From Thermodesulfobacteriota bacterium (GTDB lineage: Bacteria > Desulfobacterota > Desulfobulbia > Desulfobulbales > JBFMBH01), in assembly GCA_040755095.1 (NCBI GenBank), contig JBFMBH010000016.1, forward strand, positions 1 through 44,867: DNA of 44,867 nucleotides, in the 5' to 3' direction. The notes beneath the pieces are model-generated. The model saw only the letters and a program-made list of their open reading frames with translations, was not told the DNA's origin and did not search any database. A program made the translations under genes and the position numbers. The stretch's first letter is position 1, and each line of letters opens with the position of its first letter. Below are positions 1 through 44,867 of the stretch, piece by piece.

Positions 1-554
1 TGGCCGCCGAAGAAGAGGCCCGGCGGCGGGCAGCGGCCGAGGATGGCCGGCGCCAGCGGGAGCAGACCGCCGCCCAGGCGCCGCCAGCCCCGGTCAAGGG
101 CAGCAGCGGCTTTGCTGCCCAGCGGGGCCGCCTGGAGCCGCCGGTGGCTGGCACGGTGATCACCGAGTACGGCCGCCACCAGGAAGGCCGCTACGGCATC
201 AGCACGGTGCAAAACGGCATCGACATCCAGGCGGCGCCCGGCAGCCAGGTGCGGGCCGTCTACAGCGGCCGGGTGGTGTACGCCGATTCCCTCAAGGGCT
301 ATGGCCTCCTTCTCATCGTCGACCACGGCCAGCAGTTCTACAGCCTGATCTCCCGGGCCGCCCGGCTCACCAGAAAGGTGGGGGACGAGGTCAAGACCGG
401 CGAGGTGGTGGGCTTTCTGGCCGACGATCCGGAGCTGGCCGCCGAAGGCCTGCATTTCGAGATCCGCCAGGGGGTGACCCCCGAAGACCCCATGCGCTGG
501 CTCAATCACGCCCGCCTGACGGTCAAGGGGGTCAAGCGGGCCGATTCCCGCTGA
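1..554 (+). CDS. envC: EnvC-like murein hydrolase activator, LytM/M23 domain (5' truncated by window edge)
   Basis: The frame is open from base 3, so this is the C-terminal part of a longer gene. The visible protein begins with an Ala/Glu/Arg-rich stretch typical of the end of the EnvC coiled coil, then a Pro/Ala linker. It ends with a LytM (peptidase M23) domain: GIDIQAAPGS, a glycine-rich beta strand with IVDHG, and LHFEIRQG. Active M23 enzymes have a zinc ligand before GxD and an HxH near the end. Here the first position is Asn (QNGIDI) and the last motif keeps only one His, which is the degenerate pattern of EnvC-type activators of periplasmic amidases at division. Known role of the family: activating amidases for septal peptidoglycan splitting. 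The upstream coiled coil and signal peptide lie outside the window. A ctpA gene follows on the same strand, a common pairing. Confidence 0.85.
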   Translation, partial: AAEEEARRRAAAEDGRRQREQTAAQAPPAPVKGSSGFAAQRGRLEPPVAGTVITEYGRHQEGRYGISTVQNGIDIQAAPGSQVRAVYSGRVVYADSLKGYGLLLIVDHGQQFYSLISRAARLTRKVGDEVKTGEVVGFLADDPELAAEGLHFEIRQGVTPEDPMRWLNHARLTVKGVKRADSR

Positions 555-736
555 CCAGGCGCCATCAGCGGATGGCAGGCCGTTTTTCCTTTTGTCTTTT
601 GGCCGGTTGTCTGGTAATCCTAGTCAATGATGCTGGCTGTCTGTCGCACCCTGCCTGACCGGCCCGATCCAAGCGGCCACAGGATCCCGGATACGCCCTT
701 TCCCCTGCAGTCCCTCTCTTTTTGGAAACATCGACC

Positions 737-2125
737 ATGAAGCCCAGGAGCTTTCGCTTGGCCAAGCCACGGATCTTTGCTGTTGCCGGCCTTGGGGCCG
801 GCATTGCCCTTCTGCTGCTGGCCTGGGGCCAGCATGATCGGATCGCCGCCGAGACCCAGGACGTCTACAAGGACCTGGAGACCTTCTCCAACGTCCTGTC
901 CATCATCCAGCGCTCCTATGTCGAGGAGGTCGACACCCGGGAGGTGGTCGACGGCGCCATCAAGGGCATGCTGGGCGCCCTTGACCCCCACTCCTCCTTC
1001 ATGACCCCGGACGACTTCAAAGAGCTCCAGATGGAGACCAAGGGCCGATTCACCGGCATCGGCATCGAGATCACCATGAAGGACGGCATCCTGACCGTGG
1101 TCTCCCCCATCGAGGGCACGCCGGCCTTCAAGAAAGGGCTCAAGGCCGGTGACCGGATCATGAAGATCGAAAAGGACTTCACCAAGGACATGAGCCTCAC
1201 CGAGGCGGTGAAGCGGCTGCGGGGTCCCAAGGGCACCGAGGTGACCATCTCGGTGCACCGGGAGGGCTGGACCGAGCTCAAAGAGATCACCATCGTCCGG
1301 GACGAGATCCCCATCCACAGCGTCCGCAGCCGCAACCTGGAGCCGGGCTACCTGTACGTCCGGGTCAGCAACTTCCAGTCCGAGACCACCCGGGATCTCA
1401 GGAAGGCGGTGGACACTTACGCGGAGAAGGAGGCGGTCCAGGGCATGATTCTGGATCTGCGCAACAACCCGGGCGGTCTTCTGGACCAGGCGGTCAAGGT
1501 CTCGGACCTTTTCCTGGAGGACGGGCTCATCGTCTCCACCAAGGGCCGGATCAAGGACCAGAACATGACCTTCAAGGCCCACCGGGGCGGTGACGAGTAC
1601 ACGTTCCCCATGGTGGTCCTGGTCAACGAAGGCACCGCCTCGGCCTCGGAGATCGTGGCCGGCGCCCTGCGGGATCACAAGCGCGCCCTGGTCCTGGGCG
1701 CCCAGACCTTCGGCAAGGGCTCGGTGCAGACCATCATCCCCATGGACGACGGCTCAGGACTTAGGCTGACCACCGCCCGGTACTATACGCCCAACGGCAC
1801 CTCGATCCAGGCCAAGGGCGTGGTCCCGGACATCATCGTGCCTTCCACCATCACCTACGCCAAGCTGGATGCCGACAAGGAGAAGCAGCGGGAGGCCTGG
1901 CTGGTGCGGGAGAAGGACCTCCGGCGGCACATCGCCAACGGCCAGGGGGAGGAGGACGAGGAGAGCGCCGGCGAGGAGCCAGCGGTGGAAGAGCCCAACG
2001 GCGACAACGACAACTCCGGCGAGGACCAGGACGCCGAGTTCCGCAAGCAGCTGGAAAAGGATCCCCAGCTCAACACCGCCCTCCTGATGCTCAAGGGCCT
2101 GCACGTTCTCGGCAACAATCCGTGA
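737..2125 (+). CDS. ctpA: S41 C-terminal processing peptidase CtpA
   Basis: A 462-residue periplasmic serine protease of the CtpA/Prc family that trims or degrades envelope proteins from their C-termini. It has an N-terminal signal anchor (hydrophobic residues about 13-30), then a PDZ domain with the GIGIEI and GLKAGDRI motifs, then the S41 catalytic core. The Ser-Lys dyad is visible as Ser302 in GTASASEI and Lys327 in FGKGSVQ, 25 residues apart as in characterised relatives. The C-terminus carries an acidic stretch (EEDEESAGEEPAVEE) before a final helix. I chose ATG 737 over the in-frame TTG at 722 because GGA lies about 10 bases upstream and the signal peptide then starts with a basic MKPR. 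It follows the envC-like gene after about 180 bases and is closed by a terminator at 2181-2221. Confidence 0.93.
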   Translation: MKPRSFRLAKPRIFAVAGLGAGIALLLLAWGQHDRIAAETQDVYKDLETFSNVLSIIQRSYVEEVDTREVVDGAIKGMLGALDPHSSFMTPDDFKELQMETKGRFTGIGIEITMKDGILTVVSPIEGTPAFKKGLKAGDRIMKIEKDFTKDMSLTEAVKRLRGPKGTEVTISVHREGWTELKEITIVRDEIPIHSVRSRNLEPGYLYVRVSNFQSETTRDLRKAVDTYAEKEAVQGMILDLRNNPGGLLDQAVKVSDLFLEDGLIVSTKGRIKDQNMTFKAHRGGDEYTFPMVVLVNEGTASASEIVAGALRDHKRALVLGAQTFGKGSVQTIIPMDDGSGLRLTTARYYTPNGTSIQAKGVVPDIIVPSTITYAKLDADKEKQREAWLVREKDLRRHIANGQGEEDEESAGEEPAVEEPNGDNDNSGEDQDAEFRKQLEKDPQLNTALLMLKGLHVLGNNP

Positions 2126-2180
2126 GCGCCCGCCCTCCGGGCGATGTCCCGGTGGGCCACCCCACACGCCCGCCATCCCT

Positions 2181-2221
2181 CTCAGGCCGATCGGCTCAGC
2201 CGGTCGGCCTGAGGCCTTTTT
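2181..2221 (+). terminator. Rho-independent terminator after ctpA
   Basis: A perfect 10-bp inverted repeat (CTCAGGCCGA at 2181-2190, TCGGCCTGAG at 2204-2213) is followed by GCC and a run of five T at 2217-2221. It ends the ctpA transcript and overlaps the 3' end of the convergent fumarase beta gene. There is no A-run on its left side, so I see no sign that it works in the other direction. Confidence 0.85.
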
Positions 2222-2786
2222 GCACCATCTCGTAATAGTCCCGGCCCGCCAGGTCGTTGATGACCACGGCCGGCAGCCCCTTCACCTCCAGGCGGAGCAT
2301 CGCCTCCGGTCCGGCGTCGGCGAAGGCCACCAGCGTACAGGCCTTAACGCAGGCACCCAGAAAGGCCCCGGCGCCGCCGATGGTGGCCAGATAGACGGCG
2401 CCGTGCTCCTGCATCGCCCGCCGCACCGGCGCCGACCGGGCGCCCTTGCCCAGCATGCCGGCCAGACCGCAGGCCAGGAGTCGGGGCGTGTAGGCGTCCA
2501 TCCGGTAGCTGGTGGTGGGACCGGCGGCGCCGACCACCCGGCCGGGCCGGGCCGGGCTGGGGCCGACGTAATAGAGAAGCTGGCCAGCCAGGTCCACCGG
2601 CAACGGCTGGCCGGCGTCCAGAAGCGCCACCAGCCGGCGGTGCGTCTGGTCCCGGCCGGTGAAGACAATGCCGGTGAGGCGGACGAAGTCGCCAGCCGCC
2701 AGGCCGGCCGCCACTTCAGGTCCGAAGGGTACCGCGACCTCCGGCAGGGAGGCCAAAAGCGGCGGTTGGTAGCGCAGCATGGACAT
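2196..2786 (-). CDS. Class I fumarate hydratase, beta subunit (FumA C-terminal type)
   Basis: The 196-residue protein matches the C-terminal, substrate-binding domain of iron-sulfur class I hydro-lyases, encoded here as a separate subunit. It interconverts fumarate and malate with its partner. Visible family features are GDFVRLTGIVFTGRD near the N-terminus, GPTTSYRMD, and the CVKACTLVAFADAG and VINDLAGRDYYE regions near the end. The frame stays open upstream, but ATG 2786 is preferred: it lies two bases past the alpha-subunit stop and is preceded by AAGGAG inside the end of that gene. A second ATG at 2780 is also possible. The closely related L-tartrate dehydratase beta subunit cannot be excluded from sequence alone. 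Confidence 0.9.
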   Translation of the reverse strand: MSMLRYQPPLLASLPEVAVPFGPEVAAGLAAGDFVRLTGIVFTGRDQTHRRLVALLDAGQPLPVDLAGQLLYYVGPSPARPGRVVGAAGPTTSYRMDAYTPRLLACGLAGMLGKGARSAPVRRAMQEHGAVYLATIGGAGAFLGACVKACTLVAFADAGPEAMLRLEVKGLPAVVINDLAGRDYYEMVQKGLRPTG

Positions 2787-2788
2787 GG

Positions 2789-3676
2789 CTAGAGAACCGT
2801 CTCCTTGTGCCGGTGGGCATGGCACTGGATGTTCACCGCCACCGGCAGGCTGGCGATGTGGGTGGGAAAGATCTCCAGGTGGACGGCCAGGGCGGTGGTG
2901 CGGCCGCCCAGCCCCTGGACCCCGGCGCCCTCGGCATTGATCCGGGCCAGCAGCCGCTCCTCCAGGGCCGCCACGTCTGGCCGCGGATGGGGCTGGCCCA
3001 GGGGCCGCAGCAGGGCGGACTTGGCCAGGAGCGCCGCCTTCTCGAAGGTGCCCCCCAGGCCAACCCCCACCAGCACCGGCGGGCAGGGGTTGGAGCCTGC
3101 CGCCTGGACCCGCTGGCAGACGAAATCCACGATGCCCTCCACGCCGGCGGCCGGCGGCAACATGGCCACGGCGCTCATGTTCTCGGAGCCGCAGCCCTTG
3201 GGCAGGAAGCGGATGGTGAGCCGATCCCCGGCCACGCTGGCCAGATGGAGCACCGCCGGCGTGTTGTCGCCGCTGTTGACCCGGGTCAAGGGATCGCAGA
3301 CCGAGCTTCGGAGATACCCGTCCCGGTAGCCCTGCCGCACCCCCTCCTGGATGGCGGCTGCCAGATCGCCCGCCACCTGCACCTCGCTCCCCAGCTCCAC
3401 AAAGACCACCGCGACGCCAGTGTCCTGGCAGACCGGGATCCGCTCCCGGCTGGCGATCTCGGCGTTCTGCAGCAGGATCTCCACAACCGTGCGGGCCAGC
3501 CCCGGCTCCTCCCGGTCCCGGGCGGCGAGGAGCGCCTCCAGGATGTCCGGCTCCAGGTCATGGGCCGCAGCGATCGCCAGCTCCCGAACGGCCGCGGTGA
3601 CGGTGCTCGTGTCGATGATGCGCCGGCCCGGCTCTCCAGCACCGCCAGAGCACGGACCGAGATCCTTCTCATTCAT
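2789..3676 (-). CDS. Class I fumarate hydratase, alpha subunit (4Fe-4S)
   Basis: A 295-residue catalytic subunit of a two-subunit, oxygen-sensitive 4Fe-4S fumarase, part of the TCA cycle or its reductive branch. Three cysteines expected to bind the cluster are visible in their family contexts: PVCQDTGVAV, KGCGSENMSAV and NPCPPVLVGVG. GLGGTFEKAA follows the third. ATG 3676 is chosen because AGAGG lies 7 bases upstream; the upstream in-frame ATG at 3700 lacks a comparable site. The beta subunit follows after two bases, so the pair is translationally coupled. A tartrate dehydratase alpha subunit is the main alternative. The two-gene form is typical of anaerobic bacteria and archaea. Confidence 0.9.
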   Translation of the reverse strand: MNEKDLGPCSGGAGEPGRRIIDTSTVTAAVRELAIAAAHDLEPDILEALLAARDREEPGLARTVVEILLQNAEIASRERIPVCQDTGVAVVFVELGSEVQVAGDLAAAIQEGVRQGYRDGYLRSSVCDPLTRVNSGDNTPAVLHLASVAGDRLTIRFLPKGCGSENMSAVAMLPPAAGVEGIVDFVCQRVQAAGSNPCPPVLVGVGLGGTFEKAALLAKSALLRPLGQPHPRPDVAALEERLLARINAEGAGVQGLGGRTTALAVHLEIFPTHIASLPVAVNIQCHAHRHKETVL

Positions 3677-3713
3677 GGCATGACCTCTGGCGCTCCCCAC
3701 CGGCTACGCCCGG

Positions 3714-3865
3714 TTACCGCCGCGGTTGACCAGCATCCGCCTGGTCGGCGGCCAGGACGCAGTCCAGCCAAAGGAAGCCGAGATCGATGGCGATCTCGGC
3801 AAACGGCTCGACGTGCTGCGGTACAGATCACCGTAGACGGCCTTCTTCCTGGCTGTCTGTGGCAT
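3714..3865 (-). pseudogene. Remnant of a Uma2-family (DUF820) gene
   Basis: From ATG 3865 the minus strand reads MPQTARKKAVYGDL. After a one-base change of frame it reads VPQHVEPFAEIAID and runs to TAA at 3714. Together these resemble the conserved N-terminus of Uma2 proteins (K-x-x-Y-x-D-L-x-x-VP-x-H-x-x-AEI), a PD-(D/E)XK nuclease-fold family found in many copies in some genomes. The rest of the roughly 190-residue family is absent. Both the frameshift and the truncation argue for decay. The identification rests on about 28 residues and is tentative. Nothing else recognisable lies between 3866 and 4049. Confidence 0.35.
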
Positions 3866-4049
3866 AGATAGCCTCACGCGAATAGTCTGCGCCGCCCGCC
3901 CTCACTGTCAACGGCTCCATCTCCGCGAGCATATCCTCGCCCGGCGCGGCCGCGTCGGTAACCGACGGTTCCCGGCCGGGATTTTCGGCTGGCAAGGGAG
4001 CTGGCAAATCCGTCTTCGGGACAAACGTGGAATGCACCCAGCAGGCCCC

Positions 4050-4892
4050 CTACCCCTCTTCGTCCAGCCGGGCCAGCACCTCGGCGGCCATGGCAAAGCT
4101 GTGCTCCGGGCCCGGGAAGCGGCCGGCGGCCACCTCGTCCCGGAACCCCTGGATGGCGGTCCGCACCTGGGGGGCGAGCTCGGCGTACCTCTTGACGAAG
4201 CGGGGGGTGAACTTTTCGAACAGGCCCAAAAGATCGTGGGTGACCAGCACCTGGCCGTCGCAGGCCGAGCCGGCGCCGATGCCGATGGTGGGTACGGCAA
4301 CGTCCCGGGTGACGCGGGCCGCCAGCTCGGCGGGCAGGCATTCCAGGACGATGGCAAAGGCCCCGGCCGCGGCGATGGCCCGGGCGTCGGCCAGGACTGA
4401 CCGGGCGGCAGCCAGATCCTTGCCCTGGACCCGGAAGCCGCCCAGCTGGGAGGCGGTCTGGGGGGTCAGACCGATGTGGCCCATGACCGGGATGCCGGCC
4501 CGGATCAGGGCCCGGACCGTGTCGGCCATGGCCACGCCCCCCTCGATCTTGACCGCATCGCAGCCCGCCTCCTTGAGGAAGCGGCCGGCGTTGCGCACCG
4601 CCTCGGCCGGCTCCACCTGGTAGGAAAGGAAAGGCATGTCCGCCACCAGCAGGGCCCGCTGCACCCCGCGGCTGGCCGCCCGGCAGTGGTGCAGCATCTC
4701 GTCCATGGTCACCGGCACCGTGGAGTCGTAGCCCAGGAGCACCATGCCCAGGGAGTCGCCCACCAGGACGATGTCGACGCCCTCGCTGTCCAGGACCCGG
4801 GCCATGGCGGCATCGTAAGCGGTGAGCACGACCACTCGCTGGCCGCTCCCCTTCCGTTCCCTGATCTCGGCTATGGTCAGCTTCTTGTCCAT
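4050..4892 (-). CDS. panB: 3-methyl-2-oxobutanoate hydroxymethyltransferase
   Basis: PanB transfers a hydroxymethyl group from 5,10-methylene-tetrahydrofolate to alpha-ketoisovalerate, the first committed step of pantothenate and CoA synthesis. The 280-residue protein has the usual length and motifs: TAYDAAMAR, VGDSLGMV with the metal-binding Asp, GYDSTVPVTMDEM, the VKIEGG strand, GHIGLTPQ and the catalytic Glu in VLECLPAEL, then IGIGAGSACDGQ. The frame is open for 30 codons upstream of the true start. ATG 4892 is preferred because AGGAGG lies just before it. It follows ruvB by 29 bases and is probably co-transcribed with the ruv cluster. No other pantothenate genes are in the window. Confidence 0.95.
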   Translation of the reverse strand: MDKKLTIAEIRERKGSGQRVVVLTAYDAAMARVLDSEGVDIVLVGDSLGMVLLGYDSTVPVTMDEMLHHCRAASRGVQRALLVADMPFLSYQVEPAEAVRNAGRFLKEAGCDAVKIEGGVAMADTVRALIRAGIPVMGHIGLTPQTASQLGGFRVQGKDLAAARSVLADARAIAAAGAFAIVLECLPAELAARVTRDVAVPTIGIGAGSACDGQVLVTHDLLGLFEKFTPRFVKRYAELAPQVRTAIQGFRDEVAAGRFPGPEHSFAMAAEVLARLDEEG

Positions 4893-4921
4893 GAGCGTGC
4901 CTCCTGTTCCGGGATGACAGG

Positions 4922-5950
4922 TCAGGATGCGAACAGACCTGGTGGCCGCGGGCGGGGAGCCGGCCGGCCCAGGTGGCTGCATGCCTGGGGGGTGGCCACC
5001 CGGCCCCGGGGGGTGCGGGCCAGAAAACCGATCTGGATGAGATAAGGCTCGTAGACGTCCTCGATGGTGGTCTTGTCCTCGGAAACAGCGGTGGCCAGGG
5101 TGTCGAGGCCGATGGGGCCGCCGCCGAACTTGTCGACAATGGTGGCCAGGATCCGGCGGTCCATCTCGTCGAGGCCCAGGGCATCCACCTTGAGGAGGCG
5201 CAGGGCCTCGTCGGCGATAGCGGCGTCGATGCGGCCGGAGCCCCGGACCTGGGCATAGTCCCGCACCCTTCTCAAGAGCCGGTTGGCGATCCGGGGCGTG
5301 CCCCGGGAGCGACGGCCGATCTCCAGGGCGCCCTCCGGGTCCATGCTGATGCCCAGGAGGCCCGCCGAGCGCTCGACAATGGCCACCAGCTCCTCGGGCC
5401 GGTAGAAATCCAGGCGCAGGACGACGCCGAAGCGGTCCCGCAGGGGCGGGGTGAGCAGGCCGGCCCTCGTCGTCGCCCCTGCCAGGGTGAAGCGGGGCAG
5501 GTCGATCTTGATGATCCGGGCGCTCGGGCCCTGGCCGATGATGATGTCCAGCTGGAAATCCTCCATGGCCGGATAGAGGACCTCTTCCACCGCGTGGTTG
5601 AGGCGGTGGATCTCGTCGATGAAAAGAACGTCACCCCGCTCCAGGTTGGTGAGGATGGCGGCCAGATCGCCGGACTTCTCCAGCACCGGGCCGGAGGTGA
5701 CCTTGATGCCGCTTCCCAGCTCGTTGGCCATGATATGGGCGAGGGTGGTCTTGCCCAGGCCGGGCGAGCCATGGAACAGGACGTGATCCAGCGGCTCCTG
5801 GCGGGCCTTGGCCGCGGCGATGAAGATGGCCAGGCTCTCCTTGACCTGCTCCTGGCCGATGTACTGGGCCAGGAAACGGGGCCGGATGCCGGGCTCCACG
5901 GCATCGACTTCCAGAGGCAGGGGGGAGACAACCCGCTCGTCTTCGATCAT
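4922..5950 (-). CDS. ruvB: Holliday junction branch migration ATPase RuvB
   Basis: The hexameric AAA+ motor that drives branch migration of Holliday junctions with RuvA. The 342-residue protein shows Walker [10 protein letters not shown], Walker [10 protein letters not shown], the sensor region [20 protein letters not shown], and a C-terminal winged helix with [16 protein letters not shown] and [17 protein letters not shown]. The ATG overlaps the ruvA stop in the arrangement ATGA, so translation is coupled. The C-terminal tail after [11 protein letters not shown] extends about 20 residues, rich in Pro and Arg, slightly beyond the usual end. Confidence 0.97.
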
Positions 5951-6555
5951 GCCAGGGACCTCAGAGCGCGGCGGATGAGCTCAGGAAGGGGCAGGGCCAA
6001 AAAGACCTCCGCCCCCAGCTCCTGGCGCAAGGCCTCCAGGGCGGCCTTGGCCCGGACGGCCGGATAGCCGAGATTGACCAGGGCGGAGACGAGGTCCTCG
6101 CCGGTGGCCTCCCCTGCTCCGGCCGCCGGTGCGGCGGGGCCGGCGGCCAGAAAGGGCAGGACCTTGTCCGCCAGCTCCAGGCAAAGCCGCTCGGCGATCT
6201 TCTTGCCGATGCCAGAAATGCGGGTGAGCCGGTGCAGATCCCTGGCCTGGATGGCCCGGGCCAGGGCCGGGGTCGGCAGGCCGGACAGGAGGGCCAGGGC
6301 CAGCCGGGGGCCGACGCCGGTCACCTTGCCCAGCAGGAGGAACATCTCCCGGTCCAGACGGTCGGCAAAGCCGAACAGGGTGATGGCATCCTCCCGGACC
6401 TGGGTGTGGACATGGAGGAGGATCTCGGTGCCAGCAGGGGGCAGGGTTTCCAGGCAGGAGCGGGGCACCGCCACCAGGTAGCCGACGCCGCCCACCAGCA
6501 TCTCCACCTCCTCGTCCCCCTTGTGCAGCAGGGTGCCCTTGAGGCAGGCGATCAT
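5947..6555 (-). CDS. ruvA: Holliday junction branch migration protein RuvA
   Basis: A 202-residue protein that binds four-way junctions as a tetramer and loads RuvB. It begins [12 protein letters not shown] and has an OB-fold N-terminal domain with [11 protein letters not shown]. Tandem helix-hairpin-helix motifs follow ([13 protein letters not shown] and [16 protein letters not shown]), then a flexible Ala/Gly linker and the RuvB-binding C-terminal domain ([18 protein letters not shown]). Both ends overlap neighbours by four bases in the form ATGA, with ruvC upstream and ruvB downstream. Confidence 0.96.
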
Positions 6556-7094
6556 GGCGCCGCTCTCCCGCAGGCCAGGCCGGCAGTCCGGGCCGGAGGC
6601 AGGCGGCCGCCGTGGTGGGCATGGCAGATGGCCACCGCCAGGGCGTCAGCCGCGTCCTGGCTGGGCAGGGCGGCAAGGCTTAAGAGCAGCCGCACCATGC
6701 GCTGCATCTGCTCCTTGCCGGCCAGGCCGTAGCCCACCACCGCCTGCTTGATCTGCCGGGGGCCATACTCGTGCACCGCCAGCTCCCGGCCCATGGCAGC
6801 GATCATCGCCACCCCCCGGGCATGCCCCAGCTTGAGGGCCGAGCGGGGGTTGGCCGCCACAAAGACATCCTCCACCGCCGCCTCATCGGGCGTGTGCTCG
6901 GCGATCACCTGCACCAGGCCGTCGTGGATCCGGCGCAGCCGCTCGGCAAAGGCCGCCTCCGCCGGGGGCCGCACCACGCCGCAGGCCACGAAGACGAGCT
7001 TGTGGCCCACCAAGTCGATGACCCCGTAACCGGTGGCCCGGGAGCCGGGATCCAGGCCCAGGATGCGCAGGCCGGTCCGGGTCCCGGGCGGCAA
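6552..7094 (-). CDS. ruvC: Holliday junction resolvase RuvC
   Basis: The RNase H-fold endonuclease that resolves Holliday junctions. The acidic catalytic residues are visible in ILGLDPGSRATGYG, in AAVEDVF and in the C-terminal QDAADALAVAICH. I place the start at TTG 7094, directly after the yebC stop, because GGAGGG lies about 8 bases upstream and no ATG or GTG fits before the conserved LRILGLDPG. The stop overlaps the ruvA ATG. The 180-residue length is normal for the family. Confidence 0.94.
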   Translation of the reverse strand: MPPGTRTGLRILGLDPGSRATGYGVIDLVGHKLVFVACGVVRPPAEAAFAERLRRIHDGLVQVIAEHTPDEAAVEDVFVAANPRSALKLGHARGVAMIAAMGRELAVHEYGPRQIKQAVVGYGLAGKEQMQRMVRLLLSLAALPSQDAADALAVAICHAHHGGRLPPARTAGLACGRAAP

Positions 7095-7841
7095 TCAGGC
7101 ACCCTCCAGGAGCTCGTCCGGGATGTCGCAGTTGGCGTGCACCTTCTGGACGTCGTCGTAGTCCTCCAGGGCATCCAGGAGCTTGACCAGCTGCTTGGCG
7201 ACCTTCTCGTCGCTGATGGGCACGGTGTTCTTGGGGATCATGGTCACCGCTGTCTCCAGGAACCGTACCCCGGCCGCCTCCAGGGCCTCCTTCACGGAAG
7301 AGAAGTCGTCCGGCGCCGTGATGACGGTGAATCCGTCGTCATCCTCCCGCACATCCTCGGCCCCGGCCTCCAGGGCGCGGTCCATGAGCTCCTCCTCGCT
7401 GATGGTGGCCTTGTCCACCAGGAGGCTGCCCTTGTGGTCGAACATCCAGCCCACGCAGCCGAACTCGCCCAGATTGCCGCCGTGCTTGGAGAAGAAGTGG
7501 CGGACATCGGCCACCGTGCGGTTGCGGTTGTCGGTCATGGTCTCGACCAGCACCGCCACCCCGCCCGGGCCGTAACCTTCGTAGGTGATCTCCTCGTAGA
7601 CCGCCCCGTCCAGCTCGCCGGTGCCCCGCTTGATGGCCCGGTCGATGTTCTCCTTGGGCATGTTCTCGGTCTTGGCCTCGAGAACCGCGGCCCGCAGCCG
7701 GGGGTTGCCGGTCGGGTCGCCGCCGCCGGCCCGGGCCGCCACGGTGATCTCCCGGATGAGCCGGGTGAAGATCCGGCCCCTTTTGGCGTCGATGGCGCCC
7801 TTTTTCCGTTTGATCGTGCTCCACTTCGAATGTCCAGACAT
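7095..7841 (-). CDS. yebC: YebC/PmpR-family protein
   Basis: A 248-residue member of the YebC family, known as DNA-binding regulators and, for some members, as translation factors relieving ribosome stalling at proline stretches. It starts [22 protein letters not shown], the hallmark N-terminus, and has the central [13 protein letters not shown] motif and [25 protein letters not shown] precedes the ATG and overlaps the rlmE stop. Placement upstream of ruvC is a very common arrangement. Confidence 0.96.
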
Positions 7842-8447
7842 CTAATCCTCCTTCACAAATCCGGTGCCGAGGACAAAGACCTCCCGGCTTTCGCTCCGGG
7901 AGGCCTTGGGCTTGACGATCCGCACCTGGGTGAATCTCGTTCTGACTGCCGCAACGAAGCTGTCGAGATCTTCGCCCTGGAAGACCTTGCAGTAGAGGCT
8001 GCCGCCGGGCCGCAACAGGGCCGCCGCCACCTCCAGGGCCCGGCTGGCCAGTCGGACCGACTGGAAATGATCGACGTCCTTGCGGCCGGTGGTTCGGGGC
8101 CCGAGATCACTCAGGATTACGTCGAACTGCGGGCAGCGCTCCGCGAGCCTGGGCACGAGATCCGGGTCGAAGACATCGCAGGTCAGCGCCTCGACGGGGG
8201 CGGCTTCCGGGCCGGGATCCGGCGGGCGGCCGCTCTCCCGGTCCACCCCCACCACCTGGCCGCTGCGGCCCACGGTACGGGCTGCGAAAAGGCTCCAGCT
8301 GCCGGGCTGGCAGCCGAGATCCAACACCCGGGCGCCGGTCGAAAGCAGGCGGTAACGGGTTTGAACCTCGTCGAGCTTGTAGACCGAGCGGGCCGGGTAG
8401 CGCTCCTTCTTGGCCTTGTGGAAGTAGTAGTCCTGGACCTTGCGCAT
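7842..8447 (-). CDS. rlmE: RlmE/FtsJ-type 23S rRNA 2'-O-methyltransferase
   Basis: A SAM-dependent methyltransferase of the RrmJ/FtsJ fold, which in E. coli methylates U2552 of 23S rRNA. The 201-residue protein has the family N-terminus MRKVQDYYFHKAKKERYPARS, with the Lys/Arg-rich start and SVYKL, then the SAM loop VLDLGCQPGSWS, the central DVILSDLGPRTTG, and the C-terminal KVFQGED and VKPKASRSESREVF. The tetrad Lys and Glu residues lie in these blocks. The frame is open to 8612, but ATG 8447 matches the family start; ATG 8471 is the alternative. No strong ribosome-binding site is seen. Confidence 0.92.
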   Translation of the reverse strand: MRKVQDYYFHKAKKERYPARSVYKLDEVQTRYRLLSTGARVLDLGCQPGSWSLFAARTVGRSGQVVGVDRESGRPPDPGPEAAPVEALTCDVFDPDLVPRLAERCPQFDVILSDLGPRTTGRKDVDHFQSVRLASRALEVAAALLRPGGSLYCKVFQGEDLDSFVAAVRTRFTQVRIVKPKASRSESREVFVLGTGFVKED

Positions 8448-8675
8448 GTGCCCACCCAGGCTTGCAGGCATGGCGCCGCACCCGGCCCAGGAAATCCGGC
8501 GCCACCGCCGGAGGATGGATCGGCCAGCGCATCGGCTGGCGCCGCCGAAAGGATCCCGCCGGAAAGCACCCGCGGCACCGGCGCGACGTGGCCACACGGT
8601 CGGCCGCCGCACAGAACAACGGCCGAAGATACCCCATGCCCCCGCTTTTTCAAGGGGGAATGGCGCCGGCCAGGC

Positions 8676-9173
8676 TCAGCGCCAGCCACCCTCCCGGCCA
8701 CCCGACGGCGAGCGGGGAGGTCCGGTCCGGGGGGGCCGGCCGCCGGTCTTGGGCATGGCACGGATGATCGCCCGCAGCACCCGGTTGACGGCCTCCGAAG
8801 AGGGAAAGACCTCTGCCACGTCCGGGTCCAGGCTGACCACCGTGCCGTTGTCGCTGGCGCCGGGATAGCGCTCCGGTCGGGTCTTGCGGCGATCGAACCG
8901 CTCGTGGGGCCGCTGCTCATCCGGCCAGGGCCGCGTCCGCTCCGGACGGAAGCCCTCGCCCTGACCGGCGAAGCGGTCCGGCCGCGGCCGGCGACGGGGG
9001 AGGCGATCAGCCACCGCGGGCTGCTCCTGGACCGGCTCGCTCCGCTCAGGCTTGGCCTCCTGCGGCTCCTCCCCCGGACGGTCGGCCTTGCGCTTGCGCC
9101 GCACAGTGGGGCGCTCCGGTTGCGGCTCCTCCGCCCAGGGGCGGTCCTTGTCGTTGCTGCTGGCCTTCTTCAT
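8676..9173 (-). CDS. Highly charged, mostly disordered hypothetical protein
   Basis: I do not recognise this 165-residue protein. After MKKASSNDKD, about 110 residues are rich in Arg, Pro, Glu and Lys with no hydrophobic core, including RRKRKADRPGEEPQ and LPRRRPRPDRF. One short ordered-looking block follows (VVSLDPDVAEVFPSSEAVNRVLRAIIRAM), then another Gly/Arg/Pro tail. The single amphipathic helix flanked by basic tails suggests a nucleic-acid- or ribosome-associated protein, but that is inference. ATG 9173 is preferred because GAAGGAAG lies upstream; the frame continues to 9314. It sits just upstream of rlmE on the same strand. Confidence 0.6.
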   Translation of the reverse strand: MKKASSNDKDRPWAEEPQPERPTVRRKRKADRPGEEPQEAKPERSEPVQEQPAVADRLPRRRPRPDRFAGQGEGFRPERTRPWPDEQRPHERFDRRKTRPERYPGASDNGTVVSLDPDVAEVFPSSEAVNRVLRAIIRAMPKTGGRPPRTGPPRSPSGGREGGWR

Positions 9174-9573
9174 GGCATGGTCTTCCTTCGGAGGTGTGGG
9201 ATGGTCAGGGAGCCGGCGAGCCGGTGAGGTCGGCCGGGGGCCGGCGCCCGCGGGACAGTTGGTCCTGCTCTGGTTGATGACGGGGGCCACGGCGGGGCAT
9301 GCCGGCCGGGACATGGTGGCTCTGTGTGAAGCCGGTCGAGGGTCGTCTCCCTGAAGGTCCGGGGGAGGGGCGGCAGGCGGTCCCGGTGCCGTGTCCGGCA
9401 GGGGGAGCGGCGAGAGCCGGTGGTGCCTTCATCGACCCCTGCACAAGAGGTCGCATGTTTCGGGCCGGCGGTCAACCGATATAAGCAGGATGGATGGCGC
9501 CGGATGGCGCCGGCGATGGGCCGGCCCGCCCGCGACCGGCGCGCCGGCCACGGGCGGATAAGCCGGGGGGGCC
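9174..9573. other. Non-coding gap between DsrE gene and charged protein
   Basis: I see no convincing gene in these 400 bases. Open frames exist on both strands but encode low-complexity Pro/Arg/Gly sequence typical of G+C-rich shadows. It probably carries the promoter of the minus-strand charged protein/rlmE/yebC/ruv run, but I cannot point to a clear -35/-10 pair. Confidence 0.4.
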
Positions 9574-9933
9574 TCAGATCATGAAGGTCTTGTCATGCTC
9601 GGCCAAAAGATCGATATACTCGGGCGCGGCTTTGAGCTCACAGCCCGTGATGAACTCCTCCGGGTCCAGGAGCCGCTTGTCGACGCAGGCCTTGCAGACA
9701 TAGATCGGCGTGCCGTTCTTGCTCAGGTAGTCGAGCTGGGCCTTCATGGTCTCCCGGGTGGTGGTGGAGAAGTCGTCGCTGATGCCGAACTGGGCCCAAA
9801 ACACGCCATCCTCCAGAAGGAAGATCGAAACATCGTGCCCCTTCTCCTTGGCCACCTTGGCAAAGTGAAAGGCGCGAGCCACCATCATTCCGTCCTGGAT
9901 GCCCTTGGAGATCGTGAACAGCATCTTGGCCAT
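9574..9933 (-). CDS. DsrE/DsrF-like family protein
   Basis: A 119-residue cytoplasmic protein of the DsrE-like fold, a family that includes sulfur-carrier and sulfur-relay subunits. It starts MAKMLFTISKGIQDG and has the alternating pattern AFHFAKVAKEKGHDVSIF. The cysteine-containing segment YVCKACVDKRLL, followed by TGCELKAAPEYI, matches the region where sulfur-binding Cys residues sit in the family. GGAGGA precedes the ATG. No dsr or tus genes are nearby, so the substrate is unknown. Confidence 0.88.
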   Translation of the reverse strand: MAKMLFTISKGIQDGMMVARAFHFAKVAKEKGHDVSIFLLEDGVFWAQFGISDDFSTTTRETMKAQLDYLSKNGTPIYVCKACVDKRLLDPEEFITGCELKAAPEYIDLLAEHDKTFMI

Positions 9934-10043
9934 GGTGCGTAATCCTCCTTCGTCCGCGGTAAAGGTGAGAAAAATGGCCGGGGATGGCCGGCCCGGCCGG
10001 TCATCCCCGGAAGCAGTCCTCGCGGTTTGGCAGCCGGCGATAG

Positions 10044-10059
10044 ACTAGCCGGTGCTAGT
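10044..10059. repeat. Short inverted repeat upstream of the DsrE gene
   Basis: ACTAGC at 10044-10049 pairs with GCTAGT at 10054-10059 across a four-base centre, in the AT-richer gap between mutY and the DsrE gene (9934-10099). It lies upstream of the DsrE start on that gene's strand and could be a small operator. The arms are short, so chance is possible. A possible TTGTCA -35 element lies nearby without a convincing -10. Confidence 0.25.
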
Positions 10060-10099
10060 TACCAGATTGCGCGCCAATTGACAACCACAATATTGAGGA

Positions 10100-11233
10100 T
10101 CAGGGGAAATTTGTGCTGCGGAAAGGCTGCGCCGCGCTGGCTGTCAGCAAAGCAGCTAGGCGACCATCCGCGGCCAGCAGGCTCACCAGTTGGCGGTGAC
10201 CGGCCGGCAGCGCCAGGGAGGCCAAGTCCGTGGCGGTGACCCAGCGATACTCCTGGGCTGCGTGCAGGACCACCCGCGGCTCGGCTGCGAGGAGCCGGCA
10301 CGAGAAGCAGTGCTGGGTGACCCGGTAGCGGGTGTAGGTGTGGCGCACCACGGCAAGAGGCGCCAGCTCGCCCACGGCAAGCTCGGTCTCCTCGGCGAAT
10401 TCCCGCACCAGGGCCGCCGCCGCCGATTCCCCGTCCTCGATCTCGCCGCCGGGCAGCTCCCAGAGGTTGGCCCACACTCCCACCGCCGGCCGCTTCTGGA
10501 CAAAGACCCGGCCCTGGTGCACCAGCATGCCCGTGGCCATGATGATGGGGATCGTCCGCGGTCGGCCGGCCCGGCCCGGCCGCTCATGGATGGTGTCCCG
10601 GGCCCGGGCCAGGCAGAACGAGGCCACCGGGCAGACCGGGCAGCGGGGCCGCCGGGGCAGGCAGACCAGGGCCCCCAGCTCCATCAGGGCCTGGTTGAAA
10701 GCCCGGGGCGCGGTTGCCGGCAGGAGCTCGCCGGCCAGCTCCCAGACGCCTTCCTTGAAGGCGGGATCGCTCGCCCGCCCCGGCAGATCGAAGAGCCGGG
10801 CCAACACCCGGATCACATTGCCATCCACCGCCGGAAAAGGGGCATCAAAGGCGATGCCCATGATGGCACCGGCGGTGTAGCGGCCGATCCCCGGCAAGGC
10901 CAGGAGGGCCTGGTGGTCGGCGGGAATCTGGCCGCGGAAGCGCTCCACCAGGATGCGGGCGCAGGCCATGAGCTGCCGGGCCCGGCGGTAGTAGCCCAGG
11001 CCCTCCCAGGCCTTGAGCACCTCCTCCTCGGAGGCGGCGGCCACCGCCGCGGCGTCCGGAAAGAGGGCCAGCCAGCGCTGGAAGTAGACTACCGCCCGCT
11101 CCATCCGGGTCTGCTGGAGCATGATCTCCGAAATCCAGACCTGATACGGATCGTAGGTGCGGCGCCAGGGCAGATCGCGGCCATGGGCCGCGAACCAGTC
11201 CAGGAGGGACGAAACGAGACGGTGACGATTCAT
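10100..11233 (-). CDS. mutY: A/G-specific adenine glycosylase MutY
   Basis: MutY removes adenine mispaired with 8-oxoguanine. The 377-residue protein has Glu36 in WISEIMLQQT, the helix-hairpin-helix LPGIGRYTAGA (about 113-123) and the catalytic Asp137 in FPAVDGNV. The 4Fe-4S loop with the canonical C-x6-C-x2-C-x5-C spacing is at Cys191, 198, 201 and 207. A C-terminal Nudix-like domain recognises the 8-oxoG partner (LWELPGGEIEDGE, REFAEETEL). ATG 11233 matches the family start (MNRHRLVSSLLDWF); the frame is open to 11332. All catalytic and cluster residues are present, so it should be functional. Confidence 0.96.
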   Translation of the reverse strand: MNRHRLVSSLLDWFAAHGRDLPWRRTYDPYQVWISEIMLQQTRMERAVVYFQRWLALFPDAAAVAAASEEEVLKAWEGLGYYRRARQLMACARILVERFRGQIPADHQALLALPGIGRYTAGAIMGIAFDAPFPAVDGNVIRVLARLFDLPGRASDPAFKEGVWELAGELLPATAPRAFNQALMELGALVCLPRRPRCPVCPVASFCLARARDTIHERPGRAGRPRTIPIIMATGMLVHQGRVFVQKRPAVGVWANLWELPGGEIEDGESAAAALVREFAEETELAVGELAPLAVVRHTYTRYRVTQHCFSCRLLAAEPRVVLHAAQEYRWVTATDLASLALPAGHRQLVSLLAADGRLAALLTASAAQPFRSTNFP

Positions 11234-11443
11234 GGTGCAGCCAGGGAAACGCGCCCGTCCGGCGCAATGGCGGCGCCGGGTGGGCTCCTCCAGGAGGATC
11301 GACCACCAGCGACCGCGCATCCAGGACCGCAAGCCTCCAAGGGGCGTCCCCTCGGCGCCTGGCCGGGCGGCTCTACGCCTCCTTGTCCAGGGCCTCCAGG
11401 AGTCTCCGTGGACCGAACCGGTACAAGGCCGCGCCTTCCGCCT

Positions 11444-12595
11444 TCATCCTTCATTGAGAACGTCAAGGTAGCGGTCGTAGACAAAGAGCCGGTTCCTGCG
11501 CTTGCCGGTCAGCTCGCGCACGGTCCCGAGGTCAGCGAGGAGCTCCATGGCCGACGAGGCGGCCGGGAACGACAGGCCCGTGCTGCGGCAGACCTCGGGC
11601 ATGGAGAGGATGGGGCGCGCCTTGAGCGCATCGTGCACGCGCAGCGCCGAGCCGGCCCGGCGGCCGCTGGGCTCGATCCGGGACCGGTCGGTCTTGAACA
11701 TCTCGGCCAGCCGCTGGGCTGTGGAGACCGCGCCTTCGGCGGTCTGGCGCACGCCTTCCAGAAAAAAGGCGAGCCACGCCTCCCAATCGCCGGTGCGGCG
11801 TACCCGGTCGAGCAGCTCATAGTAGGTGGCCCGGTTCTGCTTCAGGTAGAGGCTCAGGTACAGGAGCGGCTCGCGCAGCAAGCCGGCGTGGCAAAGCAGG
11901 AAGGTGATGAGCAGCCGCCCCACGCGGCCGTTGCCGTCCAGAAACGGGTGGATGGTCTCGAACTGAACGTGCGCCAGCGCGGCCCGCACCAGCACCGGCA
12001 GCCCGTCGCTCTCGGCGTGCAGGAACCGCTCGACCGCCGACATGCACTCGGGCACTGCCGTGTGGGGCGGGGGCACGAAGACCGCGTTGCCCGGCCGGCT
12101 GCCGCCGATCCAGTTCTGCGAGCGCCGGAGCTCGCCCGGCTCCTTGCCGCTGCCCCGGCCGCGCGAGAGCAGCACACCGTGGATCTCCCGGAAGAGGCGG
12201 TTGGAGAGGGGAAAGCCTTCCCGCAGGCGCCTAAGCCCGTGGTTCAGGGCCGCGATGTAGTTTGACACCTCGACGACGTCATCGAGGGGAACCCCCGGCG
12301 CCTCTTCAAGCTCAAAGAGCAGCAGGTCCGAGAGCGACGACTGCGTCCCCTCGATCTGGGAGGAGAGCACAGCCTCCTTGCGCACGTAGGCATAGAGGAA
12401 AAGCGCCATATCGGGCAGAAGGACGGATACGCCGTCGAGGCGCCCGACCGCGAGCACGGCGGATTCCAGTGCCCGCTGGAGCCCGCCATCGAACATGAGC
12501 GGCGGGTTCGGGGGCAGAGGTGCCGGCACAAAGGCGCGGACCTGTTCCCCGCCGACGCTTGTGACTTCGTACCGGCCGGTCTCCCCGCGCTCCAT
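11444..12595 (-). CDS. Fic-family AMPylase with N-terminal inhibitory motif (class II)
   Basis: The 383-residue protein carries the Fic active-site motif HPFLDGNGRVGR at 216-227, with the catalytic His and the phosphate-binding loop. An N-terminal inhibitory helix motif SSQIEG at 78-83 matches [S/T]xxxE[G/N], which places it in the autoinhibited class II. The C-terminal about 80 residues form a winged helix (LSMPEVCRSTGLSFPAASSAMELL), suggesting DNA binding or autoregulation. Family members transfer AMP to protein hydroxyls; the target here is unknown. AGGAGGGG precedes ATG 12595. It sits beside restriction and toxin-antitoxin remnants, where Fic genes often occur. All key residues are intact. 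Confidence 0.93.
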   Translation of the reverse strand: MERGETGRYEVTSVGGEQVRAFVPAPLPPNPPLMFDGGLQRALESAVLAVGRLDGVSVLLPDMALFLYAYVRKEAVLSSQIEGTQSSLSDLLLFELEEAPGVPLDDVVEVSNYIAALNHGLRRLREGFPLSNRLFREIHGVLLSRGRGSGKEPGELRRSQNWIGGSRPGNAVFVPPPHTAVPECMSAVERFLHAESDGLPVLVRAALAHVQFETIHPFLDGNGRVGRLLITFLLCHAGLLREPLLYLSLYLKQNRATYYELLDRVRRTGDWEAWLAFFLEGVRQTAEGAVSTAQRLAEMFKTDRSRIEPSGRRAGSALRVHDALKARPILSMPEVCRSTGLSFPAASSAMELLADLGTVRELTGKRRNRLFVYDRYLDVLNEG

Positions 12596-12640
12596 GGAGC
12601 TCGCCCCTCCTGTTCACGAAAACTGAATAGGCCCAACTGC

Positions 12641-12671
12641 TATTAAGATTTCAGGGGTGAAGTTTAACCAA
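12641..12671 (-). promoter_or_regulatory. Candidate promoter for the fic gene
   Basis: In the AT-richer gap upstream of fic, the minus strand reads TTGGTT (12666-12671). A -10-like element follows: TCTTAA at 17-bp spacing or TTAATA (12641-12646) at 19 bp. The match is moderate and unsupported by other data. Confidence 0.3.
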
Positions 12672-12742
12672 GACTCCTTTCCCACGCCACCGCATCTTCA
12701 GCCCCTTCTGGTCGCCCCGACGCCGGCCGGCCGCCAGACGCC

Positions 12743-12784
12743 CTACGCCGCCCGATTCACGTCGGCATCGAGCAGATAGGCCAT
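12743..12784 (-). pseudogene. First 13 codons of a DUF4411 (PIN-like) toxin gene
   Basis: ATG 12784 starts MAYLLDADVNRAA and stops. DUF4411 toxins begin YLLDANVF, so only the first strand of the PIN-like domain, with its Asp, remains. The ATG overlaps the stop of the upstream remnant (TGATG), the usual coupling of an ImmA/XRE antitoxin with this toxin. The rest of the gene has been lost. Identification depends on about 8 residues plus context. Confidence 0.4.
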
Positions 12785-12935
12785 CAGGACCCGACCCCCA
12801 GGCTGTGGCCGAGCTGGTGGAAGGTGGCCATCTTCCGGAAGCCGAGGAGACGGAAGGCCTCCGTGAACGACGAACGGCCTTCCAGGGTGCTGATCACCAA
12901 CGCTCGAGCGAAACGCTTGCTCGCCCGCGCCCCCT
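12784..12935 (-). pseudogene. C-terminal remnant of an ImmA/IrrE-XRE type protein
   Basis: The end of the frame reads [16 protein letters not shown], then [15 protein letters not shown] and [10 protein letters not shown] recognise this as the C-terminal pattern of the HTH/ImmA (COG2856-like) proteins that pair with DUF4411 toxins. The HTH and metallopeptidase parts are missing. The upstream side joins directly to the AbiEi remnant in another frame, which points to a deletion that fused the two modules. Confidence 0.5.
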
Positions 12936-13207
12936 CCGGTGCCTCTCGATGCCCTGGGCAAGGGCCGCGCCCGAGAACCGAGCCACCCGTAGCCGCGGGT
13001 AGTCGAGGCGTGGCTTGCGCGCCTCGGCGGGCAGGGCGATCCACACCTCGGCGGGGTTCTGGGTCGTCAGCCCATGAAAGCGCAGGGCGGTGAGCAGGCA
13101 AAAGACCCCGGAGGGCACGCGCTTGCCGACCTGGGCGAGGGTGTGCTCGGCGGTCAGCAGGTGCCGACTCGCCACATAAATTCCGCGGGCCTGCCGCTCC
13201 ACCCATT
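12894..13207 (-). pseudogene. Truncated AbiEi-type antitoxin (type IV TA) gene
   Basis: The frame reads [20 protein letters not shown], then [30 protein letters not shown], and [20 protein letters not shown]. This is the central part of AbiEi-like antitoxins, the transcriptional repressors of type IV toxin-antitoxin pairs. The N-terminal winged helix and the C-terminal domain (normally continuing VPVRVYSPAKTVADCFK) are absent. The reading frame instead runs into ImmA-like sequence out of frame. No AbiEii nucleotidyltransferase is present. It lies directly downstream of the hsdM remnant, as in intact type I loci that carry such a gene. Confidence 0.7.
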
Positions 13208-13215
13208 TCCAGCCG

Positions 13216-14199
13216 TCACTCCACCCGCCCGCCTGTCACCTCCGCCAGCATGCGGACGATGTCGTGCTCGATGGCCCGGATATCGGCCTCGATCTCCGCC
13301 AGGGGGCGGGGCGGCGTATACCGGTAGAAGTAGCGGTTCGCGCAGCTCCGGATCGGGCTCGGGGCTGCCGTCCGGGTGGCGGCAGATCGCGGCGGTCTCG
13401 TCCCGCTCCGCCAGGGCGGAGAGGATCGCCTTCCGGGCCGGTGCCGGCAGCCTCAGGCCGGCCTTGCGGGCGGCGTTATCGAGGGCGCGCTCGAAATCGC
13501 CGCGATCCCGGAACACGGTGCCCGGGAGCCGGGTCACGAGGTTGCGGATCGCCGCCTGGAGCGCCCGGCCCTCCGCCTCTTCCTTTGCACCGGCCGTGCC
13601 CTTCTTCTTCGACTGCGCCAGGGCCTGGAACCTCTTCTCCTCCGCAAGCCGCGCGATCCGCGCAGGCGCCGCCTGGAAGTTGAGCCGCAGCGGCCGCTCC
13701 ACGGTGATCTTGCGGAAGCCGAAGTGGGTGGTCGGAAAGATGCGGCTGACCACGACCTCGTCATCCTGGCCGTTCTTGGCGAGCCGGCGGGTGTCGCCGT
13801 CCCGGCAGTCGGCGAGGATGGTGACGATGTCCTGGGCCCGGTCGGGCGGGATCTCCCGGCGCTTGTCGCCGAGGCTTTTTCGCATCGGCACCCAGAAGGC
13901 GGTGGCGTCGATGAGCTGGACCCTGCCCCGGCGTGCTTCCGACTTGCGGGTGGTCACCACCCAGACGTAGGTGGCGATCCCCGTGTTGTAGAAGAGCTGC
14001 TCGGGAAGCGCGATCAGGGCCTCCAGCAGATCGTGCTCCAGGATATGGCGGCGGATCTCGCTCTCGCCGCGCCGGCGTCACCCGTGAAAAGCGGCGAGCC
14101 GTTCATGATGATGGCGATGCGCGAGCCGCCTTCCCTGGGCTCCTTCCCGTGGGCGAGCATGTGCAGGAGGAAGAGAAGCTGTGGCTCACCCGTTCACTC
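13216..14199 (-). pseudogene. hsdM: Type I restriction-modification methylase HsdM, 5'-truncated and frameshifted
   Basis: Homology starts near 14199 with GEPQLLFLLHMLAHGKEP and IIMNGSPLFTGDAG. The frame is lost near 14078, where one base is missing before GESEIRRHILEHDLLEALI. It continues through LFYNTGIATYVWVVTTRKSE, IDATAFWVPMRKSLGDK and TTHFGFRKITVERP. A second frameshift near 13345 moves to RYFYRYTPPRPLAEIEAD and the true stop at 13216. The SAM-binding and NPPF catalytic regions are missing upstream. HsdM methylates adenine as part of type I restriction; this copy cannot. No hsdS or hsdR survives in the window. Confidence 0.88.
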
Positions 14200-14485
14200 T
14201 CCAGACCATGATCCCGTGTTGGACCCTGCCCGATGCAGCCTCCACGAACTCTCCTCCATCCTGGGACGAGACGATACCCGAATCGGGTTCTCCCATCAAG
14301 GTGCAGGAATAACGGTAGGATAGCGGCCCAATGGGATGCCGGCAGGCCGTGATCTGTCCAGGGTCGAAGACGGACCGTTTCCAGCGCTATGCCACGGAGG
14401 CGGATCAGGACCGCAAGCCGCCTTCGGGCCAGACCCGGGGGGTGACGGGGGCGCTGCGACAGCCCCCCCGTTCCCGGCTCGCTCT
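14200..14485. other. Gap upstream of the hsdM remnant
   Basis: These about 285 bases separate the truncated hsdM from the norD-like gene. Short frames run through them on the minus strand, but I recognise none. A TGA sits three codons before the start of hsdM homology, so the missing 5' part is not nearby. I see no repeat or insertion-element end here. Confidence 0.35.
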
Positions 14486-16762
14486 TCACCGGGTCAGGAT
14501 GCGGTAGATCTCCGGCAGGCGGGCGGGCAGTTTGGCGACGTCGTCGAGGACGATGGACTCGACGGCGCCGTAGAGGTGGGCGACGTAGTCCCGGGCTTGG
14601 CGGTCGATGGTGATGCCGAAGGGGTGGATGCCCCGCACCTTGGCCTCGATGAGGGCGTGGCGGGTGTCCTCGATGGCGTAATCCCCCTTGTAGTCGTCGT
14701 AGTCCTCGGGCTTGCCGTCGGAAAGGATGATGAGGAGGCGCACCCGGGCGTCGGCGGCGGCCAGCAGCCGGGTGGCGTGGCGGATGGGCGGGCCCATGCG
14801 GGTGTACTCCCGGGGGGCCAGGGCGGCGATCCGCTGCCGGACGGCGTCGCCGTATGGCTCCTCCAGGTGCTTGACGTGGAAGATTTCGGAGCGCAGGCGC
14901 CGCATGCCGGAATAACCATAGACGGCGTAGCGGTCCCCCAGCCGTTCCAGGGCCTCGCAGAGGAGCACCAGGGCCTCCTTGATGGTCGCACCCACCCAAC
15001 CCTCGGTGGAGGAGGACAGGTCTACCAGAAAGCAGGTGGCGATGTCCCGCTCGTTCCGGAGCTGACGGATGAAGAGCTTCTCCGAGGGCGGCTGGCCGGC
15101 GGCCTGATCGGCCAGCATCTCGGTGACCGCATCGAGGTCGATCTCCTCCCCCTCGGTCTGGCGGCGCACGAAGCGGTAGTCAGCGCGCAGCATTTCGAAC
15201 TGGCGGCGCAGGTGGACCAGAAGCCCCCGGCGGCGGGTGAGGGTCTCGGCCACGAAATCCGACTGCACCGGCGTCAGCTCTTTTTCCAGCAGCCGGCACC
15301 AGTTCCTGCGGAAGCCGGCCCGCCGATAGTCCCACTCGTCATAGGTGAGGGGACCGGTGGCCGCTTCGCCGGCAAGCGGGGCGGCCACCTCCCGGCCGAC
15401 GCCCCCGGCACCGGCCATGTCGAGGGCACTTTGCACGTAAGCCGCCGGCAGGGCGCCCAGGTCGGTCGCAATCTCCCGGGCCAGGGAGCGCAGGCCCTCC
15501 GACAGCCGGACCTCCCGGTCGGCCACCTGGATCATGAGCTCCGGCTCCCGGGCCTTCGTCTCGTCCCTGGGTGCCCCCCCGGCCGCCGCCGGGACGGCCA
15601 CCGCGGCGTCGCCCTGGGGTCTGGCCACTGTCGGCCCGGGAGACGGCGGCGGCAGCACCCCCAGCTCCTGGGTCAGGAGCCGGCCCAGGGCCTCCACGAA
15701 CTGCTGGCGGGCTTCCTGGCGGCGGCGCAGCCGGCCCGCTGCCACCGCTGCCAGATCCGGCTCGCCCAGAAAGAGGAGCGGCGGCGGCACAAGGCCTCCC
15801 CGGGGCAGGTCGGCCAGAAGCTGGCCCAGGCCGGCGGCGACCGCCAGGCTGTCGGCGCTGGTCGCCGCCGGCTTGACCAGGCGGGCCAGGAGGCCTGCGG
15901 CCTGGCCGATCCTGGCGGCCAGCTCCGGTGGGCCCTCCCCGGCCGTGCCCAGCCCCAGGCGCCACAGGGTCTCCACCACCCCGTGCCCGGGCGCCAGCAG
16001 GGCCGGGGCCGGGCGGCCGGTGACCAGGAGCGGCCACAGCGGGGCGAGATCACTGGCCAGGCCAGGCAGCCGGCGGCCGAGCCTTGCCAGCAGGCGCCGG
16101 CCCTCGGCCAGCCAGTAACAAGCCGCGGCCAGGTCCGGCCGGCTGCTGCTGGCGAGGGCCGCCGCCAGGTCCTGATGGCTGCCGTCCGGCAACGCCGGCC
16201 AGAAGGAGCCCTCGGCGAGCATCAGCCATTGCCAGGAGGCGACCAGCTTGTAGACCAGGCGGTGGGCGGCGCCATCGGCCCCCAGATCGATCTCCGCCGG
16301 CAGGAAGATGGTGGCCACATCGGTGCCGGCCCAAGGCGCCGGGGCCAGATCGATGCTGCGGCCGGCCAGACTCCGGAGATACGGCAACAGCCGGCCGGCC
16401 ACTGCCGGGAAGGCCACCCCGCCCCGATCCCGCAGGCGGCACAGGAAGCGGCGCTCCACCTCGGCCATGAAGAGGCGCGCCGCGGCAAGGCCGCCGCCCT
16501 CGTAGGCGTCCAGGATCCCCTTCACCCAGTCCGGCAGCTGCCGGGGGGTCAGGCAGCCCAGGGCCTGGGGCACCTCGGCCAGAAAGGCGAAGGTCAGCCC
16601 CTGGCTCACCGGCCAGATGACCGGCACCTGGTCCAGCACCGCCGCCAGCTCCGGCGGCTCCAGGGCGGCCAGCCCGCCGGCGGGCTCGTCCAGGACCCAG
16701 GAGACCGGCGGCTGTGGACCCATGCGGCGCGCCAGCTCATGGCGCACAACGGCTCGTTCCAT
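14486..16762 (-). CDS. NorD/CbbO-like protein with C-terminal von Willebrand A domain
   Basis: A 758-residue partner of MoxR-type ATPases (NorD, CbbO). In known systems the pair remodels or inserts metal into a target enzyme such as nitric oxide reductase or Rubisco. The first about 560 residues are helical and Leu/Ala-rich. The C-terminal vWA domain starts near 571 and has an intact metal-ion adhesion site: DLSSS at 581-585, Thr in TRMGPP near 654, and SDGKPEDYDD from 681. GAGG lies about 6 bases before the ATG. The NorQ-like ATPase is 54 bases upstream on the same strand. No nor or cbb genes are in the window, so the client is unknown. Confidence 0.88.
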   Translation of the reverse strand: MERAVVRHELARRMGPQPPVSWVLDEPAGGLAALEPPELAAVLDQVPVIWPVSQGLTFAFLAEVPQALGCLTPRQLPDWVKGILDAYEGGGLAAARLFMAEVERRFLCRLRDRGGVAFPAVAGRLLPYLRSLAGRSIDLAPAPWAGTDVATIFLPAEIDLGADGAAHRLVYKLVASWQWLMLAEGSFWPALPDGSHQDLAAALASSSRPDLAAACYWLAEGRRLLARLGRRLPGLASDLAPLWPLLVTGRPAPALLAPGHGVVETLWRLGLGTAGEGPPELAARIGQAAGLLARLVKPAATSADSLAVAAGLGQLLADLPRGGLVPPPLLFLGEPDLAAVAAGRLRRRQEARQQFVEALGRLLTQELGVLPPPSPGPTVARPQGDAAVAVPAAAGGAPRDETKAREPELMIQVADREVRLSEGLRSLAREIATDLGALPAAYVQSALDMAGAGGVGREVAAPLAGEAATGPLTYDEWDYRRAGFRRNWCRLLEKELTPVQSDFVAETLTRRRGLLVHLRRQFEMLRADYRFVRRQTEGEEIDLDAVTEMLADQAAGQPPSEKLFIRQLRNERDIATCFLVDLSSSTEGWVGATIKEALVLLCEALERLGDRYAVYGYSGMRRLRSEIFHVKHLEEPYGDAVRQRIAALAPREYTRMGPPIRHATRLLAAADARVRLLIILSDGKPEDYDDYKGDYAIEDTRHALIEAKVRGIHPFGITIDRQARDYVAHLYGAVESIVLDDVAKLPARLPEIYRILTR

Positions 16763-16816
16763 GCTGCCTCGATGCGGGGGCTGCGGCTGACTTTCTGCCG
16801 CGCCACCACGCGCTCC

Positions 16817-17629
16817 TTACGGAAAGACGGCGGAGACCATCTCCTCCAGCGCGGCGAGAAGCTCGGGGTCGTCGCTGAGGGCGCCGGCCACCGCCACCCG
16901 GCAGGCGGTGCGGGCCGGGATGCCGGCGGCGATCAGCTTGCCGGCGTGAACCAAAAGACGGGTGCTGGCGCCCTCCGGCAGACCGCTGTCGGTGAGCCCG
17001 CGGGTCATGGCCGCCAGCTGCACCAGACCGGCAGCCAGGCCCTCCCCCACCCCGGTCTCGTGGCGGACGATGGCCGCCTCCCGCGCCGGGTCCGGATAGG
17101 AAAACTCCAGGGCCACGAAGCGCTGGCGGGTGGAGGGCTTGAGGTCCTTGACCACGCTCTGGTAGCCCGGGTTGTAGGACACCGCCAGCATGAACTCCGG
17201 CGGCGCCACCACCACCTGGCCGAGCTTTTCCACCGGCAGCTCCCGCCGGTCGTCGGCCAGAGGGTGGATGACCACGGTGGTGTCCTTCCGGGCCTCGACG
17301 ATCTCATCGAGGTAACAGATGGCCCCCGCCCGCACCGCCATGGTCAGCGGGCCGTCGGTCCAGACCGCCTCACCGCCCTTGATGAGGAACCGTCCCACCA
17401 GGTCGGCGGTGGACAGGTCGTCGTGACAGGAGACGGTGACCAGCGGCCGGCCCAGGGACCAGGCCAGGTGCGCCATGAACCGGGTCTTGCCGCAGCCGGT
17501 GGGGCCTTTGAGGAGAAGCGGCAGCTCTTGGCGGTACGCGGTGGTGGCAATCGTGAGCTCGTCCGCCAGGGGCAGATAGTACGGCTCCTCCTGGGGAGCC
17601 TGGGTGATACGATGGTCCTGCGCGTGCAT
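16817..17629 (-). CDS. MoxR-family AAA+ ATPase, NorQ/CbbQ type
   Basis: A 270-residue AAA+ ATPase with Walker [10 protein letters not shown] (42-50), the [14 protein letters not shown] block that distinguishes the NorQ/CbbQ group, Walker B ICYLDEI (104-110), and SYNPGYQS with the sensor Asn. ATG 17629 matches the family start; the frame is open to 17707. It forms an operon with the downstream NorD-like vWA protein and is expected to act with it as a co-chaperone. The 5' leader holds a strong hairpin (17668-17697) and a good -10 element. Confidence 0.92.
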
Positions 17630-17667
17630 GGGCGCCTCGTCTCCAAACGATCCGGGCCGGGCCAAGC

Positions 17668-17697
17668 GCGGCCGCACGGCCATTCCCGTGCGGCCGC
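17668..17697 (-). promoter_or_regulatory. Strong hairpin in the leader of the norQ-like gene
   Basis: A perfect 12-bp inverted repeat (GCGGCCGCACGG at 17668-17679 and its complement at 17686-17697) with a 6-base loop lies between the candidate promoter and the ATG at 17629. There is no T-run, so it is not a simple terminator. It could stabilise the mRNA or hinder initiation. Confidence 0.5.
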
Positions 17698-17730
17698 CCG
17701 CAATCACCGACCCATTCAGTGGGAATGATT

Positions 17731-17758
17731 ATTATAATCCGACACCAGTCGCGGGCAA
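17731..17758 (-). promoter_or_regulatory. Candidate promoter for the norQ-norD-like operon
   Basis: On the minus strand TTGCCC (17753-17758) is followed after 16 bases by a consensus TATAAT (17731-17736). The -35 element overlaps the edge of the 50-bp repeat at 17756-17805, so the island boundary touches this promoter. Confidence 0.45.
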
Positions 17759-17805
17759 GGCTGGCGGCCCGCGATTTTTGCTGACGTTGCCAACCGCTCT
17801 GAAAT
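17756..17805 (+). repeat. 50-bp direct repeat, left copy
   Basis: The 50 bases from CAAGGCTGGCGG to GCTCTGAAAT recur at 33429-33478 in the same orientation with two mismatches (C/A at 17768 and A/G at 17802). The two copies bound the BREX debris, the five-gene operon and the IS66 tail. They could be attachment-site-like duplications or copies of a dispersed element. To the right of this copy the plus strand reads FDEQGRLASLTGPGG, faintly like an Rhs/YD repeat. Confidence 0.85.
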
Positions 17806-17866
17806 TCGACGAGCAGGGGCGCCTGGCCAGCCTGACCGGCCCCGGCGGCGTGCGCCTCTGGCTCGA

Positions 17867-18086
17867 TCATGATGCCAGCGGCCTGGTGACCGCCATCCGC
17901 GCCTCGGTGGCCGCCTCCCGCTGCTCGATCACGGACAAGGAGGCGTCGATCACCCGGCAGCGGTCAGCAGCGAGAGCGAGAGCGATCTGCCGGTAACCTG
18001 CGGTCAGGGGCGTAGATGACCAGGGAACCGCGCTTCTGTGCCCGGCGGACGAAGACCTGGTCCTGGATGTACTCGCGGATAGTCAT
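17867..18086 (-). pseudogene. pglZ: N-terminal fragment of BREX phosphatase-like protein PglZ
   Basis: From ATG 18086 the frame reads MTIREYIQDQVFVRRAQKRG and SLVIYAPDRR. After a one-base frameshift near 17997 it continues YRQIALALAADRCRVIDASL and SVIEQREAATEA, then stops. This matches the opening of PglZ proteins, the alkaline-phosphatase-fold component of BREX phage defence. Only about 75 residues of a protein of several hundred remain. It lies downstream of the intact AlbA-like gene and the PglX tail on the same strand, which supports a former pglX-albA-pglZ operon. Three tandem near-palindromes lie upstream of it. Confidence 0.72.
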
Positions 18087-18206
18087 GGAGCAGAAGCCCT
18101 TCGGTGGGTTGTGTCGAGCCCGTTACCCGCGGCCGCGCACAAGGCTCGTTTGGCCAATGGCAGCCCGTAACAGGCCGATTGTCCGTGCGCAACCTGTGTC
18201 GCGCCC

Positions 18207-18268
18207 ATTTTATGCTCGCGCACATAAATTTTATGAGCGCGCTCTTAAATTACGTGCCTCGCTCATAA
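18207..18268. promoter_or_regulatory. Three tandem near-palindromic 20-21-bp units (operator-like array)
   Basis: Three head-to-tail units occupy 18207-18227, 18228-18248 and 18249-18268. The first two begin ATTTTATG and all end in TAA. Their centres are GC-rich alternating sequence (CTCGCGCA, AGCGCGCT, CCTCGCTC). Each unit is close to its own reverse complement. The array overlaps the stop codon of the AlbA-like gene and lies upstream of the pglZ fragment. Dyad units repeated every two helical turns usually mark a cooperative repressor or activator site. Confidence 0.6.
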
Positions 18269-19902
18269 ACGGCCGCCTTCCTCGTACCCGTTCGTCTTAG
18301 GCGCCCGGCCTCCACGAGTTGCTTGAGCAGCCGAGAGGCTTGGTGCTCTCCCAGCCGGCACAGATCCATCACGTCGCGCCGGCGGATGTTGCCGTGCTCG
18401 CGCACGTACCGCAGGACCATCTCTTCCTGCTGAATGGGCTCGAACCCGGCCTGCCGCACGTATTCGGCCTGCCGGCCGAGATTCCGGTAGACCTTGGCGC
18501 TCAGGGTGTAGGTACGGCCCCTCTTCACGCCATGGGCCTCGACCAGCCCGGCCTCCACGAGGCCTTCAAGTACTCCCCGGGCCAACGTCGAATCCTTCTG
18601 GATCGCCTTCGCCACCTGGCCCACGTCAACCCTCCGCCCCTCCCGGAGATCCGCCAGGGCGATCAGCGCGTCGAGGGCCAACGGTACGCGCCTCCGGTCT
18701 TCGTACTCCAAGATCATCCGGAGGAAGGGCACGTCGGCCTCAGCCTGGCTGAAGCGCACCACGACGCCGTTCGCATCGGACCGGCCGTAGTCGGGCGGCG
18801 GGCGGCCATAGCGCAGGAGCCCCTTGAAGATCAGATCGACCCCACGCCCCGTCCGCTCAGCAAGCCCGATGCGCTTCAAGGCGTCCGCCAGGGCCGGGTT
18901 CCTCGGCCGCGGCTCGACTGTGAGAAGGTTCTCCAGGGTCACGCCCTCCACGAACCCGCCCGGGTTGCTGACGGTGAGCCCATCGTCGTTCCAGCGCACG
19001 TGGACGGCGCCGAGCCGGGTGTAGTCCCGGTGGCACACGGCGTTGATGAACGTCTCGCGGAACGCCCTCCGGTCGAAGGTGGGGATCGGCACACGGAAAA
19101 GCCCAACCTGAATCTCCTCCTCTGTAACCCGGGTGGAGAATTGCTCTTCGATACGCTCGAAGACCCGCAGGAGGGGCCAGCGGTGGAAGTCGTTAACCCG
19201 GACCTCGGTGCCCTCCAGCACCTGGAACGCCACCTCGTGGGTGGGCAGGTGTGCGCGCAAGGACGGCTCCAGACCCAGGAGCAGCAGGCCTGTCACCGTG
19301 GGAACCCGGCGGCCCTCCTCGGTACGGACGAGCCCCAGGGCGCCGTCCAGTTCCCGGTCGCCGAGGCCCAAGAGCGCTCGATCGCCGCCGAAGCGCTCGA
19401 CCATCTGCCGCAGCCGTTGCCGCTCCAAGGGGTCCAGGTCCTGCTCCGATGCCCCGGCCACGGGCAGGGCCGAGTAGTCCAGGAGCCCGAGGTCGGACTG
19501 GCGCGAGGCGAACTCATGGGGAAGGAAGGGTACGCACTCGGGACTGCCGTCGGCCTTGAGCCTGCGGCGCTGGAGGAGGCCGTCCGCTGTGGCGACGAGC
19601 CGGTGCGACTTGGGGACCTCGATGCGCGCCACCAGGGTGCCAGCTTCCTCCACGGCGGTCACCCGTACCGACACCGGCGGCACGGTGCGATTGGCGATCA
19701 GGGCGGCCAGCCCCGTGAGGTTCAGGTGTTCGGCGTGGAGGCCGGTGATCTGCCCGTCTTTCTCGACGCCGAGGTACAGTTCGCCACCGTCGGTGTTGGC
19801 GAGACAGACCACGGCGGCGGCGAGGTCGGCGTCGCGCAGCCGCTTCGCGTCGCTCTTGAGCTCCACGGTCATCGACTCGTGCTCGGGAATCGTGCGCCTC
19901 AT
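18250..19902 (-). CDS. AlbA_2/Schlafen-type ATP-binding regulator (BREX-associated)
   Basis: The intact 550-residue protein has an N-terminal AlbA_2 (Schlafen-like) domain: VELKSDAKRLRDADLAAAVV, then LANTDGGELYLGVEKDG. A GHKL-type ATPase segment follows (FINAVCHRDYT, VSNPGGF, LKRIGLAERTGRGVDLI). The C-terminal half holds winged-helix repeats, for example EHGNIRRRDVMDLCRLGEHQ. Such proteins, often named RecG-like or transcriptional regulators, accompany BREX operons; their exact role is unsettled. The ATG overlaps the stop of the PglX remnant (ATGA). It appears to be the only complete gene left of this BREX locus, and its stop codon lies inside an operator-like array. Confidence 0.85.
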   Translation of the reverse strand: MRRTIPEHESMTVELKSDAKRLRDADLAAAVVCLANTDGGELYLGVEKDGQITGLHAEHLNLTGLAALIANRTVPPVSVRVTAVEEAGTLVARIEVPKSHRLVATADGLLQRRRLKADGSPECVPFLPHEFASRQSDLGLLDYSALPVAGASEQDLDPLERQRLRQMVERFGGDRALLGLGDRELDGALGLVRTEEGRRVPTVTGLLLLGLEPSLRAHLPTHEVAFQVLEGTEVRVNDFHRWPLLRVFERIEEQFSTRVTEEEIQVGLFRVPIPTFDRRAFRETFINAVCHRDYTRLGAVHVRWNDDGLTVSNPGGFVEGVTLENLLTVEPRPRNPALADALKRIGLAERTGRGVDLIFKGLLRYGRPPPDYGRSDANGVVVRFSQAEADVPFLRMILEYEDRRRVPLALDALIALADLREGRRVDVGQVAKAIQKDSTLARGVLEGLVEAGLVEAHGVKRGRTYTLSAKVYRNLGRQAEYVRQAGFEPIQQEEMVLRYVREHGNIRRRDVMDLCRLGEHQASRLLKQLVEAGRLRRTGTRKAAVYERGT

Positions 19903-20770
19903 GAGAGTTCGCTCTCGCCCAACAATGTCGACTTCTTCCGCCCCCGCTTCCCCTTCGGCTTCGGCGGCGCGACCTGGCAGAGGTGCTCCAGGCCGTGGGC
20001 GATGGCGATGGAGCGGTCCTTCTTGCAGGCGTCCTCTACCGCTTGAGCCAGATGATGTAGGCCAGGTGGGCCCAGTCGTGGTCGCCCTTGGCCAGCTTCT
20101 CCCAGCAGGCCTTCAGGTCCTTCTGCCACTTGGGCAGGCGGAAGAGCTTCCACAAGGGGCTCGCGGTGATGAGCACGCCGTCGTTCAGGTTCGGCTTCCA
20201 GGGGAGCTTGATGACGCGCTCGATCTCGGCCCGGAGGTCCTCCATCTCCTTCTCCAGGTCCAGCAACTCCTCCAGCCGGGCACGGGGGCCCGTGCCCTCG
20301 CGCAGGCCGGCGATCTCGGCCCGCACGACCTTGAGCTTCGGGGCCACGAAGTCGGCCAGGGCGGTGTGCAGGGTCTGGTCGGTGAGGCGGTGGTAGTAGA
20401 GCCAGAGGGTGTAGGAGCCCTTGGCTGTGGAGAGGGGCCAGTAGATCGGGGCCTGGCGGCGGCTCTTGGAGTAGCGCTTCAGATGGTCGGCGAAGAAGCC
20501 GGAGGGGCGCCGGAACCACTCGCGCAGGGTCTTCACGTCCAGCAGGTCACAAGCCTCGTGCTCAATCCCGTCGGCGCGGTCTTTCCAAACCACCTCAAGG
20601 ACCTCGCGTACACGGGCGACGATGTCCTCAGGGTGGTGCTCGTCGTCCGCGAGCATACCGTCCCAGGCCACATCGAGCGGGTAACTACCTTCGGCCCGCA
20701 GCCGGCGCCCGCTCTCCGGTGAGAGCGGCAGGCCGTCTTCTCCTTGAAGCATCGCAGGCGGACAGATCGG
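19899..20770 (-). pseudogene. pglX: C-terminal remnant of BREX methyltransferase PglX (BrxX)
   Basis: Homology begins near 20760 (LPLSPESGRR, DIVARVREVLEVVW) and runs through REWFRRPSGFFADHLKRYSK, APIYWPLSTAKGSYTLW, YYHRLTDQTL and DHDWAHLAYIIW, all characteristic of the PglX C-terminus. One base is missing near 20040, so the long frame stops at 20036. The true end (DACKKDRSIAIAHGLEHLCQ, then a Lys-rich tail) is in the next frame and stops at 19899. PglX methylates host DNA for BREX self-recognition, but the catalytic N-terminal two thirds are gone. The broken end abuts the stop of the five-gene operon at 20823. Confidence 0.87.
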
Positions 20771-20822
20771 TGTTCTTGCCGGCATTAGCGGCCGAGATCC
20801 GCCACCAGAAGAAGCCGGGCTG

Positions 20823-23774
20823 TCAGTCAGCGTCCTCGTCATCTGTTCCAATAGAGTACTCCGTCAAGATGTTGAGGAAATCAGTCTTCCCGGCATAGTC
20901 CAAGTAACCAATGGTGCCCGTGATGATCTCTTTGGCCTTGATGTATCGATTCTGCGGCATCGCCTTTTCCATTTTCTTGAGGTAGCCTTTCAACTTGTCT
21001 CGGATTTCGGAAGTTTCCTCGCTGCTGGCAGGAAGAAAGTTGCCATCGCATTTCCGGTAGCGCAAGAGATACAGCATCAGTTTGATGCCAGAAAAAAATT
21101 TATTCTTGAATTGTCCTTCTGCTGCATAACCATCAATCACCATCAAGACTGCTCCAAGCAGTATATTGATAGTTTTTTCGTTCAAGGCATCATGTCCGTT
21201 TCGTCGAAGGCTCATGATGTTGTTGCACGCTCGGACGCTTGGGTAAGAGAATTTATTGTCATCATGGATTTTTTTTGTGATACATTGCAAGATGCGACCA
21301 AGGTCCTTTGTCTCGGCAAGAGATCTACTCCCAGCTTCAATCGTTCGCGCACCACACCCAGGAATACAGAGATCTTGCCTGATTCGCTTGGTTACATGCT
21401 GCGGTGTAGCCCCGTAAAACCACGTGGCTCTGGTCAGTAACGAGCGGACTTGCTCGTCATCCCAGCCATCCAATTTCGTCGTATGTCTTTGCAGAGCCTC
21501 AATGAACCTGGCGACCAGACGTTCTCCCTCCTGGAAACCGGCCAATCCGTCCTGGCTCAGCACAGGGAGAAGAATTCGTTTCCAGGATTTCCGCGTTTTG
21601 ATGAAGCGATACATCTCATCAAGCCGTGTGTCGAAATCGGACGACCGAGGTGTTGTACCCTCAAATACATTCACCAAGTCGGGAATGCGGGCTTTCCTCC
21701 AAGGAGCAGGATCTGGGTGAGGTGTCAGCTCTTCCAAAGGTGGCCAGCCTCGGGCATCCGACACCAGTTCCTCGGTCGGGCAGGGGCGCATGGTCCGGTA
21801 ATCCACATAAACTCGGCGGCCATACAGGAACGATGGGTCCTGGGGGGTCACCTCCATCTGCGCCATGCCGCTTGCCGGACGGATGCGCACATGAAGGTCA
21901 ACGGGCATCCTCTCTGGTGGTGGCAGGGGAAAAGGGAAGGTGAGCCTTCGAAACGGAGTGTCCGCTTGTTTTTCTGCCTCCCTTTTATTTACCGTCTCTG
22001 GCCCCAGTGCACGCTGCTTCTCCTCTGGACCATCCGCTTTTGCGTGCCAGAGTTCCGCATAGATATCAGCATAACGAAGGGCAGCCGTGGAATTTTCAAT
22101 GTTGCGGAGATTCGTCTGGATTTTCTGCAAAGCTTCTTCTCGATTCGCAGCAGTCCTGACGAGATGACGTACCAGGCTTGCCTTGGCAATGGAAAGTCCG
22201 TCAGCAGAACTGCCTACTTCACGATCAAGACGATCAAGGCCTCCACTGGGCTTTAGCAATTCATCATGTCCGCCACCACGGGAGATGACAATATCAAGTT
22301 CATGAGAATGCTGCTCGATTTCAAACCGTCGACAGATATCGTTCTTATACTCCTGCCCCCCATCGGTGTCCTGGGCATCAACCAAAGGCGAAGTTGTATA
22401 GCGCCCGTCCTTCTTCGCCAACAGAAAATACTGCGGCAAGGTGTCGAGATAGGTCGGCTCGCCTTGTTGCAGTCGGTACAAGAAAAGCGCCGCACCCTGG
22501 GCAATGGCCTCACTGCCGGGATTCATCCAGAGGCGGTTCGCCTCACGGTTGTCCCACGGCCCACGCGTGTCCAGGCCCCGGGCTTCCAGTTCCGCAAAAC
22601 AATTCCGTAGCCAAACGGGTGGTTCGGCTGGAGCAAAGGGGCCGCAGACAGCCATTCCCACCAGCTGACCACCCTTTTGACTCTTGATGGTTTCCCGCAC
22701 AAGATTTGCCAGCCGGTCCGTCCATGCCGCGGGAGAGGGCACACTTCCTCGTAGGGAGCAAGAGGCTTTCAACGTTTCCTGTACTTGCCGTGATGGGCCA
22801 CAAACTGCCCTATCAAATCGAGCTGCGAGATCCTCCCTGGCCGGATTCCAGAAAGCATAGCCATGATCGAATCCCCAGGTCTGCGGCAAATCCGGCTGGC
22901 TCCAATGCCTTCCTGCCAGCACCTGCCATGCCTCTGGAAAGAATGAGAAGGCCCGCCAGAAAGCATCCCCGGCGCCCCCCTGAAGTTCGGGCAGCCCTGC
23001 CAGTGCCCGGCCCACCCAATCGTAGCCGGCAAGCGATGAAATCTCCCGGGGCCGCTCGCGGCGCGGCACGATGAAATCAACCCCTTGCTGGTTTTGGCAA
23101 ACCCGCAGCTTGAATGGCACACATTCAATGGCGTCCGGCCCGAGATAGAGGACAAGCAGAAAATCGTCTGGACGGCCCGTCATCGTCCGCCGACCTTCAA
23201 CCGTTCGAACCTTCATGTCGCCCCCAGCCTCTTCCAGCCAGGCGAGAGCGGCGGCCACGGGGCGCCACAGAAGTCGAACCTCAGTTCGGTCGCGGCGTTC
23301 AAATTCCCGTCTGAGCTCATCCAACAGGTTTTTCTGGCCGTACTCGTCAAGATCGTCAGGGATGGCCACTGCAACCTTCACATCGACAGGGTTTCCTTCC
23401 TCCAGAACGAGTAGATCCGCGATATGCGCCGCCAGGATTCTGGCAAGCGGGAAGGAAACCCCGCCGCCCACCTCCCAACGGGCCTGGCTGTCCCGCGCCT
23501 CGGTCAGGGCCCGCCATACACAACAGACAGGCGCCCGGCGCAGGTGTTCTCCAGCCTTGACGGAGGCCTCGGGTGGCCAAGGCAGGCCAGCATGCACTCG
23601 GGCTTTTCTGGCCTCTAATCCGGTCAGGATCGGCCCGTTCGGGTGCCCCGGAAGAACCACACACGCAGGCAGGAAATCGGCCGACTTGGCAATCGGGCCC
23701 GCGCACACAACGCTCATGTCGTCCAGCCCGAAGGCCGCACACCCCAGTATCAGGGGGTTCTTGCCATTGGTCAT
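20823..23774 (-). CDS. Hsp70/actin-fold (ASKHA) ATPase with long novel C-terminal region
   Basis: This 983-residue protein is the last gene of the five-gene operon. The N-terminal about 450 residues resemble a diverged Hsp70 ATPase domain. There is an initial strand NPLILGCAAFGLDD. VAVAIPDDLDEYGQ (about 135-146) parallels the Hsp70 VPAYF segment, and LLWRPVAAALAWL (about 168-180) parallels the NEPTAAALAY segment. LLVLYLGPDAIE (206-217) replaces the phosphate-2 DLGGGT loop, and GSEAIAQGAALFL parallels the final AVAxGAA helix. The canonical DLGGG glycines are reduced to LGP, so ATP binding may be altered. The C-terminal half has no fold I recognise. The ATG overlaps the upstream gene's stop (ATGA). 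The frame is open to 23837, but the coupled ATG is preferred. Its G+C content looks lower than that of flanking housekeeping genes. Confidence 0.75.
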   Translation of the reverse strand: MTNGKNPLILGCAAFGLDDMSVVCAGPIAKSADFLPACVVLPGHPNGPILTGLEARKARVHAGLPWPPEASVKAGEHLRRAPVCCVWRALTEARDSQARWEVGGGVSFPLARILAAHIADLLVLEEGNPVDVKVAVAIPDDLDEYGQKNLLDELRREFERRDRTEVRLLWRPVAAALAWLEEAGGDMKVRTVEGRRTMTGRPDDFLLVLYLGPDAIECVPFKLRVCQNQQGVDFIVPRRERPREISSLAGYDWVGRALAGLPELQGGAGDAFWRAFSFFPEAWQVLAGRHWSQPDLPQTWGFDHGYAFWNPAREDLAARFDRAVCGPSRQVQETLKASCSLRGSVPSPAAWTDRLANLVRETIKSQKGGQLVGMAVCGPFAPAEPPVWLRNCFAELEARGLDTRGPWDNREANRLWMNPGSEAIAQGAALFLYRLQQGEPTYLDTLPQYFLLAKKDGRYTTSPLVDAQDTDGGQEYKNDICRRFEIEQHSHELDIVISRGGGHDELLKPSGGLDRLDREVGSSADGLSIAKASLVRHLVRTAANREEALQKIQTNLRNIENSTAALRYADIYAELWHAKADGPEEKQRALGPETVNKREAEKQADTPFRRLTFPFPLPPPERMPVDLHVRIRPASGMAQMEVTPQDPSFLYGRRVYVDYRTMRPCPTEELVSDARGWPPLEELTPHPDPAPWRKARIPDLVNVFEGTTPRSSDFDTRLDEMYRFIKTRKSWKRILLPVLSQDGLAGFQEGERLVARFIEALQRHTTKLDGWDDEQVRSLLTRATWFYGATPQHVTKRIRQDLCIPGCGARTIEAGSRSLAETKDLGRILQCITKKIHDDNKFSYPSVRACNNIMSLRRNGHDALNEKTINILLGAVLMVIDGYAAEGQFKNKFFSGIKLMLYLLRYRKCDGNFLPASSEETSEIRDKLKGYLKKMEKAMPQNRYIKAKEIITGTIGYLDYAGKTDFLNILTEYSIGTDDEDAD

Positions 23775-25501
23775 GCGAGCATCTTCTCCAACATGTAATG
23801 CAGAGAAAGCATAATGGTCTCGGTGCCATCCATCCATCCCGCTGGCATCATTGGGACAGTGATCAGGCGTAGCTTCTCACGATTGACCTCGCTGGATGCT
23901 TTCGGCTCGAAATGGCTGCACAGGACAAGCCCCCGAAGCATTGGCGGCTGCTCAAGCCTGGCCATGTCCAGGAGGGTCTGGTGGCCATCCAATGCCTTGG
24001 CGGCGGAGGCAGCAATTTTTTCCCAGGAAGGAATCTTTGTCGAAGCGGCTGTGTGGACAGCCCAGACAATCAACACACGGGGTGGAACCTTCTGTTCCAC
24101 AGGCCGGAGAACAAGATAGAGTTGACCGCCGGTAAAGCCGAGATGACGTGCGACGGGGTGGTCTTTCGCATTCTCCGGATGAACGATCTCCAATACGGCT
24201 CGTCGGGGCGGCCCTTCTCCCCTGTTGCGCCGTTCAATCAGCAGGGGGCCTGTTTCGCAGCCGGCCGCGGCCCGGCTGCCCAGGATCTGTTCGCCCCGTA
24301 CCTGGAGCGCCCCTTCGTACAATGTGGAGAGCCGCAGGGAGTTACTGCCATCAAGCTCCTCCATGTGGAGAATAATGGCGACGCTGACCAGCAGGCGGGC
24401 AATATCCGCCCAGGTTCTGGACTGCCAGTCCCAGAATCGGTCCTTTTCCCTCTCCTGCCGCAGGAGCCGCTGATACCATCGCCAGACTTGCCGATAGCGC
24501 ATGTCATGGAGCAGCACATAATTGGGCGGCGTAGACGGATGTGGGGCGTCCACCTCCTCCAAATGAGGCGCCATGGCGAGCTGGGTGCAGAGAGAGGAGA
24601 GAGACCGTACTCTCCCGGTACGTTCTGAATTCTCGAAGGCGGGATTCTCGGACCGGGCATTGGCGATATACCTCTTGGCCTCTGCCGTGCAGCGATGGAG
24701 GAAATCCTTGAGGATGCGGTTTTCGTGCAAGTTGTAGGTTTCTTGCCGAGCTACCGCGAGCAGTCGCTGCCTCGACCCCGCCTTTTCGGCCAAGGTCCGT
24801 CCTTGCTGACGGATGTACCAGTGGAGGCAGGCACTGTCGGTCTCCTCCACCCTACCGGCGGGCAAGAGCCGCCGTTCCCGGAGCAGGACACGACGAGCGG
24901 CCCGCACGGTTTCAGGGAGTGGCCGGTGCATGGTTTCGGCAATGTCCACAATGATGGCCCGGGATGGCTCTTGCGTCGCCTCTGCCAATTCCTTCAGGTA
25001 GGCCTTGACCCTTGTCCATTCCAACAACTCGTTTGATCGACTCATGGCATGAGCCTTATCCAGCAGCTCGTCGAACCGGCTGGACCAGGCAAGCACCGTT
25101 CGATACAAGTCGGAATCCCGGCTGGCACCTTGTTCATCGCACCTCTCCCACCTGGGTTTTACACCTTTGGGCGAGAGAAGGACTCGTTGACGGACGTTAT
25201 CGCCATTGATGGTGCTGTGAATGGCAAGGCCGGCATTGTTTGAAACGTCGGCATCGGCCCCATGCGGGCTTTCGAAAAGGCGGCAACGTTCCGGAGAGGA
25301 CGGAGGCAGAAAGGATGGTCCCAACGGGTGAAACCGCTCGTGCCGGGCGGGCAGGAAGATTTGAGCGCTCTCAGCCAGCGAGATGATTGGACTGCCATAG
25401 TACGGGAACGTGACCTCGCCGTCGGAGAGGTTCCTGGTTTCCTCGCCCGTGGCGCAAGACCAGGGCCAGAAATGAACACGGGCCGGAATCCGAACGGTCA
25501 T
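23771..25501 (-). CDS. DUF2357/McrC-like nuclease-family protein
   Basis: A 576-residue protein placed directly after the McrB-like ATPase, the position of McrC in McrBC loci. The central segment RQETYNLHENRILKDFLHRC (about 252-271) matches the conserved helix of DUF2357 proteins, which carry a PD-(D/E)XK nuclease fold. The C-terminal part contains alternating strands (RRAVLEIVHPENAK, GGQLYLVLRP, PPRVLIVWAVHT), but I do not find the usual D-x-K (DAK) catalytic strand. The nuclease may be inactive, highly diverged, or replaced by the VSR-like nuclease of the operon's helicase. Both ends overlap neighbours by ATGA. Family assignment is fairly sure; activity is not. Confidence 0.7.
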   Translation of the reverse strand: MTVRIPARVHFWPWSCATGEETRNLSDGEVTFPYYGSPIISLAESAQIFLPARHERFHPLGPSFLPPSSPERCRLFESPHGADADVSNNAGLAIHSTINGDNVRQRVLLSPKGVKPRWERCDEQGASRDSDLYRTVLAWSSRFDELLDKAHAMSRSNELLEWTRVKAYLKELAEATQEPSRAIIVDIAETMHRPLPETVRAARRVLLRERRLLPAGRVEETDSACLHWYIRQQGRTLAEKAGSRQRLLAVARQETYNLHENRILKDFLHRCTAEAKRYIANARSENPAFENSERTGRVRSLSSLCTQLAMAPHLEEVDAPHPSTPPNYVLLHDMRYRQVWRWYQRLLRQEREKDRFWDWQSRTWADIARLLVSVAIILHMEELDGSNSLRLSTLYEGALQVRGEQILGSRAAAGCETGPLLIERRNRGEGPPRRAVLEIVHPENAKDHPVARHLGFTGGQLYLVLRPVEQKVPPRVLIVWAVHTAASTKIPSWEKIAASAAKALDGHQTLLDMARLEQPPMLRGLVLCSHFEPKASSEVNREKLRLITVPMMPAGWMDGTETIMLSLHYMLEKMLA

Positions 25502-28005
25502 GCCTGGTCATCCTGCCGCGTCACACCCTGCCAAAGGAACATGCCAGAGGCGTTGCTTTCCCGCGCAGTGGCGAAGGCCTTGTGCAGTTCCCCGTCGCCG
25601 GTATCTTCAATGATCTTTCCAATATCATCAAAAGCAGCATTGTTGATGCCTTCCGTGGTATCGAACCCCCGCAGCTTGGGCAGTATCTTCTGTTCGATCT
25701 GGTCGGCAAAGGCGTCTTTGAAGACGTCGCGAGTCACGCCTGGGTAGTTAGCCACATAGGCCAGAATGCTTTTCCGAACTCGATGCCCAAACGGGCGCCC
25801 CACTCTGGTGAGTGCATCATTGAGACCATTGATCCATTCCTGCGCCTTTTCGGTCCAGTCAGCCGACTCGACGGGGCGACACCATTTTGCCCACTGTTCA
25901 GCCTTCAGGTATCCAAGAGGTTGCGGCAGCGGACGTTCCTGGATCTGTTGTGGCCCCGCCGGGCCTGTTTTTGCCGGGCGACCAAAGCGCAGGACGTTGG
26001 CCCGATCGAGGACTTTGTCAGAGAGGGTCTGGGTGGATTCGTCCTCGTTCATGGTGCCAGTAAAAAGGACATTTTGTCCCACACAGAATTTGATGGCCTC
26101 CCGTCCTGGTCCAGTGTCCAGAAGAATTGTGTCGTGTTGATGATCGCGGTCAGCCAACCTCCGCAACTCAAGCTTGGAGAGAAACTCGCTGAAATAGTAC
26201 TCGGTGCGTGCCAGGTTCATCTCATCGAGCAAAACAAGCAGCATCCGATCAGAGCATTTCTGCTTTTCATCAAGTCCTTCCACGGTACAGGAACGGTCCA
26301 TGCGGATGAGGGCACGGGCCAGATCGGTCGCCTTGTATTTTTTTTCCAGGTAGTTGTAGAAGCCGAACATGTCCTGCGGCGAATCCCAACGCGGCTGAAC
26401 CGCGATCACCAAAGAATGCATGCCCATGAGTCTGGCATAGGCGGTGGGCAGAAGGGTCTTGCCAGTTCCGGACACACCGGCAAGCACAGTCAGCGGGTTG
26501 ATGTCATGGCACTTGAGGGCCGTATGGAAGGCCTTCACCACACGTTCCTGGAAGTGATATCCGACATCGGCAAGTTGCCGACAGATCTCCGCCAGGGCAC
26601 CTTCCTCATCGCTATACGGGAATTCCTTTTTGGGCAGGTGGCTGGGGTCAAGGCAGTCGGGTGCTTTCTTGAGGAGATCGGCGTGGGCGTTATCCATCTC
26701 TGGCCCGCCACCGCCCTCAAGACCGCCGACCTCCTTGCGCAACCTGTCGCGCTCCCCTTCGAGAACTGCCACTTCAATGCCAAGACGCTTTTCCTTGTTC
26801 TCCACTTCTTCAAGCCGGTCCTCCGCCTTTTTCAGCCGGCTGGTCATCGCAAGGTGACTTGCTTCCGCCCTCCGTGTCTGGTCATCCCAATACTGGACCG
26901 CCTTTTCGCTTTCTGGCACTTTTCTCTGAGCATCAGCAAGAGCTTGTTCGATGTTGGACTTTGTTCTTTCCAACTGTTGAACCTGTCGGACAAGACTCTG
27001 AAGCAACTCCTCCTTCAGAGAAAGTTCGTGGTGTTTTTCCTGAACCTGACGGCTCATGTCGCCAAGAATCTTGCCGGATTCCTCAGCTTCCGCCATGCGG
27101 CGCCGAGCCTTCTCCTCGGCTTCTTTTGCAGATACTTCCGCAACCTCTCGATCTTTTTCAAGATCGGCCATCTCCTGCTTGAATCCAGCCTTCTCTTCCT
27201 CCAGCCTTCTGATCCCACGCTCAAAGTCATGAATGCGGTCCTCGGCCTGAATCAAAACCCCCTTTTGCAGCTGAACCTGCTGAGTTATTTCCAGAAGCTG
27301 CCTGCTTGATTCTTCAGCCTCTCGATGTGCTCGTTCGTTCTCGGTCTTTGCGTTTTCCGCCTGTTGCATCAATTCAACTCGATGCCTGTCCAGTCCATCA
27401 CACTCACGGCGCAGTGCGTCGAGTTCAATGCGCCTTTCCACAACCTGCCTGACGACATCCTCCCGTTCTTTCTGCGCTGCGCTCCATTCCTGCTTCACTG
27501 CGTCAAGGGACTTGTATATTTCCTTAAGCTGCGTCTCGACGCTGACCAGTTCAGCCCGTTGCCTTTCCAGATCCTCGATGCGATGTCGCAGATCTTCTGC
27601 CTCGTGGTTCAACCTTTCGATGACTTGGGAAATGGTATGCCGCTGAGCCTCGAATTCTCCAGCCTCCCTTCGCAGTTCTACGTTTCGTTGCTCTTCAGCA
27701 GCACATTCGTGCTGAAGTCGTGTCAACTCGCCGCGCAAGCGTTCCTGTTCAACCCTTTCGGAATCCAGTCGTACCAACTCATCCTTCTGAGCCGTAAACC
27801 AATCCCGCAACCCTTGCACATCAGACTGAAGTTGTTCCTTGCGCGCTGCAAGAGAAGACGCATCGCGGCTGTCGCCAAGGGCCGCGGAAAAACGGCGTTG
27901 ATGATACAGGTACATGCCAAAAATAATCAGCATGATGATTATGACCCCGGCTGTGGCCAACAGCCACAATCCAGCCGGAAGGATCGGAACGGAAACGGTA
28001 TTCAT
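25498..28005 (-). CDS. Membrane-anchored coiled-coil protein fused to McrB-like AAA+ NTPase
   Basis: The 835-residue protein has one transmembrane helix (about 12-35, with VIIIMLIIFG) and a very long heptad-rich coiled coil from about 45 to 430, rich in Glu, Lys, Arg, Gln and Leu. A Gly-rich hinge leads to an AAA+ domain of the McrB class: Walker A GVSGTGKT (510-517), Walker B VLLDEMNLAR (591-600) followed by TEYYFSEFLSKLE, sensor 1 TGTMNEDEST (649-658), and the LSDKVLDRANVLRF arginine region. McrB proteins are GTPases that drive a McrC nuclease. The membrane tether and coiled coil replace the usual N-terminal modified-DNA reader. AAGGAG precedes ATG 28005. The frame stays open to 28413, but that part antisenses the neighbouring gene. 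Confidence 0.85.
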   Translation of the reverse strand: MNTVSVPILPAGLWLLATAGVIIIMLIIFGMYLYHQRRFSAALGDSRDASSLAARKEQLQSDVQGLRDWFTAQKDELVRLDSERVEQERLRGELTRLQHECAAEEQRNVELRREAGEFEAQRHTISQVIERLNHEAEDLRHRIEDLERQRAELVSVETQLKEIYKSLDAVKQEWSAAQKEREDVVRQVVERRIELDALRRECDGLDRHRVELMQQAENAKTENERAHREAEESSRQLLEITQQVQLQKGVLIQAEDRIHDFERGIRRLEEEKAGFKQEMADLEKDREVAEVSAKEAEEKARRRMAEAEESGKILGDMSRQVQEKHHELSLKEELLQSLVRQVQQLERTKSNIEQALADAQRKVPESEKAVQYWDDQTRRAEASHLAMTSRLKKAEDRLEEVENKEKRLGIEVAVLEGERDRLRKEVGGLEGGGGPEMDNAHADLLKKAPDCLDPSHLPKKEFPYSDEEGALAEICRQLADVGYHFQERVVKAFHTALKCHDINPLTVLAGVSGTGKTLLPTAYARLMGMHSLVIAVQPRWDSPQDMFGFYNYLEKKYKATDLARALIRMDRSCTVEGLDEKQKCSDRMLLVLLDEMNLARTEYYFSEFLSKLELRRLADRDHQHDTILLDTGPGREAIKFCVGQNVLFTGTMNEDESTQTLSDKVLDRANVLRFGRPAKTGPAGPQQIQERPLPQPLGYLKAEQWAKWCRPVESADWTEKAQEWINGLNDALTRVGRPFGHRVRKSILAYVANYPGVTRDVFKDAFADQIEQKILPKLRGFDTTEGINNAAFDDIGKIIEDTGDGELHKAFATARESNASGMFLWQGVTRQDDQA

Positions 28006-28039
28006 GGCAACTCCTTTTTTCGCGGAGGAGAGGCAGAGA

Positions 28040-29587
28040 TCACGGCTTTTTCGGAACACCTGGCGGGTTGAGAGGCGATTGTTCCGAAAGATCGGTGCTG
28101 GCTGCATCCTGCTGGGCATGCCGACCCTGCACCTGACTGATCTCCTCTTCCATCTTGCGCCGGGTGTCCTTGAGATCCCTGACGGTTGAGGCGAGGTCGT
28201 CTCCGGCCACCTTGACACCCTGGGATGCCGTCGACAACGCATCGACCACCGCCAGAACAGCTGCATCGCGCGTGGAAAATTCCTGTAGCGTCTCAGCAAG
28301 CTGATCAAGATTGGCCCCGGCCGTTTTCGCCGCCTGTGCTGCATCATCCAAGGCGTCCAAGGACTGGGAGACAGCGTCCTTGCGTGAGCTGACATCCCTC
28401 GCCACCTTGTCAAGACGACCGGCTCCCGAGTCGAGCTTGCCAGCCGTTTCCTCGATAACCTTCTGATGCGAAATCAAGGCGCCACTGGCGGTCCTTATCT
28501 TTGTTTCCAGGTCCACCAGGGTCCCTACAGCGCCTTGCAGGCTACCGACCAAGCCGGAAAGCTGCCTCTGTTCGGCAGACAGGCTGGCGACCATTTCGGT
28601 GAACTTGGCAATCTTATCCTTCACCCCGTCAACTGCAGGACCCAGTTTGCCCTCGGTGGCTGTCGAAAGAGCGGTGGCCGTCTTGCCAAGCGTGGCAACA
28701 GCCGTGTCGAGATTTGTCTGCCGGTCCGCAATGCGCTGCGCCAGCCCGTCGACCTGCGCAACGCCCTTCTGGAGTACAGCGACGGCGTCATCGGCTCTTT
28801 TCGCGGCCACTTCAAGTCCTTTCGCATCGGCCGTCACCTGTTGGCTCGCACCGGCAAGAGCCTTGCCAGCACTGCCAGCCCCCTGCTCCATGTCCTTCAA
28901 CGTTCTGCTCAGCTCCATGAGACGAGTTGGCAGGGTGGCCAATGCTTCGTCCAGTTCCGCCCGACGCTTCTCCAGTTGGGCTATTGTGTCTCTCAGAATG
29001 GAGAGCCTTCCCTGTTCCGCCGTCGTTTCCTTCAGGGCTGCTCCTCTTTGATCCTGCAGCTTGGCGATCTCCAGCGAAAGGGCATCGTTGGCCCGGATGA
29101 GTTCAGCTTGCTCCTTGTTCAACGTGCCCATTTTCCTTTGAACGTCCACCAACTGGTCTTGCGCCTCGCTTGCCCTGGACTGGAGGCCCTTGAGCTCCTC
29201 TTCTGCCTTTGCCCTCTTGCCTTCCATGGCCACCAGCCGCGTTTCAGCGGCACCAACTGCTGCCTGTAGACCAAACAAGGTCGTCTCGGCCTCCTGGCGG
29301 TGCCTCTGCAGTTCGGGCAGTTGGGCCAGGATTTCGCCGTAGGTTTTCAAGTCATCACTCAGTCGTGCACGATCCTTGGCGAGGGAGGTCCGCTCCTCGA
29401 GCAGGGTGGCCCGTTCCTGCTCAAGGTTGACGATCTTCCAACCGGAGAGAGCGGAAAAGATGACCACGAGAGCAACTAGGCCGCACATGAGGGCAAACGG
29501 GGGAGGTCGATCAAGGAGAATCGGCCTCGTCAAGGGCTCGTCGGTCGGCGGACCTGACGGAAGTACGGAGTCAGGCTGCATGCTCAT
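28040..29587 (-). CDS. Membrane-anchored coiled-coil protein
   Basis: The 515-residue protein has a short Pro-rich cytoplasmic start, one transmembrane helix at about 32-50 (FALMCGLVALVVIFSALSGW), and then almost continuous coiled coil to the end. The first half is rich in Glu, Leu and Arg; the second is rich in Ala, Thr, Asp and Val (for example DKIAKFTEMVASLSAEQRQL), like methyl-accepting or tail-fibre helices. No catalytic domain is seen. It resembles its downstream neighbour's N-terminal half in layout, so the two may co-assemble at the membrane. The ATG at 29587 overlaps the helicase gene by 17 bases and is preceded by GGAG. A second ATG at 29581 is possible. Confidence 0.8.
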   Translation of the reverse strand: MSMQPDSVLPSGPPTDEPLTRPILLDRPPPFALMCGLVALVVIFSALSGWKIVNLEQERATLLEERTSLAKDRARLSDDLKTYGEILAQLPELQRHRQEAETTLFGLQAAVGAAETRLVAMEGKRAKAEEELKGLQSRASEAQDQLVDVQRKMGTLNKEQAELIRANDALSLEIAKLQDQRGAALKETTAEQGRLSILRDTIAQLEKRRAELDEALATLPTRLMELSRTLKDMEQGAGSAGKALAGASQQVTADAKGLEVAAKRADDAVAVLQKGVAQVDGLAQRIADRQTNLDTAVATLGKTATALSTATEGKLGPAVDGVKDKIAKFTEMVASLSAEQRQLSGLVGSLQGAVGTLVDLETKIRTASGALISHQKVIEETAGKLDSGAGRLDKVARDVSSRKDAVSQSLDALDDAAQAAKTAGANLDQLAETLQEFSTRDAAVLAVVDALSTASQGVKVAGDDLASTVRDLKDTRRKMEEEISQVQGRHAQQDAASTDLSEQSPLNPPGVPKKP

Positions 29588-32500
29588 CGGCGTTTCTCCA
29601 TTGATGAAGGATCCTTTCCACACAACCATCCATATCCTCGCGCAGTTGATAGACCCAGAACCGCATCACCTTCCACCCCAGTCCCTGGAGCTGAATATCC
29701 CGCCACAGATCATCCAGCTTCCGGGAGCCGTCCGAATTGCGGTGGCAGCAGGCGCCATCAACCTCGATATCGATCTTGCGCGGCCGGGGAGCCCCACTGA
29801 ACAAGGCGAGGTCCAGCCGCCGCCCTGCCACAGGATGTTGCGGTACAGGGGAAAGCCCATGCGCCATCAAGGCCTCGGCCAGCTTCTTCTCCCATGGCGA
29901 CTCATGCGGCGCCCAGGGGCTGTCTGCAGGGGAATGCACGATGGCCCTGCGCGGCATGGCCAAGCGCTCGACATGCTGGATACCACAGTTCCTGGCCCAG
30001 GCCCGATTGCCGACTATGCGCGCCACCGCCCGCGCCCTGCTGATCGCCACATTGAACAGATTGCCGTTTTCCCGCAGAAAATGAAGCCCGCCCTGGGGCA
30101 TACCCGGTCCGGCGCAGAGGCTGAAAAGAATGACATCCCGTTCATCACCCTGGAAGCCGTGTGATGTGTCAACAACGACCCGAGCCGAACGTAGGGCTTC
30201 CCAGGGGATACCGCCGTCATGAATGGCTTCGCGCAAACGGTTCGCCTGTTCACGAAAAGGCGTGACCACGCCGAGCGATCCCTTGAAGGAGCCATCCGCC
30301 AGGATCTCACGAACGATGTCCGTTATCGCCTCGACCTCCGGGGCACAAAAGGCGCCCCCAGAGCCGCCACTACGGACATCTCCCTGAACCTCATCCCAGT
30401 GAAGGCCGGGCTTCATTCCTGACACAACCGGCAGCCGGGCAACGTCCGTGGCCACGCGCAGCCTTCCGCCATAGAAAAGATCGTTGGAGTAGGCCGCGAT
30501 CTCCTCGACGCTTCGGTAGGTCTCACACAGGAGGATCGGGGAAACACCGTCCGTATCAGCGAACAGGGCATAGAGCGAGGATTCGACAAACGAGAATCGC
30601 TGTTGCGCCAGGCGATCCATGCCGGCCCGGCGACGAAGCATGGTGTCCTTGGCCAGCGATAGCGTGGTGACGTGCGTGAGTTGCTGGGGGTCGCCGACCA
30701 CGCCGGCCCTTCTCGCGCGAAAGAGAAGAGGGATGGCGGAAGGGATATCGGACTGACTTGCCTCATCGACGATTACGAGATCGAAGACCCCGGGCAGAAG
30801 GGGGATGCGGCTGCCCGCGGAGAGGCTGGTCACGGCCCACGCGGGATAGTGTTCCAGGAGCTTGGGGAGTTGTGTGCGAAGGACCTCTTTGACTTCCTGT
30901 TGGAGGCTCGTGGAGGCGGTTGCCTGTTCAAGGAACCCCAGGGCAGAGCGGAGATTGGCATAGAGCTCCCGGCTGTCGGCGGGCAGGAGGCCGCCTCGCG
31001 CCAATGCCAGCTTTTCGAGCAGCCCCGTGGATATGTTCATGATCTGTTCGCTGGCAAGCGAAACATCCGAGACAAGGGCTGGTTCATCAGCAAGGAGGCG
31101 AACCTCTTTTTCCAGGCCGGCGCGGAAGGCGAGAGCGGCACAATACTCTGCGGCGTCTCGCAGGAGTCCCAGTTGTCGCCTGAAGGCTTCGATCCTGCCG
31201 GGCGTGCTTATCAACCCCTCTGGAGCGGGCAGCCCCGGAATGCGGCGCAGTTTACGCCCGAGTGTGATCCATGCCGGCATGGCGGCCATGGCTGCTCGCC
31301 AGGCAACCCAACGGGAGATCGTGTCGCCGGGGCCGCGGAGCAAGAGCCGCGCTGCTTCCTCCACCCGCTGCAGCGCTGGCTCGGGAAAACCCGAGGAGAG
31401 GTTGCCCAGCGTGGACAAAAGGGCTTCGGGCAGTTTTCCCACCAACAGGGAAACCTTTTCCTCCAGCTCACCCAGCCGTTCCCGGTAAGCCCGGAACACC
31501 TCCAGCTGTTTCAGGTTTGCCGCCCGCACATCGAGCAAGCGTCGCAATTCGGTAAGAAGCGGGGACGCAGCTTCCGCCGCCTTCTCATCGGCCTGGCCGG
31601 CGAGGAGTCGGCCGATGGCAGACGTGAAAGTCTCACGCAGACCAGGATCATCCCGACTGTTACAACGCACGAGAAGAGATTGCCCTTCCCCGCAACGGCA
31701 ACGGGCATGCACGGCATCGATGGCCTTGTGGTTACGGCTGGAGAACAGCACACTCTGACTGCACAGATGAATGTTGGCGATCGCCGCGCTTACCACCTGA
31801 CTCTTGCCGGTTCCCGGCGGCCCGGTCACAACCGTGATTGGCTGGTTGAGTAGGCACTCGACCGCGTTTCGTTGTTCGGAGTTGAGATTCGTGACGTCGG
31901 CCACCTGAACATTGGCTCTGGAGGGTTCATTTTCCGACCGGGCGTGTTCTCCCTCGGCGCGAAACAGCAGGCGAAGCGCTGTCTTGTCCAGCTCGCTGTC
32001 CGGGAATTCTGCAATGGCGGCCAGCTCCTTGAGGAGCGTCTTGGTGTACTGCGGCCGACGGGCGAGCATGACGACAGCCCGATTGTAGATGCCTGTTGTG
32101 AGGGGCGGTCGGAAATCGGAGGAGGGAATAGCGTCGGGCAAGAGTGGCTCTTGCAGCTCCCGCGACAGGAACGCGGCCAGGGTCGCAGCCAGATGGTCGA
32201 GGCTCGGACCAGATCGGGAGGCTGGTGCGGCGTCGTCGTCCCCGCCGAGGAAGCCACAGGCGGAGAGGAAACCACGACGTTTTTCCGCATCCTTGAAGGT
32301 GTGGTGCATCCATTCCAGATTGATCTGCGCATGGGGGTGATCTGCTTGCAACACGAGTGAGCCCTGGCTCAACTCATGATCCAGGGCGTAGTGAAAAACG
32401 GGTTTCAGCAGAAAGGAGTCGGGTTCGCCCTCCCGTTGCCACTTCACAACCTGCAGCGGATAGCCAAGAACCAGAAGGGCATCCTGCCCGGCGCTGGCGA

Positions 32501-33056
32501 GCTGCTCGATCATCGGGCCCAGATGACGACCAAGCGGCACCGTGTGCCGCCATGGTCGGCCAGGGCGTGGCAGCCACGATCCGACCCGCGTAACAAGGAA
32601 AAATTTCTCATTCAGGTTGTCGAGACCGGCCATGGCCTCGGCTCCACCTTCGTTCCGGATGCAGTCCCGATAATATTGAAGAAGCATCCGGAAGTTCCCC
32701 CACGGACTTGGCAAAGAATCCTTGGGTCGATCGCCGTCTGGACCTTCGGGGGCGGCTGGTGGTGGTGGAAAACTCGGCTGCCCAAGGAGATGAAGGGCTT
32801 CCCCTGAAATCTTCGGAAATGCAATGCTGCCCGAAGAGCATGTAGGTTCTGTTGGGGCAGCTACAATGCGCCATCGGCCCATTGCGAACTGCACATGCCC
32901 CTCCTGCATGAGGTCGCGCAGGGCGCCCAACACTTCATGTTCCGGTACGCGACGCCCTTGCGTAGCAAGCCTTCGTCTGAGGTCACGGACGGGAGTGGGG
33001 TGCGGTGCCGCATTGAGAATAGCGAGAAGTTCCGCCTTCATGTCTTCCTGGGACAT
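29571..33056 (-). CDS. UPF1/Dna2-like SF1 helicase with N-terminal winged helix and C-terminal VSR/DUF559-type nuclease
   Basis: The first gene of the operon encodes 1161 residues. Residues about 5-65 look like a winged helix (LLAILNAAPHPTPVRDLRRR). The helicase core follows: a Q-like motif LNSEQRNAVE, Walker A GPPGTGKS (412-419), a long helical insert (about 480-740), Walker B VIVDEASQSD, GDPQQL, CETYRS, VTPFREQANR, and motifs V/VI (DTSHGFQGDERDVI, FNVAISRARA). The C-terminal 115 residues match VSR/DUF559-like PD-(D/E)XK nucleases: ESPWEKKLAEAL, RRLDLALF, IDIEVDGACCH, SRKLDDLWRD and LGWKVMRFW. All catalytic positions appear present. I chose ATG 33056; an upstream TTG at 33116 and an ATG at 33041 are alternatives, and none has a strong ribosome-binding site. 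Confidence 0.87.
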   Translation of the reverse strand: MSQEDMKAELLAILNAAPHPTPVRDLRRRLATQGRRVPEHEVLGALRDLMQEGHVQFAMGRWRIVAAPTEPTCSSGSIAFPKISGEALHLLGQPSFPPPPAAPEGPDGDRPKDSLPSPWGNFRMLLQYYRDCIRNEGGAEAMAGLDNLNEKFFLVTRVGSWLPRPGRPWRHTVPLGRHLGPMIEQLASAGQDALLVLGYPLQVVKWQREGEPDSFLLKPVFHYALDHELSQGSLVLQADHPHAQINLEWMHHTFKDAEKRRGFLSACGFLGGDDDAAPASRSGPSLDHLAATLAAFLSRELQEPLLPDAIPSSDFRPPLTTGIYNRAVVMLARRPQYTKTLLKELAAIAEFPDSELDKTALRLLFRAEGEHARSENEPSRANVQVADVTNLNSEQRNAVECLLNQPITVVTGPPGTGKSQVVSAAIANIHLCSQSVLFSSRNHKAIDAVHARCRCGEGQSLLVRCNSRDDPGLRETFTSAIGRLLAGQADEKAAEAASPLLTELRRLLDVRAANLKQLEVFRAYRERLGELEEKVSLLVGKLPEALLSTLGNLSSGFPEPALQRVEEAARLLLRGPGDTISRWVAWRAAMAAMPAWITLGRKLRRIPGLPAPEGLISTPGRIEAFRRQLGLLRDAAEYCAALAFRAGLEKEVRLLADEPALVSDVSLASEQIMNISTGLLEKLALARGGLLPADSRELYANLRSALGFLEQATASTSLQQEVKEVLRTQLPKLLEHYPAWAVTSLSAGSRIPLLPGVFDLVIVDEASQSDIPSAIPLLFRARRAGVVGDPQQLTHVTTLSLAKDTMLRRRAGMDRLAQQRFSFVESSLYALFADTDGVSPILLCETYRSVEEIAAYSNDLFYGGRLRVATDVARLPVVSGMKPGLHWDEVQGDVRSGGSGGAFCAPEVEAITDIVREILADGSFKGSLGVVTPFREQANRLREAIHDGGIPWEALRSARVVVDTSHGFQGDERDVILFSLCAGPGMPQGGLHFLRENGNLFNVAISRARAVARIVGNRAWARNCGIQHVERLAMPRRAIVHSPADSPWAPHESPWEKKLAEALMAHGLSPVPQHPVAGRRLDLALFSGAPRPRKIDIEVDGACCHRNSDGSRKLDDLWRDIQLQGLGWKVMRFWVYQLREDMDGCVERILHQWRNADEHAA

Positions 33057-33125
33057 TCGTGATCGATGCGTATTCTGTCCAGTAACATCCTCTCGCAGCT
33101 GCTGTTGATGCTGCAAACAGGAGAC

Positions 33126-33154
33126 ACGATACCTGAATCAATCCCCAGACTCAA
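33126..33154 (-). promoter_or_regulatory. Candidate promoter of the five-gene operon
   Basis: The minus strand reads TTGAGT (33149-33154), a 17-base spacer, then TATCGT (33126-33131): 4/6 matches to each sigma-70 box with ideal spacing. Transcription would start near 33119, giving a leader of about 60 bases before ATG 33056. It lies between the IS66 remnant and the operon. Confidence 0.4.
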
Positions 33155-33194
33155 CATCGATTAGTAGTGGCTTGTAGCGGTGGATGGCTGCGGG

Positions 33195-33428
33195 CACACT
33201 TGGATAGATGCAAGCGCTTAAACAGCCCTTCTGGCGGGCGGAGGCGTAGTTCGGCATGGATGTTGTGCTGTGGCAGGAGGGCCTCGTACTCCTCGCGGCT
33301 GGAGGCGTAGGGGATGCGCTCGAAGATGAAGCGCATATACCTGGAGACAAAGCCGTTGGCCCTGGCGATGGCGATCAGGCGAAGAGGGTGGCGCTGGCAT
33401 CGGCTCCGCGGGGATCGTCTGCGAAGGA
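33195..33428 (-). mobile_element. C-terminal remnant of an IS66-family transposase (TnpC)
   Basis: Reading leftward from 33428, one frame gives SFADDPRGADASATLFA and then a stop. A shift of one base continues IAIARANGF, YMRFIFERIPYASSREEYEA and LLPQHNIHAELRLRPPEG. These match the end of IS66 transposases (typically DTPxGAxASAxLYSLIETAKANG, then YLRYLFERLP and EDYEALLP). The catalytic DDE region is missing and the frame is broken, so it is inactive. It lies between the right 50-bp repeat and the five-gene operon. No inverted-repeat ends of a full element are visible. Confidence 0.75.
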
Positions 33429-33478
33429 CAAGGCTGGCGGACCGCGATTTTTGCTGACGTTGCCAACCGCTCTGGAAT
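33429..33478 (+). repeat. 50-bp direct repeat, right copy
   Basis: It matches 17756-17805 at 48 of 50 positions in the same orientation. This copy directly abuts the IS66 tail on its left and, about 100 bases further right, the dodecin gene. The sequence does not fit an IS66 reading frame well, so it seems to belong to a separate element or boundary site. Confidence 0.85.
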
Positions 33479-33583
33479 AAGATGGGCTACCGGTGCAGGG
33501 CGGTCGGGCCGAACGGACGGCGGGCAGCCGGGCTGGCCGGCCCGGCCCTTCGGATAACCGCAGCCATCAAGAAGGAGGGAGTC

Positions 33584-33802
33584 ATGCCAGGAAGCGTCTA
33601 CAAGATCATCGAGTTGGTGGGCACGAGTGAAGTCTCCTGGGAGGAAGCGGCCCGGCAGGCGGTGGAGACCGCCGGCCGCACCCTGCGCGACCTCAGGGTT
33701 GCCGAGATCACCAAGCTGGATATGAAAATCGAGGATGGCAAGATCAAGGCCTTCCGCGCCCGGGTCAGCGTCTCCTTCAAATACCACCCGGACAAGGACT
33801 GA
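33584..33802 (+). CDS. Dodecin-family flavin-binding protein
   Basis: A 72-residue protein starting MPGSVYKIIELVGTSEVSWE, with the dodecin pattern AARQAVETAGRTLRDLRV followed by paired strands (KIKAFRARVSVSFKY). Dodecins form hollow dodecamers that bind and store FMN or riboflavin derivatives. The canonical flavin-stacking Trp is visible in VSWEEA. ATG 33584 is chosen because GAAGGAGG lies just upstream; the frame is open from 33482. It is a single gene on the plus strand, closed by its own terminator, just outside the island's right repeat. Confidence 0.93.
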   Translation: MPGSVYKIIELVGTSEVSWEEAARQAVETAGRTLRDLRVAEITKLDMKIEDGKIKAFRARVSVSFKYHPDKD

Positions 33803-33835
33803 GACAACGGCCGGTCCTGACCACAGCCTTTGCTC

Positions 33836-33880
33836 GCCGGGGGCGGGCGTCCGATTGCCGGGCGCCCGCCCCGGCTTTTT
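33836..33880 (+). terminator. Rho-independent terminator after dodecin gene
   Basis: A strong GC stem (GCCGGGGGCGGGCG at 33836-33849 with CGCCCGCCCCGGC at 33863-33875) is followed by five T at 33876-33880. It separates dodecin from the convergent cytochrome gene. Confidence 0.85.
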
Positions 33881-33886
33881 CCGGGC

Positions 33887-35179
33887 TCAGCGGGCCTCGC
33901 CCCGGCGCTCCAGGACGTGGAAGTCGATGCGGGTGCCGATGGCCGCCTCGCGATCCGGGGTCAGAGGCTCGCCCTCCAGGGCGGACAGGAAGACCGCCCA
34001 GTCGTGGCGGCTGCGGCCCTCCTGCCGGCCGGGCGCCAGCCCGGTATGGCAGTTCTTGCCGTCCTGGGAAAAGCGGGCCATGAGCCGCTTCTCCCGTTCC
34101 TGGTGGAAGCCGCGCAGCTGGTCGAGATCGCTCTCCATCACGCTGCTGCCAAGGGTCTCCACCGCGGTGCCGATCAGGCGCTCCATGGCCTCGATCCGGT
34201 GCCCCTGACTGTCGCCGGCAGGAAACAGGTGGCATTCGGCACAACGACCCAGGAAGAGGCGTGACAGGGTTGCCTCCCGCCGGCGATGGTAGGCCATGAG
34301 GATCCGGATCTTCTCGTCGGAGATCAGATCCGGCGCCTTGGACTGCATCCTCCGGATCAGCTCCAGCCACTCCTCGTCGGACAGAGAGTGGGCCGTGGCC
34401 CGCTCCGCCGGATGGCAGGCGCTGCAGGTGGTCTCAAACACCTGCACCTCCCGGCGCTGCTGATCCACGTGGAAGGCCACCAGCTCCTCCACGTCCGCAT
34501 CGCTGATGGCGCCCTTGCTGTAGCGCTGCATGACCACCAGGGTGCTGTGCCAGGCATCCTGGTCCTGAAACACCCCCAGGGCCCGCTCCGGCTCGTGGCA
34601 GCTGGAGCACTTGTCCAGGAACAGCGCGATGGGCCCCCCCGGCTTCTCGGGATCCCGGCCCAGGGCCAGGGCGAGATCCCGCTGCAGGGTGGTCCGGTGC
34701 TCGCGGATGTGGTAGGCGATGAGGATCTCCACCTCCGGATCGGTGATGGTGTTGCCGGCCTTCTCCTGCATCCGCCGCACCAGCTCCCGGATCTGCTCCG
34801 GGCTCAAGGCCTTGTCCGTCACCTTGCGGCCCGGGTGGCAGCCCTCGCAGCGGCGGGCGAAGAGCTTAGCCTCCTCCTGCTGCCGCTCCACATGGTAACG
34901 GACCAGGGCCTGGACCTCGGGCAGCGAGATGTCCGCCTGATGCTCCTCCCGCATGCGATTGATGGTGGTCAGCCAGGCGGCCTCGCTGCGGGTGGCGGCG
35001 AGGGCCCGCTCCGGTTCGTGGCAGCCGGCACACTTGGCCCGGAAGAGGGCAGCGCCGGAGGGCTCCGGGGGCGCCACCCGGCTCGCCGGCGCCGGGCTCC
35101 GGCAGGCCGCCAGAAAGGCCAACAGGCCGGCCAACGTCACCAGCCAAGCCGTGCCCAGTCGACCGCTGGTCGCCCTCAT
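33887..35179 (-). CDS. Five-haem cytochrome c lipoprotein built of internal repeats
   Basis: The 430-residue protein begins with a lipoprotein signal (MRATSGRLGTAWLVTLAGLL then AFLAAC, lipidated Cys26), so it is probably anchored outside the inner membrane. It has five CxxCH haem motifs at 50-54, 111-115, 191-195, 252-256 and 313-317, plus a lone NCHTG near 378. The haem motifs start repeats of roughly 60-80 residues: CxxCHEPERA, a helix with a conserved Trp/Ile and MQ or MR, then IxDxEVxxLxAYH, whose distal His could be the second haem ligand. A role in electron transfer is likely; the partner is unknown. AAGGAGG precedes the ATG, which overlaps the aminotransferase stop (ATGA), an odd pairing. 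Confidence 0.85.
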   Translation of the reverse strand: MRATSGRLGTAWLVTLAGLLAFLAACRSPAPASRVAPPEPSGAALFRAKCAGCHEPERALAATRSEAAWLTTINRMREEHQADISLPEVQALVRYHVERQQEEAKLFARRCEGCHPGRKVTDKALSPEQIRELVRRMQEKAGNTITDPEVEILIAYHIREHRTTLQRDLALALGRDPEKPGGPIALFLDKCSSCHEPERALGVFQDQDAWHSTLVVMQRYSKGAISDADVEELVAFHVDQQRREVQVFETTCSACHPAERATAHSLSDEEWLELIRRMQSKAPDLISDEKIRILMAYHRRREATLSRLFLGRCAECHLFPAGDSQGHRIEAMERLIGTAVETLGSSVMESDLDQLRGFHQEREKRLMARFSQDGKNCHTGLAPGRQEGRSRHDWAVFLSALEGEPLTPDREAAIGTRIDFHVLERRGEAR

Positions 35180-36369
35180 GCCCCACCTCCTTTGGCCGCA
35201 GCCAAGGCGGCGCGGAAGCCCGGCTCAGCCCGTTGGATCACGGTCTCATCCACGCAAAAGGCAAGACGGAAGAAGCCGGGGGCGCCGAAGCCGCGGCCCG
35301 GCACCGCCAGAACCCGCTGGTCCCGGAGAAAGCCCACAAAGGCCACATCGTCCGCCAGGGGCGAGCGGGGAAAGAGATAGAAGGCGCCCCGGGGCTTCTG
35401 GAATTCGTAGCCAGCGGCGGCGAGCATGGCGCACAAGACATCCCGGCGGCGCTGGTAGATGCCGGCATCAACGCTCACCCCGGCCAGGGAGGCCAGAAGC
35501 CGCTGCTGGAGCGCCGGGGCGTTGACAAAGCCCAGGATGCGGTTGGCCAGGGTGAGGCCACCCAGGAGCGCCGCCCGATCGGGCATGGCCGGATGCACCG
35601 CGATGTAGCCGATCCGCTCGCCGGGCACCGACAGGTCCTTGGAGGAGGAGGAGACCAGGATGGAGGCCGGGTAGCTGGCCAGAACCGGCGGCACCTCGGC
35701 TCCGTCGAAGACGATCTTCCGGTACGGCTCGTCCGCCACCAGGTAGATCGGGCTGCCCTGGCGCTGGCTGGCCTCGGTCAGGAGACGGGCCAGCTCCGCC
35801 AGACTGCCGGCATCGTAGATCTGGCCCGTGGGGTTGTTGGGGCTGTTCACGAGCACCGCCTTGGTGCGGGGGCCGATGGCCGCGGCCATGGCGCCGAGAT
35901 CCAGGGAGAAATCCGGCCGGGTGGGCACTTTGACCAGCCTGCCGCCGTGGTTGTCCACGTAGAAGTCGTACTCGACGAAATAGGGGACTGGCACCAGGAC
36001 CTCGTCCTCGGGGTCCAGGAGGGTCTTGAAGACCACATTGAGCCCGCCGGCCGCGCCGCACGTCAGCAGAACGTCGTCGCCGGTGAGCGCCACCGCCTGC
36101 TCCCGGCTCACCTGCTCGGCCACGGCGGCCCGGACATAGGGAAAGCCGGCGTTGGGCATGTAGCCATGCACCCCCGGCGCCTCCCTTGCCACCAGCTCCC
36201 GCAGCCGCTCCACCAGGGCCGGCGGCGGCGGCAGGTCCGGGTTGCCCAGGGAGAAGTCGAAGACGTTGGCGGCACCATACTGGGCCTTGAGCCTGGTCCC
36301 CTCCTCGAACATCTTGCGGATCCAGGAAGAGCGCTCGGCAAAGCCCTGCATCTTGCGGCTGATGGGCAT
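35176..36369 (-). CDS. Class I/II pyridoxal-phosphate aminotransferase
   Basis: A 397-residue fold-type I aminotransferase, probably aspartate or broad-range. Visible motifs are FSLGNPDLPPP, the cofactor loop CGAAGGLNVVFK, the NSPNNPTGQIY substrate/cofactor block, DEPYRKIVFDG, the Schiff-base Lys in SSSKDLSVPGERIGYIA, and a C-terminal Arg-containing FFRLAFCVDE. All are in place, so it should be active. ATG 36369 is preferred because AAAGGAG lies upstream; the frame is open to 36396. It is coupled by a 4-base overlap to the multihaem cytochrome downstream. The amino-acid substrate cannot be told from sequence. Confidence 0.92.
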   Translation of the reverse strand: MPISRKMQGFAERSSWIRKMFEEGTRLKAQYGAANVFDFSLGNPDLPPPPALVERLRELVAREAPGVHGYMPNAGFPYVRAAVAEQVSREQAVALTGDDVLLTCGAAGGLNVVFKTLLDPEDEVLVPVPYFVEYDFYVDNHGGRLVKVPTRPDFSLDLGAMAAAIGPRTKAVLVNSPNNPTGQIYDAGSLAELARLLTEASQRQGSPIYLVADEPYRKIVFDGAEVPPVLASYPASILVSSSSKDLSVPGERIGYIAVHPAMPDRAALLGGLTLANRILGFVNAPALQQRLLASLAGVSVDAGIYQRRRDVLCAMLAAAGYEFQKPRGAFYLFPRSPLADDVAFVGFLRDQRVLAVPGRGFGAPGFFRLAFCVDETVIQRAEPGFRAALAAAKGGGA

Positions 36370-36472
36370 GGGAAGATCTCCTTTGGGGGTTGACACCGCC
36401 GCAGGTCAGACGCGGCGCGCTGCCGGACGAATGGCCACCTGTACCACGAGTCCAGGAGGCCCTTGCACGACG

Positions 36473-37365
36473 TTATCCCTTATTGGGCGTCGCCACTGCC
36501 GCCTTGGTCGCCCGGCCATCGAGGAGACGGCGGATGACCGCGGTCATCTCGGCCAGGGTGCCGATGGCCTCCATCTTCTGGGCTTGCCGGAGCATCCGCT
36601 CCAGCTGCACCTCCCGGGTCATGTCCCGCTGCCCGACGATGGCATGGGTGATCTGGCCCTCCCGATCACGGACCGGCGAGACGGTGGTCTCCAGTTCCAG
36701 GGTAGCCCCACCCTTGCTTTTGCACTCCACTCGCCCCCCCCAGGAGTTGCCTCTCTCCACCGCGGCCAGCCGCTGCGACAAACGGGGTCCAACCTGCTGG
36801 CCGTCGACAACAGCCAGGGTGCTGCCGCAGATCTCCCCCCGGCTGTAGCCGGTCAGGTGCTCAAAGGCCGGATTCACGTACTGTACCCGACCCTTGGTAT
36901 CGGTGATGATGATGGCCTCCGTGGCCTGGTGCACCGCGGCGACCAGCTGCCGCCGCTCCTCCTCGTCCCGGATCCGCTCGGTGGTGTCCCGACTCAGATG
37001 CACCACCTGGGAGATGACGCCCTGTTGATCTCGGATCGCCGAGGTGGAGACCTCGGTATAGAAGTTGTTTCCCTGGCAGTCCACGTGGAGATGCTCGGTG
37101 GCGGCATAGCCACCGCGTTGTCGGGTGATGTCCATAGGGCAGGTATGGTCCGGGGGGCCGCAGGGCTGGGAGGTGTCATGGGTGAGGCGGAAGCAGGTCT
37201 GGCCGATCACCTCGTCCATCGCCCGGCCGGTCTGAATCAGAACGGCCCGGTTGGCCGCCACCACTCGGTAGTCCTGGACATTGATGAACGCCAGGGCGTC
37301 GTGGGCCGCAGGCCAAGGGGGGTGCTGTCGTCCGGGGGCGCCTGCTGCTCTGACGGTGTGGCCAT
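36473..37365 (-). CDS. PAS-PAS sensor protein ending at a degenerate histidine-kinase H-box; possible 5' frameshift
   Basis: Two PAS domains are visible. The first contains a Cys-rich block (QTCFRLTHDTSQPCGPPDHT then CPM) typical of PAS domains thought to sense redox or metals. The second has AIIITDTKGRVQYVNPAFEH and LTGYSRGEICG. It then reads QLERMLRQAQKMEAIGTLAE, the start of a HisKA dimerisation helix, but the His-Asp-Phe box and ATPase domain are missing, so it cannot autophosphorylate. The best start is ATG 37365 (MATPSEQQAPPDD) with GAGGAA upstream, yet it is in a different frame from the PAS domains. A G6 run at 37317-37322 is the likely slip or sequencing-error site. The uninterrupted frame alone would start at 37426. 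Confidence 0.65.
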
Positions 37366-37593
37366 GGCTGTTCCTCACCTGACCAGGGCGCCAGGCCTGC
37401 CAATGGCCGTGCCTTCGCCCTGGCATCGCGTCGGTGGCTACGGATCGTATCGCATCTTCTCACCGATTTTTGCGCTCCTGATCACCTTCACAGCGGCATA
37501 ACAGGCCTCTGTTTACCACGACTCGGCCCTGGCTGCATCCACTGGTCTCCTGGCCCGTGCGTAGCTTCCATTCCATGTCAGTCAGCCTCCTCC

Positions 37594-37945
37594 TCAGGCC
37601 TCCCGAATCGTCTGGTCCAGCCACCGGGTGAACGTCGCGAAGCGCGGGCAGCGGGCTATCACCCGACTCGGATCGATGCGGGCCAGGAGGCGGCTCGCAT
37701 GACGGATCTTGCCGTACGAGCCCTTCCGGGTGTCTTTGGTGGCCCGGTCGAGCTTGTCGTAAAGATCGGCCTTCGGCTCTTCCTCCAGGTTCGGTCGAGC
37801 CGGCAGCACGCGCTTCCGGAACCCCTGCATGGAGAATCCCTCAAGGGCGACCGGGTCCGCCACGATCCAGGCCTCCATGCATTGCACCATGAGATGGACG
37901 CGCTCGACTGGGGTGCCGGCGAGATCCCATCCGTCCCGCGCCGCC
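37594..37945 (-). pseudogene. C-terminal remnant of a DUF4276 protein
   Basis: The frame reads HLAARDGWDLAGTPVERVHL, MVQCMEAWIVADP, PNLEEEPKADLYDKLDRATK, GSYGKIRHASRLLARIDP. This is the conserved C-terminal half of DUF4276, a TOPRIM-like partner of AAA ATPases in defence loci. Its N-terminal half is missing, and it is joined in another frame to the end of an ATPase remnant. Confidence 0.68.
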
Positions 37946-38844
37946 AGGTGGCGCAAGAAGCACGGCAAGGATAGCCAGGAAACGGATGGTGCCATCGGAA
38001 AGCCGCGTAGCCGGCACCGGGGCGCGCAAGCCCTCCTCGTGCAGATAGAGCTGCACCGTTCCTCCGATGACGCGGGTGCTGAACCGCTGATAACGGGGGG
38101 AGAAAGCGGGCGAGCAGCCGGTTGATCTCCGTGCCGGCTTCGGTGTGCTCGAGGCCGTTCAAGACGAGACCCAGGTTGCGGGCGTCGTCCAGGAGCACCC
38201 CGGCGTCCAGATCAGCAGGGCTGGGGCTGCCGAAGAAAGGAATACCGTCCGAAGCACCATTCACGAAACGTCTGGACGCGGCCGAACTGCTGCCCGACCC
38301 AGGTGACCTCGGGGTACACGTCCGGATCCTTCCGCTGCGACAGGACGGACTCGTCCGGGATAAGACTGTGCCGCTCCAGGTGCCGGGGGATCCACCGGAT
38401 GCCCTTGCCGCCGCCCCGGACGTTCAAGGCCGGCCGGCCCTGCTGAAACCGGTAGTAGAAGAAAACGTCGTCTTCCTTGGGCCTGCGCTTCGCGATCTCT
38501 TCGATGACCTCGTCGGTGACCTCCGTGCGTTGACCTGCGGCTGTGAAGCTCAGCCGGTACCGAAGGTCAGGGATGGGACGGTCGCCATTGACCAGAGCTT
38601 CGACAGTGGCCTGCCGGCCGGCCGCCGATCCTTTCCACAGCCACTCCTGGGCGCCTCCGCCGTCTCGGATAGCAGCCGCGAAGGCCTTCGGCGTGGCCCG
38701 CAGGAGCTCCACCGCCTCAATGAGATTGGACTTCCCTGCTCCGTTCGGCCCGATCAGGACGTTGAGCGGGGTGAGCCCTATGGGGCCGCTCCCCGGAGGG
38801 AACGAAAGGAAGCCATCGAGGCGAAGGGATTGCAGGAAGCTCAT
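37940..38844 (-). pseudogene. Decayed RecF/SMC-like AAA ATPase gene
   Basis: ATG 38844 (GAGGAGAGG upstream) begins MSFLQSLRLDGFLSF and reaches Walker A IGPNGAGKSN (31-40). The frame breaks near 38215 after GRYSFLRQPQP. It continues in a second frame (DLDAGVLLDDARNLGLVLNG) and a third (VQLYLHEEGLRAP, RLSDGTIRFLAILAVLLAP). The ABC-type signature LSDGT survives, but Walker B and the His loop are deleted at the junction with DUF4276. ATPases of this kind with a DUF4276 partner are typical of defence islands. At least two frameshifts and one deletion make it non-functional. Confidence 0.8.
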
Positions 38845-38941
38845 GGGTCCTCTCCTCTTTGCGAACCTCGCTGCCGGACCTCCCAAGGAGGCCGCCATGC
38901 TCGCCAGCAGGCTTGCCGGCAAGCTCCTGCCTCACCCTCTC

Positions 38942-39481
38942 TCACCCCAGGAGCACACCCCGGCTGAGGGCGACCGCTGGCCGGTCCAGGACCTCGAAGC
39001 CGGCGCTGACTGCCAGCGCGATCTCGTCCTCGAAGACCGCCGGGCCGACGTGGCCCCTGGGCTCAACCACCAGCAGCCGGCCGCCCTTCTTGAGGAGCTG
39101 CCGGATCTCCGTCAGGAACGGACGCGGCGCTGGCACCTCGTGGAGCATCCAGAAGGCCAGGGCGAAGTCCAGGGGCTCGGTCACCGCCAGCTCCCCAGCC
39201 CGCACCAGCCGGGGCAGGATGCGGGCCGCCACCCCGGCCCGGGCGGCCCGCGCCATGAGGATGGACAGCATCCGCTCCTGGAGGTCGACGGCATAGACCC
39301 GGCCCTGGGGACCCACCAGCCGGGCCAATGCGATGCCGAAGTAGCCCATGCCGCAGCCGAAATCCGCCACCACCTGTCCGGGCCGGACGTGGGGGCCCAG
39401 GATGGTCTCCGGCCGGTGGATGAGACGGCGCAGGGGGTTGTCGAAGGTGTAGGCCAGCCACCAGGGGCAGACGTGGGCCAC
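38942..39481 (-). CDS. Class I SAM-dependent methyltransferase
   Basis: A 179-residue methyltransferase with motif I VVADFGCGMGYFG, then VYAVDLQERML, the central LDFALAFWMLHEVP and KKGGRLLVVEPRGH. It probably acts on a small molecule, but the substrate is unknown. The N-terminus has the pattern CPWWLAYTFDNPLRRLIHRP, seen in a group of UbiE/arsenite-methyltransferase-like enzymes in anaerobes. The start is GTG 39481 with GGAG about 9 bases upstream; the nearby ATG is out of frame. It lies 37 bases downstream of the ferredoxin gene on the same strand. Confidence 0.85.
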   Translation of the reverse strand: MAHVCPWWLAYTFDNPLRRLIHRPETILGPHVRPGQVVADFGCGMGYFGIALARLVGPQGRVYAVDLQERMLSILMARAARAGVAARILPRLVRAGELAVTEPLDFALAFWMLHEVPAPRPFLTEIRQLLKKGGRLLVVEPRGHVGPAVFEDEIALAVSAGFEVLDRPAVALSRGVLLG

Positions 39482-39518
39482 GGCATTGTCTCCAAAGGAA
39501 TGGGGGAAGACGCGGCGG

Positions 39519-40829
39519 CTAAGCGAAAAGATCGGCCAGTGGCCCGGCCTGCCGCCTGGCCCCGGCCGCCAGCAGCTTCAGGAAGGCCGATTTCAGGGGC
39601 GCCGCCGCCATGGCCGCCTGGAAGGGGGTGCACTTCTCCAGGGCCGCCACCACCTTGCCCAGGGCGCGATGGCTCAACCGGCCCGGGTCATCGGCCAGGA
39701 GGTCGGCCAGCTTGCCCCGCTCGATGGCCATGGCCAGGCGCTGCTCGAAGATCGTCTCCGGCACCAGAAGCCGCTGCTCCCGGGGTCGCATCTTCGCGCC
39801 CCCGGTTTTGCAGATGCCGGCACACACCCCGCAGCCCAGGCAGAAGGTCTCGTCGCGCACCGCCCAGGCCCGGGTGCGTTGGCCGTCGTGGACCTTTTCC
39901 AGCCGGATGGCGGATACCGGGCAGGCCTTCGCGCACTCGCCGCAGCCCTGGCAGCGGCTGCGGTCCACTTCCATGATCCAGTTGCAGGCAATGCTGCCGG
40001 CACCGGCGCCGAACCCCCGGATGCCCCGCATGATGTGGCAGCAGCAGCCGCAGCAGTTGCAGATGAAGCTCACCCGGCGCTGGACGTTGTCACCGATCTG
40101 GGCGAGGCCAGCAGCCTTGCTTTCGGCCAGAATGGCCTGGGCGCGCTCCCGGTCAATGGCCCGGGCATGGCCGGCCCGCACCAGACTGGCCGCGGCGAAG
40201 TCGAAGCTGAGACAGACCTCCCGGGGCTTGGCGCAGGCCTGGCCCAGATGCTCGGCCAGATGCTGGCACTGGCAAAGCCCCACCGCCAAGGCCTCGGCCG
40301 AGGCCACGATGCGGGTGGCCCGCTCCCAGTCCAGAACCTCGGCCGGCGACTCCCGGGGCAGGGCTTCCTCCTGCACCAGGGTGCGGACAAGCTGGGTCTG
40401 GCCCGCCCCCACGGTGCGCAGGAGGGCGCCATCGTTCTCGTAGAAATACTGTTCGAAGAGGGCCGCCAGCTCCGCCACGGGCAGCTCGTCCCGGCTGCGC
40501 ATGAAGACAAACTCGAAAAAGCCGATGACCACCGGCGGCAGGGTGAAGTAGCGCCGGCCACCCAGCTCCAGGTCGAACACCACCCCCCGCTGAGCCATGG
40601 CGCTGAGCCGCTCGTCCAGCTCCTGCTCCGGCTGCCCGAGGCGGCGGGCCAGGTCGTCCAGGGCCACCAGATTGTGGGGCAGGCGGCTGGCCAGCTCCGC
40701 CTCCTGGGGGGTGAAGAGCTTGCCCAGAATGGCCAGCAGGGTGGGCGAGGCCGGCGCGCCCTGCACCTTCTGGCCCAGCCGCGCCTGCAAGGCAAGGTAG
40801 GGCTGGTCGTGACCAATCAAATGTCCCAC
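39519..40829 (-). CDS. Multi-cluster 4Fe-4S ferredoxin-domain protein
   Basis: A 436-residue cytoplasmic protein. The N-terminal about 250 residues are helical with winged-helix-like segments and a short Cys cluster (CQCQH at 186-190, Cys206). An unusual Cys-rich motif CNCCGCCCH at 257-265 precedes a classical two-cluster ferredoxin domain, CQGCGECAKACP (293-304) and CLGCGVCAGIC (330-340), the latter followed by Lys instead of Pro. Proteins of this architecture are common in sulfate reducers and relatives; their redox partner is not established. I chose GTG 40829 because GGAGGAG lies just upstream. The frame is open to 41054, but that part overlaps the GmrSD remnant. Confidence 0.85.
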   Translation of the reverse strand: MGHLIGHDQPYLALQARLGQKVQGAPASPTLLAILGKLFTPQEAELASRLPHNLVALDDLARRLGQPEQELDERLSAMAQRGVVFDLELGGRRYFTLPPVVIGFFEFVFMRSRDELPVAELAALFEQYFYENDGALLRTVGAGQTQLVRTLVQEEALPRESPAEVLDWERATRIVASAEALAVGLCQCQHLAEHLGQACAKPREVCLSFDFAAASLVRAGHARAIDRERAQAILAESKAAGLAQIGDNVQRRVSFICNCCGCCCHIMRGIRGFGAGAGSIACNWIMEVDRSRCQGCGECAKACPVSAIRLEKVHDGQRTRAWAVRDETFCLGCGVCAGICKTGGAKMRPREQRLLVPETIFEQRLAMAIERGKLADLLADDPGRLSHRALGKVVAALEKCTPFQAAMAAAPLKSAFLKLLAAGARRQAGPLADLFA

Positions 40830-40947
40830 AATGCTCCTCCTCCTGGTCCACCCGGCACCCCGGCGCAGACCACGCATTGGCCTCTGGTCTCCCGGCAGCG
40901 GTCGCCAGAGGCCTGGCATACGGGCGCGGCGGCGGTGTGCCAGGTAT

Positions 40948-41565
40948 CTATCCTGCCAACGACAGCTCGGCCAGCCGCCAGACCGCCGTGGCCTGACTGG
41001 CCAGCCACTGCTGGCGGAAGGCCACGCGGTCCGGCGTCCATTCCAGGTGCTCACTGGCCCCCCGCCGGGTGATCTGGAAGCCGCTCTGCTCGAAGACTGC
41101 GCGTTTCTCCGGGTACGACTGGTTCCCGACCTCCCGGTTCCTCGTTGCCTCCAGGGGGGTCATGTTGCCGATCCGGAAGACGCAACGATCCACCTGCTCG
41201 TCGCTGAAGCTGGTCCAGCTCTCGTCGGGATGCTCCGGCAGGATATGCTCGATGGTGTACTTGTCACTGGCGTTGCGCAGGCCCGCAGCACCCGCGTAAA
41301 GTCCGCATCGGACAACAGGCGCCGCGCCGACAGCAGCAAGGCGTACGGCTGTCTGATGTTGAACATCACCAGCTCAGCCACGTGCTTCCGCTGCTCCGTC
41401 GTCCACATGGAGTCGTTCGCATCGCCCAAGGCGGCGTAGATGTCGGCGTCACGATCCATGTCCCGCAACAGGGCAAAGACCTCGGCCTTGCTCGTGATGC
41501 TTGCCCGGATGATCTTGAAGAGATCGGCATGGCGGGTCAGAGGATTCTGGCTGGTAACCGTTCAC
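40948..41565 (-). pseudogene. C-terminal remnant of a GmrSD-type (DUF262/DUF1524) restriction endonuclease
   Basis: The minus strand starts near 41565 with SQNPLTRHADLFKIIRAS, then VFALLRDMDRDADIYAALGD, EQRKHVAELVMFNIRQPYAL and RRLLSDADFTRVLRAC. After a frameshift near 41280 it reads ASDKYTIEHILPEHPDESW, then in another frame CVFRIGNMTPLEATRNRE, YPEKRAVFEQSGFQITRRGA and QQWLASQATAVWRLAELS. IEHILPEHP holds the His of the HNH (DUF1524) nuclease. GmrSD enzymes are type IV restriction systems that cut modified phage DNA. The DUF262 N-terminal half is absent and at least two frameshifts are present. Confidence 0.85.
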
Positions 41566-41588
41566 CAGCTACCCTGGTGAACGGTTAC
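41554..41588. repeat. Perfect 15-bp inverted repeat at the GmrSD truncation point
   Basis: GTAACCGTTCACCAG (41554-41568) and its exact complement CTGGTGAACGGTTAC (41574-41588) flank a 5-base centre. There is no T-run. It lies exactly where the GmrSD homology is lost, so it may mark a recombination or insertion site rather than a terminator. About 130 further bases up to 41718 hold nothing I recognise. Confidence 0.75.
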
Positions 41589-41718
41589 GTGAAATTCGTC
41601 ACCGCCATATCAGCCTCCGCCTGTATCGATCAGACACCTGGAACAACCTGAGCTCGCGCCGCCTGCACCCGCAGCCGGATCTCCTTGCCAACCGCCGCCC
41701 CGGTCAGGACTCGCCACA

Positions 41719-42015
41719 TCAGGCCTCCCGCTCACAAGATTGCATCGCCACCCCCTGCACCTGTGCACCAAGCCAGCCGTTGGCTGCCAGCACTTGTCGG
41801 AGGTCGGTCTCGAAGGCCTGGAAGGCTGGCAGCTGACGCAAGGCCGAATAGTCCTTGATCAACTCGGCCAGCCAGTCCGGCCGGCGGGCCGGCGGCTCCG
41901 CCCAGGAGCCGATGGGCGCGAGGCCAACGAGATCCAGCAGCAGCCATTCGATCGGGTAGCGTAGCACCCGATCAGAGCTGCCGTCCGTGACCAGCGTGTA
42001 GGTCAGATCCCTCAA
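41719..42015 (-). pseudogene. Internally deleted DUF4276/TOPRIM-like partner of the AAA ATPase
   Basis: The 98-codon frame starts at TTG 42015, overlapping the ATPase stop. Its N-terminus MRDLTYTLVTDGSSDRVL matches the TOPRIM-like start of the partner proteins found with such ATPases. Its end, DYSALRQLPAFQAFETDLRQ, matches their C-terminus. The roughly 120-150 residues expected between, with the acidic catalytic residues, are missing. An in-frame deletion of the middle is the simplest reading; a genuine small protein is less likely. Confidence 0.6.
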
Positions 42016-43493
42016 TGAACGTCTCCCCGGTCCTCGAAGGGGAGGCGCAACTGACCCCGGAACCGGTCAATCACCCGGCGGCGTGTGGATTTCGGCGCAT
42101 CCTCCTCCGCCGGGACCTCTCCCACCCCCCTTTGCAGATACGACAGGATGGTGCCACGCTGGATCTCGCGGAGGGCCGTGTCCGCAGGCCGCGTCCCCGC
42201 CAGCCGCCAGAATGCCAGGGCGCGCACCTCCCCCGTACCAGCGCGCCAGGCGTGTGCATCAGAAAAGAGGAGGCTTTCGTCCTCCACCAGGGCCACGACG
42301 GCAGGGGAGTGGGTGTTGATGAACACCTGCCGCAACGGGTTGTCGGGGCCGTTGGGGTGTTCCGGATCGACAGCGATGTCGCTCAGCAGCCGCACCATGG
42401 CAGCAACCCGTTCCGGGTGGATGCCGTTCTCGGGCTCTTCCAGGCAGATGACCCCGGTCTCTTCCGGGTCTGCCTCCAGGATCGTCAACGCCAGAAAGCG
42501 CAGAGTGCCATCGGACAAGGAGGTCGCCGGCAGCTCAACACCCTGCAGGTCCCGATGCACCAGGGTGAGAAGCTTCCTCTTGTCATCCCGCTCGACGGTC
42601 AGGCCCCCCACACCCGCGACCAGCTCCGCGAGGCGGTTGGCAGCGGTGACGTAGATCCTGGCTTCATGGGCCTCGGGCGCCTCGTCCTTTTCAGGCGCCG
42701 CGTGACTGAGGCGGTAGAGCGCTGCGGGCAAATGGGCGCCGTTGGGAGCGATCCGACTGGGGGCCTGGAAATCGTCCGGCTGCCGCAAGGCCGAGGGCTC
42801 CAGCTGGAGCAATCGCCAGCTCAGCATCTCCCGGCGAACGAGAACGGCAGTGGGCGCCTCCTTGGCGTTCTGGGCCGAGGAAAGGACCGTCCGCGGCAGA
42901 CTCGCCAAGGGAAACTCCCAGGTCGCCCCCCCCCGCTTCTTCTTCCCCTCCTCGCGGCGCCGATCCTGATGCAGCCTGATCACCCCACGATCAGTCGTGA
43001 TATAGGGCGCCCGCCGATCGGCGTGCAGGACAGACGACCGCCAATCCAGCTTGTGACGAAAGGGCAACCTGCCGGCGGCTTCACCCTTGGTGATATAGGT
43101 AAGCTCCTCGTGCAGGAGCTCGATCTCGTCACCCACCAGGGCGCTCTTCCCCTGCCGGAGCCGCAGGCGGATGCTGTAGCGGACAAAGGTGCTGCTTGCC
43201 TCGGCCGGCTGACCGAAGGTGTCGACCCCCTTGGCCGGGATGAGCATCTCCGCTGCCAGCTCCATCTCGCCGTTCCCATGGGTCGTGAACAGATGCCGGG
43301 CCTCCTGGCCACCGCGTACGCCGAGGGCAGCCTCCAGAAACGGCTTGTCGGCCAGGGCCTGCAGGAACAGGATGGCGTCGAACAGATTGGACTTCCCAAC
43401 CCCGTTCGGGCCAGCGATGCAGGTGAAGGGACCGAAGTGGAGATCCACATCCAGCAGGTTCTTGAATCCCTTGACCTCCAGTCTTGTCAGCAT
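42012..43493 (-). CDS. RecF/SMC-like AAA (AAA_21) ATPase, probable defence gene
   Basis: The 493-residue protein has an uninterrupted ABC-type head: MLTRLEVKGFKNLLDVDLHF, Walker A AGPNGVGKSN (27-36), signature LSDGTLRFLAL, Walker B VICLEEPENGIHP, and the His switch FINTHSP. The middle segment is helical with charged insertions. Such OLD-like ATPases pair with TOPRIM or DUF4276 nucleases in phage defence. Here the partner downstream is reduced to 98 codons, so the system is probably inactive although this gene looks whole. ATG 43493 is preceded by GGAG. It resembles the decayed ATPase at 37940-38844 in layout. Confidence 0.85.
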   Translation of the reverse strand: MLTRLEVKGFKNLLDVDLHFGPFTCIAGPNGVGKSNLFDAILFLQALADKPFLEAALGVRGGQEARHLFTTHGNGEMELAAEMLIPAKGVDTFGQPAEASSTFVRYSIRLRLRQGKSALVGDEIELLHEELTYITKGEAAGRLPFRHKLDWRSSVLHADRRAPYITTDRGVIRLHQDRRREEGKKKRGGATWEFPLASLPRTVLSSAQNAKEAPTAVLVRREMLSWRLLQLEPSALRQPDDFQAPSRIAPNGAHLPAALYRLSHAAPEKDEAPEAHEARIYVTAANRLAELVAGVGGLTVERDDKRKLLTLVHRDLQGVELPATSLSDGTLRFLALTILEADPEETGVICLEEPENGIHPERVAAMVRLLSDIAVDPEHPNGPDNPLRQVFINTHSPAVVALVEDESLLFSDAHAWRAGTGEVRALAFWRLAGTRPADTALREIQRGTILSYLQRGVGEVPAEEDAPKSTRRRVIDRFRGQLRLPFEDRGDVH

Positions 43494-43581
43494 GTCCTGC
43501 TCCGCTCTTCTCCCCTGGCTGTGGAGCCCGCCGGGTTGGGGCCGACCATCTTGCCGGGGCCCAGCTCACCGCCTCCCCGGC

Positions 43582-44394
43582 CTACTGGCCGTACTTCTTC
43601 TTGAGGAAGTCGTAGGCGGCGTTGATCTCCTTCATTTTCTCCTCCGCCACCTTCCGGAACTCCTCGCCCAGGTGGCCCACCTTGTCCGGGTGGTACTTCA
43701 TGGACAGCTTGCGGTAGGCGTCCTTGATGGCGGCAAAATCCGCCCCGGGCTCGACCCCCAGGGTCTCATAATAGCGGCCCTCGTCATCCGCCGCCTTGCC
43801 GTACCGGGCCTGGATGGTGCGGTGATCGTATGCCGAGATGCCCAGGGCGCTGGCGATGCTCTCGGCGACATTGAGCTCTCCGGGCGTGATCACCCGTTTC
43901 GAATAGATGACCCGGTAGATGAGGTCCAGGAGGATGAGCCGGGGCTCGTAGGCAAAGCGGCGGCCGAACTCGGCCACCAGCTGGGGCAGGGTCTCCCGGG
44001 AGGCCAGGGCCTCCTTCATGAGCTCCCGGATCCAGAGCATCTGGCTGGTGGAGTAGCGCAGCTGCTCCCGGAAGAAATGACGGATGATGGCCACCTCCTC
44101 CCGGGACACCTGGCCGTCCAGCTGGGCAATGCGGACCAGGATATGCACCAGGAGGAAGACAAAGGTGTTGTGGGCCTCGGTCTGGGAGCGCTCGTACTGG
44201 CCCACCAGCCGGCGCAGGTAGGCGGTGATCCCCCAGAAGATGGCGACGATGAGCAGAAGGCCGAAGAGGCCCGTGAGGGCCAAGGCACCCAGCAGGTTGA
44301 GGAAGAACGGCATGCCGCCGGACAGGAGCGCAAACAGCCCCAGGATAACCAGCCAGCCCAGGCAGCCGGGCCCCTGATGGTAGCGGTATTCCAT
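43582..44394 (-). CDS. Membrane-anchored TerB-DnaJ co-chaperone (DjlA-like)
   Basis: The 270-residue protein has two hydrophobic segments near the N-terminus (about 12-35 and 36-58), a TerB-like helical domain (about 75-185, [20 protein letters not shown]), and a C-terminal J domain (about 206-270) with [11 protein letters not shown] and the HPD motif at 235-237 (SMKYHPDKV). It would stimulate DnaK ATPase at the inner membrane, the DjlA layout. GGAG is upstream of the ATG. It follows ftsY on the same strand with 44 bases between. Confidence 0.9.
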
Positions 44395-44438
44395 GGCGAC
44401 GCTCCGCGCCCGGCCGGCGGCCGGAGGATCAAGGAAGG

Positions 44439-44867
44439 TCAGCTGCCGCCGTTGTCGCTGGCAAACAGGGCGTCCACGAACTCGTGGGCATCGAAGTCCC
44501 GCAGATCGGTCATCTTTTCGCCGATGCCGATGAAGCGGATGGGCAGGCCCAGCTCGTGACAGATGTTGACGATGATGCCGCCCTTGGCGGTGCCATCCAG
44601 CTTGGTGAGGGCGAGCCCGGTGACGCCCACCGCCTCGTGGAAGAGCCGGGCCTGGGAAACGGCGTTCTGGCCGGTGGTGGCGTCCAGCACCAGGAGGATC
44701 TCGTGAGGCGCGCCAGGCAGCTTCTTGTCCATCACCCTTTTGACCTTTTTGAGCTCCTCCATCAAGTTGACCTTGGTGTGCAGGCGGCCGGCGGTGTCGA
44801 CGATCACCACCTCCTTCTTGCGGGCCAGCGCCGCATCCAGGGCATCGAACACCACCGCCGACGGCGC
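44439..44867 (-). CDS. ftsY: Signal recognition particle receptor FtsY (5' part outside window)
   Basis: The C-terminal 142 residues of the SRP-GTPase receptor, open to the window edge. It shows the G3 motif [10 protein letters not shown], the following [16 protein letters not shown], the G4 motif [10 protein letters not shown] and the closing [20 protein letters not shown]. FtsY docks ribosome-SRP complexes at the membrane. The NTP-binding P-loop and the N domain lie beyond 44867. Confidence 0.96.

Follow-up and report, generated by a model that had tools for sequence, protein, structure and literature searches.

The window, a stretch of 44,867 nucleotides from a Thermodesulfobacteriota bacterium, carries a minus-strand gene (18250-19902) that is flanked by two BREX remnants and ends in an array of tandem repeats:

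17964-18086, minus strand: 5' remnant of pglZ, downstream of the array, corresponding to PADLOC PglZ positions 1-30 (E 0.0013)
18207-18227, no strand: array unit 1, ATTTTATGCTCGCGCACATAA, with the 18-bp dyad TTATGCTCGCGCACATAA at 18210-18227
18228-18248, no strand: array unit 2, ATTTTATGAGCGCGCTCTTAA, with the dyad TTATGAGCGCGCTCTTAA at 18231-18248
18249-18269, no strand: array unit 3, ATTACGTGCCTCGCTCATAAA, less symmetric, with TTACGTGCCTCGCTCATAA at 18250-18268
18250-19902, minus strand: gene of the likely binding protein, 550 aa, with SLFN_AlbA_2, HATPase_c_4, and a C-terminal winged helix
18310-18348, minus strand: codons for residues 519-531, the predicted recognition helix within the last winged helix; this stretch begins 41 bp from the array
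20036-20851, minus strand: C-terminal remnant of pglX, upstream of gene 18250-19902, corresponding to PADLOC PglX positions 1047-1270 of 1332

The pglZ remnant starts with an ATG at 18086 and its open frame stops after 40 residues, and the last 37 matched PglX positions of the other remnant lie in a different frame (ORF 19899-20519). As both pglX and pglZ are remnants, the BREX context has decayed, while gene 18250-19902 is still open. The initial annotation had placed the array between a regulator gene and the start of pglZ; only a remnant of pglZ is found there. Upstream of the pglX remnant, the minus strand (20823-33116) encodes DUF2357, AAA_5, coiled-coil, and helicase-nuclease (MTES_1575) proteins and an unidentified 1004-aa protein; together, these genes resemble a separate defence operon that abuts the decayed BREX end.

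The 550-aa protein possesses an SLFN_AlbA_2 domain at residues 9-103 (PF04326, 49.7 bits, cut-off 25.3) and an HATPase_c_4 domain at residues 299-382 (PF13749, 60.3 bits, cut-off 26), and it matches HTH_27 slightly below the cut-off (20.8 bits, cut-off 22.2). AlphaFold2 predicted a winged-helix topology at residues 489-548; the full-length model is poor (mean pLDDT 46.8) and usable for parts, including this last winged helix, and the region of the recognition helix has a block pLDDT of about 76-87. By its domains the protein belongs to the Schlafen-AlbA_2/HATPase_c_4/winged-helix proteins, an architecture of the COG2865 type. It is a Schlafen by fold family, and its role as an RNase is putative. 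The sole solved relative found by sequence is PDB 3lmm (E 5e-23, residues 260-542), an uncharacterised 583-aa protein whose entry name states no function. A 2026 survey of BREX describes in its main text a Schlafen RNase with a minimal histidine kinase and a winged helix as auxiliary effectors, present in at least 1017 taxa (PMC12839542). These auxiliaries have the same domain order as the 550-aa protein, are linked to BREX genes, and are treated there as backup effectors. The words 'inverted repeat', 'operator', and 'intergenic' are absent from that main text, which does not describe a 3' array under them.

Direct reading resolves the array into three near-palindromes of 20-21 bp, arranged head to tail at 18207-18269, of which unit 2 is closest to the array consensus. 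Because the gene lies on the minus strand, the array falls behind its stop codon (18250-18252), and unit 3 covers this codon together with the last codons of the gene. The array is the top tandem repeat of the window (score 62, the highest of 35 rows), and the palindrome consensus with up to 3 mismatches has two matches in the window, both within the array, and none in 100 dinucleotide shuffles, which bears out the tandem near-palindromes that the initial annotation had described at the gene end. The dyad centres lie at 18219.0, 18229.5, and 18240.0, in steps of exactly 10.5 bp. A scan of both strands found no intrinsic terminator (GC stem-loop, then T run) at the array, and a sigma-70 pattern, applied to this locus only, found no promoter-like site between the array and the pglZ remnant. 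Repeated array 8-mers are absent from the 460 nt around the 5' end of the gene.

Across the whole 4.52-Mb genome, a gapped array pattern has three matches, all in the array (reversed control: 1), and the consensus with up to 3 mismatches occurs at eight places (reversed control: 0). Two of these are in this array, with 1 mismatch each; two others, 21 bp apart and with 1-2 mismatches, are in the last codons of a paralogue on contig C116; the remaining four are single sites with 3 mismatches each. We ruled out a dispersed repeat, as the motif at up to 2 mismatches is restricted to two gene ends in the genome. PF13749 was found at 12 places, only two of which have the long tandem-winged-helix tail; both carry the array, and none was seen by eye at the other ten. 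The array of the paralogue (8473-8511; L008, L171) lies within the reading frame, where the last codons read MGAPITDMGAP, and the next gene encodes an AAA_21 ATPase.

Relatives were sought with query P0001 in 395, 398, and 282 genomes of three phyla, of which 44, 14, and 24, respectively, have a match at E ≤ 1e-20. In addition, 60 PF13749 genes were chosen from a list of more than 150 places, following E-value order approximately and before their 3' ends were seen; rows from the own genome, rows of genes already collected, and most rows whose frame was short or that lay close to a contig end were left out. For each gene, the 7-mers that recur, counting both strands, in the region from -30 to +130 relative to the stop codon were compared with 300 shuffles. 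An excess of 3' repeats (p ≤ 0.05) was found for 40 of 76 genes of the P0001 set, compared with 8/75 inside the genes, 8/74 downstream, and 10/71 at the ends of other genes; L048 and L049 (duplicates) as well as L072 and L077 (too short) were dropped from this set, which still includes some truncated or frameshifted genes (e.g., L030 and L033). Similarly, 27 of the 60 PF13749 genes have the excess, and the controls gave 5/60 inside the gene, 7/59 at 400-560 nt downstream, and 3/30 at the ends of other genes. At this threshold about half of the genes have no excess (36/76 and 33/60). Among the 60 genes, the likeness of the last winged helix to a profile of the P0001 clade, built separately from these genes, predicts the strength of the array (rho 0.42, p 8e-4); the same correlation is 0.13 and -0.04 in two control regions. 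When the 60 genes are split at HMM > 0, the excess at p ≤ 0.05 occurs in 23/46 versus 4/14, which is not a significant difference (Fisher p 0.22). A search for more clade members in 48, 42, 71, and 274 genomes, some of them seen before, added two loci (L155 and L156), and the viral contigs searched contained none.

The arrays of relatives occupy the same place but have different letters in almost every one of them. For example, two close relatives (L016 and L017, 66% identity) have an array of other letters across the stop codon, ahead of pglX. As for the conservation of the units in related loci to which the initial annotation looked, the letters are not kept, yet the place and the geometry are. 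The arrays of the 27 clade loci contain 56 dyads, compared with 14.6 in shuffles and 24 in the interior of the genes, and of the 33 distances from one dyad centre to the next, 9 measure exactly 10.5 bp; since a 21-bp tandem of symmetric units yields 10.5-bp gaps automatically, repeat length and phasing are one fact, not two. No dyad was found by the same criterion in four of the 27 loci (L023, L028, L075, and L076). In more distant relatives the repeats are direct, and their lags are 9, 11, 20-22, 31-32, or 42 bp in 10 of 13 arrays (off those lags are L121, L128, and L154); the spacings of most direct-repeat arrays, like those of the palindromic ones, agree with turns of 10.5 bp.

Some of these gene ends have features of their own. 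At the 3' end of L061, in a non-defence setting, a 20-bp dyad is repeated in tandem at least six times with hardly any variation. In L118 and L132, direct repeats extend into the coding sequence and appear as repeated C-terminal peptides (e.g., QIGQIGQK in L118), seemingly an array growing into the gene end. Within the L095-L154 set, direct-repeat arrays mostly go with proteins that have a single C-terminal winged helix, where HATPase_c_4 is followed by about 76-91 residues, and inverted arrays are common where about 155-168 residues follow, with exceptions such as L097 and L099. Repeats are also present behind recGc, a gene on plasmid pC of Rhizobium etli CIAT 652.

The letters of the array vary with the recognition helix. 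Over the 27 clade loci (347 of 351 pairs), recognition-helix identity tracks array similarity once the remainder of the protein is controlled for (partial correlation 0.18, permutation p 0.005). L061 and L058 are 84% identical over residues 1-470 and 81% identical in the winged helix, have different recognition helices, and their arrays have almost no 6-mers in common (Jaccard 0.01). L061 and L060, with only 65% and 64% identity in the same regions, have the helix P[YF]QATRLLNRL in common, and the Jaccard index of their arrays is 0.17 (mean 0.037, 95th percentile 0.091). A Lys after the invariant Gln-Ala (QAK) pairs with GGGC..GCCC dyads in 4/4 loci versus 0/23 others, a rule noticed post hoc, after inspection of the data; this Lys has changed independently at least three times on a tree of 26 rows, and a fifth QAK gene (L156, frameshifted) has no GGGC..GCCC dyad near its end. 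A per-column covariation scan marks positions 519, 520, 523, 524, and 527 of the recognition helix as variable. Columns beyond the winged helix (405, 449, and 455) stand out in it as well, and we rejected contact residues named from it because the scan is too noisy. These outside columns and the modest partial correlation imply that clade structure contributes to the covariation. Because the array letters change with the recognition helix, it is very probable that the protein binds DNA at the end of the gene encoding it.

Position, genome-wide uniqueness, phasing, and covariation with the recognition helix can all be read from sequence, and we estimate a probability of about 0.8 that the array comprises the binding sites of the C-terminal winged helix of the protein whose gene it ends. 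The initial annotation had offered an operator array for the AlbA/winged-helix protein itself as one candidate, and it is this candidate that genome specificity, the arrays of relatives, helix covariation, and helical phasing favour. Plasmid rep genes are followed by comparable elements: the P1 incA and F incC iterons are tandem repeats of about two turns, helically phased, and bound by a winged-helix protein encoded just upstream. The array resembles them in its tandem helical phasing and in the winged-helix gene next door, with binding predicted here; unlike iterons, no replication gene or origin is known to be involved, and the arrays are palindromic or direct, with varying letters. A cis-linked, iteron-like operator appears to be the best reading of the array.

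In an operator of this kind, half-sites would alternate in orientation with one per helical turn, which could align the protomers along a single face of the DNA. Gene and array would form one cis-linked unit, with the recognition helix, the wing, and the sites all contained in about 140 bp. A change in specificity could therefore be inherited or exchanged along with the sites, and this linkage would stop cross-talk between paralogues in one genome. A bound oligomer would reduce transcription where its own gene ends and onward into the following gene of the operon. This would create negative feedback, and infection would lift the repression by drawing the protein elsewhere. In 22 of the 24 clade loci with a repeated 8-mer (27 examined), array 8-mers do not occur near the 5' end of the gene, which is unlike ordinary 5' autoregulation. 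If the protein does bind, the odds are about even, in our judgement, that the main effect of the array is to dampen transcription of the end of its gene and of the operon beyond it.

The array could instead be an ordinary promoter operator of the next gene (pglX, pglZ, etc.) that merely lies behind the regulator gene, which we consider rather unlikely. The next gene often begins about 75-190 bp behind the stop codon in intact loci, and BrxR likewise has a second box within its island, as described in PMC9122601; against this stand the missing sigma-70 promoter-like site at this one locus and the convergent gene behind the array in at least two relatives (pdxA in L061, an HU/IHF-like gene in L064). 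Genes behind the arrays of other relatives include pglX (with an intact start in L016 and L017), pglZ (L019), and genes for AAA-ATPase, DUF1156, type I specificity, and helicase proteins; upstream of L061, none of the neighbours that have a Pfam match is a defence gene. Among 50 loci with an array, a crude strand call placed the downstream gene on the same strand in 24 and as convergent in 5, gave no such gene in 9, and was ambiguous in 12; one further locus was too short. Since the downstream genes are varied and in part convergent, the array belongs to its gene and not to one neighbour, and an element specific to albA-pglZ is contradicted by relatives whose arrays precede pglX, other defence genes, or convergent housekeeping genes. 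The initial annotation had also suggested a lost BREX regulator; an operator of such a regulator, or chance repeats left by the decayed operon, would fit the pglX and pglZ remnants at this locus, but arrays lie at the same place where the start of pglX is intact and in non-BREX contexts, and this array is unique in the genome except at the paralogue. No lost regulator is needed, and we regard this explanation as extremely improbable.

The main rival on function accepts the same sites but gives them a different purpose: the array would be a DNA anchor or sink that holds (or assembles) a Schlafen-type RNase effector in an inactive state beside its gene, until the effector is set free or activated, either because host DNA is lost or through competition during infection. 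The location of the sites at the 3' end and their general absence around the 5' end are consistent with this, as are the arrays retained ahead of pdxA and the HU/IHF-like gene, and P1 incA and F incC iterons act by titration and handcuffing. In its main text, PMC12839542 also describes the architecture as a Schlafen RNase that serves BREX as an auxiliary effector. However, most array-bearing genes that could be called have a downstream gene on the same strand (24 versus 5 convergent), which fits expression control too, and the RNase activity is putative, by fold family only; we hold this reading tentatively, as a rather unlikely one. It seems distinctly doubtful that Schlafen-GHKL-winged-helix proteins in general carry a private, helically phased array with a helix-to-site code at their gene ends, and that this array is a DNA 'antitoxin' or sensor by which the RNase stays assembled and inert until infection perturbs the complex or the host DNA. 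The repeats might also act as RNA, in the form of terminating or protecting hairpins or a type III-like RNA antitoxin. As RNA, this array folds better than its shuffles (z -3.7), and 12 of the 27 palindromic clade arrays reach z ≤ -2, but inverted repeats tend to fold in any case, and none of the 13 direct-repeat arrays reaches z ≤ -2. Neither a terminator-like site nor an Rfam family near its threshold was found at the array (a sub-threshold match is irrelevant), and helical phasing and covariation with a DNA-recognition helix would not be expected of RNA elements. An RNA function is therefore highly improbable, and it is much the likelier that the array acts as DNA.

The proposed operator of the winged-helix protein differs from those of known regulators. 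The BrxR/CapW WYL proteins, which regulate defence islands, also have a winged helix and bind inverted repeats beside their own gene; the boxes of BrxR are located upstream of brxR and near PbrxA, as described in PMC9122601, whereas here a phased array spans the stop codon. The 550-aa protein has no WYL domain among its Pfam matches, and with the WYL fold absent and the array at the 3' end rather than upstream, it is not of the BrxR/WYL type. Among the open PMC papers listed for COG2865, AlbA_2, Schlafen, and BREX regulators, no title or abstract opening describes arrays at 3' ends.

If the array is bound as predicted, a widespread family of immune proteins would have its DNA target written beside each gene. 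Targets and a specificity code could then be read from sequence for many members, and the role of the winged helix would become directly testable. Cis-linked sites would explain how paralogues avoid cross-talk, and the 3' end of a regulator gene, where operators are rarely looked for, would be marked as a place for them.

Follow-up and report, generated by a model that had tools for sequence, protein, structure and literature searches.

A probable Type III-B CoCoNuT operon in a member of the Desulfobacterota, with apparent membrane anchors on CnuA and CnuB

Which system is encoded by five tightly packed genes that combine a helicase-nuclease, two coiled-coil proteins, a DUF2357 protein and an Hsp70-like protein, and how might such a system work? 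We addressed this question in the window, that is, the whole stretch of 44,867 nucleotides that was analysed, where the five genes lie on the minus strand between positions 20823 and 33056 in the following order.

29571..33056, minus strand: cnuH, 1161 aa; winged-helix-like N-terminal region, SF1 UPF1-like helicase and C-terminal Vsr/MTES_1575-like PD-(D/E)xK nuclease
28040..29587, minus strand: cnuA, 515 aa; one N-terminal transmembrane segment, then a long coiled coil, with matches to coiled-coil families only
25498..28005, minus strand: cnuB, 835 aa; N-terminal transmembrane segment, coiled coil of ~400 residues and C-terminal McrB-like AAA+ GTPase domain
23771..25501, minus strand: cnuC, 576 aa; DUF2357 (McrC N-terminal) protein whose C-terminal region lacks conserved PD-(D/E)xK residues
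20823..23774, minus strand: cnuD, 983 aa; N-terminal Hsp70-like nucleotide-binding domain and C-terminal helical region (low-confidence model)

All five frames are open and contain no internal stop, as an earlier note on this DNA had claimed. With the starts adopted here, the junctions that it had given as three overlaps of 4-17 bases and one 34-base gap were also reproduced: cnuH and cnuA overlap by 17 bases, cnuA and cnuB are 34 bases apart, and cnuB/cnuC and cnuC/cnuD each overlap by 4 bases (ATGA). The surroundings of the operon include the following features.

20036-20851 and 19899-20519, minus strand: BREX pglX remnant, a frame-broken C-terminal piece that adjoins the operon downstream and corresponds to profile positions 1047-1273 of 1332
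14486-16762 and 16817-17707, minus strand: VWA-domain protein beside a CbbQ/NorQ-type AAA ATPase
11444-12595, minus strand: Fic-family protein (SoFic defence model, E = 2.8e-117)
33887-35179, minus strand: multihaem cytochrome-c-like protein in which the CxxCH module is repeated several times

Further along from the pglX remnant there are an AlbA_2/Schlafen-type protein and a partial Type I methyltransferase match, while ordinary genes (cytochrome c, aminotransferase) occupy the 5' side of the operon. The earlier description of the region as an island of broken defence genes is right in part only, with the frame-broken pglX remnant, the partial methyltransferase match and the SoFic-like Fic protein speaking for it. 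Because no pglX match was found in the genome beyond this remnant, BREX appears to have been lost from it. The G+C content of the operon is 58.5%, compared with 68.3% for the remaining window, and this low value together with the adjoining decayed pglX remnant indicates that the operon was probably acquired horizontally.

Pfam searches assigned AAA_11, AAA_12, REase_MTES_1575 and DUF559 (Vsr-like) domains to CnuH. Its Walker A and Walker B motifs, at residues 412 and 763, are separated by a stretch of ~350 residues; across 11 sequences, the SF1 motifs are identical or near-identical and the Vsr-type residues (E, RRLD, IEVDG, H, D, RK) are retained. Vsr itself is a DNA endonuclease. Residues 20-77 of CnuH (P0005) matched a winged-helix domain (MCM4_WHD) weakly and below the threshold. 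PADLOC matches pointing to membership in Mokosh, Zorya or Jet/Lmu were dropped, as they reflected the helicase core common to UPF1-like proteins or coiled coils of a generic kind. CnuB matches AAA_5 in Pfam and possesses the Walker A motif GVSGTGKT and a shortened NxD motif, GTMNEDE (GTMNEDESTQ). Apart from its transmembrane segment and coiled coil, no further domain was recognizable in CnuA. CnuC matches DUF2357 in Pfam (E = 6.8e-08), but no conserved PD-(D/E)xK catalytic set was found in its C-terminal half across 16 homologues, and alignment with E. coli McrC in hhalign recovered only a common DTL(E/A)NR motif.

For CnuD, profile searches of Pfam, NCBIfam, PADLOC and PDB returned no useful match. 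When a CnuD profile of 19 sequences was aligned with an Hsp70 profile of 9 sequences, hhalign gave a probability of 79% (E = 1.6e-05) and a collinear alignment of CnuD residues 28-223 with DnaK residues 29-211, whereas both controls, in which CnuC was aligned with Hsp70 and CnuD with the Hsp70 profile in reverse, gave 0.1%. An earlier alignment with one DnaK sequence had reached 4%, which was too weak, and it was the deeper profiles that raised the value. The Hsp70 kinship of CnuD is thus weak by sequence and below certainty. In addition, the Hsp70 phosphate-2 loop, DLGGGTFD, reads YLGPDAIE in the window's CnuD, and because of this degeneration efficient ATP hydrolysis is unlikely; degenerate CnuD motifs are likewise given in the main text of Bell et al. 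2024 (PMC11090510). The earlier view of an Hsp70-fold protein acting as an extra ATPase switch consequently stands as regards the Hsp70-like part, while the degenerate loop weakens the switch, and a role of CnuD as a sensor or adaptor is at least as likely. The AlphaFold models of CnuC and CnuD, each built from a three-row alignment, were unusable (pLDDT 33 and 37, respectively), and the helical C-terminus of CnuD was seen in that poor model only.

The Type III-B CoCoNuT was defined from genome comparisons by Bell et al. 2024 (eLife 13:RP94800, PMC11090510). According to the main text of that paper, it comprises a CnuH with an N-terminal wHTH and a fused Vsr-like nuclease, a CnuA that is encoded separately and is coiled coil throughout, a CnuB with the NxD motif, a CnuC whose PD-(D/E)xK fold is inactivated and hence catalytically dead, and a separate, Hsp70-like CnuD with HEAT-like repeats, and it has no TerY-P. 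The operon analysed here has an NxD coiled-coil CnuB, a helicase-Vsr CnuH with a large insertion after Walker A, a separate CnuA, a CnuC lacking the catalytic residues and a separate cnuD gene. TerY-P genes were found neither in the operon nor in the neighbouring ORFs examined, and the VWA protein at 14486-16762 has a CbbQ-type AAA as its neighbour, with no phosphatase or kinase found beside it. We therefore consider it very probable that the operon is a complete Type III-B CoCoNuT. The earlier note was borne out in treating the locus as a CoCoNuT-related, defence-type operon with an Hsp70-like protein. Its suggestion that the gene set might be without a name was not supported: the set matches the published Type III-B part for part, and the note itself had counted a match to a named system against its reading. 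The idea of an unnamed new system was dropped accordingly. The system is probably functional, and a role in antivirus defence resembling Type IV restriction is predicted; in the literature searched, no experimental phage protection by any Type III-B CoCoNuT was found.

Whether the five genes stay together in other genomes had been proposed as a check, and they do: the same genes in unchanged order were found at 17 further loci (18 with the window), in 14 Desulfobacterota genomes and on three rhizobial plasmids. Because of this recurrence, chance assembly of the five genes is excluded. Desulfopila sp. IMCC35006 (L006/L010) and Desulfoprunum benzoelyticum (L007/L009) carry the order, six more Desulfobacterota genomes were reached with the helicase profile (L025-L030) and another six with the CnuD profile (L055, L056, L057, L059, L060 and L062). 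The plasmid copies belong to Rhizobium leguminosarum (L011), Sinorhizobium meliloti GR4 (L012) and R. tropici CIAT 899 (L013), and they agree with the mainly Alphaproteobacterial range of Type III-B stated in the main text of Bell et al. 2024 (PMC11090510), where no name in 'Desulfo' was found. On the Alphaproteobacterial side, the sample was confined to rhizobial plasmids. Queries with CnuC, CnuH, CnuB and CnuD independently reached related loci. The host falls in the order that also includes Desulfopila and Desulfoprunum, and it has no close relative among the genomes compared.

Fourteen of the 18 loci look intact. At L013 the helicase gene is shortened and adjoins an IS21 element, at L060 it is split, and at L055 an opposite-strand ORF (1895-2929), probably an insertion, separates the two halves of cnuH; at L057 the five-gene run leaves the contig end. 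L028 and L029 are near-identical. Further CnuD-bearing loci look degraded (L064) or are cut by contig ends (L058 and L063). CnuH homologues at E <= 1e-80 occur in 8 of 395 genomes of the phylum, the window's own counted, a scan of genome contigs with CnuC yielded two loci only, and no CnuC homologue was found in viral contigs. Defence genes adjoin several relatives, as the earlier note's reading of the system led one to expect: hsdRMS of a Type I RM system (L006/L010), hsdR (L027), ZacBC (L009) and Shedu (L011).

The claim that both coiled-coil proteins carry one membrane segment gained further weight from the relatives. A single strongly hydrophobic N-terminal stretch, taken as a transmembrane segment from its hydropathy (mean Kyte-Doolittle values of 2.0-3.3 over 19 residues), is present in both CnuA and CnuB at 18 of 18 Type III-B loci, window included. 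Such a stretch was also found in the CnuB of a partial nineteenth locus (L061) and of a Type III-C-like locus on Synechocystis pSYSX (L014), whereas four Type II/III-A CnuBs lack it, with hydropathy maxima of 0.78-1.08. In a CnuB tree built only from the sequences gathered here, the III-B/III-C group bearing the segment was separated from the II/III-A group lacking it with 100/100 support. The window's CnuB grouped with rhizobial (Alphaproteobacterial) and Desulfobacterota sequences and fell inside a Desulfobacterota clade (96/98 support). The charges flanking the segment favour an N-out/C-in orientation of CnuB, which would put both the GTPase domain and the coiled coil on the cytoplasmic side (p = 0.04), while those of CnuA favour neither orientation (p = 0.12); both p-values are rough because the sequences are related. 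In most Desulfobacterota CnuAs, a GWKIVNLExE(R/K) motif just past the segment (about 29420-29440 in the window) is strongly conserved, in contrast to the diverging rest of the coiled coil.

The word 'transmembrane' occurs six times in the text and references of Bell et al. 2024, in no case about Type III-B, with figure labels and supplements lying outside that search. The anchor on CnuA and CnuB has thus apparently gone unremarked, although the main text alone is no basis for claiming priority. We favour, with some confidence, the view that Type III-B (and III-C) CoCoNuTs carry out nucleic-acid surveillance while anchored in the membrane. Both their McrB-like GTPase, which would form a ring, and its coiled-coil partner would be fixed to the inner membrane, in contrast to the soluble Type II/III-A systems; this arrangement suggests detection at phage entry. 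If real, the anchor would provide a simple and testable hypothesis on the site and manner of infection sensing by these systems and would be a feature marking off the III-B/III-C branch.

The detailed mechanism, in which a membrane-tethered GTPase and coiled-coil scaffold controls the helicase-nuclease, is tentative; we infer its steps from McrBC biology and from the main text of Bell et al. 2024, to which we have added the membrane placement. CnuB oligomers would be tethered at the inner membrane, their coiled-coil and GTPase parts lying in the cytoplasm, and CnuA, tethered alongside, would interact with CnuB in a scaffolding role; the anchoring of both would place the complex at the inner membrane. 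CnuC might bind to a ring of CnuB in the way that McrC does to McrB, controlling GTP hydrolysis without cutting, and the CnuH helicase-nuclease would be under GTP-driven control. CnuD, with its poor catalytic loops, could serve as a recognition module or adaptor, and recognition of foreign or aberrant RNA or of ribosome-associated complexes has been proposed for it (Bell et al. 2024, PMC11090510, main text). Upon recognition, the CnuH helicase would translocate along RNA or single-stranded DNA, and the Vsr nuclease fused to it would cut that strand close to the membrane, at the site of phage nucleic-acid entry.

The same components could instead act on DNA, with Vsr cutting incoming DNA at the membrane, the helicase working on single-stranded DNA and CnuD being a structural adaptor rather than an RNA sensor. 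The full conservation of the Vsr/MTES_1575 residues agrees with this, tethering at the membrane fits the point of DNA entry, and, according to the main text of Bell et al. 2024 (PMC11090510), the subtype has no HEPN RNase and UPF1-like helicases work on ssDNA as well as RNA. However, an RNA target is the published prediction for Type III-B, derived there from kinship with the HEPN-bearing Type II/III-A systems and from Hsp70 homologues, and we regard DNA targeting as quite possible but short of probable. A second, cell-killing stage has also been proposed for CoCoNuTs in the same text. Anchored sensors would suit the detection of infection at the membrane, upon which CnuH might cut host RNA or DNA indiscriminately and growth would stop; since the operon contains neither a CARF or HEPN partner nor a toxin-like module, such abortive infection seems unlikely.

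It is far less probable that the operon serves housekeeping, as a quality control of nucleic acids or of the envelope. The membrane segments, the chaperone-like protein and the ordinary genes on the 5' side would be in keeping with such a role, but the patchy distribution of CnuH in the phylum, the carriage on plasmids, the foreign G+C content and the defence-gene neighbours of four relatives all argue against it. We retain the reading of a defence system that is probably tethered to the membrane.

Among known systems, canonical McrBC of E. coli K-12 resembles the operon in pairing a GTPase with a DUF2357/McrC protein. However, McrBC has no helicase, CnuA or CnuD; its McrB has no coiled coil and carries an NxxD motif, and its McrC is an active nuclease. 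The Type II/III-A CoCoNuTs (L015, L033, L034 and L008) share the UPF1-like helicase, the coiled-coil NxD GTPase and the DUF2357 protein but differ in having a CnuB without a transmembrane segment, a separate effector gene, no separate CnuA or CnuD and, adjoining L015, L033 and L034, TerY-P kinase/phosphatase genes. The Type III-C system of Synechocystis pSYSX (L014) has an NxD CnuB with an N-terminal transmembrane segment, a DUF2357 protein and further genes in the run, one of them CnuD-like by position, whereas it carries a Phospholipase-D-family nuclease gene in place of the Vsr fusion and no separate CnuA was seen in it. With the published Type III-B CoCoNuT, the operon has in common the five components, the NxD GTPase, the Vsr-helicase fusion, the separate CnuA and CnuD and the lack of TerY-P. 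It departs from the description in the defining paper's main text (supplements and figures lying outside this comparison) in that both CnuA and CnuB have a transmembrane segment, a consistent anchor on two components that is outside the discussion there, and in its Desulfobacterota host, which has many relatives in that phylum here, while the set in that main text is mainly Alphaproteobacterial. The operon is a real and complete example of the published system from a host group less usual for it, and it extends Type III-B CoCoNuTs to the Desulfobacterota, in which they occur widely but with a patchy distribution.
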